Origin: a bacterium
GTDB taxonomy: Bacteria > Myxococcota_A > Bradymonadia > UBA7976 > UBA1532
DNA: 46,853 nt
Direction: 5' to 3'
Assembly (NCBI GenBank): GCA_030426945.1
Contig: JAUHXL010000005.1
Span: forward strand, 1 to 46,853
The notes below the pieces were generated by a model, which worked only from the letters and a program-made list of their open reading frames with translations, was not told the DNA's origin and did no database searches. Positions 1-46,853 of this stretch are shown here, piece after piece. The number at the start of each line of letters is the position of its first letter. Positions within the stretch are counted from its first letter, which is position 1. Position numbers and translations under genes: made by a program.

Positions 1-549
1 GTCCGGGCCGGCCGCGTCGACCGGGGCGGCGTCGACCGCGGCGGCGTCCGCTAACGCGGCGTCCTCGGCGCCCCCGTCCAGGTCGCCGGCGTCGGACGCC
101 GCGGCGTCGACCGCCGCGGCGTCGGCTCCGAGGTCGGTGAGATCGGCGTCGCGCAGCGCGGCGTCGGGGGCCCCGTCCGGCAGCGCCGCGTCGACCGCCG
201 CGTCCACCGCTGCGTCGGTCGCGGCGTCCGGCGCCGCCGCATCCGCGCCGGCGTCGAGCGCCGCCGCGTCCACCGCGGCGTCGGGACGCGCGGCGTCCGG
301 CGCAGCGTCCGCCGGCGAGGCGTCCGCCCCCGCCGCGTCGACGCCGAGGTCGCGAACCTGCGCGTCCTCGCTCGGCCCCCGGTCGCGCCGGATCGCCGCG
401 TCGTCCGCGGCGCCGTCGCCGCCCGGGCCGCCGCCGTCCGTGCGGACGCCCACGTCCGGCACCGCCCGCGACGTGGCCGCGTCGTCGCAGCCCGCCGCCC
501 ACACCACCACCGCCAGCGACAGCCAGCGCGCCGCCCCCCACCTACCCAT
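1..549 (-). CDS. Asp/Ala-rich lipoprotein, N-terminal part (runs off the left edge)
   Basis: The frame is open from an ATG at 549 to base 1 (183 codons) and continues outside the window. The first 21 residues form a lipoprotein signal peptide: a short basic start, a hydrophobic core, and a lipobox WAAGC followed by DD. After it comes low-complexity sequence dominated by DAA, PDAA and VDAA triplets with no recognisable domain, the usual unstructured linker behind the lipid anchor in myxobacterial surface lipoproteins. The functional domain is presumably beyond the edge. The ATG is 3 bases downstream of the stop of the preceding minus-strand gene, with GAGG just upstream, so the two are probably co-transcribed. 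The Asp/Ala run explains the periodic gcggcgtc pattern on the plus strand. The asp residues after +1 of the lipobox make export to the outer membrane plausible but not certain. Confidence 0.72.
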   Translation of the reverse strand, partial: MGRWGAARWLSLAVVVWAAGCDDAATSRAVPDVGVRTDGGGPGGDGAADDAAIRRDRGPSEDAQVRDLGVDAAGADASPADAAPDAARPDAAVDAAALDAGADAAAPDAATDAAVDAAVDAALPDGAPDAALRDADLTDLGADAAAVDAAASDAGDLDGGAEDAALADAAAVDAAPVDAAGPD

Positions 550-552
550 GCC

Positions 553-1569
553 TCAATCCTCGTCTTCCACCGACTGCCCGACGTACAACGTGAAGCGCCG
601 CACCGCGCGCCCCTCGAGCCCCGCGTCGCTGAGCGCGCGCGCCCGCGCCAGCCACCGCTCCAACAGCACGCGGTTCTCGCGCAGGAAGACGCTGACCTCG
701 TCGTACAGCGGATCGTCCACCGGCACCCGGAAGGTGAAGGTCGCGCCGCCGATGAGATCCCCCAGGCTGGCGTGGTGGCGCCCCAGCCGCAGCTTCTTGC
801 ACACCGCCTGAATCACCGCGGCCAGGTGGTCGAAGATGGCCGCCTCGTAGCCCTCGGTGTGGTCGAGCGGGATGTGGTAGTCGACCGCGCGCCAGGTGGT
901 CTCGCCCTCCAGCTCGCCGACCGCGCGCGCCGTCCCCTCGGCCGCCAGGCGCTCCACCAGGCGCGTCGCGTCCTCGACGCCGCACTCCAGCCGGCGCGCC
1001 AGCTCGGCGCGGGTCATCGGCCCCTCGCGGTACAGCAGCACGGCCGCGTCGTGCTCGTTCGGCGGGGCCTCGCCCGGGCGCATCACCACCGCGTACCGGC
1101 GGTCGCGCCCGCGCCCCTCCACCGAGAGCAGCGCGGATCGCACCAGGAAGTGCAGAACACCGTTCAGACTGTCGGCCTTCACCCCGCGGAAGGCGTCCGT
1201 GATCGCCCGCAGGGTCGTCCCGCCTTCCTCCCCGCGATCGGCCACGAAGCTGAACACCCGCTCGAGCAGCGTGCGCGCCTCGCCGCTCTCCGGCTGATCC
1301 TCGGGCACGTGCAGCGCCTGCAGGCGCTTCATCTTGGCGTGGTAGCCGTTGAGGGTCAGCCCCAGGGACGCAGCGATGGCCTCCTGCGAGATGCCCTCGT
1401 GGCGCAGCACCTGAACGATGTCCAGCAGCGTCTTGCCGGCGATGTCGGCGAAGTACATGCGCAGCGGGTTGCGCGTGGCCAGGGTCGCGAACAGCTCCGC
1501 CACCAGCGGCACGATGCGCGCCTGCAGGCCGGCGAAGTTGGTCGGCTCCGTCGCGTCGGGCGCGCTCAA
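553..1569 (-). CDS. winged-helix / HTH protein of unknown function
   Basis: I do not recognise a named family. I chose the TTG at 1569 because AGGAGGA lies 7 bases upstream; earlier in-frame starts give a low-quality Arg/Cys-rich extension. The 338-residue product looks cytoplasmic, with no signal peptide or membrane segment. Two stretches look like DNA-binding folds. An HTH-like GISQEAIAASLGLT lies near residue 60. A MarR-like winged helix containing MTRAELARRLEC lies near residue 190 and is followed by a probable beta wing. The C-terminal third has a mixed alpha/beta region with FTFRVPVDDPLY and a helical end. The gene sits directly upstream of the cut-off Asp/Ala-rich lipoprotein with a 3-base gap, so it may regulate or accompany that surface protein. 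A transcriptional regulator is the simplest reading, but no target can be proposed. Confidence 0.7.
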   Translation of the reverse strand: MSAPDATEPTNFAGLQARIVPLVAELFATLATRNPLRMYFADIAGKTLLDIVQVLRHEGISQEAIAASLGLTLNGYHAKMKRLQALHVPEDQPESGEARTLLERVFSFVADRGEEGGTTLRAITDAFRGVKADSLNGVLHFLVRSALLSVEGRGRDRRYAVVMRPGEAPPNEHDAAVLLYREGPMTRAELARRLECGVEDATRLVERLAAEGTARAVGELEGETTWRAVDYHIPLDHTEGYEAAIFDHLAAVIQAVCKKLRLGRHHASLGDLIGGATFTFRVPVDDPLYDEVSVFLRENRVLLERWLARARALSDAGLEGRAVRRFTLYVGQSVEDED

Positions 1570-1711
1570 CGGGCTCCTCCTGCCGCGGGATGTGAGGGTC
1601 CCGAGCATGGAACACCGGCAGCGGCCCGTAAAGCGTCGCCATTCGCCCCCCAGCCACGCCCACGGCGCGCGGCCCCTGGTCACCACCGTGCAGGGAGACC
1701 GCGGCCGGGGC

Positions 1712-1733
1712 ACCCCCCAAAGTCCTGGGGGGT
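1712..1733 (-). terminator. GC-rich hairpin at the stop of the M20 hydrolase gene
   Basis: A perfect 8-bp stem (ACCCCCCA paired with TGGGGGGT) with a 6-base loop ends at the first base of the TGA stop of the minus-strand hydrolase gene. Position and stability fit a transcription terminator or mRNA-end hairpin. No run of U follows, so it would have to be a tail-less terminator of the kind proposed for high-GC bacteria. Confidence 0.4.
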
Positions 1734-2992
1734 CAGGCGTCGGCCAGGCGCACCACCGTGTCCGCCAGCACCTGCACGCCCGCCGCGCAGGCCTCGGGGG
1801 TCGAGAACTCGCGCGGGTTGTGGCTGATGCCCTCGTACTGGCCGGGCACGAACACCATCGCCGTGGGGCACAGGGCCGAGAACTCCTGCGCGTCGTGCCC
1901 GGCCCCCGACAGCAGCCGCTGGTACGACAGGCCGCGGGCCTCCATCGCCTCGGCGATCACCTGCTGGACGCCCAGGTCGAACGGGATGCGCGGCGTGCGC
2001 GCCGTGCGCCTGCGCGCGACCGTCACGCCGGCGGCGGCGGCCATGGCGTCCAGCTCGGCGAAGATGGCCGCCTCGGCGCGGGCCATCTGATCGTCGTCGG
2101 GGTTCCGCAGATCCAGGGTCAGCTCCACCTGCGACGGCACGATGTTCACCAGCCCGGGGTGCGGCGCCACGCGGCCCACGGTCGCGCGCATCTCGGCGCC
2201 GAAGCGGCCCGAGCGGGCCAGCGCGTCCACCAGCACGTGCAGGCGCGCGGCCACCACGCCGGGATCCCGCCGCAGCCCCATCGGCGTCGTGCCCGCGTGC
2301 GCCGACCGCCCGCTGAGCGTGATGGCCCACCACGCGATGCCCTGCACGCCCTCGACGACCCCCAGATCGACGCCGGCCGCGGCCAGCGTGGGCCCCTGCT
2401 CGACGTGCACCTCGACGAACGCGTGCGGCGCCGCGACGCGGTGGTCGGCGGGCCCCGCGAAGCCGATGCGGGCCAGCTCGTCGCCCACGCGCAGGCCGTC
2501 CTTGTCGGTCAGGTCCAGGGCCTGCTCGAGCGGGATGCGCCCGCAGGCCACGGCCGAGCCCAGCATGTCGGTCCCGAAGCGGCAGCCCTCTTCGTCGGTG
2601 AAGAACCCGATCTCGATCGGCCGCCGCGTGACGTGCCCCGCCGCGTTGAGCGCCCGGACCACCTCGAGGGCGCCGATCACGCCGAGCGCCCCGTCGAAGG
2701 CCCCGCCGGTGGGCACGCTGTCGATGTGCGAGCCCGCCATCACCGGCGCCGCGTCCGCCTCTCGCCCGGCGCGCCGCCCGTAGACGTTGCCGACGCGATC
2801 GACGCGCACCGCGAGCCCGGCCGCCTCGAACCAGCCCATCACCGCGCGGCGCCCGGCGGCGTCCGCGTCGCTCAGCGCCAGGCGGTTCACGCCGCGCAGC
2901 CCCGTCCGCTCGTCGGTATAAGCCCCCACCTCGGCCAGCGCCTGCAGCGTGGTCCAGAGGCGGTCGGCGTCGATGTCGATGGTTCGCTTCAT
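1733..2992 (-). CDS. M20-family Zn-dependent hydrolase (N-carbamoyl-amino-acid hydrolase / allantoate amidohydrolase type)
   Basis: The 419-residue enzyme matches the hydantoinase/carbamoylase branch of peptidase family M20, which hydrolyses N-carbamoyl amino acids, allantoate or ureidoglycolate-type substrates in the cytoplasm with two metal ions. Metal ligands are visible in order: H89 in GSHIDS, D100 in GAFDGALG, E134/E135 in FTDEEG, a His in VEVHVEQGP near 200, and a His in ISHNPREFS near 391. The dimerisation domain carries SGRSAHAGTTPM, typical of this branch. Length is normal for the family (about 410-420). The ATG at 2992 was chosen because the conserved fold starts there, with GAGGA upstream; longer in-frame extensions are low complexity. 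It is divergent from the DUF2760/Hsp70 operon across 124 bases. Exact substrate cannot be told from sequence, and no hydantoinase or transporter gene is adjacent. Confidence 0.9.
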   Translation of the reverse strand: MKRTIDIDADRLWTTLQALAEVGAYTDERTGLRGVNRLALSDADAAGRRAVMGWFEAAGLAVRVDRVGNVYGRRAGREADAAPVMAGSHIDSVPTGGAFDGALGVIGALEVVRALNAAGHVTRRPIEIGFFTDEEGCRFGTDMLGSAVACGRIPLEQALDLTDKDGLRVGDELARIGFAGPADHRVAAPHAFVEVHVEQGPTLAAAGVDLGVVEGVQGIAWWAITLSGRSAHAGTTPMGLRRDPGVVAARLHVLVDALARSGRFGAEMRATVGRVAPHPGLVNIVPSQVELTLDLRNPDDDQMARAEAAIFAELDAMAAAAGVTVARRRTARTPRIPFDLGVQQVIAEAMEARGLSYQRLLSGAGHDAQEFSALCPTAMVFVPGQYEGISHNPREFSTPEACAAGVQVLADTVVRLADA

Positions 2993-3116
2993 GGCGCTCG
3001 TCCTCGCGTCGGCGGCGTCGCCGCGGGCCGGAAGCCTCCGAAAACGTGGCGGTCGTTGCAAGGGGCGGGCGTTCGTGGCATCACCACCCGTCCGGGACTG
3101 TTCGTGGAGGTTGCCG

Positions 3117-3695
3117 ATGCAACCGGATTCGTTGGGCTTCGGCGCCCGTCTGGTCATGGCCTTCGTGTTGCCGTGGCGCCTGCTCTTCGACGGGGGGCTC
3201 GCCGCCCGTCTGGCGCGCGCGGCCGAGGGCGTCGACGCCCTGCCCGCGCCGACGCCCGAGCCCGAGCCGGCCCCCGCGCCGACGGTGAGCCCGGAGCCCC
3301 CGCCCCCCGCGGCCGCCGACGACACCGCGGCGCTGCAGCTGCTGGCGCTGCTGCAGCGCGAGGGGCGCCTCATCGACTTCCTGCAGGAGGACGTGCAGAG
3401 CTTCGGCGACGCCGACGTCGGCGCGGCCGCGCGGGTGGTGCACGCCGGCTGCAAGAAGGCCATCGGCGAGTACTTCACCCTCGCGCCGATCCGCGCCGAG
3501 GACGAGGGCGCGCCGATCACCCTGCCCGCCGGCTTCGACGCCGACGAGAACCGCGTCACCGGCAACGTCGTGGGGGAGCCCCCCTACCGCGGCACCCTGG
3601 CCCACCCGGGCTGGCGCGTCACCGCCGTCCGCCTGCCCACCCTCGGCGCCGGGCACGATCCGCACGTGATCGCGCCGGCCGAGATCGAGCTCTGA
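3117..3695 (+). CDS. DUF2760 domain-containing protein
   Basis: This 192-residue protein has the DUF2760 core around residues 75-190: LQLLALLQREGRLIDFLQED, then VHAGCKKAIGEYF, then the end segment VTAVRLPTL. The N-terminus (FGARLVMAFVLPWRLLF) is amphipathic or weakly hydrophobic and may touch the membrane; a Pro/Glu/Ala-rich linker follows. The ATG at 3117 is preceded by GGAGG with 6-base spacing. It is first in an operon with two Hsp70-like genes, with 22 bases to the next start. This DUF2760 plus Hsp70 plus Hsp70/DUF3731 arrangement recurs in proteobacteria (known context), so the protein is likely a partner of that chaperone pair. Its biochemical role is unknown. Confidence 0.85.
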   Translation: MQPDSLGFGARLVMAFVLPWRLLFDGGLAARLARAAEGVDALPAPTPEPEPAPAPTVSPEPPPPAAADDTAALQLLALLQREGRLIDFLQEDVQSFGDADVGAAARVVHAGCKKAIGEYFTLAPIRAEDEGAPITLPAGFDADENRVTGNVVGEPPYRGTLAHPGWRVTAVRLPTLGAGHDPHVIAPAEIEL

Positions 3696-3717
3696 CCCGC
3701 CCCCCGGGAGCATCACC

Positions 3718-5508
3718 GTGACCCACGCCGCGCACGCCACCTTCGCCCTGGGCATCGACCTCGGCACCACGCACTGCGCCCTGGCCGCCGCCGATCTCGC
3801 CGCCGAGCGCGCCGCGCCCGAGGCCTTCGCCGTGCCCCAGGTGGTCCACCCGGGCGAGGTGCGGGCCGAGGATCTGCTGCCCTCGTTCTTGTACCTGCCG
3901 GCCAGCGCCGAGCTGCCGCCGGGCGCGCTCGACCTGCCCTGGGCGCCGGGCGCGCGGGCCGCGGTGGGCCGCTTCGCGCGCGAGCGCGGGGCCGGGACGC
4001 CCACCCGGCTGGTCGCGTCGGCCAAGAGCTGGCTGTCGCACGCGGGCGTCGACCGCCGGGACGGCATCCTGCCCTGGCGCGCGCCGGACGACGTGCCCAA
4101 GGTGTCGCCGCTCGACGCCTCGGCGCGCTACCTCGCGCACCTGGCGGCCGCCTGGGACGCGGCGCACCCGGATCACCCGCTCGACCAGCAGGAGGTGGTG
4201 CTCACCGTGCCCGCGTCCTTCGACGCCGTCGCGCGGGAGCTGACGGTCGAGGCCGCCCAGCAGGCCGGCCTGCCCCCCACCCTTCGCCTGCTCGAGGAGC
4301 CCCAGGCCGCCCTCTACGCCTGGCTGGCCGACCGGGGCCCCGCGTGGCGCGACGAGGTGAAGGTCGGCGACGTCATCCTGGTGTTCGACATCGGCGGCGG
4401 CACCACGGACTTCTCGCTGATCGCCGTTCGGGAGTTGGGCGGCACGCTGCAGCTCGAGCGGGTGGCCGTGGGCGACCACATCCTGCTCGGCGGCGACAAC
4501 ATGGATCTCGCGCTGGCCTACACGGTCAAGGCGCGGCTCGAGAAGGGCGGCACGCAGCTCGACGACTGGCAGATGCGGGCGCTCACCCACGGCTGCCGCG
4601 TCGCCAAGGAGACGCTGCTGACCCACCCGGATCGGGAGACGCACCCGCTGGTGGTGCCCGGCCGCGGCAGCAAGCTCATCGGCGGCACCCTGCGCACCGA
4701 GCTGCGGCGCGACGAGATGGAGGCCGTCCTGCTCGACGGCTTCTTCCCGCGCGTCGGCGCCGACGCGCGCCCCCAGGCGCCGCGCCGCATCGGCCTGCGC
4801 ACGCAGGGCCTGCCCTACGCCAGCGACGCCGGCATCACCCGCCACCTGGCGGCGTTCCTCGGGCGCGCCGGCCTCGAGCGGGGCGACGGGCAGGCCTTCC
4901 TGCACCCGACGGCCATCCTGTTCAACGGCGGCGTCACCCGCGCGCCGGTCGTGCGCGACCGCATCTGCGACATCCTCGGCGGGTGGGTGCGCGCCGACGG
5001 CGGCACGCCGCCCACGGTGCTCGAGGGGGTGCACCCGGAGCTCGCCGTCAGCCGCGGCGCCGCCTACTACGCCCACGCCCGCCGGCAGGGCGGCGTCCGC
5101 ATCCGCGGCGGCACCGCGCGGGCCTACTACATCGGCGTCGAGCGCGCCGAGCTGGCCGTGCCCGGCATCCCGCCGCAGGTCGACGCCCTGTGCATCGCGC
5201 CCTTCGGCATGGAGGAGGGCAGCGAGGTCGAGCTCGACGAGCCCTTCGGCCTGTACGTCGGCGAGCCGGCGTCCTTCCGCTTCTTCGGCTCGTCCACCCG
5301 CCGCGACGACCACGTCGGCACCGTGGCCGCGCCCGACGCCCTCGACGAGCTGGCGCCCATCGAGACGACGCTCGAAGGCGAAGAAGGCGCGCTGGTGCCG
5401 GTGCGCCTGCACGCGCGGGTGACCGAGATCGGCACGCTGGAGCTGTCCGCCGTCGAGGACGGCGGCGGCCGCCGCTGGAAGCTCAGCTACAACGTGCGGG
5501 TGGAGTGA
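3718..5508 (+). CDS. Hsp70-family chaperone-like protein
   Basis: The 596-residue protein has an actin/Hsp70 ATPase fold: phosphate-1 loop GIDLGTTHCALA near residue 12, phosphate-2 loop VFDIGGGTTDFSL near 222, a second-subdomain GGDNMDLAL near 260, and an adenosine-site segment LFNGGVTRAPVV near 402. The C-terminal 120 residues are short beta-rich sequence, not a full DnaK substrate-binding domain with helical lid, so it is an Hsp70 relative rather than the housekeeping DnaK. The GTG start at 3718 has GGGAG 7 bases upstream. It lies between DUF2760 and a longer Hsp70 paralogue and shares long identical stretches with the latter (for example RLVASAKSW), showing an old tandem duplication. The substrate is unknown. 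Confidence 0.9.
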   Translation: MTHAAHATFALGIDLGTTHCALAAADLAAERAAPEAFAVPQVVHPGEVRAEDLLPSFLYLPASAELPPGALDLPWAPGARAAVGRFARERGAGTPTRLVASAKSWLSHAGVDRRDGILPWRAPDDVPKVSPLDASARYLAHLAAAWDAAHPDHPLDQQEVVLTVPASFDAVARELTVEAAQQAGLPPTLRLLEEPQAALYAWLADRGPAWRDEVKVGDVILVFDIGGGTTDFSLIAVRELGGTLQLERVAVGDHILLGGDNMDLALAYTVKARLEKGGTQLDDWQMRALTHGCRVAKETLLTHPDRETHPLVVPGRGSKLIGGTLRTELRRDEMEAVLLDGFFPRVGADARPQAPRRIGLRTQGLPYASDAGITRHLAAFLGRAGLERGDGQAFLHPTAILFNGGVTRAPVVRDRICDILGGWVRADGGTPPTVLEGVHPELAVSRGAAYYAHARRQGGVRIRGGTARAYYIGVERAELAVPGIPPQVDALCIAPFGMEEGSEVELDEPFGLYVGEPASFRFFGSSTRRDDHVGTVAAPDALDELAPIETTLEGEEGALVPVRLHARVTEIGTLELSAVEDGGGRRWKLSYNVRVE

Positions 5509-5540
5509 AGAAGCCTCCACCCGACCCCCACGCCCACCCC

Positions 5541-5566
5541 CGTGGTCGTGGTCGTGGTCGTGGTCG
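5541..5566. repeat. hexanucleotide repeat, four CGTGGT units, between the two Hsp70 genes
   Basis: Four perfect tandem copies of CGTGGT plus two bases, preceded at 5519-5540 by imperfect CCCACG-type hexamers, lie in the 143-base gap between the two hsp70-like genes. It is outside coding sequence. Six-base units cannot shift a frame. Copy-number change would alter only leader length or structure for the downstream gene. Confidence 0.75.
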
Positions 5567-5651
5567 CCCCGAGCTCGGCACGACGTAGCGGTCGACCACG
5601 GCGTCGGACAGTCATTCGCCCACGACAACGCCCACGGCCACGGAGAACAGA

Positions 5652-8429
5652 GTGATGCCCCCGAACTCGCCGGCTCCCCGCTTCGTCGTCGGCATCGACC
5701 TCGGCACGACCCACTGCGCCGTCGCCTACGCGTCGCTCGGCGGCGACCGCGCGGTGCGGCTGCTCGACCTGCCCCAGCTGATCGCGCCCGGCGAGGTGGC
5801 CGCGCGCCCGCTGCTGCCGTCCTTCTTGTACCTGCCCGCCGAGGGCGAGCTGCCCGACGACCAGCGGACGCTCCCCTGGGGCCCCGCCGAGGCCATCGTC
5901 GGCGAGCTCGCCCGTCAGCGGGGCGCGCAGGTGCCCAACCGGCTGGTCGCGTCGGCCAAGAGCTGGATCTGCCACGGCGGCGTCAACCGGCGCGCGCCCA
6001 TCCTGCCCTGGAGCGCGCCCGACGGCATGCCCCAGGTCTCGCCCTTCGAGGCCCAGGTCGACTACCTGCGCCACCTGCGCGCCGCCTGGGACGCCGCGCA
6101 CCCGAACGCTCCCCTCGCCGACCAGGACGTCGTCGTCACCGTGCCGGCCAGCTTCGACGAGGTCGCGCGCGAGCTCACCGTGGAGGCCGCCCGCGAGGCC
6201 GGCCTCGCCACGGTCCGCCTCATCGAGGAGCCCCAGGCCGCCTTCTACGACTTCCTGGGCGCCCACGCCGACGACCTCGCCGAGGCCCTCGGCGACGCGC
6301 GGTTGGCCCTCGTCATCGACGTCGGCGGCGGCACCACCGACCTCACCCTGGTGCGCATCGCCCCCGGCGACGAGGGCGCGCCCGCCCTCGAGCGCATCGC
6401 CGTCGGCGGCCACCTGATGCTGGGCGGCGACAACATGGACGCCGCCCTCGCCCACCACGCGCTGACGCTCGCGGGCATGGACGCGAAGCTCGACCCCACC
6501 GAGTGGTCGGCGCTGGTGCAGTCCGCCCGGCAGGCCAAAGAGGCGCTGCTGGCGGCGGACGCCCCCGAGGTCACCCACCTCAGCATCCAGAAACGGGGGC
6601 GGCGCCTCATCGGCGGCACACGCACGGTGGCGCTGCCGCGCGACGACGTGCGCGCGGTGCTGCTCGACGGCTTCGTGCCCGCCACCGGCCCCGACGAGAC
6701 GGCGCAGCGCACCGGCCGCGCGGGCCTCACGACGCTGGGCCTGCCCTACACCAGCGATCCGGCCATCCCCCGCCACGTCTGCGCCTTCCTGCGCCGCCAC
6801 GCCGAGGCCGCGCGCGCGGCCGGCGCGACGGTGATCGACGGCCTGCCGCGGCCGGACCTGGTGCTGCTCAACGGCGGCGTGTTCAACGCCCCCGCGCTGG
6901 TCGAGCGCCTCACCGCCACCCTCGACGCCTGGTTCCCGGGCGCGCCGATCCGTCGGCTCGACCACACCTCGCTCGACACCGCCGTCGCCCGCGGCGCGGC
7001 CCGCTTCGCGCTCACCCGCCACGGCGTCGGCGCCACCATCGGCGGCGGCGCAGCGCGGGCCTACTACGTCGGCGTCGAGGGCCCCGGCGGCGAGGCGCGC
7101 GCCTTCTGCGTCGCCCCCAAGGGCATGCAGGACGGCAGCACCGTCGAGGTGACCGATCGCAGCTTCCAGCTGGTGCTCGATCGCCGCGTCGCCTTCCCGC
7201 TCTACGGCTACACCGGCGACCGCGCCGATCCGCCCGGACGCGACGTGGCCGTCGACGAGGAGCTCGACGTGCTGCCGCCCCTCGAGACGGTCCTGCGGCG
7301 GCAGGGCGATCTGTACGTCGACCCGAAGACGAACGCCGTTCCAGTGCGCCTCAGCGCGACGCTGACCGAGGCCGGCACCCTCGAACTCTATCTGGCGACC
7401 GTCGAGCTGCCCCCGCGCCGGTGGCGCCTGGCCTTCGACCTCGCGGGCGCCGGGGCGACGCCCGCCGCCGCGCCGGAGCCGCCGCCGCCCGAGGCGCCCG
7501 ACGAGCCCCTGCCCGCCCGCTTCCCCGAGGCGCGCCGCGCCATCGAGCGCGCCTTCGGCGGTGGCAAGGCCGGCCACGACCCGCAGGCCGCCAAGGCGCT
7601 GCGCAACGAGCTCGAGGCGGTCATCGGTCCGCGCGGCCAGTGGTCGTCCACCGAGTGCCGGGGCCTCGCCGACGCGCTGCTGAAGGTCGCGCCGCAGCGG
7701 GGCCGCACGCCCGAGCACGAGCTACAGTGGCTGCGCATCCTCTCCTGGTGCGCGCGGCCGGGCTTCGGCCACAACCGTGATCGCGACCGCATGGAGGCGA
7801 TCTGGGCGCTCTTCGCCGAGGGCCTGCAGCACCCCGGCAACAAGGGCACCTGGAACGAGTGGTGGATCCTCTGGCGGCGCGTGGCCGCCGGCCTCGACGC
7901 GGGGCGGCAGGCGACGCTGTACGCCGCCGTCGCGCCCTGGCTGGGCGGCGGACCGCGGCCCAAGGGCCCGCACCACCACGGCCCGGCCGAGATGCTGCGC
8001 CTGCTGGCGGCCCTCGAGCGCCTGCCCGCCGACGCCAAGCAGAAGGCCGGCGCCTGGCTTCAGACGCACTTCAAGAAGATCAACTCGTGGTGGCCCCTGG
8101 GCCGTCTCGGCGCGCGCCAGCCCTTCCACGGCACCGCCGCCGACGTGGTGCCACCCGACGTCGCCGACGCCTGGCTCGAGCTGCTGCTGCCCCTCGACTG
8201 GTCGCAGGCCGACGGCGCCGCCTTCGCCGCCGCGTGCATCGCCCGCGTCACCGGCGATGCCGCCCGTGACCTGCCCGCCGAGCGCCGCCGCCGCGTCGCC
8301 GACCGCCTCACCGCCGACAAGTCCCCCTCGCCGTGGATCGAGATGGTCACGCGCGCGGTCGACCTCAGCGAGGGCGACACCCGCCGCGTCTTCGGCGACT
8401 CCCTGCCCGCTGGCCTGCGCCTGCGCTGA
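5652..8429 (+). CDS. Hsp70-family protein with C-terminal DUF3731 domain
   Basis: At 925 residues this is the long member of the Hsp70 pair. Residues 1-590 carry the ATPase fold: GIDLGTTHCAVA near 16, VIDVGGGTTDLTL near 223, GGDNMDAAL near 260, LLNGGVFNAPAL near 405. A Pro/Ala/Glu linker near 605-620 leads to about 300 residues matching DUF3731, rich in Trp and helices (WNEWWILWRRVAAGL, KKINSWWPLGRLGARQPF). The start may be the GTG at 5652 or the ATG at 5655; GGAG at 5642 suits either. It is last in the DUF2760-hsp70-hsp70 operon. The two Hsp70s probably act together, the DUF3731 tail perhaps replacing the usual substrate-binding domain; this is inference. No J-domain or GrpE partner is nearby. 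Confidence 0.9.
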   Translation: MMPPNSPAPRFVVGIDLGTTHCAVAYASLGGDRAVRLLDLPQLIAPGEVAARPLLPSFLYLPAEGELPDDQRTLPWGPAEAIVGELARQRGAQVPNRLVASAKSWICHGGVNRRAPILPWSAPDGMPQVSPFEAQVDYLRHLRAAWDAAHPNAPLADQDVVVTVPASFDEVARELTVEAAREAGLATVRLIEEPQAAFYDFLGAHADDLAEALGDARLALVIDVGGGTTDLTLVRIAPGDEGAPALERIAVGGHLMLGGDNMDAALAHHALTLAGMDAKLDPTEWSALVQSARQAKEALLAADAPEVTHLSIQKRGRRLIGGTRTVALPRDDVRAVLLDGFVPATGPDETAQRTGRAGLTTLGLPYTSDPAIPRHVCAFLRRHAEAARAAGATVIDGLPRPDLVLLNGGVFNAPALVERLTATLDAWFPGAPIRRLDHTSLDTAVARGAARFALTRHGVGATIGGGAARAYYVGVEGPGGEARAFCVAPKGMQDGSTVEVTDRSFQLVLDRRVAFPLYGYTGDRADPPGRDVAVDEELDVLPPLETVLRRQGDLYVDPKTNAVPVRLSATLTEAGTLELYLATVELPPRRWRLAFDLAGAGATPAAAPEPPPPEAPDEPLPARFPEARRAIERAFGGGKAGHDPQAAKALRNELEAVIGPRGQWSSTECRGLADALLKVAPQRGRTPEHELQWLRILSWCARPGFGHNRDRDRMEAIWALFAEGLQHPGNKGTWNEWWILWRRVAAGLDAGRQATLYAAVAPWLGGGPRPKGPHHHGPAEMLRLLAALERLPADAKQKAGAWLQTHFKKINSWWPLGRLGARQPFHGTAADVVPPDVADAWLELLLPLDWSQADGAAFAAACIARVTGDAARDLPAERRRRVADRLTADKSPSPWIEMVTRAVDLSEGDTRRVFGDSLPAGLRLR

Positions 8430-8468
8430 ACGCCCCCCGCGGTTGCCGCTCGCCGCGACGGCGCGCGA

Positions 8469-8632
8469 GGAGCCTGTTGCGCATGGAGGGGTCGAGCGGG
8501 GTGCGTCACCGAGAGCTCGGATCAAGGCGCGGAAGCATGACGATACCCGGCGGTATCGCCTTGCTTTCGCAACGCCGAGCCGGGCATTCGGGGGCGTGCA
8601 CCGCGAAGTGCCCCGAATGTGCAACAGGCTCC
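8469..8632. mobile_element. MITE-like element with 16-bp terminal inverted repeats
   Basis: GGAGCCTGTTGCGCAT at 8469-8484 is the inverted complement, with one mismatch, of the 16 bases at 8617-8632, giving a 164-bp element. Inside, 8545-8562 or close by holds a perfect hairpin of CGATACC and GGTATCG around CGGC. No transposase is encoded, and no clear target-site duplication is visible. It fills the gap downstream of the Hsp70/DUF3731 gene. A non-autonomous transposon remnant or REP-like repeat is the best reading; other genomic copies are needed to prove mobility. Confidence 0.5.
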
Positions 8633-8666
8633 AAGACTCCGCGCCGCCTTCTCCGGGGAGGCGCCC

Positions 8667-8846
8667 ATGAGGCCCATCGCGCGCATCCGACGCACCCGGC
8701 TCGCCGTCGGCCGCGCGCTGGGTGGCGGCGGGGGCCATCCCGCCGGCTGCGGCGGCGATCTCGAGGGCCTGGACCGCGATGCGCCGCCGCCCCACCATGG
8801 TTGGGGCAACGACGTGCAGCGCCTGCACCGCTGCTGCCCGTGCTGA
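8667..8846 (+). CDS. possible small Cys/His-containing peptide (59 residues)
   Basis: A short frame begins at an ATG with an excellent ribosome-binding site (GGGGAGG, 5-base spacing) just right of the MITE-like element. The peptide starts with a basic segment (MRPIARIRRTR), has a GGGGG run in the middle, then acidic and His-containing sequence (PPPHHGWGND), and ends in HRCCPC. No family is recognised. The cysteine/histidine content could suit metal binding, or the frame may be chance in GC-rich DNA; only the ribosome-binding site supports it. The next gene starts 53 bases downstream. Confidence 0.35.
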   Translation: MRPIARIRRTRLAVGRALGGGGGHPAGCGGDLEGLDRDAPPPHHGWGNDVQRLHRCCPC

Positions 8847-8899
8847 CCGCGCGACGGGCAGCCCGCGCGCGCGCGCCGCACCCGGACCAGGGAGGCCCC

Positions 8900-11230
8900 T
8901 TGCAGCGATCACCCACCGTCCCGCTCCTGCTCGGCGTCGCGCTGACCCTCGCCTGCGAGGAAGGTCCGCCCCCGGCGCCCGCGCCGCCCGCGGCCGCCGC
9001 CCCGGCGGCCGCCGCCCCAGCCGACGGCCCGGTGGATCTCGCGCCCACCTTCGCCAACGTCCACACCCACGTGCTGGCGCGCGGCTGCGCCTCGCCCGGC
9101 TGCCATGACGCGGCGGCCGCCAGCGGCGGGCTCGACCTCAGCACGGCAGGGGCCGCCTACGCCGGGCTCGTCGACCAGCCGGCCACCAACCCCGTCGCCG
9201 CCGAGAACCGCTGGATCCGCGTCCGGCCGGGTGACCCCGATCGCTCCTTCCTGCTGCGCAAGCTCGCCGGCCCGGGGCTGGGCGAGGGCGATCCGATGCC
9301 GGCCCCCTCGTTGGTGCTCGCGCCGGGCTGGCTGAACCTCGTGCGCGCCTGGATCGCGGCCGGCGCGCCCCCGCCCGCCGGCCCCGCCGAGCCCGGCCCC
9401 GTGCCCGAGCTGCTGACCACGCGCGACGAGCGCACCCTGCGCTTCCAGGACCCGATGCGCGCCTGCATCAGCTGCCACCCCACGCACGTGCGCGACTGGT
9501 CGATCAGCAACCACGCCTACGCCGTGAAGGATCCCGTCTTCCTCGCCATGGTCCGCCTCGGCCAGCGCCAGACCGAGGGCAAGATGGGCCAGTTCTGCGT
9601 GCAGTGCCACACCCCCGCCGGCCTCGCGACCGGCCAGACGCCGGTGCTGCAGGCGGCCGACGGCACCTGGTACCAGAAGCTCGACGACCTCGACCCGGTG
9701 GCCCAGCAGGGCCTCACCTGCGACGTCTGCCACTCGGTCACCGCGGTCAACGAGCCCCGCAACGCGCGCATGGTGTTCACCCCGGACGGCACCATGCGCG
9801 CCACCATCGAGGATCCCGTCGACACCGACGCCCATCGGTCCGCGTACTCACCGCTCCACGCGACGAGCGACCTCTGCGGCTCCTGCCACAACGTCACCAA
9901 CGGCGCGGGCGCGCTCATCGAAGAGACCTACGACGAGTGGGCGAAGTCCGACTTCGCGCGCCCCGGCGGCAAGACCTGCCAGGACTGCCACATGCCGGCC
10001 TACACCGGCCGCGCCGCCGTCGATGGGCCGATCCGCGAGGTGCATCGCCACACCTTCGTCGGCGTGGACGTCTCGCTGCTGCCCCCCGACCAGTTCCCGG
10101 GCTACGACGAGATGCGCGAGCTGACCGCGTCCATGCTGCGCGACGCGGCGCTGCTCGGCGTCGAGATCCGGCCCGCCGACCGCAGGCTGACCGTGCGGGT
10201 GGAGAACCTGGCCGGCCACCGCCTGCCGTCGGGCGCGACCGCCGAGCGGCAGATGTGGCTCGAGGTGCTGGTGCACGACGATCAGCGGACGCTCCGCTTC
10301 GCCTCGGGCACGCTCGACGCGCGGGGCGACCTGCGGGACGACTTCGAGAAGCACACCCTGGCCCCCGGCACCGATCCGCAGCTTCAGGTGTGGCGGCAGA
10401 TCCTGCTGCGCGACGGCGAGGCGGTGGACTTCCCCTGGCAGGCCAACGACGTGCACAACCGGCTGATCGAGCCCGGCGCCACCGAGACGGTCACCTACGA
10501 TCTGACCGCGCTGCCCCCCGGCCAGTACACGCTGCAGGTGCGGCTGCTGTTCCGCACCTTCCCGCCCTACTTCCTGCGCGAGCTGGAGACCGAGGCGGGC
10601 CTCGATCCGGCGGTGAAGCACCGCGTGCCCGTCGTCGAGATGAGCCGCGCCGGGGTGACGTTGATGCTCGGCGGCGAGCCCCCGACGCCCGGCCCCTGCG
10701 ACGCGCACCAGATCCTCGACTGCAACGCCACCTGCCAGCCCCGCAGCTGGCTGGGGGACGGCCGCTGCGAGGACGGCCGCTACAGCGACTGGGGCGCGGC
10801 GCACTTCGCCTGCGCCGAGCTGGGCTACGACGACGGCGACTGCCCCGCCCCGCCCGTCGACCCGGCCTGTCCCGCCGGCGAGGTGACCGACTGCGTCGGC
10901 GCGTGCTGGCCGTGGGAGTGGCTGGCCGACGGCTGGTGTGACGACGGGACGGCGCAGGACTGGGGCGACCCCGACTTCCGCTGCGCCGCCCACGACTGGG
11001 ACGCCGGCGATTGCCCCGATCCCACGGCCGCCCGCCCCGACGCGCCGGTCGACAGCGACGCCCGCACCGCCGAGGGCTGCCTGGTCGACTTCGTCCGCGA
11101 CTGCGCCGACGTCTGCCACCCGGCCGTCTGGCTGGGCGACGGCAACTGCGACGACGGCACCAACGCCGACTGGGGCAACCCCGACTTCAGCTGCGCCGCC
11201 TTCGCCGCCGATCGCGGCGACTGCCGCTGA
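8900..11230 (+). CDS. multihaem c-type cytochrome lipoprotein with C-terminal LNR-like repeats
   Basis: The TTG at 8900 follows GGAGG at 8891 and gives a lipoprotein signal (hydrophobic core ending LTLAC, then EEG), so the 776-residue protein should be lipid-anchored outside the inner membrane. After an Ala/Pro linker comes a C-x4-CH site (CASPGCH). Five CXXCH haem sites follow in order: CISCH, CVQCH, CDVCH, CGSCH and CQDCH. This resembles cytochrome c554-type multihaem electron carriers. A beta-rich region of about 200 residues follows. The last 170 residues hold three repeats of about 50 residues, each with six cysteines and the pattern W-L-x-D-G-x-C-x-D-G...DWG...F-x-C...D-x-GDC, like the Lin12/Notch repeat. 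It is probably a surface or periplasmic redox protein with a calcium-binding-like tail; its electron partners are unknown. Confidence 0.88.
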   Translation: MQRSPTVPLLLGVALTLACEEGPPPAPAPPAAAAPAAAAPADGPVDLAPTFANVHTHVLARGCASPGCHDAAAASGGLDLSTAGAAYAGLVDQPATNPVAAENRWIRVRPGDPDRSFLLRKLAGPGLGEGDPMPAPSLVLAPGWLNLVRAWIAAGAPPPAGPAEPGPVPELLTTRDERTLRFQDPMRACISCHPTHVRDWSISNHAYAVKDPVFLAMVRLGQRQTEGKMGQFCVQCHTPAGLATGQTPVLQAADGTWYQKLDDLDPVAQQGLTCDVCHSVTAVNEPRNARMVFTPDGTMRATIEDPVDTDAHRSAYSPLHATSDLCGSCHNVTNGAGALIEETYDEWAKSDFARPGGKTCQDCHMPAYTGRAAVDGPIREVHRHTFVGVDVSLLPPDQFPGYDEMRELTASMLRDAALLGVEIRPADRRLTVRVENLAGHRLPSGATAERQMWLEVLVHDDQRTLRFASGTLDARGDLRDDFEKHTLAPGTDPQLQVWRQILLRDGEAVDFPWQANDVHNRLIEPGATETVTYDLTALPPGQYTLQVRLLFRTFPPYFLRELETEAGLDPAVKHRVPVVEMSRAGVTLMLGGEPPTPGPCDAHQILDCNATCQPRSWLGDGRCEDGRYSDWGAAHFACAELGYDDGDCPAPPVDPACPAGEVTDCVGACWPWEWLADGWCDDGTAQDWGDPDFRCAAHDWDAGDCPDPTAARPDAPVDSDARTAEGCLVDFVRDCADVCHPAVWLGDGNCDDGTNADWGNPDFSCAAFAADRGDCR

Positions 11231-11288
11231 CGTGCTGCCCCTCCGGCGCCCCGCCTGATACCCTGGCGCCCCCTGTCGGAGGAAGCCC

Positions 11289-12272
11289 ATGCCCGTGTCC
11301 GTCCGTCGCCTGCCCTGCGCCGCCGGCCTGCTGGCCCTGGCCTGCTCGTCGGCGCCCGCGCCGATGCCTCAGCCGACCACCGCGCCGGCGCCCGCCGCGC
11401 CCGTCGACTGGGCCGAGGTGGTGAAGGCGGCGCCGCCCGTGCCGCTGATCACCTGGCACGGCGGCACCTACGCGGTGGCCGAGGTGAGGTTCCTGCAGTC
11501 CGTCGAGGGCGAGGGCTGCGAGCCCGCGGGACCCCAGAAGGCCTGCACCCAGCCGGTGGCCTACGCCGGGCCGGCGCCCGAGGGGCCGCTCGCCGGGGCC
11601 ACCACGGTGCACCGCGTCGGCGCCGATGCCCCGTGCGCCGCGAAGCTGGGCCCGCTGGTGCAGCTCGACACCCGCTCCTGCGAGGTGACCGTGACGCTGG
11701 CCCGCGCGCTCGAGGGCTGCGACGGTGAGGGCCTCGCGCCCCTCGGCTTCCTCGGCCAGCCCCCCAGCGGGCTGCGCTGGGTGCCCCGCGCCGGCCAGCC
11801 GCCCGCGGCGCCCGATCCGGCCACGCCGCAGGGCGCCTGGTACCTGCAGAAGCTCGAGGGCGATCCCTTGACCCCCGAGGCCGCCGCCAAGGGCACCCCC
11901 AAGGCGCTGCGCTGGACCCTCGACGCGGGCGCGGAGCGTCTGGTCAGCCACGCCGCCGGCCTGCAGATCGACCTCGGCGAGTGCAACGCCGATCGCCGCA
12001 CCTGGATGGACTGGTGGCTGATCGACGCGGACGGTCAGGAGCGTTCGCTGACGCTCCCCGAGACGCTCCTCGACTGGACGCCCTGGCAGGGCGCGCTCGT
12101 GCGCGACGGCCGCGTGAGCGCCCTCGTCGGGCGCGGCCCCACCGACACGGTCCTCTTCGGCCGGGCCGGCGACACCTTCGCCGAAGCCTGGCGCGGCCAG
12201 CACTTCCGTGACAACGAGGAGTGTCTGCAGGCGTCCGGACCGGTCGACTTCGAGCTCCCCTGCGCCCCGTGA
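11289..12272 (+). CDS. lipoprotein of unknown function
   Basis: The 327-residue product starts at an ATG preceded by GGAGGAAGCCC. It has a lipoprotein signal peptide ending in LLALAC followed by SSAPAP and a Pro/Ala/Thr linker to about residue 38. The mature part has several Cys residues (for example near GCEPAGPQKAC and CEVTVTL) that could form disulfides in the periplasm or at the surface. No family is recognised. It lies 58 bases after the multihaem cytochrome gene and 46 bases before an outer-membrane barrel gene, all on the plus strand, so an envelope-protein operon is likely. Confidence 0.8.
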   Translation: MPVSVRRLPCAAGLLALACSSAPAPMPQPTTAPAPAAPVDWAEVVKAAPPVPLITWHGGTYAVAEVRFLQSVEGEGCEPAGPQKACTQPVAYAGPAPEGPLAGATTVHRVGADAPCAAKLGPLVQLDTRSCEVTVTLARALEGCDGEGLAPLGFLGQPPSGLRWVPRAGQPPAAPDPATPQGAWYLQKLEGDPLTPEAAAKGTPKALRWTLDAGAERLVSHAAGLQIDLGECNADRRTWMDWWLIDADGQERSLTLPETLLDWTPWQGALVRDGRVSALVGRGPTDTVLFGRAGDTFAEAWRGQHFRDNEECLQASGPVDFELPCAP

Positions 12273-12318
12273 TCCGAACGCTCCGCCGGACCATCGACCG
12301 GCACCTCGGCGACGCTCC

Positions 12319-13446
12319 GTGAAGCGCCGCTGCGCGCTCGCGGCGAGCGTCGCCCTGCTGGCCCTGCCCGGCATGGGTCGGGCGCAAGGGCCGGTGTGCC
12401 CCGACGGCAGCGACACCTGCGAGCGCGTCGCGCCCCGCACCGGCCACGACCTGAGCCTGCTGCCCTTCGTCTTCTACGCGCCCGAGACCAGCGTCGCCTT
12501 CGCCGGCGCCGCCGTCTGGGTCTACCGCGCGCCCGACGCCGCGCCGGGCGCCCACCCGTCCAGCGCCCGCATCGGCGGCCTCTACACCCTGCGCAACCAG
12601 TTCAGCTTCGGCCAGTCCAGCGTCTTCTCGCTCGACCACGACGACTGGCGCATCAGCACCTCGGGCGGCGTCACCCGCTGGCCCAACGACTTCTATGGGT
12701 TCGGCAACGACAGCCCCGAGTCCGCGCGCGAGGTCTACACCGCGTGGGGCTACGGTGTCCGCGCCCGCTCGATGCACCGCGTGACCGGACCGCTGTTCAT
12801 CGGCCCGCAGATCGGGGTGAACGACTTCATCGTCACCCGCTACGAAGAGGGCGGCGAGCTCGAGAAGCTCACCATCCCCGGCTCCGAGGATCACCTGCGC
12901 GTCGAGGTCGGCGGCATCGTCGAGTGGGACACCCGCGACGACGCCTTCGCCCCGCGCCGCGGCGCCCTCTACATCGTCGACCTCGGCGCCAACACCCGGT
13001 ACATCGGGGCCGACTACGACTACGTGCGCGCCGAGCTCGACCTGCGCCAGTTCGTGCACCTGCCGTGGCTCGACCAGGTGCTCGCCCTGCGCGCCTTCCT
13101 CTCCACCGGCGTCGGCACCACGCCCGTCACCGAGATCCCGACGCTCGGCGGCGAGAGCGCCCTGCGCGGCGTCTACGAGCCCCGCTTCCGGGACAAGACC
13201 GCCACCTACGCCGTGGTCGAGCTGCGCAGCCCCCTCTTCTGGCGCTTCGGCGGCGTCGTCTTCGGCGGCGCCGGCCAGGTACAGGACACCGTCGCCGACC
13301 TGCGGGCCGACGCCCTCAAGCCCGCCGGCGGCGCCGGCCTGCGCTTCGCCCTCACCCCGCCCGAGCGCATCAACCTGCGCTTCGACCTGGGCCTCGGCCC
13401 CGACCTCGACCTGCAGCCCTACTTCACCATCGGCGAGGCCTTCTGA
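12319..13446 (+). CDS. BamA/TamA-family outer-membrane beta-barrel protein
   Basis: I place the start at the GTG at 12319 because it begins a clean signal peptide (VKRRCALAAS, hydrophobic core, cleavage after GRAQ-like sequence); the upstream in-frame extension is Arg/Pro-rich and overlaps the previous gene. The 375-residue product consists of alternating amphipathic strands and ends with the surface-antigen (D15) pattern: GGESALRGVYEPRFRDK, strands containing VVELRSPLFW, and a final Phe (TIGEAF), the usual barrel-assembly C-terminal signal. No POTRA domains are present, so it is a barrel-only relative and not the essential BamA. It may act as a pore or in surface-protein export. The ribosome-binding site is weak. 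Confidence 0.82.
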   Translation: MKRRCALAASVALLALPGMGRAQGPVCPDGSDTCERVAPRTGHDLSLLPFVFYAPETSVAFAGAAVWVYRAPDAAPGAHPSSARIGGLYTLRNQFSFGQSSVFSLDHDDWRISTSGGVTRWPNDFYGFGNDSPESAREVYTAWGYGVRARSMHRVTGPLFIGPQIGVNDFIVTRYEEGGELEKLTIPGSEDHLRVEVGGIVEWDTRDDAFAPRRGALYIVDLGANTRYIGADYDYVRAELDLRQFVHLPWLDQVLALRAFLSTGVGTTPVTEIPTLGGESALRGVYEPRFRDKTATYAVVELRSPLFWRFGGVVFGGAGQVQDTVADLRADALKPAGGAGLRFALTPPERINLRFDLGLGPDLDLQPYFTIGEAF

Positions 13447-13466
13447 GCCGAAACGACGGAGGCCTG

Positions 13467-13982
13467 GTGCAACGCGCCTTTACCATCCGCCCGGCGCGCC
13501 TCGAAGACCACCCGCAGCTGCGCCCCCTGTTCGCCGCCCTCGACGCGTACCACGTCGAGCGCGCCCCGTGGCTGCTGCGGTCCATCGAGAGCGATCCGCG
13601 CCCGCCCGCCTGGCTCGCAGCCCGCCTCGCCGATCCCACCACCACGCTCCTCGTCGCCGAAGCCGACCCGGGCCCCGACCGCCGCGACCCCGACGCCGAC
13701 CCCTGCGTCGGCCTCGCCACCGTGCGCCTGACCGACCCGCCCGACTTCCCCCTCTTCCGCCCCCGCAAACGCGCCCTCATCGACGACCTCGTCGTGCACC
13801 CCGACTGGCGCCGCCAGGGCGTCGCCCAGGCCCTCTGCGCCGCCTGCGAAGCCTGGGCCCGCGACCACGGCGCCGCCTGGATCGAGGTGAACGTCTACGC
13901 CTTCAACGACGAGGCGACCGCGCTCTACGAGCGCGTGGGCTTCGAGACGATGACGCGGCGGCTGAGGAAGCCGCTGCAGTGA
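13467..13982 (+). CDS. GNAT-family N-acetyltransferase
   Basis: The 171-residue protein has the GNAT fold. IRPARLEDHPQL opens the domain, and the acetyl-CoA loop appears as DDLVVHPDWRRQGVAQAL with R-x-x-G-x-A at about residues 115-120. The C-terminal motif B reads NVYAFNDEATALYERVGFE. The GTG at 13467 is preceded by GGAGG with 4-base spacing. It lies 20 bases after the barrel-protein gene and is the last plus-strand gene before the lower-GC defence island. The substrate (small molecule, peptide or protein amine) cannot be told from sequence. Confidence 0.88.
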   Translation: MQRAFTIRPARLEDHPQLRPLFAALDAYHVERAPWLLRSIESDPRPPAWLAARLADPTTTLLVAEADPGPDRRDPDADPCVGLATVRLTDPPDFPLFRPRKRALIDDLVVHPDWRRQGVAQALCAACEAWARDHGAAWIEVNVYAFNDEATALYERVGFETMTRRLRKPLQ

Positions 13983-14080
13983 TGGAGTTTGACCGCCCTG
14001 GGGTGACCGGCGCTGTGAGCCGCGCCTTGGCTACCGGGCCGCGCAGTCCGTCGGACAGGAGTCACAAGCCGTTGACCGTA

Positions 14081-15187
14081 CTAATCTGGATTCGGCGACT
14101 TTGCCTTGATCACCGCGGCGAGCCAATCCGCCTGAGCCTCGATCGGCGCGTCGTTCAGCATGGAGACGGTGACGCACTGTCCTGACGAACTGAGGCGGCA
14201 TCGCGTCCGATGTCCGTCTACGACCACCTCAGCCGAGCGGCCCTTCATGTGCTGCGTCCTTGCAACGCCCAGGGCCGATAGCCACCGCAGCAGTGCGTCC
14301 TTCTTCTGTTCCACCTCGGGTGCAGTGTCCGAGAACCAGTCCATCGCCGTCAGCAAACCCGTCCGGCTGTGAAAGTCGACGACGACCCCCCCGTTCTTCG
14401 TGACGTACACCTTGTGTCGGGTCAACCCGAGAGGGTTTTGGACGTGCGGGTACCCGAACTCCCTGCCGAGCCAACTCCCGTGCCGCACCGCCAACTCGGC
14501 CAAGACCGGCAATGCTCGGTAGGGCGCCGGTTCGTAAGACCTTTTTGACCCCATACGAAACGCGGACGAGGCTGGCCCGAAATCCATCAGCCGGCCTTCA
14601 CGCAGCGCGATCGTCCAGCAACTCACCCGCACATACCGATGCCGATACTCGACGACGCGCTTGATCACTTCTTCCGGAAACTTGGGCGCTACGAGATGAA
14701 CGTGGACGTCACGGCGAACACGGTCGGGCGGCGGGAGGTTTGCCAATGCTTCCTTCAGTCGGGATCGAGTGGCCGCTACCGTCTGCTCGCCGATCTCCGA
14801 CAGTCTCGTCGCATCCATCAGCATTCGCTGGACGTTCAGCGCGCCTGGGGCCCTAAAGCGACACCATGCGTCATCGTCCATTCGAGTCGTTGCCTGAGCG
14901 TAGGCGATCGCCTGCTCGACCATCATGCTGACCGAGGCGCCGTATTTCACTTCGAAGAGGTGTCGCGTACCGCATGGATCGGCCGCAACGATGTCGGCCC
15001 CGCGCCAACCATCCGAACTGGTACCGAGAACTGCGAGCCGCCACTCAGGCAACAGCACGTCCAGGTTCAGGGCCAGTAGCGCTTCGACCTGCTTCTCCCG
15101 CGCCTTGGTCCCTTTCGTGACCTTCGCCGCCGACGGAGCGACAGACGCCAGACGGCCGGACGTTTGGACCTGGAAGACACTCATCAT
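14081..15187 (-). CDS. PD-(D/E)XK-like nuclease-domain protein at the edge of the BREX island
   Basis: The 368-residue protein is not one I can name. Its N-terminal part looks like a restriction-type nuclease core: a helix with E31/E35, then GWRGADIVAAD with D65, then HLFEVKYG with E79 and K81, matching D-x(13)-E-x-K. A helix follows with paired residues (VEQAIAYAQATTR), as in Mrr-like or NucS-like folds. The C-terminal 200 residues are mixed alpha/beta with no recognised domain. Start is the ATG at 15187 or 15184; GGAGG lies just upstream and suits the second better. Base composition is lower than the flanking genes (about 63-68% GC on sampled lines versus about 77%), suggesting transfer. 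It is downstream of brxHI on the same strand but 255 bases away, so it may be an independent defence gene or a BREX accessory. Confidence 0.7.
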   Translation of the reverse strand: MMSVFQVQTSGRLASVAPSAAKVTKGTKAREKQVEALLALNLDVLLPEWRLAVLGTSSDGWRGADIVAADPCGTRHLFEVKYGASVSMMVEQAIAYAQATTRMDDDAWCRFRAPGALNVQRMLMDATRLSEIGEQTVAATRSRLKEALANLPPPDRVRRDVHVHLVAPKFPEEVIKRVVEYRHRYVRVSCWTIALREGRLMDFGPASSAFRMGSKRSYEPAPYRALPVLAELAVRHGSWLGREFGYPHVQNPLGLTRHKVYVTKNGGVVVDFHSRTGLLTAMDWFSDTAPEVEQKKDALLRWLSALGVARTQHMKGRSAEVVVDGHRTRCRLSSSGQCVTVSMLNDAPIEAQADWLAAVIKAKSPNPD

Positions 15188-15268
15188 CGGCCTCCACCAC
15201 GCGCCATCGTGAGCGCATTCATTTTTGGTTCACCCTCGTTGTGGCCGCCTGGCGCATCGTGTTCACCG

Positions 15269-15286
15269 GCAGGCGTCGACGCCTGC
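15269..15286. promoter_or_regulatory. 18-bp perfect palindrome between brxHI and the nuclease gene
   Basis: The 18 bases centred on GTCGAC are fully self-complementary. Nearly matching TCACCGG and CCGGGTGA arms flank them, so the symmetry extends over about 36 bases. The site is 80 bases upstream of the nuclease gene and 160 bases past the end of brxHI. It could be a dimeric repressor operator for the nuclease gene or part of the BREX transcript end; nothing in the sequence decides. The rest of 15188-15442 shows no supported gene. Confidence 0.4.
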
Positions 15287-15442
15287 GAACCGGGTGATGA
15301 CTTCGCGGGCCGGTACGACATCGCCAACCTGCCTGCAGCGATTCGCAGCGGCGGACGCAGCGACACCCTCACGGGCATCGCAATCACCGAGGTCACCTAC
15401 GCCATCGACCCCATTTGAGTCCGGCGCTCACGGCGCCCCACC

Positions 15443-18166
<2,724 letters not shown>

Positions 18167-18170
18167 GCGG

Positions 18171-19493
18171 CTACCAGACCGTCTCTTCGGGCACCAGCTC
18201 GTCGCCGCCGTCGACCTCGAACGACGTGCCCGCCATCGCGTGCTGCTCCTCGGGCTTCAGATCACCGGGCGGCTCGAAGCCGTAGGCGGTCATCGGATCG
18301 TAGTCCTCGAAGTCGTTCACCTTGTCGAGCTGGTCGACGAACTGTCGCAGGAACTGCCGTGGCACCACGCCCACGTCACCCCGGAAGCCCTTGGTCACCT
18401 CGTCGACCAGCCGCTCCACGAACGCCGGGCTCACCCGCCCCTGCAGGTCGGCTGGGTCATCGGCCGGGTACAGGTCGCGCAGCTTCATCGCCACCGTCCG
18501 CAGCCGCTCGCGGTCGAAGGGGCGCAGCTCGAGCTGCGGCTGCCGCAGGCTGGCCACGCCGCCCTGCGCCATGAACTGCACCCGGTCGTGCAACGGCGCC
18601 AGGCCGGCGACTCCCGCCCGCGAGTCGAAGAACTCGGGCGTCCCGGTGAACAGCCACAGCAGCCCGGGGTAGCCGCCCGACGCGTCGACGATCTGCCGGA
18701 TGCCGTTCAGCGACTTGTGCCGCGTGTCCTTGCGCATCCGGATGATCGTCTCGGCCTCGTCGATCACCACCACCAGACCCGCGTACCCCGCCGCCTTCAC
18801 GATCTCGAGCACGCCGCGCAGGTAGTCCAGCGCGTCCCGGCTGCCGATGTCGCCCTTGACGCCGGCCGCCTTCTTGGCCGCCGCGCTCACGTTGGGGCTG
18901 CCCGCCAGCCACGACAGCAGCGCGCCCGCCTCGGCGATGTCGCCCTGCTGCTTCAGGTCGAAGATGGTCTGCACCACCCGCACGAAGTCCGGCGGCGCCT
19001 TCCCCCCGCTCATCGCCGCCAGGTCATCGCGCAGCCGCGCCCGCACCCGGTCGTCGAAGTCATCGGCGTCGGGATCGGCCCCGGTGGCCTCCAGCGTCTC
19101 CTCCACCTGCCCGATCCACCGATCCAGCACGTCGCCCAACGCGCCCCGCGGGCACGCGCTGGTGCCCAGCTCGCGCACCACCTTGCCGTACACATCGTCG
19201 AAGCGATGGAACTTCAGGTCGTTATCCGACACCACCACGAAGCTGGTCGCGAACCCGCGCGCCTGGGCCTCGAGCACCGCCAGCCGCGCCATGAACGTCT
19301 TGCCGCAACCGTACCCGCCCCGCAGGAACTTGAACCCCCCCTCGCCGCGCCGCACCAGGTCGAGCTGCCGCCCGATCTCGTTCCGCTGGCGGTCGATGCC
19401 GTGCGCGAACGCCTCGAGCCCCCGCTCGGGCACCACGCCCTGCCGCAGCTTCTCGAAGATGTGCTCGACGTCGCGATCGCTCAGCGTGCTCAC
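18171..19493 (-). CDS. brxD: BREX ATP-binding protein BrxD
   Basis: The 440-residue P-loop ATPase belongs to the BrxD family of BREX types 2 and 6. It has Walker A GGYGCGKTF with K65, Walker B VVVIDEAETI near residue 245, and FTGTPEFFDS as a sensor-like strand further on. The GTG at 19493 was chosen because its first bases overlap the TGA of pglZ by four (GTGA), and the conserved start STLSDRDVEHIFEKLRQG begins there. Longer in-frame extensions read into pglZ and are Arg/Gly-rich. It ends 4 bases before brxHI. As an AAA-like ATPase it probably partners the adjacent helicase in the exclusion step. Role in detail is not established. Confidence 0.9.
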   Translation of the reverse strand: MSTLSDRDVEHIFEKLRQGVVPERGLEAFAHGIDRQRNEIGRQLDLVRRGEGGFKFLRGGYGCGKTFMARLAVLEAQARGFATSFVVVSDNDLKFHRFDDVYGKVVRELGTSACPRGALGDVLDRWIGQVEETLEATGADPDADDFDDRVRARLRDDLAAMSGGKAPPDFVRVVQTIFDLKQQGDIAEAGALLSWLAGSPNVSAAAKKAAGVKGDIGSRDALDYLRGVLEIVKAAGYAGLVVVIDEAETIIRMRKDTRHKSLNGIRQIVDASGGYPGLLWLFTGTPEFFDSRAGVAGLAPLHDRVQFMAQGGVASLRQPQLELRPFDRERLRTVAMKLRDLYPADDPADLQGRVSPAFVERLVDEVTKGFRGDVGVVPRQFLRQFVDQLDKVNDFEDYDPMTAYGFEPPGDLKPEEQHAMAGTSFEVDGGDELVPEETVW

Positions 19494-22372
19494 TGCGTCC
19501 CTCCCAGGTTCACCTTCACGTACCGCTTCATGCCGGCGACCACGTCGATGCGCACCTCGAAGGGTACCTTCTCGGCGTAGGCGTCGAAGTGCCGCGAGAA
19601 CCGGCGCAGCTTGCTCGCGCCGCCCAGCATGGCCATCGCCTCCGCCTCGGTCACCGCGCCGTGCTGATCCAGGTGGCGGAACAGCGCCCGCACCGCCTCG
19701 GGCAGCGCGGGCAGCCACGCCTCCTCGGGCGGGGGCCGCGACAAGCTCACCTGCCCTTCCCGGCGCGGCGGCGCGCTGACGTCGAAGCGCGCCTCGGTGG
19801 TCGCCGCCTGCACCTCGCCGGTGCCGGGGTGATAGACCGTGACGCTCACCCGGTGCAGGCTCGGGCCCGTCAGCCGGAACTGCACCTCGACGTCCTGCTC
19901 GACCGGCGCCCGCACGACGCCGTCCCGCAGCGTCGCGCCCCGCACGTGGCACACCTCGACCGCCACGTCCGGCGCGTCGACCCCCAGGGCCAGCTCCACC
20001 TCGGCGGCGCGCGCGAAGTTCAGCGCCACCTGATCCACCCGCTCCAGGCGCACCGTCAGCGCGTGCAGCGTCGTCGTGCCCGGCGCCTTCCGCGCCCGCA
20101 CCCGGTACGCCTGCGTATCACCGCCCGCCTTCTGCCGATGCTCGACCACCACCACCGGCACCAATCGCTCCTGCAGGCTGTTGCCGCCGTGCACGAAGTT
20201 CTTGGGCCCACCGGCCGCCTCGAACAGCGCGGTCGTCTCGGGACACATCAGGTGCATCCCATCGACCCCCGCGTACCGCAAGTCGGTCAGCGCCACCCGC
20301 ACCTCGCCGGCGTGATCGACGCCCACCTCGCTCAGCACGTACCGCTGCTTGGGATCGACGCGCCGCCCGTGCGCGTGCACCGGGTGGCTGCCACCGTCCA
20401 GCAGCAGGAAGCCGTGGTCGGCCGTAATCACGAACCGCCGGACCCCCGCGCCCCACAACAGCTGCCAGGCCCCGCGCAGCTTGCGCAGCATGGCCTCGAA
20501 GGCCCCCGCGCCGATCGAGTGGCCGCCCTCGTCGATCTCGCGGCTGTGCACCACCACCAGCGTCGCCGACGCCACCTGCTTCTTCAGCGTCGCCTTGTCG
20601 GTGCGCGTCAGCGTGTCCAGGTCCAGCAGCGGGCATTTGTCGCCCCCCACGCGCCCGTGCATCGCCTTCCGCCGGTCATCGGGGCGCGTCACCTGGAACT
20701 CACCGGTGCGCAGCCCCGTGAACCCTTTCCCCTTGGCGCCGATCACCGGGGTCAGCGCCCCCTCCACCGCCACGGGCGCCAGGGCGTTCATGCCCACCTC
20801 GGTCACCGTCGGCAGCTCGGCCAGCCGCGCGCTCACCCGGACGTGCCGCCCCGGCCCCTCGAGGCCGCGGGCCAGCGCCTGCCCCATCTCGAAGCGCAGC
20901 GCGTCCACCATGAAGTAGGCGGTCTTCGCGCCCTCGCGCGTCAGCGGCCGCACGACCTCGTCGAACAGCGTCCGCTGCTGCAGCGAAGCGTCGGGCAGGA
21001 AGCCCCACGACCGGCAGGCCACGTTGAAGTCCCGCGCCCAACCGTCGGCCCACTCCCGCCAACGCTCCCGCAGCCCGTCCAGGCACGCGCGCAGCGCCTC
21101 GTAGTCGGGCAGCTGCGGAAACAGCAGCGCCTCGCGCCGCTGCTCCAGCTCGCGATGCGCCCGATCGACCTCGGCCCCCCGCTCGACGTACGCGTCCACC
21201 GCCTCGGCCAGGCTCTGCACCGGGCCGAACCCCGCGCCCGCCCGCGCGACGGCGTCGCCCAGCGCGGCCGCCGCGCGCACCAGCGTCCACGCGTCGCGGC
21301 GCTCGTCGCGCACCCACACCGACTTGCCGTCCAGCCGCGCCGCCGCCCACGCCGCAGCCTCGGCCCAGCGCCCGGCCCCCAGCGCACCCAGCGCGGCCTC
21401 GTACAGCCGCCGCTCCTCGAATCGGAACGTGTCGATGCGCCCCAGCGTCTCGGCGGTCGCCGCCCGCCGGTCGGCCTCCAGCCAGTCTTCGGTCTCGTCG
21501 GCCGTGCGCGTGTAGTACGCGGCGTCGCGCGTCCGAAGATCGACCGCCAGCGCGCAGCACGCCTTCCGCACGGCCTCGGGCAGCGCCTGCACCGGCGCCA
21601 ATGCCGGCGTCCGGGGCGATCCCTCGAGATCCGTCACGAACTCCACCGCCAGCGCCCAGCTCGTGACCGCGAACGCCACGTCGGCGGGGGCCGCGGGCCA
21701 CCGGCCCATCAGCACCTGCGCCCGCCAGGCGTCGGGCACGCCGCACCGCGCCGCCAGCACCTCCCACACTGCGTCGGCGTCGGTGCCCCCTCCGCCCGTC
21801 AGCCGTCCCGATACATAGCCGCTGGCCCCTGGCGCTCCGCGCAGGTCGTCCACCAGCGCCCCCAACGCCATCGGCTGAAGCTGCGCCGCCAACCCGGTGC
21901 CCGGCCCCGCGAGCTGCTCGGCCAGCCACGCGTCGGCCATGTCGAGCGTCAACCCCTCCGTCTCGAGGAACCGCGTCAACACCTCGGGCCGCACGCGCCC
22001 CGCGGCCGCGTCGGTCACCGCCTTGGCCAGCCCCTTCCGATACCGCGCCCCCGCCAGGTACAGCTCGTACAGGGGCGTCGCCTTCACCGTCTCTTCGGTG
22101 AACCCCGGCAGGTGCACCAGCAACCGGCTCTCGCCCGCGTCGTCGGCGACGCCGTCGAGACCCAGCATCAGCTCGAGGAAGCTGCCCCGGTACGCCCGCA
22201 CCGCGTAGCCCGCGCCGTCCTGCGCGCTGGTCGTCGCCAGGCGGTCGACGAAACCGTCGAAGTGGCCGTGCACGTCCAGCCACACGGCCACCGTGTGCCG
22301 CCGCACGTAGGTGGCGACGTCTTCGCTCAAGGCGGCCGAAACCGGCCGGTCGTCACCCATGCCCTCACCCAT
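19490..22372 (-). CDS. pglZ: PglZ-domain protein (alkaline-phosphatase fold) of BREX
   Basis: The 960-residue protein carries the PglZ domain, the hallmark of all BREX systems. Metal-site motifs of the alkaline phosphatase superfamily are visible: D490 in FMVDALRFEMG, H-S-R-E-I-D-E-G near 600, and ITADHGF with D652/H653. The N-terminal half is helical with no other known fold; the C-terminus has beta-rich and winged-helix-like stretches. PglZ is needed for BREX function in characterised systems and is proposed to act on nucleic acid or phosphoester substrates. The ATG at 22372 overlaps the end of the DUF4276 gene by 8 bases; an alternative ATG at 22360 exists. Its TGA overlaps the brxD GTG. 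Confidence 0.93.
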   Translation of the reverse strand: MGEGMGDDRPVSAALSEDVATYVRRHTVAVWLDVHGHFDGFVDRLATTSAQDGAGYAVRAYRGSFLELMLGLDGVADDAGESRLLVHLPGFTEETVKATPLYELYLAGARYRKGLAKAVTDAAAGRVRPEVLTRFLETEGLTLDMADAWLAEQLAGPGTGLAAQLQPMALGALVDDLRGAPGASGYVSGRLTGGGGTDADAVWEVLAARCGVPDAWRAQVLMGRWPAAPADVAFAVTSWALAVEFVTDLEGSPRTPALAPVQALPEAVRKACCALAVDLRTRDAAYYTRTADETEDWLEADRRAATAETLGRIDTFRFEERRLYEAALGALGAGRWAEAAAWAAARLDGKSVWVRDERRDAWTLVRAAAALGDAVARAGAGFGPVQSLAEAVDAYVERGAEVDRAHRELEQRREALLFPQLPDYEALRACLDGLRERWREWADGWARDFNVACRSWGFLPDASLQQRTLFDEVVRPLTREGAKTAYFMVDALRFEMGQALARGLEGPGRHVRVSARLAELPTVTEVGMNALAPVAVEGALTPVIGAKGKGFTGLRTGEFQVTRPDDRRKAMHGRVGGDKCPLLDLDTLTRTDKATLKKQVASATLVVVHSREIDEGGHSIGAGAFEAMLRKLRGAWQLLWGAGVRRFVITADHGFLLLDGGSHPVHAHGRRVDPKQRYVLSEVGVDHAGEVRVALTDLRYAGVDGMHLMCPETTALFEAAGGPKNFVHGGNSLQERLVPVVVVEHRQKAGGDTQAYRVRARKAPGTTTLHALTVRLERVDQVALNFARAAEVELALGVDAPDVAVEVCHVRGATLRDGVVRAPVEQDVEVQFRLTGPSLHRVSVTVYHPGTGEVQAATTEARFDVSAPPRREGQVSLSRPPPEEAWLPALPEAVRALFRHLDQHGAVTEAEAMAMLGGASKLRRFSRHFDAYAEKVPFEVRIDVVAGMKRYVKVNLGGTQ

Positions 22373-22931
22373 GCCCCCGCGCCCCCTCCGCCACCACGCG
22401 CCGCACGCCCTCGACGAAGACCGTGAAGCTGCGCGACCGGTCGTTGTCCAGGCGCACGCGCGGGCCCATCTCGCGCGCGCCGTTCAGCTTGCCGAAGCTG
22501 GGCACCAACCGGACCATCTCGGCGCTCGGTGTACCCAGCACATCGGGCGTCCGGTACTTCTTCTTGTCCTGCTTCGTCGCGTGGCGCGTGCCGAAGGCCG
22601 CGTCGACGGCCGCGAGATCGGCCAGGTACCAGGCCTCGAGCGCTCGACAGACGATGCGGACCAGGGTCTCGGGATGTCCACCCTCGGCGCACAGCGCGCG
22701 CAGCCGGGCCTTGATCGTGCGGCAGTCGCCGCTGTCCTGATCGCGCACCACGATGAAGCGTGCCGCGGGATCCTGCCAGCCGCGCAGCTTGCGGGGGATG
22801 GACTTCTCGAGATCCTGCTTCCCTTGATGAGGGATCAGCTTGAAGCCCACGCCCGCCGGCAGCAGCCGCGGCAGCAGACCTTCGAGGAACAGCTTCATGG
22901 AAGGCTCCTCGAGCAGGAACACCAGCGTCAC
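22365..22931 (-). CDS. DUF4276 (TOPRIM-like) protein paired with the upstream ATPase
   Basis: The 188-residue protein matches DUF4276. Conserved features are FLLEEPSMKLFLEGLLPR at the start, HQGKQDLEKSIPRKLRGW, FIVVRDQDSGDC and VCRALEAWYLADL. E8/E9 followed by D64-x-D66 has the acidic layout of a TOPRIM catalytic site (inference), which in OLD and Gabija-type nucleases cuts DNA. The GTG at 22931 overlaps the TGA of the ATPase gene by four bases, so the two are translationally coupled and are best viewed as a two-protein ATPase/nuclease unit. This pair is not part of the canonical BREX gene set. It lies between pglX and pglZ, in the same transcript. Confidence 0.82.
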   Translation of the reverse strand: MTLVFLLEEPSMKLFLEGLLPRLLPAGVGFKLIPHQGKQDLEKSIPRKLRGWQDPAARFIVVRDQDSGDCRTIKARLRALCAEGGHPETLVRIVCRALEAWYLADLAAVDAAFGTRHATKQDKKKYRTPDVLGTPSAEMVRLVPSFGKLNGAREMGPRVRLDNDRSRSFTVFVEGVRRVVAEGARGHG

Positions 22932-24103
22932 GGGTTGGCGCTCCCCAGCAACCCCTGCCGCCACAGCGCGCCCAGCGTGTCGCCCTCGGCCAGCAGGGCG
23001 CGCACCTGCGCGTCGTCGGCCGCCCGGTGCACGGTGGTGAAGCCCCGTCGCTTTTCGAGCCAATACACCTCGCTCACGTCGGCGGCGTCGAGCACCTCGG
23101 GCGAGTGCGTGCTGGCCATCACCTGCCCGCCTCGGCGGGCGTAGTCGCGGAACTCCTCGACCAGCTCGCCCAGCAGCGTCGGGTAGAGCTGGTTCTCGGG
23201 CTCTTCGATGCACAGCAGCGGGTGCGGCGACGGATCGTGCAGCAGCACCAGGTAAGCGAACATCTTGATGGTGCCGTCGGACACGTAGCGCGCGATGAAG
23301 GGATCCCGGAACGACCCATCCTGGAAGCGCAGCACCAGCCGCCCGTCCACGGTCTGCGCGGCCTGTACGTCCGCGACGCCGGGCACCCGCGCCTTCATGC
23401 GCGCCAGCACGCGCTCGAACACCGCGGGATGGTGTTCGTACAGGTACTGCGTCACCAGCGGCAGGTTCTCGCCCGCCGGCGACAGGTGCTCGGCGTAGCC
23501 CGTCTCTTGGCTGGGCCGCGCCGCCTGGATGTGGAAGTCCGACAGGTGCCAGCTCTCGATCAGCCGGCGCAGGCTGGACACCACGCGGAACTTCTCGAAC
23601 TGCCCCAGCCCCTTGATGGCCAGGATGTCCGGCGCGTTCAGCCGCTGCGGCTCGCGCTCCATCTCGGCGTCCGGCACGTCGTAGTCGGCCTCGTTGGTGA
23701 CCGCCGTGCCCTCGCCGTGGCGAAAGTCGAGGAAGTGCCAGGGCTTGCCGTGCTGCCCGCGCCGGTACTTCAGCAGCTCGCGCTCGGCCACCACGCGGCC
23801 GTCGCGCTCGCCCACCTGGAGCTGGTAGGTCACCAAGGGGCCGTCGTCGTGCTCGCGGAACTTCACCTCGACGACGATGGGCCCATCACACCCGCGGCTG
23901 CGCAGCTCTTTGAACCCGCCGCGCTTCGCCACCGCGGCGCTCAGGTTGTTCTGCAGCGCGTCGCGCAGGAAGCCGAACACCTCGAACAGTGTCGTCTTGC
24001 CGCTGCCGTTGGCCCCCACGAAGAAGGCCAGCGGCGGCAGATCGGCGATGTCTACGTGGCGGAACACCCGGAAGTTGTCGATCCGCAGCCTCTCGATCCG
24101 CAC
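22928..24103 (-). CDS. AAA/ABC-type ATPase (OLD/SMC-like), partner of DUF4276
   Basis: The 391-residue ATPase opens with RIERLRIDNFRVF, typical of OLD- and RecF-like ATPases. It has Walker A GANGSGKTT with K36 and a YVSDGTIK segment in the signature-motif position. Walker B is LLCIEEPENQLYP near residue 300, and the switch His lies in STHSPE near 335. No membrane segment is present. The GTG at 24103 has AAGGAGG upstream with 8-base spacing, 21 bases after the pglX stop. It ends in a 4-base overlap with the DUF4276 gene. Such ATPase plus DUF4276 pairs occur in defence islands, and I infer an OLD-like sensor ATPase controlling the TOPRIM-like partner. Confidence 0.87.
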   Translation of the reverse strand: MRIERLRIDNFRVFRHVDIADLPPLAFFVGANGSGKTTLFEVFGFLRDALQNNLSAAVAKRGGFKELRSRGCDGPIVVEVKFREHDDGPLVTYQLQVGERDGRVVAERELLKYRRGQHGKPWHFLDFRHGEGTAVTNEADYDVPDAEMEREPQRLNAPDILAIKGLGQFEKFRVVSSLRRLIESWHLSDFHIQAARPSQETGYAEHLSPAGENLPLVTQYLYEHHPAVFERVLARMKARVPGVADVQAAQTVDGRLVLRFQDGSFRDPFIARYVSDGTIKMFAYLVLLHDPSPHPLLCIEEPENQLYPTLLGELVEEFRDYARRGGQVMASTHSPEVLDAADVSEVYWLEKRRGFTTVHRAADDAQVRALLAEGDTLGALWRQGLLGSANP

Positions 24104-24124
24104 CGCGCGCGCCTCCTTCGCTGG

Positions 24125-28362
<4,238 letters not shown>

Positions 28363-28372
<10 letters not shown>

Positions 28373-28898
28373 GCGACCTCCCATCGTGCATCGGGTCGCG
28401 AGCGGCTGCCGGCCCACCCAGGTCCACTGGGCCACCAGGCCAACGTGCCCGTGCCCGTGCCCGTGCCCGTGCCCGAAATCCCGCGCCCACGTGGGCCGCC
28501 AGCCCAGCGCGCAGGTCCACGAAGGCCGCCCGCGTCCCTGGGTCGTCCACGCAGGCAGCGCGCCCACGCGCGCGCGCCCGAACGCTCGCGCCGTCCGTCG
28601 CGATCGCCGAGCCGCCGCCTCCCGACCCCGTTCGGGCACGGGCACGGGCACGGGCACGGGCACGTTTTCGGACCGAGCGCTGCGCCCAACCCCACCGCGG
28701 TGCTCATCGATGCCCTGCTCGCGGGTCGTCCACTCAGGCACCACGCCCACGCGCTCGCGCCCGAACGCTCGCGCCGTCCGTCGCGATCCCCGTGCCGCCG
28801 CCTCCCGACCCCGTTCGGGCACAGGCACGGGCCCGTCTTCGGACCGAGCGCTGCGCCCAGCCCCACCGCGGTGCTCATCGATGCGTCCCTCGCACCGC

Positions 28899-28902
<4 letters not shown>
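28363..28902 (-). CDS. possible translated linker ORF between brxC and pglX (179 residues, repeat-encoded)
   Basis: This frame starts at a GTG overlapping the brxC TGA by four bases (GTGA) and ends at a TGA overlapping the second pglX ATG by four bases (ATGA), the same coupling seen elsewhere in this operon. The product is Arg/Gly/Pro-rich. It contains two copies of MSTAVGLGAALGPKT followed by a variable Cys-Pro run and NGVGRRR, then a Gly-Thr run near residue 150. No family is recognised. Several other frames are also open here, so openness alone is not evidence; the double overlap is. It may serve mainly to carry ribosomes from brxC to pglX. Confidence 0.35.
28443..28665. repeat. 35-bp perfect inverted repeat built from five hexamer units
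   Basis: Bases 28443-28477, with five CGTGCC-type units, are the exact reverse complement of 28631-28665, separated by 153 bases. In the pglX leader RNA these arms could pair into a very stable stem 70 bases upstream of the start codon. They could also form a cruciform in DNA. Copy number could vary by slippage. An effect on pglX expression is inference. Confidence 0.8.
28540..28713. repeat. direct repeat, copy 1, in the brxC-pglX interval
   Basis: About 174 bp, closely matching the second copy at 28723-28884. It includes the five-unit hexamer run. It ends with a 16-base sequence (28695-28710) identical to 28354-28369 at the pglX start, so on the minus strand each copy carries an ATG and the first codons of pglX (MSTA). 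Together with copy 2 and the inverted hexamers this accounts for the 526-base interval 28373-28898, which has no other gene. Confidence 0.85.
28723..28884. repeat. direct repeat, copy 2, in the brxC-pglX interval
   Basis: About 162 bp, aligned to copy 1 at an offset of 183 bases, falling to 171 after the hexamer run because this copy has only three degenerate hexamer units. The 16-base pglX-start sequence recurs at 28866-28881. The net spacing of 171 keeps the linker ORF in frame through both copies. Confidence 0.85.
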
Positions 28903-32543
<3,641 letters not shown>

Positions 32544-32550
32544 CGGCGCC

Positions 32551-33189
32551 TCACGAATAGATGCGGGGGCGGTAGTCGCGATCGGGGTCCAGGACGCCCA
32601 TGAACGAGAGGCCCGCCTCGTGCTTGCGCTCGCCCGGGTACAGCAGGACGACCGGCACGTTGCGGGTGCGGCCGTCGAGGTGCTTCAGCAGGGCCGAGGT
32701 GCGCAGGAAGGGGTACAGGGCGCCCGCGCGGCCGACCAGCACGAGGGTGCGGTCGGCCTGATCCGGGTGGGCCTCGACGAAGTCGGTGACGATGCGGGCG
32801 CAGTCGGCGGCGATGCCCTCGGGTCCCTCGAGCAGGCGGACCACCTTGCCGGCCAGATAGTTGAGGGCGCGGGGGTGGCCACGGTCGGCCAGGCTGCGCT
32901 CCATGGCGGCGATGCGGGCCAGCTGATCGTCGCCCAGGGCGCGCAGGCGGTCGAGCATCAGGCGGTGCAGCGAGACGGTCAGGGTGACCCAGCCGTGGGA
33001 CTGCAGATCGGCGACCAGGCGGTGGGCGTGGGCGCGCAGGGCGAACTCCTCGCGGGGGTCGTACTGCAGGATGGCGAAGCGGTAGTTGCGCATCGTGCTG
33101 ATGCGGGGGCCGTCGTCGTGGATCAGGTCGGCGCGCAGGGCGGCGAAGGCGCCGTCGACCTTGGGGCGCTCGAAGCTCATTTGGCTCAT
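32551..33189 (-). CDS. brxB: BREX protein BrxB (DUF1788 family)
   Basis: The 212-residue protein fits BrxB/DUF1788. It contains NYRFAILQYDPREEFALRAH, a helical middle, and an alpha/beta end with LVLVGRAGALYPFLRTSALL and VPVVLLYPGERKHEAGLSFMG, which is highly conserved in this family. No catalytic motif is known. The ATG at 33189 overlaps the brxA stop by four bases (ATGA); a second ATG at 33180 is possible. BrxB is small, cytoplasmic and required in characterised BREX loci, probably as part of the BrxC/PglZ complex. Larger in-frame extensions are Arg/Pro-rich and overlap brxA. Confidence 0.9.
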   Translation of the reverse strand: MSQMSFERPKVDGAFAALRADLIHDDGPRISTMRNYRFAILQYDPREEFALRAHAHRLVADLQSHGWVTLTVSLHRLMLDRLRALGDDQLARIAAMERSLADRGHPRALNYLAGKVVRLLEGPEGIAADCARIVTDFVEAHPDQADRTLVLVGRAGALYPFLRTSALLKHLDGRTRNVPVVLLYPGERKHEAGLSFMGVLDPDRDYRPRIYS

Positions 33190-33974
33190 CGGGCCACCTC
33201 GGCGGACGGGCGCGGGTCGAGGGGCAGCGTCGCCTCGGCCCAGGCGCGCAGGTCGGCGTGCTCGAAGGTCAGGTCGGTCAGCGCGCCCATGCGGGCGAAG
33301 GCGACGCCGGGCAGGCGCCGCAGGCGGTCGTCGAGCGCGCGGCCGACGAGGCCGACCGACACGAGGTACGGGTTGTCGGTGAGGGTGCCGGTGTGGTCGA
33401 CGCCGCGCAGCAGGTACAGCAGGTACGCGAGGGCGTCGTCGGGCACGGTGGGGAAGACCACCGGGCGGGGGTCGCGATTGGCGGCCACCAGACCCGCGGC
33501 GTAGGCCGACGAGAGCAGCTTCGAGGCGAACTGGACGCAGGTGGCGGCGGTCCAGCGGGCCGGGCCCACGCGGGTGACCCAGTCGGCGACGTGGTCGCGG
33601 GTGACGGTGGGCCGGGTCGCGGCGTGCCGGGCGATGAGGCACTCGGCGGTGAAGGCGCGGTAGAGGGGGTCGGCCAGCTGCAGGTGCCAATGGCCCACCA
33701 GGACGCGCACGTCGGGGCTCATGGACGACCAGCGGTGCAGCACGTCGAGGGCCTGAGGATACGCGTCGAAGCGCAGGCGGAAGTTGGCCAGCAGCACCTC
33801 GACGCGGGCCATGCTGCGCGCGCCGAACCAGTAGTCGGCGAAGGCCTCGGCCGCGGCGGGCGGCTCGGCCGCAGGATCGCGGCGCTGCCAGTACGCGCGG
33901 GCCGGCTCGACCTCGAGGGCGCACTTCATCAGCCGGGTGTGCAGCGCGGCGACTTCGGCGGGGCGGTCGCTCAC
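33186..33974 (-). CDS. brxA: BREX protein BrxA (DUF1819 family)
   Basis: The 262-residue helical protein fits BrxA/DUF1819: an early helix MKCALEVEPARAYW, then FADYWFGARSMARVEVLLANFRLRFDAYP, then VGHWHLQLADPLYRAFTAECL. Characterised BrxA proteins are small DNA-binding proteins (known). The GTG at 33974 was chosen because it overlaps the brxE TGA by GTGA and the conserved region starts soon after; the much longer in-frame extension is low complexity. It precedes brxB with another 4-base overlap, so stoichiometry of BrxE, BrxA and BrxB is probably set by coupled translation. Confidence 0.88.
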   Translation of the reverse strand: MSDRPAEVAALHTRLMKCALEVEPARAYWQRRDPAAEPPAAAEAFADYWFGARSMARVEVLLANFRLRFDAYPQALDVLHRWSSMSPDVRVLVGHWHLQLADPLYRAFTAECLIARHAATRPTVTRDHVADWVTRVGPARWTAATCVQFASKLLSSAYAAGLVAANRDPRPVVFPTVPDDALAYLLYLLRGVDHTGTLTDNPYLVSVGLVGRALDDRLRRLPGVAFARMGALTDLTFEHADLRAWAEATLPLDPRPSAEVAR

Positions 33975-34540
33975 GCGTCCTTCCGATGGTGCGGCAGCGG
34001 GTAGTCGTCGGTCAGGGGGCGCAGGGCGGCGACGAGCTGGCGGGCGCGGCGCGCGGGCGCGTCCGACGCGCCGGTCACGCGGCGACCGGTCGGGGCCTTC
34101 TGGAAGGTGACGGTCCCCTGCCCGTCGCACCACGCGTCGAAGTCGGCGCTCGACCAGGCGTCGCGGGTCACGACGCTGGCCAACCCCGGCAGGGCGACGA
34201 GGGGGTCGGGCTGTTCGTGCTTCAGCTGCTGCAGGCGGTCGTCGAGCTGCTCGTCGATCTCGAAGCCGAAGCGGAACAGGGTGTAGAGGCGGTCGGGATC
34301 GGCGTCGCGGGCGCGGCCCCAGGCGTCCACACGCCGCGCCGCCTCGCGCGCCGACTGCAGCGCGGCCCACACCGCGGTCTCGGGGAACATGCGGCGAAAC
34401 AGATCCTCGCCGCCGAACTCGCTGGCGAGGTCGGTGTTCCACCAGCCGAGACGCTCGGGCTCGGCGCTGCGCTCGCCGGCCCACGCCACCGCGAGCTGCA
34501 GGGTGAGGACGGCGTCGAGATCGGGGATCGGGATGAGCAT
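33971..34540 (-). CDS. brxE: BREX type 6 protein BrxE
   Basis: The 189-residue protein matches the BrxE family that defines type 6 BREX: DLDAVLTLQLAVAWAGE, LGWWNTDLASEFGGEDLFRR, AALQSAREAARRVD and LYTLFRFGFEIDEQLDDRLQQL. The protein is helical and probably cytoplasmic; its function is unknown. The ATG at 34540 was chosen because similarity starts there; 28 upstream in-frame residues are low complexity. It is the first gene of the BREX operon, 225 bases downstream of the beta-CASP gene on the same strand. No convincing promoter was found in that gap, so the operon promoter may lie there in a form I cannot recognise. Confidence 0.87.
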   Translation of the reverse strand: MLIPIPDLDAVLTLQLAVAWAGERSAEPERLGWWNTDLASEFGGEDLFRRMFPETAVWAALQSAREAARRVDAWGRARDADPDRLYTLFRFGFEIDEQLDDRLQQLKHEQPDPLVALPGLASVVTRDAWSSADFDAWCDGQGTVTFQKAPTGRRVTGASDAPARRARQLVAALRPLTDDYPLPHHRKDA

Positions 34541-34699
34541 GCTCGCCTGGAGTCCGGTGAATCGATGCGCGAAGCCCTGCACGGCCGACGCCCGTGCCGG
34601 CCCGCGCGGGCGGTAGGAAACCACGGCCGGGGGCGGAGGCGGGAGACTGAACGTGTGTACCGTTGGTCGCCGCGCGGCCGGCGATGGCTCCGGACGCCG

Positions 34700-34720
34700 C
34701 GGGCCATCGTCGAAGGCCCG
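34700..34720 (-). terminator. weak hairpin after the beta-CASP nuclease gene
   Basis: A 6-bp stem (CGGGCC with GGCCCG) and 9-base loop lies 46 bases past the stop of the minus-strand nuclease gene, upstream of brxE. No U-run follows. It could end that transcript before the BREX operon, but the evidence is only the stem. Confidence 0.22.
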
Positions 34721-34765
34721 ACGCCTGCGGCTGAGACCCCCCGGCCACGCGCGCCCGAGCAGAGC

Positions 34766-36469
34766 TCACTCGGCGTTCGCGGACTCGAGGGCGGCCAACC
34801 TGCGCTGCAGCGCTTCGACCTGCGCGCGGAGCAGCGCGACCTCGTCGCGCTCATCAGCGAGCCAGTCGCCGCTGTCGAGGTCGAACCAGCCGTGATCGAC
34901 GGACGGGAGCTCGGTCCGAACCTGCCCGCCCAACTCCACGGCTCGGCGCTCAATCGCCTGAGCCAGCGCACGCCGGGGCGACGGATCTCCGTGGGTGACG
35001 AAGACGGTCTTGGCGATGGGCGTCGGCGCCATCGCGTCCGGCAGCGTGCCGAAGAGCCAGTCGAGCAGCCCTGCTTGGTCGGCGTGCGCCGAGTAGCCAC
35101 TCAGGATCCCGATGTGCAACTGGACGTCGCTCAGCGGGACCGCGTCGCCCATCACGTCCAACGACCCCTCCTGCCGCGCGCGATCCTCTCGACCAAGACT
35201 GGCCAGACACTGCAGCCGGCCAGCCAGCGAGGCCGGGGACGCGTAGCCGGTGAGCAGCAGCGTCGCCTTGGGGTCGTCCAGCAGTGCACGAAGGTAGAAC
35301 TGCACCGGCCCGCCGTCGCACATGCCGCCGCCCGTGACGACGATGCTGGGTCCATCCGGCACGCTGCGTTCCTCGGGGCAGGTCCAGATCCGTCGCCAAT
35401 TCGCGAGGACACCCGGCCGCGGCTCGGTCGGGACATGGTCCGCGCGCAGCATCTCGCGAAGGGCGTCGAGGACAATCGCCTCGTCCTCGGCCACGTCGCG
35501 CCGAAGCCCGAGCGTGTCGAACAGCGCCTTCGCCAGCCAGGCAAGCCGCACCTTACCCGACCGATGAGTCACGGTCCGCCCCAACGCCGCGGCGTAGACG
35601 CGACTCACGTTCATCGCCATCGGCCCATCGAGAATGACCGGCACGCCGCTGTACGTGTCGGGGTGCTGCGCGAACAACAGGTGCAAGTCGAAGAGCAGGT
35701 CCTGCGTCCTTCCGACCGCGAAGGCGGGCATGATCACGGGTCCGCGGCGCTCGCCGAGCGCGGTGGTCAGCGCCTCGTGCAGCCTCTCCAACCGCCGGGC
35801 CTGGTCCCGCTGCTCGGGGGCACGAACGGTGCCGCCGTAGGTGGACTCCACCACGGCGTAGTCGGTGAGCGCGGGGCCCATGCGAAACCGCATGAGCGGC
35901 GCGTGCTCGTTGCTCTCGGCGTTGTCGCCCAGGTCGCCCGAGAAGGTGATCGACCGCTGAGCGCTCACCTCACCCGGCCGGGGACGTGGCCCCGAGATGA
36001 CGGTCACGGCCGTGGCACCGAGGATGTGGCCCGTGCGGTAGAAACGGAGCCAGAGGTTCGTTCCGACGGGACAGAACTGGCCGAAGACGGCGTTCCCCGG
36101 CTCGTGCCACTTGATGCGGTCGACGTGCTTGCGCGTGTACGACGCGCCCTCGTAGCGCGCCGCGTCTCGCAGCACAGTCTTCGCGAGGGCGATGGTCTCC
36201 TTCGTCGCGAAGACCGTTCCGCCGAAGCCCTCCCGATAGAGTCGGGGGATGAGGCCGCAGTGGTCGAGGTGGGCGTGGGTGAGCACGACGAAGTCCAGCG
36301 TGCTCGGGTCGAAGGGCAGCGGACCCTGGTTGCGCTCACTGGCCAGGCGGTCGCCCTGACGCATGCCGCAGTCGACGAGAAAGTGATGACCCGCGACCGG
36401 ATCGTACAGCTCGTAGCAGCTGCCCGTCACTCGATCGAGGGGGTCGTGGAATCGAAGCCTCAGGCCCAT
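34766..36469 (-). CDS. beta-CASP metallo-beta-lactamase nuclease (RNA-specificity type)
   Basis: The 567-residue protein has the metallo-beta-lactamase zinc motif HAHLDHCG (H65, H67, D69, H70), then TGHILGA and FSGDLGD for further metal ligands. The beta-CASP insert includes VIMPAFAVGRTQDLL and IVVTGGGMCDGG. The post-CASP region has GYSAHADQAGLLDWL and VFVTHGDP, typical of RNA-processing enzymes such as CPSF73/RNase J relatives. The last 30 residues form a coiled coil (LLRAQVEALQRRLAAL). The ATG at 36469 has GGAGGTGA 5 bases upstream; longer extensions overlap the divergent gene. It is divergent, across about 170 bases, from the RNA-polymerase-like gene and helicase, and is the natural third member of that module. 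RNA or DNA cleavage is likely; target unknown. Confidence 0.9.
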   Translation of the reverse strand: MGLRLRFHDPLDRVTGSCYELYDPVAGHHFLVDCGMRQGDRLASERNQGPLPFDPSTLDFVVLTHAHLDHCGLIPRLYREGFGGTVFATKETIALAKTVLRDAARYEGASYTRKHVDRIKWHEPGNAVFGQFCPVGTNLWLRFYRTGHILGATAVTVISGPRPRPGEVSAQRSITFSGDLGDNAESNEHAPLMRFRMGPALTDYAVVESTYGGTVRAPEQRDQARRLERLHEALTTALGERRGPVIMPAFAVGRTQDLLFDLHLLFAQHPDTYSGVPVILDGPMAMNVSRVYAAALGRTVTHRSGKVRLAWLAKALFDTLGLRRDVAEDEAIVLDALREMLRADHVPTEPRPGVLANWRRIWTCPEERSVPDGPSIVVTGGGMCDGGPVQFYLRALLDDPKATLLLTGYASPASLAGRLQCLASLGREDRARQEGSLDVMGDAVPLSDVQLHIGILSGYSAHADQAGLLDWLFGTLPDAMAPTPIAKTVFVTHGDPSPRRALAQAIERRAVELGGQVRTELPSVDHGWFDLDSGDWLADERDEVALLRAQVEALQRRLAALESANAE

Positions 36470-36592
36470 GATGTCACCTCCTGTCCGCAAGACGCCCGCT
36501 ACGACCAGAACCGGACAGGGCCGGCGGATTCGAGGAGGCGAGACACCCCGAGCCAGCCTGTACCGGGGGCAGCCGCCGGTCAATGGCGGCCG

Positions 36593-36621
36593 TTGCAGGC
36601 CAAACACTGCTCTTTTATAGT
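36593..36621 (+). promoter_or_regulatory. probable sigma70-type promoter of the RNAP-like gene
   Basis: TTGCAG at 36593-36598 and TATAGT at 36616-36621 are separated by exactly 17 bases. The -10 box matches the consensus at five of six positions; the -35 box only at three. The AT-rich TTTTATAG is conspicuous in this GC-rich DNA and lies 20-30 bases before the start codon, so the leader would be very short. Confidence 0.5.
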
Positions 36622-36641
36622 CGACCCTCCGCGGGCGCCGG

Positions 36642-39600
36642 GTGGAGCGGATGGGGTCAGAGCAGGGGTCGACGCCGAACACTCTCGTCAACGTCGTCCG
36701 TGGTCTGCTGGGCGTGCTGGCGACCGCCGGGCGGGCCGAGACGGCGGCGAGCTTCGAGGCCGAGTTCACCGCACGGGGTTGGACCGACCTCACGCAGGCG
36801 GACGTCGCGCGGCTGACGGCCTGCATCGCCGATCCGGCGGCTCCGGGTCCGCCGAGAGCCACGACCGACTCAGGCAGCGCGACGGTGTCGGTCGACGAGG
36901 CAGCGCAACCCGCGGCCTGGTCGCCCGCACGGGACTTCGGCGCCTTCATCGACGCGATCCCGCGCGGGTCGGCGCTGGTCGAGGGCCTCGACGAGCTGGC
37001 AGGCACCCATGCGGGGACCGACCCCTTCCAGGCAGCGGCGCGCATCTTCGTGCGCTGCCTCGGCTTCGACGCGGCCCACCTCGACGAGACGTCGCGACTG
37101 GGCAACCAGCGATCGATTCGGCGCCTTCGACGCGTCGCCGAGCACGGGGAGTTCGTCGTGTCGCTCTCCGAGACCGACTATGCGGGCCCTCACCCGCGCA
37201 CCCAGACCAGCGTGTTCCAGCTTCATCCGTACGGGGTGGTCATCTGGGTCGCGGCGCGACATGGCAAGGTGCGCTTCGTCTATCGCGACGTCCGAACGGG
37301 CTCGTTGAGGATGCGGACGTTGGTGGGGGATCGGTACGGCCGCGAGCCGCACGACAACCTCGTCGTATGGGCGATGCGCCTCGCCGACATGGTGCCCCAC
37401 ATCGACGACGATCCCGCCCGGCTGCTGGCTCGGGTGGACGAAGCGCTCTCGCTCGAAGCGAGTAGAATCTGCGCGCGGCACGCTTCGGTCGCGCTCGACG
37501 CAGATGCGTCGCCGCCGGGCATCGCCTGGGAGGACGCGGCGCGGCGCGGCTACGACGCGTTCCTGCAGCGCGGCGAGCAGCGGGCTGACCGCGGGCGGCC
37601 CTGGTTCTGGGGCCTCGAGAGGGTGCTGCGCGACCGCTTCCCCCTGCCGGTGAGCGAAGGACGCCACTGGCTGATGCTCGTCGGCTACGACGTGACGTCG
37701 TCGTCCGCCGACGACACGGACGCGATCGCCGTCCGAATGCGCCTGCGGCTCCAGCGGGACGACGAGACGGCCGATGACCTGACGCTCGACGCCTTGGTGC
37801 CGACGGTCGACGCGCAGGGCCGCATCCGCTCGAGGGACGACTGGTTCGTGCTCGTTCCCCGAGCACAGCGCGGTGGGCGGCTGCTCAGCGGGATCGTGCG
37901 CGGCAGCGCGGAGGACGCCGAGGAAGCGGTGGACCTGCTCGCCGAGCCGCTGATCACCGGTGCTCCGCCGTCGGATGGCCACGACGAGGGCGACGCGAGC
38001 GTCGCCCTCGACGATGATCGACTTGCCGGGCCCAGCGGCGACGATCTGACCGACGACGCGGCGGACGCGCCCGACGACGAGGAGACCCCGCCCGAGACGA
38101 CCCGCGAGGAGCTGCAGTTCGAGGGTGCCGATCACTGCACGCTGTTCGAGGTCGCGGCCGCCCGAAAGCTGGGCGCGCTCGCGCTGCGCCTCTGGAGGGC
38201 CGAGCCCAGCGTCGAGGGCGTCGAGTTGGCGTGGGCGGGCCTGACGGACGCGCGGGGGCGCTTCGAGTTGCTCTCGGTGCGCTACCTGAAGGCGGTGCTG
38301 GAGCCTGCCGGGGCTGGCCCGCCCCCCCTCTCGACCATCACGTCTGCCGAAGACGACCTGGCGGCGGTGCCTCCGAGCTGGGCCTGCCCCGATCTGTCCG
38401 CGGCCCTGCCCGTTGGCCGGTGGTACCCCGTCGCCGGTGCGCGCTTGAACCCGGCGGGCGGCTTGGCGGTTCCGCGCCTCGTCGACGGAGCGACTCGCTG
38501 GACACTGGCGATCACGGACGAGCCCGCCACCACCGCTAACCCCCGGCTGATCGGCGACGAACCCAGCCGTCCGGAGGATTGGATCGCGAAGCCCCTCGCT
38601 CCCTGGGCGCACCTACGGCCGGGCCAGCTCGAGTCCGCCGCGGTGCTCGCGCAGCTGCCGGTCCGGCGGTGTACGCTGGACGTCCTGGTGACACGGGGCG
38701 ACCACGCCGTCCTACGGCTGAACGACTCGGCCTTCGCGCGTCATGTGCCCCCCGCGGCGCCACAGACGCTCCGCGTGGGCCTGCCTGCGTTCACCGACGA
38801 GGAACCGTCGCTGCACGTCGCGCCGGGCGAGCGCGTGGAACCCGGTGCGGTGTGGCTGAGCTGCCCGCGGCGCGCGTGGCAAGGGGGCGCTGCGTCGCCC
38901 TGGGACGTGGAGTCTCGCCATGGGCCCCGTCGCCTGACCACCCACCGCCTCTACGAACAGACCATCATCGGCGAGGACGAGGAAGAGGAAGAGGAAGAGG
39001 AAGACGAAGATTGGACCGACTGGATGTGGACCACCAGGCACCTGGCCTGGCGTGTCCCTCCACACCTCGCGGGCGTCGTGACGGCCGCTCGTCTGGACGT
39101 GCACACCGATTCGTATGGCGTGCGCCTGCAGTGGACCGCCGAGTTGACGGTTCAGCCGACCAAAGGGTCGACGACGGCCTGGGCGTGGCTGCCCGACGGT
39201 CAGGTGGTGCCGATGGAGCGCTTGTGCGAGGCGGACGCGCCGATGGCCGCAACGGGCGAAGTCGACGCGTTGCTCACGCTCGACGAGGGATCGCTGGACG
39301 ATGGAGACGACCAAGTCGCATGGCGGGACGGCTGCACGGGTGAATTGCTGGACGGTGCTCGGGCTCGAGCCCTGGACGTCAGCATCGGCACGCAGGGGAC
39401 GCCGCCCTTCACGGGCGCCGACCCCTGGTTGAGGGTCCGGCTGCGCGATGGAGAGGGTATCCCCTCGAGTCGGGACTCTGCCGGCCTCTCTGCGCTCGAC
39501 CGGTTGATGTGGTCCATCGTCGACCCGACCGGTGGCGCCCGACTCGACGCACACGAGCGCGCGTGGAGTGGTGGCGCCCCCGCCTACTGGAGCGCGCTGT

Positions 39601-42260
39601 GCCGGGTCCTGGACGCAGCCCGAGTGCCCGTGCCGTCTCTGGACCCCCCGGGCGGCGTCGCCCCGCGTGCCCGACTCGAGTTCGTCCCCCTGCGCATCGA
39701 TGCCACGATCGCGAGCGGCCGCAAACGCCGCGGCGACATGCTGGACGACGGCTTCGAGTCGGCGAGGACGTGGTCCTGTACCTGCGGCGCGGTCGAGGGC
39801 GCGCACCGCGCCCACGAGGGCTGTGCCTCATGCGGCGACGACTGTAGACCCTCGACCCGGCCCCTGACGACGCGGCCGGTGATGAGCCTGCCCGAACCCG
39901 TGGTACATCCCTGGCGCGCCGCTGCGACCGCCGCCCTGTTGGGTCTGACCGGCGATGAACTGCGGATCACCTGCATCCACTCAGGTGGGCGGGTGGTGGC
40001 CGACGCCGTTCGTCGCGCCTGGCCGACGCCCTTCGCGGCGGTCGAGGCTCGCCTACGCGAGGATCTGCCGAAGAGCGTTCGTCGGTCGCTCGGTCGAGGC
40101 GTCGATGACCTGCGGTGTCTGCTCGAAGCGGGCACCGACCGTCACGATCTCGTGCTCCGCTGGCTGCCGCGATTGCCCTCGTACCTTCACCCGGCTGGCC
40201 TTCCGCAGGGGGCCCCCGGCCTCGTCACGTCGCCCTTGACCAAGGCCTACCAACGCGTCGCGCGCGCCGGCCGCCGCATGGCCAGCTTTCGTGAACAGGG
40301 CTCACAACTGCTGCTGGCGACCGCGCGGTTTCACTATGTACAGGCGGTGGAGGCGCTCTTCGGCGATCCAGCCATGCGGGCATCACCGGGCGAGCCGGGC
40401 AGCCTCGCCACGTTGTTGCTCCGACTCTGGCCGCTGAGCAGGGCCGCCCGGTTGCGTAGCAGTCTGCCCGACATGGCGCTGGTGCGGGGTGGCATCACCT
40501 CCTGCCCGCGCGACCACGTGCGCCTCGACCCGGTGCCAGTGGACCCGGACGCGAGAGCGGAGACGACGCCGGAGGTGGAGCGGACAGCGGTTCGCCACCC
40601 GTCGTGGAGAGCCGATGACGAAGCCGCGCATGGAGTGCCCGCCGCTTCCCACCAGCTCCCGTCCGAGGGCGCTCCCGCGCGGCACCCCATCGGGCGACTC
40701 CGGGCCTTCGGCCTACAACCTTCGACCGTCACGCTCCTGCGAGCGTGCGGCATCACCGATGTCTCCGACCTCAGCTGGATTCGAAAGGCTCGGCTTCGGC
40801 AAGTGTCATCGCTTGACGACCGGACGGCGAAGCGGGTCATCCTGGCCCGCAATCGGTACCTCGAGAGCCGGGGCCTCACCCCAGGTACGGTGCGAGAGGC
40901 TGCGAATGAGGCTCGCCCGCCCGCGCGTGGTGGCGGGACGGACATCCTCGACTGCCCCCTCTCTCGGGCGCGTGTGGGAGATCCGCGGGGACTGCGCTTC
41001 GTGCTCAACTCCCTGCCCCGGTCAGTTCGACGCTGGGCTCGTTGGCGGGGGCTCGTGACCATCGGTGACCTCGCGAGCCAGTCTCAATCCGCCATGGTTC
41101 ACGAGGGCGTCCCGGAGCGTCACGTTGCCGAAGCCCGGCTTCGCCTCGGGGCGCTCCCTGCGTGGGAGGGAATTACGGGCGACGCCGCTCCGGACACGGT
41201 CCTCGAGCGGCGCCTACGAAGGGAGCGGCCCGATCTGCGCGCCGTCGTCGTGCGCGCCGCAGGCGAGTGGCTGAACCAGCCGTGCATCACCAACAGCAAC
41301 CGCAGCGACTTGGCCGAGTCATTGACCTGGGCCGAGCGGGCCGCCACAGACCTCTTCTGGAAGCACGTAGGGGTGCCCCTCACGATCATCCTCGGGCGCC
41401 TCACCTGGACGACGGCGTTCGATGCGGACGCACCCAACGCCCCGTCAGCGGCCACCTTGCTCGAGGTGAACGAGCGAGCCGAGCCGCTCGACGGTGGGTT
41501 CGACGTCGGGCGCCGCTGTGCCAACGCGCTGCTCGCCCGGATCGATGCGCCGGCGGCGCTCGTCCAGGCGCTGACCGCCCGCAAGCCCACCTGGCTGGCG
41601 CATGAGCCGCAGAAGGCCTACGCCGTGGTCGCGCCGCTGGTTCGGCGCGCCTTTCCGGGGTCGGAACCATGGCGTGCCTTGGGCCGCTCGCTGTTGACCC
41701 GAATCCTGGGCGGATGGTGGCGCGTGGGCGCAGGAGACGGGGGGGACGGCCGCCGATGGCGCTGGTCCGCCGCGGAGACGGTCCCTGGTGGTCGTCGAGC
41801 GCTGCCACCGCTGTCGAGTGACGCCTGGCTGATGTGGCCAGGGGCCGCCGCCATCCTGCGTCCCGTTCACTTCTTCGCGTTCGGGGGAATCTGGACGCCG
41901 AGCGTTCGAGCGTTGGCTCGGCTGCCGGTCGCATCGCTCGACACGTGGAGTGTCGAAGTTGACGTGCCTGCGGACGCCGAAACGGGGGCGACGTCTTCAC
42001 CCAACGTCGGCGCTCACGCTGACGCCGCCGACCGCCCGCCACATGACACCGACGCCGACACGATGCTGCCTCCGGTGAATGCAGAAACTGACGTCGCCGC
42101 CGTCGCCCCACTGCCCAGCCCTGGCGCGACGATCGCGCAGTCGGCGGCCGAGGCGGACCCGGCGCCGCCGCCGGCGACCGGCGTGCGGCTGCTGTCCGGC
42201 ACGCTCGCGAGATGGATGGCGGCCCACAGCACGCCCGACGATGGGGGGCCCGCAACGTGA
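36642..42260 (+). CDS. giant protein with RNA polymerase beta-prime-clamp-like and alpha-CTD-like regions
   Basis: I know no named family for this 1872-residue protein. Residues 1-1000 are unassigned, with an acidic run (EDEEEEEEEEDEDW) near 780. From about 1014, FVPLRIDATI resembles the RpoC start FDELRIGLAT. Cysteines 1046, 1048, 1061 and 1064 have the same spacing as E. coli RpoC 70, 72, 85 and 88, and the next 27 residues align without a gap to P..H.W. Residues 1171-1290 resemble RpoC up to the RFR..L..KRVD segment. Segments at about 1350-1410 and 1450-1510 look like alpha-CTD helix-hairpin-helix domains. No NADFDGD motif is present, so it is not a polymerase. Start is the GTG at 36642 or the ATG at 36651. 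Its stop overlaps the helicase start by GTGA. A scaffold or polymerase mimic is inferred. Confidence 0.85.
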   Translation: MERMGSEQGSTPNTLVNVVRGLLGVLATAGRAETAASFEAEFTARGWTDLTQADVARLTACIADPAAPGPPRATTDSGSATVSVDEAAQPAAWSPARDFGAFIDAIPRGSALVEGLDELAGTHAGTDPFQAAARIFVRCLGFDAAHLDETSRLGNQRSIRRLRRVAEHGEFVVSLSETDYAGPHPRTQTSVFQLHPYGVVIWVAARHGKVRFVYRDVRTGSLRMRTLVGDRYGREPHDNLVVWAMRLADMVPHIDDDPARLLARVDEALSLEASRICARHASVALDADASPPGIAWEDAARRGYDAFLQRGEQRADRGRPWFWGLERVLRDRFPLPVSEGRHWLMLVGYDVTSSSADDTDAIAVRMRLRLQRDDETADDLTLDALVPTVDAQGRIRSRDDWFVLVPRAQRGGRLLSGIVRGSAEDAEEAVDLLAEPLITGAPPSDGHDEGDASVALDDDRLAGPSGDDLTDDAADAPDDEETPPETTREELQFEGADHCTLFEVAAARKLGALALRLWRAEPSVEGVELAWAGLTDARGRFELLSVRYLKAVLEPAGAGPPPLSTITSAEDDLAAVPPSWACPDLSAALPVGRWYPVAGARLNPAGGLAVPRLVDGATRWTLAITDEPATTANPRLIGDEPSRPEDWIAKPLAPWAHLRPGQLESAAVLAQLPVRRCTLDVLVTRGDHAVLRLNDSAFARHVPPAAPQTLRVGLPAFTDEEPSLHVAPGERVEPGAVWLSCPRRAWQGGAASPWDVESRHGPRRLTTHRLYEQTIIGEDEEEEEEEEDEDWTDWMWTTRHLAWRVPPHLAGVVTAARLDVHTDSYGVRLQWTAELTVQPTKGSTTAWAWLPDGQVVPMERLCEADAPMAATGEVDALLTLDEGSLDDGDDQVAWRDGCTGELLDGARARALDVSIGTQGTPPFTGADPWLRVRLRDGEGIPSSRDSAGLSALDRLMWSIVDPTGGARLDAHERAWSGGAPAYWSALCRVLDAARVPVPSLDPPGGVAPRARLEFVPLRIDATIASGRKRRGDMLDDGFESARTWSCTCGAVEGAHRAHEGCASCGDDCRPSTRPLTTRPVMSLPEPVVHPWRAAATAALLGLTGDELRITCIHSGGRVVADAVRRAWPTPFAAVEARLREDLPKSVRRSLGRGVDDLRCLLEAGTDRHDLVLRWLPRLPSYLHPAGLPQGAPGLVTSPLTKAYQRVARAGRRMASFREQGSQLLLATARFHYVQAVEALFGDPAMRASPGEPGSLATLLLRLWPLSRAARLRSSLPDMALVRGGITSCPRDHVRLDPVPVDPDARAETTPEVERTAVRHPSWRADDEAAHGVPAASHQLPSEGAPARHPIGRLRAFGLQPSTVTLLRACGITDVSDLSWIRKARLRQVSSLDDRTAKRVILARNRYLESRGLTPGTVREAANEARPPARGGGTDILDCPLSRARVGDPRGLRFVLNSLPRSVRRWARWRGLVTIGDLASQSQSAMVHEGVPERHVAEARLRLGALPAWEGITGDAAPDTVLERRLRRERPDLRAVVVRAAGEWLNQPCITNSNRSDLAESLTWAERAATDLFWKHVGVPLTIILGRLTWTTAFDADAPNAPSAATLLEVNERAEPLDGGFDVGRRCANALLARIDAPAALVQALTARKPTWLAHEPQKAYAVVAPLVRRAFPGSEPWRALGRSLLTRILGGWWRVGAGDGGDGRRWRWSAAETVPGGRRALPPLSSDAWLMWPGAAAILRPVHFFAFGGIWTPSVRALARLPVASLDTWSVEVDVPADAETGATSSPNVGAHADAADRPPHDTDADTMLPPVNAETDVAAVAPLPSPGATIAQSAAEADPAPPPATGVRLLSGTLARWMAAHSTPDDGGPAT

Positions 42261-45200
42261 GAGCCTACGTCAGCTGCGGCGAGCTGCGCGCGGAGCATCT
42301 CGCGTTGTTCGAAGACCAGGCGCCGGCAATCGACCTGATGCTCGCGGCCCCCGGCCTGCTCGAACGCCCCCCGGCCGCGCACGCCGAGGTCGCGCGCGCG
42401 CCCGGCCTGCCGCTCAGCGTCGCGAAGGGCCACGGGTTTCTGTCGGCGCTGCTCGACGCGTTCTCGGTCGACCTGGATCGATTGCCCCAGACCGCCGCGT
42501 GGGAGCGGCGGATCGCGCGGTGGATCGACACCATCGACCGAGGGGGTGCTCGGTTCTGGTTCCGTCGGGACCAGCCCGCGCACACCCGCCTCGTATGCCT
42601 GGCCGGCGCCAGCGTGGTGACCGCGAGCCCATTGGTGGCGGACCTCTGGGCCAGCGCCGATCCGGACGGTGACTTGCGGCTCGAGGTGACCGGCGCCGAG
42701 CACGACCGGATCAGGGCGTGGTTCGAGCGCGTCCGTGACCGGGCGCAGGACGTGACGCCGCAGGTTCGCGCCGCCCTCGCGGCCTGCTGGGCCGGGGACT
42801 TCGCCGATCCCGAGGACGTCTACTATCGGGTGGTCGCGTCGTACTTCCGGGCAACGCTCGACGGATTGGACGCCGAAGCCGACGACAACCCCATGCGCGC
42901 CGTGCTCACCGAGTTCCAGGACGACGCGTACCAGCACGCTAAGAGCATCCTGCGCCGCTACGGAGGCGTCGTGCTCGCCGACGTCGTGGGCCTGGGCAAG
43001 ACCTACATCGCGGTCGCGCTGTTGTCCTACCTGCAGCGCTCGACGGGATCTCACGCGCTGGTGCTGGCCCCACCGGCGATCTGCCGCGCCTGGGACGATC
43101 TGGCGGCCGAACACCGCATCGAGCTGGTGACGTTGTCGACCGGCAAGCTCGAGGACCTGGATCGGTATGCCGACCGCGAGGTCGTCGTGATCGACGAGTC
43201 CCACAACTTCCGGAACATGGACACCCGCCGCTACGAGCGCATCTCGGCGTGGCTGCGACCGCACGGCGATGCCGCGGAGCGCCGGGTCCTCCTGCTCTCG
43301 GCCACCCCCCAGAACACGAGGCCCTCGGACCTGTTGGCGCAGCTCCACATGTTCCCGGATGTGTACAGCCCGCTGCCGCACCGGGGTGAATCGCTGCAGG
43401 CGTTCTTTCGCGAGGTCGAGCAGGGCCGCGCCGACGCGACGTCTCTGCTTCAGCACGTCGTGGTGAGACGGACCCGCAGCTTCATCCGGACGGCCTACCC
43501 CGAGGCCAAGGTGCGGCTACGGCAGGACGATGGCCAGCTCGCCTGGGTCCCGCTCCGATTTCCGCGACGGCTTTGCGGGGAAGAGCAAGCGCTCCGGTAC
43601 CGGATCGACGAGGCCTATGCCGGCGACCTGTACGCACGGCTGCTGCGCACCCTCGCCCAAATGCGCTACCCGCTGCACGGTCTCGGTTTCTATGTGCTGG
43701 AGACTGCCCGGGACGACCGACGCCTGAGGAACCTCTCCCGGAGCGGAAAGGGACTTCGCGGGCTGTACAAGGTGCTCCTGCTCAAGCGTCTCGAGTCGAG
43801 TGTTCATGCGTTTCGGCTTACCGCCGGGCGCCTGCGAGACCGGCTCGAGCAGGGGCTCCGTCAGCTGAGCGATGGTGTGGTTCGTATCCGCGTGGGCCGC
43901 GGTGGCACGGACGACGACGACACCGACGACACGCTGCTCGACGACGGGCCGATCGACGTGCCCGCGGCCCTCTTCGAACGCCGGGCGTTGCGTCGCGATT
44001 TGATCTATGACCGCGGCCTCATCACCGACCTCCTCGAGTCCATCGCCGACTTGACCCCCGACCGAGACTCGAAGCTCCAACGCCTCCGCGCGTGGTTCGT
44101 TGCGCGCCCACCGCAGCGCCATCGCACCGTGGTGTTCACGCAGTTCGCCGACACCGCCAGGTGGCTGTTCGATCAGCTCGGCGCCGAATACGGTCGCGCT
44201 CGAGTCGTCACGGGCGGCACGTCGGGGACGCTCGGCATCATTCGTCGGTTCGCTCCACGAGGCAATCACGCCGTGACGGAGCCGGCCGACCAGATCGACC
44301 TGCTGATCTCGACGGACACCCTGAGCGAGGGCGTGAACCTGCAGGACGCCGACACGCTGATCAACTACGACATCCACTGGAATCCGGTTCGCCTGATTCA
44401 GCGAGCCGGCCGCATCGACCGAATTGGCAGCCCGAACGACGAGATTCAGATCGCGAGCTTTCTGCCCGAGACGAAGCTGGAGGCCGCGCTGGGTCTCGAG
44501 GCGGTCGTGCGCTCGCGCATCGCCGACTTCACGTCGGTCTTCGGCGAAGACGGCGCGTTCCTGCCGGCGGGCGAGCAGCTGGACGAGGGCGATGTGGTCA
44601 GCGCCTATGCGGGCCGCGCGCTGGCCGACGCGGACGAGGGCGACGCGATGGACGGCCTCAGCCGCCACGCTCAGCGCGTGCTGCACCTCAGGCGGCGAAG
44701 GCCAGACCGGTTCGACCACATCATGGCTCTGCGTCCAGGCGTCCGGGCGCTCAGCGCCGGTGGCGGTGTGCCGGACGTCGCCGCAACACGCCTGGGCTGG
44801 TACTGGCGCTTCTGGGGACGGCCGATCGTCACCGGCGCCCTGGAGCCGGTCGACGACGTCGACGGGATGGAGCTGCTGTGGCGGCATGCCCAGGCGGGCG
44901 CCCCGACGTCACCCGCCGACGCATTGGTCCGTGAGAGGGTCCGGAGCATGGCGGCGGAGGGGATGCGCAACTTCGAGCCCGACGCGCTGGCTTTCCGCGC
45001 CCGCAAGGAGCGACCTCGGCTCGAGCCGATCGAGGAGTGGGTACGCGAGCGCCTCGATGCCTATTCCGCCCGCTGCGTCCAGACGCGACGGCCGTTGATC
45101 GACCAGATGATCGCCTGGGTACTCGCGGGCCAGCACAAGCCGGTGCTCGTCGGCCGCGGTCGTCAGTGGCGCAAGGAGCAGCTTTCTGGCGAGGCGGTCT

Positions 45201-45319
45201 TTCAAGGGATGAAGAGCCTGTTGCGGCAGTTGCCGCTCCTGCACGAGGAGCTGGGAGACCCAGAACTTGTGGCGGTGTCCGTCGGTGTCAGCGGGGCACC
45301 TGACCCCGCCCGCGACTGA
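42257..45319 (+). CDS. SNF2-type helicase/translocase with degenerate PLD-like N-terminus
   Basis: The 1020-residue protein has SNF2-type motifs: Walker A VLADVVGLGKT (K248), DESH at 313-316, LLSATPQN, and in the second lobe VVFTQFADTARWL, STDTLSEGVNLQ and QRAGRIDRIG (Q715). Residues about 105-150 resemble the phospholipase D-like N-domain of helicases from defence islands (HTRLV...ASPL, then a WFERVRDRAQDV helix), but the catalytic HKD residues are not intact. The C-terminal 250 residues are unassigned. The GTG at 42257 overlaps the TGA of the preceding giant gene by four bases, so the two proteins are made together. SNF2 enzymes move on duplex DNA, and RapA uses this to remodel RNA polymerase (known); a link to the RNAP-like partner is inference. 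Confidence 0.9.
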   Translation: MRAYVSCGELRAEHLALFEDQAPAIDLMLAAPGLLERPPAAHAEVARAPGLPLSVAKGHGFLSALLDAFSVDLDRLPQTAAWERRIARWIDTIDRGGARFWFRRDQPAHTRLVCLAGASVVTASPLVADLWASADPDGDLRLEVTGAEHDRIRAWFERVRDRAQDVTPQVRAALAACWAGDFADPEDVYYRVVASYFRATLDGLDAEADDNPMRAVLTEFQDDAYQHAKSILRRYGGVVLADVVGLGKTYIAVALLSYLQRSTGSHALVLAPPAICRAWDDLAAEHRIELVTLSTGKLEDLDRYADREVVVIDESHNFRNMDTRRYERISAWLRPHGDAAERRVLLLSATPQNTRPSDLLAQLHMFPDVYSPLPHRGESLQAFFREVEQGRADATSLLQHVVVRRTRSFIRTAYPEAKVRLRQDDGQLAWVPLRFPRRLCGEEQALRYRIDEAYAGDLYARLLRTLAQMRYPLHGLGFYVLETARDDRRLRNLSRSGKGLRGLYKVLLLKRLESSVHAFRLTAGRLRDRLEQGLRQLSDGVVRIRVGRGGTDDDDTDDTLLDDGPIDVPAALFERRALRRDLIYDRGLITDLLESIADLTPDRDSKLQRLRAWFVARPPQRHRTVVFTQFADTARWLFDQLGAEYGRARVVTGGTSGTLGIIRRFAPRGNHAVTEPADQIDLLISTDTLSEGVNLQDADTLINYDIHWNPVRLIQRAGRIDRIGSPNDEIQIASFLPETKLEAALGLEAVVRSRIADFTSVFGEDGAFLPAGEQLDEGDVVSAYAGRALADADEGDAMDGLSRHAQRVLHLRRRRPDRFDHIMALRPGVRALSAGGGVPDVAATRLGWYWRFWGRPIVTGALEPVDDVDGMELLWRHAQAGAPTSPADALVRERVRSMAAEGMRNFEPDALAFRARKERPRLEPIEEWVRERLDAYSARCVQTRRPLIDQMIAWVLAGQHKPVLVGRGRQWRKEQLSGEAVFQGMKSLLRQLPLLHEELGDPELVAVSVGVSGAPDPARD

Positions 45320-45397
45320 CACGAATGTTGAACGGCATCCAGGTTCGACGTTCAGCCGTCGTCGTTGTCGGGCTCGCGAACGCAGCTTGCTCGGTCC

Positions 45398-46372
45398 TCA
45401 TCCGTTCGTCTGCCGCTCTGCCCCAAGCGCCCGCATCCCTTCCCCCCACCCCACCGCCGGCGCGTACCCCAGCTCAGTCCGCGCCCGCGTCGTGTCCACC
45501 GTGATGCTCGCCGAGAACATGCTGGCCGCGAAGCGGGTCAGCGGTGGGGCCTTGCGCAGGCGGAGCGTTCGCCAGACGCCCTCGACGACCGCCGCCAGTG
45601 AACGCGCCAGCCAGCCCGGCATGCTCTTGGTCGGGAGCGTCACGCCCTGGGTCTGGGCGAGGGGCGTGAAGAAGTCGCGGAGCGTTCCGCGGTCGGCGTC
45701 GGCGATGAAGTAGGCGTGGCCGCCTTCGCCGGCGGTGAGGGCGCGCTCGATGGCTCGGGCTAGGTTGTGGACGTGGCAGGTGCTGGTCTGTTGGCGGCCG
45801 TGGTCGAGCCACATGAACTGGCCGGCCTTCGCCTTCGCGAGGATAGCGGGCAGCACCGAGGCGTCGCGGGGGCCCCAGATCAGGCGCGGGCGCAGGGAGA
45901 TCGTCGTGAAGTCGGGCGCGTTGGCGGCGAGCACGCGGCGCTCCGCCTCGGCCTTGGTCTCGCTGTAGAGGAAGCGCTGGCGGGCGGGGTACGGGTGGGT
46001 CTCGTCGACGTCGAGCAGGTCGTGGCCGTCGAACAGGGCGGCCTCGGTGCCGATGTGCACGAAGCGGCGGACGCCGGCGGCGCGGGCGGCCTCGAGCAGG
46101 CGGGTGGTGCCGTCCACGTTGGCGCGCCAGAAGTCGTGGCGGGTGCCCCACTCCTCGACGTAGGCGGCGGCGTGCACGACCGCGTCGACGCCGGCGAGGT
46201 GCTTCGCCTCGACGGTGTCGAGCGCGCAGCGCACGGCCTCTGCGCCGAAGCCCTCGACGGCGGCGGCGCTGCGATCACTGCGCGCCATGGCGAGCACGGT
46301 GTGCGTGGGCGCGAGGCGCTCGATGGCGTGGCCGCCGACGAAGCCGGAGCCGCCGGTGACGAAGATGCGCAT
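45398..46372 (-). CDS. NAD(P)-dependent epimerase/dehydratase family protein
   Basis: The 324-residue protein is an extended short-chain dehydrogenase. It has the Rossmann motif VTGGSGFVGGH (G7 to G13), DAVVHAAA for the adenine pocket, catalytic Y136-x3-K140 in LYSETK, and LRPRLIWGP after it. It looks like the 3-beta-hydroxysteroid dehydrogenase/epimerase branch acting on sugar or sterol-like substrates; the substrate is unknown. The ATG at 46372 has GGGAGG with 5-base spacing. It is convergent with the helicase gene (78 bases, no convincing terminator) and marks the return to ordinary chromosomal genes on the right side of the island. Confidence 0.9.
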   Translation of the reverse strand: MRIFVTGGSGFVGGHAIERLAPTHTVLAMARSDRSAAAVEGFGAEAVRCALDTVEAKHLAGVDAVVHAAAYVEEWGTRHDFWRANVDGTTRLLEAARAAGVRRFVHIGTEAALFDGHDLLDVDETHPYPARQRFLYSETKAEAERRVLAANAPDFTTISLRPRLIWGPRDASVLPAILAKAKAGQFMWLDHGRQQTSTCHVHNLARAIERALTAGEGGHAYFIADADRGTLRDFFTPLAQTQGVTLPTKSMPGWLARSLAAVVEGVWRTLRLRKAPPLTRFAASMFSASITVDTTRARTELGYAPAVGWGEGMRALGAERQTNG

Positions 46373-46433
46373 CGTGGCCTCCCGCGTGGTGCAGCGTGCG
46401 ACCCTATCCGTCCACGGGCGAGAGCGCACCCGT

Positions 46434-46853
46434 TCAGCGCACGAAGCCCAGCACCCCTTCGTGGCGGATGTTGCCGGGCGGGCAGGTCGCCTCGAGCCAG
46501 TGGAAGTGCACGCGGGCGTCGAGGTGGTAGCAGCGGCTGAGCGGGCGGGCCATGGCCGACGTGCGGGTGTCGGCCACGTAGCCCAGCAGCCCCTCCTGCA
46601 CCTGGCCCTCGCAGCCCGCATCGGGGCTGAAGAAGTGTCCGGCGGCGAGGCAGCGGTACAGCGCGACGCGGCCCGGGCCGGGCTCGGTGAAGAGCTGGAA
46701 GGGCAGGTCGCCGCTGAAGGGCGGGTTGGCACCGCAGACCGACGGCGGCGCGAAGTACGGGTTGCACACCTGCGTCCAGCCGGGGGCGCCGGTGAGCACG
46801 CTCACCTCGTTGAAGTCGCGCGTCAGCAGGTGGGGGCGCGTCGTCGCGTCGCC
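46434..46853 (-). CDS. C-terminal part of a secreted Cys-rich protein (runs off the right edge)
   Basis: The frame is open from the right edge to a stop at 46434 (139 residues visible); the N-terminus is outside. Two similar repeat units, LYRCLAAGHFFSPDAGCEG...EGLLGYV and LSRCYHLDARVHFHWLEATC...EGVLGFV, resemble the HF-containing repeats of DUF5648-type surface proteins. Paired cysteines suggest an exported protein. No start, signal peptide or catalytic site can be judged from this fragment. It lies 61 bases upstream of the epimerase gene, same strand. Confidence 0.7.
   Translation of the reverse strand, partial: GDATTRPHLLTRDFNEVSVLTGAPGWTQVCNPYFAPPSVCGANPPFSGDLPFQLFTEPGPGRVALYRCLAAGHFFSPDAGCEGQVQEGLLGYVADTRTSAMARPLSRCYHLDARVHFHWLEATCPPGNIRHEGVLGFVR

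Follow-up and report, generated by a model that had tools for sequence, protein, structure and literature searches.

The window, by which we mean the whole stretch of 46,853 nucleotides that was analysed, carries a pair of overlapping genes for a degenerate RNA polymerase (RNAP)-like protein, here called pseudo-RNAP, and an SNF2-family ATPase. The features discussed below are as follows.

15446..34769, minus strand: type-6-like BREX operon (BrxE, BrxA, BrxB, BrxC, PglX, PglZ, BrxD, BrxHI), context
22365-24103: HEC-01 pair between PglX and PglZ of the BREX operon
34766..36469, minus strand: beta-CASP metallo-beta-lactamase nuclease, divergent neighbour, context
36642..42260, plus strand: pseudo-RNAP, 1872-aa degenerate single-chain beta-beta-prime-like protein (GTG start; RNAP homology; orthologues in 5 other loci)
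36927..37541, plus strand: N-terminal domain of pseudo-RNAP, residues 96-300, kept in orthologues
37539..37871, plus strand: beta N-terminal-like block, residues 300-410 (block HMM selects RpoB; profile match to beta)
38784..39296, plus strand: beta double-psi-barrel/flap-like block, residues 715-885 (RpoB matches; catalytic lysines replaced)
39669..39971, plus strand: beta-prime start and zinc-ribbon-like block, residues 1010-1110 (RNAP alignments)
39777..39833, plus strand: CxC-x12-C-x2-C cysteines C1046, C1048, C1061 and C1064, aligned with E. coli C70/72/85/88
40059..40496, plus strand: beta-prime dock and clamp-helix-like block, residues 1140-1285 (family profile matches)
40659..41201, plus strand: insertion, residues 1340-1520, possibly helix-hairpin-helix (HhH), absent from three aligned orthologues
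41199..41921, plus strand: C-terminal domain, residues 1520-1760, kept in the window clade
42257..45319, plus strand: SNF2-family ATPase with degenerate N-terminal phospholipase-D-like domain (GTG start; 4-bp overlap, GTGA, with the stop of the pseudo-RNAP gene)

A sequence-only reading of the window had placed a degenerate beta-prime clamp at residues 1014-1291 of the 1872-residue open reading frame. The frame is real, its four cysteines are spaced as described, and phmmer aligns the stretch spanning them up to H1089-P-W1091 with RNAP gamma/beta-prime without a gap. Conservation among homologues held in part, with the cysteines and the HPW of the P..H.W motif each kept in five of six family members (the last cysteine pair being C-x2-C in three and C-x6-C in two) and both lost in the orthologue from genome G020. 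The likeness of FVPLRIDATI to the RpoC start was recovered in an alignment that is itself weak. The equation of RLRSSLPDMALVRGG with the RFRQNLLGKRVDYSG segment was not borne out, as it was left unaligned for the window protein in the alignment.

Taken alone, the window protein gives little signal. Searched with phmmer against 177,635 distinct PDB sequences, it returned three matches at E<=10, all of them RNAP gamma subunits, the best two comprising two collinear blocks each that are individually weak (E 0.57-2.8). It had no RNAP match in Pfam or NCBIfam, and HMMs of local RpoB and RpoC gave it no score. The RNAP assignment is significant because of the orthologue profiles, and not because of the window protein alone. 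Orthologues came from 5 other loci, and profiles of four and five family members matched beta-prime in the PDB at E 3.4e-12 and 3.3e-13 respectively. A profile of three members without G020, the most RNAP-like orthologue, found RNAP subunits in five of its six matches at E<=10, the best at only 0.0031. Block HMMs of the family select RpoB and RpoC among 6129 ORFs with the order correct, and blocks built without G020 still select both. The G020 protein, searched by itself, likewise shows homology to beta and beta-prime.

The homology reaches beyond beta-prime. The beta N-terminal-like block HMM selects RpoB at E 3.3e-8, and profile positions 302-374 of the family correspond to beta 33-114 (E 0.011). 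Support for the barrel block is weak: RpoB proteins are the first non-family matches of the window-clade HMM (best E 0.0027), and a second block HMM reaches RpoB at E 0.01 at best. Alignment to RpoB by hhalign was not convincing (27.8% probability with G020, 5.5% without it). With RpoC, hhalign extends further than the HMMER matches. Pseudo-RNAP has beta N-terminal and barrel/flap blocks followed by a beta-prime zinc ribbon and clamp helices, the order found in bacterial RNAP, including natural rpoB-rpoC fusions. These upstream beta blocks in fusion order, which the earlier reading had not noticed, rule out a fragment of beta-prime only. From the earlier view of a captured, non-catalytic polymerase fragment, the polymerase origin and the lack of catalysis stand, whereas the restriction to beta-prime was too narrow. 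The homology shows that pseudo-RNAP descends from the beta and beta-prime subunits of bacterial RNA polymerase.

Unlike bacterial RNAP, pseudo-RNAP lacks the catalytic lysines and the aspartate triad, has additional N- and C-terminal domains, and is encoded next to an SNF2 gene. The equivalents of E. coli beta K1065 and K1073, the catalytic lysines, are W/H/Q/H and V/V/V/M in the window, M. qinghaiensis, H. versicolor and G020 proteins. The NADFDGD motif is absent from all six family members, in agreement with the earlier remark that no catalytic aspartate motif is present. Because the beta lysines are replaced in four of four proteins and NADFDGD is missing in six of six, no polymerase activity is expected from the sequences. 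We consider it very probable that pseudo-RNAP mimics beta-beta-prime in a dead form and is coupled to SNF2.

The surfaces that contact sigma have also diverged. R275, E295 and A302 of the clamp helix matter for sigma binding (PMC8321222, PMC10216364). In the four aligned pseudo-RNAPs, R275 is always replaced by A and E295 by A or T, and A302 is kept in two. In the window protein no flap tip can be recognised, and flap-tip residues are retained in G020. Sigma binding by the window protein through the E. coli contacts is ruled out by these unconserved residues. Two AlphaFold models of pseudo-RNAP (mean pLDDT 37.2 and 31.9) were unusable for fold comparison. For residues 1340-1520, the idea of an alphaCTD or HhH domain found no Pfam match and a RAD51 match at E 1.8 only. 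In loci of SNF2 paralogues, the N-termini of large or sigma-like proteins bear a weak hint of likeness to residues 96-300.

The gene pair is present in all six assessable loci, with a 4-bp NTGA overlap in five and an 11-bp gap in the sixth. Pairwise identity among the SNF2 proteins of four pseudo-RNAP loci is 39-70%, and other SNF2s among the ten best matches per query reach at most 35% identity, except for a contig-edge fragment in G049. Walker A is intact in all six paired SNF2s, and HxK of the phospholipase-D domain is lost in all six, reading [HF]xR (two read by eye). Among near SNF2 paralogues, selected and aligned, HxK is kept in ten of ten. We limit the contrast to these near paralogues because a tally across all 80 loci of the SNF2 scan (HxK in 42 of 73 readable N-termini) mixes SNF2 subfamilies. 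Seven large neighbours of SNF2 paralogues were tested, of which five were IIG/DrmM-like methyltransferases, one was pAgo-like and one had no match; pseudo-RNAP fills the large-partner slot held by type IIG/DISARM-like methyltransferases beside several SNF2 paralogues. The partner SNF2 scores best with the models for DISARM DrmD, Dpd DpdE and HKD+Snf2 (PADLOC C3a139), and differs from these proteins in its pseudo-RNAP partner and lost nuclease motif; its DrmD score of 147.6 bits lies far below the curated cut-off of 610. RapA is an SNF2 ATPase that recycles RNAP; the pair resembles it in linking an SNF2 ATPase with an RNAP-like protein, and differs in that RapA acts on the real host enzyme. The RapA score of 40.2 bits, a weaker likeness than that to DrmD and DpdE, is far below the cut-off of 576 and rules out RapA as the identity of the partner.

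In three of nine loci examined (G294, G197 and G238), a sigma70-like gene overlaps a gene of the module. The pseudo-RNAP gene is visible in the first two, and only the SNF2 gene is visible beside the sigma70-like gene in G238. Against the PDB, the sigma70-like proteins match SigA at 3.7e-29 (G294) and 3.8e-13 (G197). Regions 2 and 4 are both found in Pfam and in the SigA alignment for G294; for G197, region 4 is found in Pfam and the PDB alignment spans 141-358; for G238, Pfam finds region 4 only. No sigma-like gene was found in the examined stretches around the window, M. qinghaiensis, H. versicolor, G020, G160 and G049 copies. As a rough control, two sigma-like ORFs occurred among 6129 six-frame ORFs (not genes) of 167 sources, some of which overlap, and one of the two (L126) also directly precedes an SNF2 gene. 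The overlapping SNF2 gene and, in three related loci, the sigma70-like genes escaped the earlier reading; they lead us to see a dedicated module rather than a captured fragment. The use suggested in that reading, DNA or polymerase binding or mimicry, stays an inference.

The neighbourhood and distribution bear on what the module might do. All eight genes of the type 6 BREX list (BrxE to BrxHI, as given above) are present in the operon beside the window pair. The pair is not a part of BREX, as in G020 it adjoins McrBC instead; RpoB and RpoC are not named in the accessible part of a BREX survey (PMC12839542). Plain defence systems adjoin only these two of the six pseudo-RNAP loci. The neighbours tested in G294 (PAAR-like, DUF2169, radical SAM), H. 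versicolor (no PADLOC match) and M. qinghaiensis (IetA-like AAA ATPase, DUF2380, AHH nuclease) are either ambiguous or genes of no defence kind. The distribution is patchy, a claim that rests on a search for the paired-type SNF2 C-terminal domain, which occurs in 7 of 282 phylum genomes. Searches with pseudo-RNAP itself do not prove absence, because the window query, which found 1 of 57 relatives (the window itself), missed the G020 orthologue among them; a second relative scan found 1 of 59, M. qinghaiensis itself. Such insensitive searches gave no lead in plasmids and phages (tblastn), in viral contigs or in a first scan of genome contigs. The G020 protein gave tblastn matches in seven phage records, only over residues 626-754, which were judged host-RpoB-like.

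The pseudo-RNAP/SNF2 module probably acts in defence. At slightly less than even odds, we propose that pseudo-RNAP and SNF2, with the sigma70-like protein where present, form a non-catalytic 'pseudo-holoenzyme' that recognises DNA or transcription complexes for the SNF2 motor. Recognition would fall to the dead core, which has a clamp, a zinc ribbon and, in some loci, its own sigma; the motor would spend ATP at the recognised site by occupying it, translocating along it or clearing it; and the invader DNA would not be expressed. A more specific version, which we put forward as a rather doubtful one, is an immune system in which foreign DNA is detected through its promoters, the dead core docking there with its own or a borrowed sigma without transcribing, and SNF2 silencing or clearing the DNA. 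Such a promoter-docking module would be nature's equivalent of repression by dead Cas9. Many enzymes have catalytically dead relatives that act as sensors or scaffolds, and our literature search found no description of a dead multisubunit-type RNAP dedicated to an SNF2 motor, with sigma in related loci. If the proposal is true, transcription machinery can itself be put to use for recognition, a two-barrel polymerase has a non-catalytic use, and it becomes testable whether immune systems recognise invaders by promoters or transcription complexes.

One alternative is that the dead core is a decoy or guard imitating the host polymerase: RNAP-seizing phage proteins would bind the core instead and so trigger the SNF2 partner. 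The BREX and McrBC neighbours fit this, as does the loss of catalysis with retention of clamp helices and zinc ribbon (surfaces for sigma and phage factors) and of flap-tip residues in G020. However, because these surfaces are divergent (R275 and E295 changed in four of four, the window flap tip unrecognisable, the G020 zinc ribbon lost), the protein would be a poor mimic of the host enzyme, and no nuclease or toxin domain was recognised as effector; we find the decoy unlikely. Alternatively, SNF2 and a polymerase-derived scaffold could remodel host transcription complexes as a housekeeping regulator, with or without an own sigma. The relation of SNF2 to RapA, the sigma70-like partner genes and the small share of loci adjoining plain defence systems (two of six) speak for it, whereas the patchy occurrence (7 of 282), the BREX and McrBC neighbours and the higher scores of SNF2 with the DrmD, DpdE and HKD+Snf2 defence models than with RapA make this, too, an unlikely account.

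The remaining explanations fare far worse. Single-chain two-barrel RNAPs of the YonO-like kind exist, from a superfamily described with a DxDxD triad (PMC7824862), and share with pseudo-RNAP the two barrel halves on one chain, so that a divergent active polymerase with relocated catalytic residues might be imagined. Pseudo-RNAP, however, has lost the DxDxD triad, and its sequence matches fall on bacterial beta/beta-prime. D.D.D strings occur in five of six proteins, but inspection by eye places them in acidic regions apart from the barrel-like blocks, and bridge helix, trigger loop and jaw are reached by no HMMER match among the matches listed for the family. Together with the replaced lysines and missing NADFDGD, which rule out an active RNAP as such, this leaves relocated catalysis highly improbable. 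A decaying relic without function would suit the high divergence of the family (19-51% pairwise identity), but the long intact frames in five genomes (the H. versicolor copy is divided over contig ends) and the conserved coupling to an intact ATPase leave it barely credible. Chance resemblance to beta-prime, which the weak scores of the window protein alone might suggest, is already refuted by the block HMM selection of RpoB and RpoC, by the PDB profile at E 3e-13, and by the G020 protein, whose best matches in 20 of 20 other genomes of its family are frames of 822-1418 aa that each cover the same part of the query, six of them coinciding with Pfam-confirmed RpoC. G020 keeps genuine rpoB and rpoC elsewhere.

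The sequence-only reading had placed an RpoC-like zinc and clamp stretch inside a 1872-residue protein; the frame is real, and the gene of an SNF2 ATPase adjoins it.

36642-42260, + strand: pseudo-RNAP gene, GTG start, 1872 aa
42257-45319, + strand: SNF2 ATPase gene

When searched whole with phmmer against 177,635 distinct PDB sequences, the window protein gave three matches at E<=10, all RNAP gamma subunits. Both alignments displayed consist of two collinear blocks with individually weak scores (E 0.57-2.8), and the first block is gap-free across the cysteines, as had been claimed, here against an RNAP gamma subunit. Pfam and NCBIfam scans of the protein returned no RNAP match. HMMs from 16 local RpoB and 16 local RpoC sequences left it unscored and gave its orthologue in the relative genome G020 25.1 and 21.8 bits (maxima in 1002 shuffled or reversed sequences: 4.5 and 2.8 bits). 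At the sequence level, descent from RNAP is proven through the orthologues and not by the window protein alone; the zinc and clamp stretch is borne out in the same way, its significance coming from orthologue profiles.

The neighbouring SNF2 gene proved a better bait for orthologues than the pseudo-RNAP. It led to the orthologous locus in G020 and, among the best 80 of 566 relatives in a genome-collection scan, to Myxococcus qinghaiensis (L110) and Hyalangium versicolor (L109); the SNF2 C-terminal domain as bait found 7 of 282 genomes of the phylum, including G197 and G294 (a count that takes in an earlier 4 of 140 subset). A pseudo-RNAP gene precedes the SNF2 gene in all six loci with a readable upstream side, namely the window, G020, L110, L109, G197 (L206) and G294 (L210); the G049, G160 and G238 copies were left out because their contigs end within the SNF2 gene. 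A pseudo-RNAP is visible in two of the best 80 scan loci, those whose SNF2 is closest (47% identity); for some of the remaining 78, little upstream DNA is available. Pairwise pseudo-RNAP identity is 19-51%. Searches of plasmids and viral contigs found no relative and those of phages RpoB-like matches only, with a sensitivity at which a known orthologue was also missed.

Judged by these relatives, the pseudo-RNAP is beta plus beta-prime. The G020 protein, the most RNAP-like member, matches beta (1.2e-8, residues 624-754) and then beta-prime (3.9e-5, residues 1080-1190) in the PDB, and NCBIfam gives the same order (7.3e-10 and 2.7e-7). Twenty other genomes of its family were searched with it, and every best match was a frame of 822-1418 aa aligned over the same stretch of the query; six of these frames coincide with Pfam-confirmed RpoC. 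Family profiles reached beta-prime at 3.4e-12 with four members (103 PDB chains at E<=10) and at 3.3e-13 with five (86 chains at E<=0.1), the 60 chains listed being all RNAP in each case. Without G020 the signal is weaker: three sequences of the window clade (the window protein and its closer orthologues) gave six matches at E<=10; five were RNAP, the best at 0.0031, and among these was beta 33-114 at E 0.011. Profile-profile comparison by hhalign, also without G020, recovered the RpoC match (95% probability, E 2e-8, a single comparison) and was not convincing against RpoB. The RpoC claim therefore stands for its beta-prime part and falls in its restriction to beta-prime, as beta blocks lie upstream in the same protein.

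Blocks were also searched against 6129 six-frame ORFs, in which 38 RpoB and 45 RpoC records were recognized by motif; several E-values in the analysis come from single comparisons or small sets. With the window clade, the non-family rows listed for residues 715-885 were all RpoB (best E 0.0027), residues 1140-1285 found RpoC at 1.9e-7, residues 1010-1110 found RpoC at best 0.008, below the stand-alone RpoC-like protein L064, and residues 130-400 found G020 (5e-13), with RpoB appearing among unrelated ORFs only from E 0.17. No RNAP was among the rows listed for residues 395-700, 885-1010 and 1520-1760. With five sequences, residues 300-410 found RpoB at 3.3e-8, and residues 1010-1110 and 1140-1285 found RpoC at 4.3e-8 and 9.8e-7; residues 715-885 were weaker (best RpoB 0.01, one RpoC row amid RpoB). 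Read in order, the protein has an N-terminal domain of its own, then the N-terminus and barrel/flap of beta, then the start, zinc ribbon, dock and clamp helices of beta-prime, and last a C-terminal domain of its own. An insertion at 40659-41201, unseen in three aligned orthologues, looks helix-hairpin-helix-like by eye, with no significant likeness to RAD51.

Beta K1065 and K1073 and the beta-prime aspartates are catalytic residues of RNAP. When the window, M. qinghaiensis, H. versicolor and G020 proteins are aligned to E. coli, the K1065 position is W, H, Q and H and the K1073 position V, V, V and M, respectively; at the aspartate positions three of the four have gaps, and the window protein has S, R and D there, in a poorly aligned stretch. 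The catalytic aspartate motif had been called absent, and indeed NADFDGD is missing in all six family members. The pseudo-RNAP is thus predicted to be catalytically dead. Conservation of the cysteines and of P..H.W holds in five of six members each (the latter as HPW) and fails in one each. The zinc ribbon is lost in G020, where flap-tip-like residues are kept, and the window has an acidic run at the expected flap-tip position (alignment in this region is uncertain). The window's source genome is a draft (75.62% complete), in which PF04997 gave no rpoC match, so the host's own RNAP was looked for in the one-contig genome G020, whose genuine rpoB and rpoC lie elsewhere.

The SNF2 start codon overlaps the pseudo-RNAP stop by 4 bp in five of six loci (GTGA, ATGA, ATGA, TTGA, ATGA), and an 11-bp gap separates the genes in G294. 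Among themselves, the SNF2 proteins of the window, M. qinghaiensis, H. versicolor and G020 share 39-70% identity; all others in the ten best rows per query reach at most 35%, save a contig-edge fragment from G049 (54.5% over 440 residues, against G020). Both ATPase motifs, Walker A and DESH, are intact. The N-terminal phospholipase-D-like domain has lost HxK in six of six (G197 and G294 read by eye), and near paralogues, chosen and aligned, show HxK and GSSNL in 10 of 10. With this loss added to that of the pseudo-RNAP, a nuclease or polymerase activity is recognizable in neither protein, leaving the ATPase as the one predicted activity. The seven large neighbours of SNF2 paralogues that were tested comprised five type IIG/DrmM-like methyltransferases, one pAgo-like protein and one without a match; since the methyltransferases hold the same place, the pseudo-RNAP would occupy the slot of a large DNA-recognizing partner. 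Its N-terminal domain may be shared with such partners, as hinted by matches to SNF2-paralogue-locus proteins (L121 at E 6e-4, L124 at 0.034, the sigma-like L126 protein at about 2).

The surroundings of the pair vary between loci.

22365-24103: HEC-01 pair, between PglX and PglZ of the BREX operon
34766-36469: beta-CASP metallo-beta-lactamase nuclease, divergent from the pseudo-RNAP gene, between it and BREX
L110:13073-14440: AHH-family nuclease gene, just 3′ of the SNF2 gene in M. qinghaiensis

In the window, BREX (BrxE, BrxA, BrxB, BrxC, PglX, PglZ, BrxD, BrxHI) is followed by the beta-CASP nuclease and then the pair, and G020 has McrB (EVE plus AAA_5) and McrC as divergent neighbours; plain defence systems therefore adjoin two of six loci. 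The gene directly 5′ in M. qinghaiensis codes for an AAA ATPase with IetA-like scores and overlaps the pseudo-RNAP gene if the latter starts at its first ATG; many kb upstream there is a kinase with PD-T4-6 scores, which may be an ordinary one. The H. versicolor neighbours tested had no PADLOC match, and those tested in G294 are not defence genes according to Pfam. In G160, a 915-aa frame 3′ of the SNF2 gene (L207:1-2745) has a GPPGTGKT motif and looks helicase-like by eye.

Sigma70-like genes occur in three of nine loci examined, some with one readable side only: 3′ of the SNF2 gene in G197 (ATGA overlap) and G238 (GTGA overlap; contig end, no pseudo-RNAP visible), and 5′ of the pseudo-RNAP gene in G294 (8-bp overlap). 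By Pfam, the G294 protein has sigma regions 2 and 4 and those of G197 and G238 have region 4; in the PDB, the G294 and G197 proteins match SigA at 3.7e-29 and 3.8e-13, respectively. The stretches around the window, M. qinghaiensis, H. versicolor, G020, G160 and G049 copies hold no sigma-like gene; the window ends 1.5 kb past the SNF2 gene, with an epimerase gene there on the opposite strand. A rough control on 6129 six-frame ORFs (167 sources) gave two that resemble these sigma-like proteins at E<=0.01. In L072 the ORF lies several kb away from the SNF2 gene; in the planctomycete L126 it lies directly upstream of an SNF2 gene, and no pseudo-RNAP was found there. In this L126 stretch (671-5532, Planctomycetia MAG), the sigma-like protein looks intact by eye in regions 2 and 4, and the adjoining SNF2 has lost the phospholipase-D HxK; the two possibly form a sigma-guided SNF2 pair.

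Gene order and overlap show a seemingly dead polymerase core tied to an ATPase, with a sigma factor in some loci. Our favoured, still tentative reading is recognition without synthesis plus a motor, in which the core would recognize its target without making RNA and SNF2 would supply the motor coupled to that recognition. Clamp-helix R275 is A and E295 is A or T in the four pseudo-RNAPs aligned to E. coli. This counts against the simplest sigma model, as both residues are described within the sigma interface (PMC10216364, in part) and their change as giving a deficient holoenzyme (PMC8321222, in part); a co-evolved sigma could bind by other contacts. We consider it unlikely that the pseudo-RNAP is a decoy for phage RNAP-binding proteins, and equally doubtful that the pair is a housekeeping regulator. 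The available part of a 2026 BREX survey describes an alphaCTD-like domain in PglW and a RapA-like build of BrxHII and does not mention RpoB, RpoC or double-psi (PMC12839542), and two-barrel RNAPs carry a DxDxD triad according to the portion available of PMC7824862. Full-text searches of partial coverage found no literature on a dead RNAP with SNF2, and because of that coverage the novelty of the module is provisional.

Two stand-alone RpoC-like proteins were also seen. A 559-aa frame in G026 (L064:2583-4259) carries the clamp and zinc ribbon of the RpoC N-terminus (Pfam 2.1e-15), after which the sequence looks beta-propeller-like by eye; its neighbours have DUF4153, DUF1588 and DUF1501. A 295-aa RpoC N-terminal-like protein in G034 (L065:9604-10488; Pfam 8.7e-20) adjoins FGE-sulfatase and DUF1588/DUF1552 genes.
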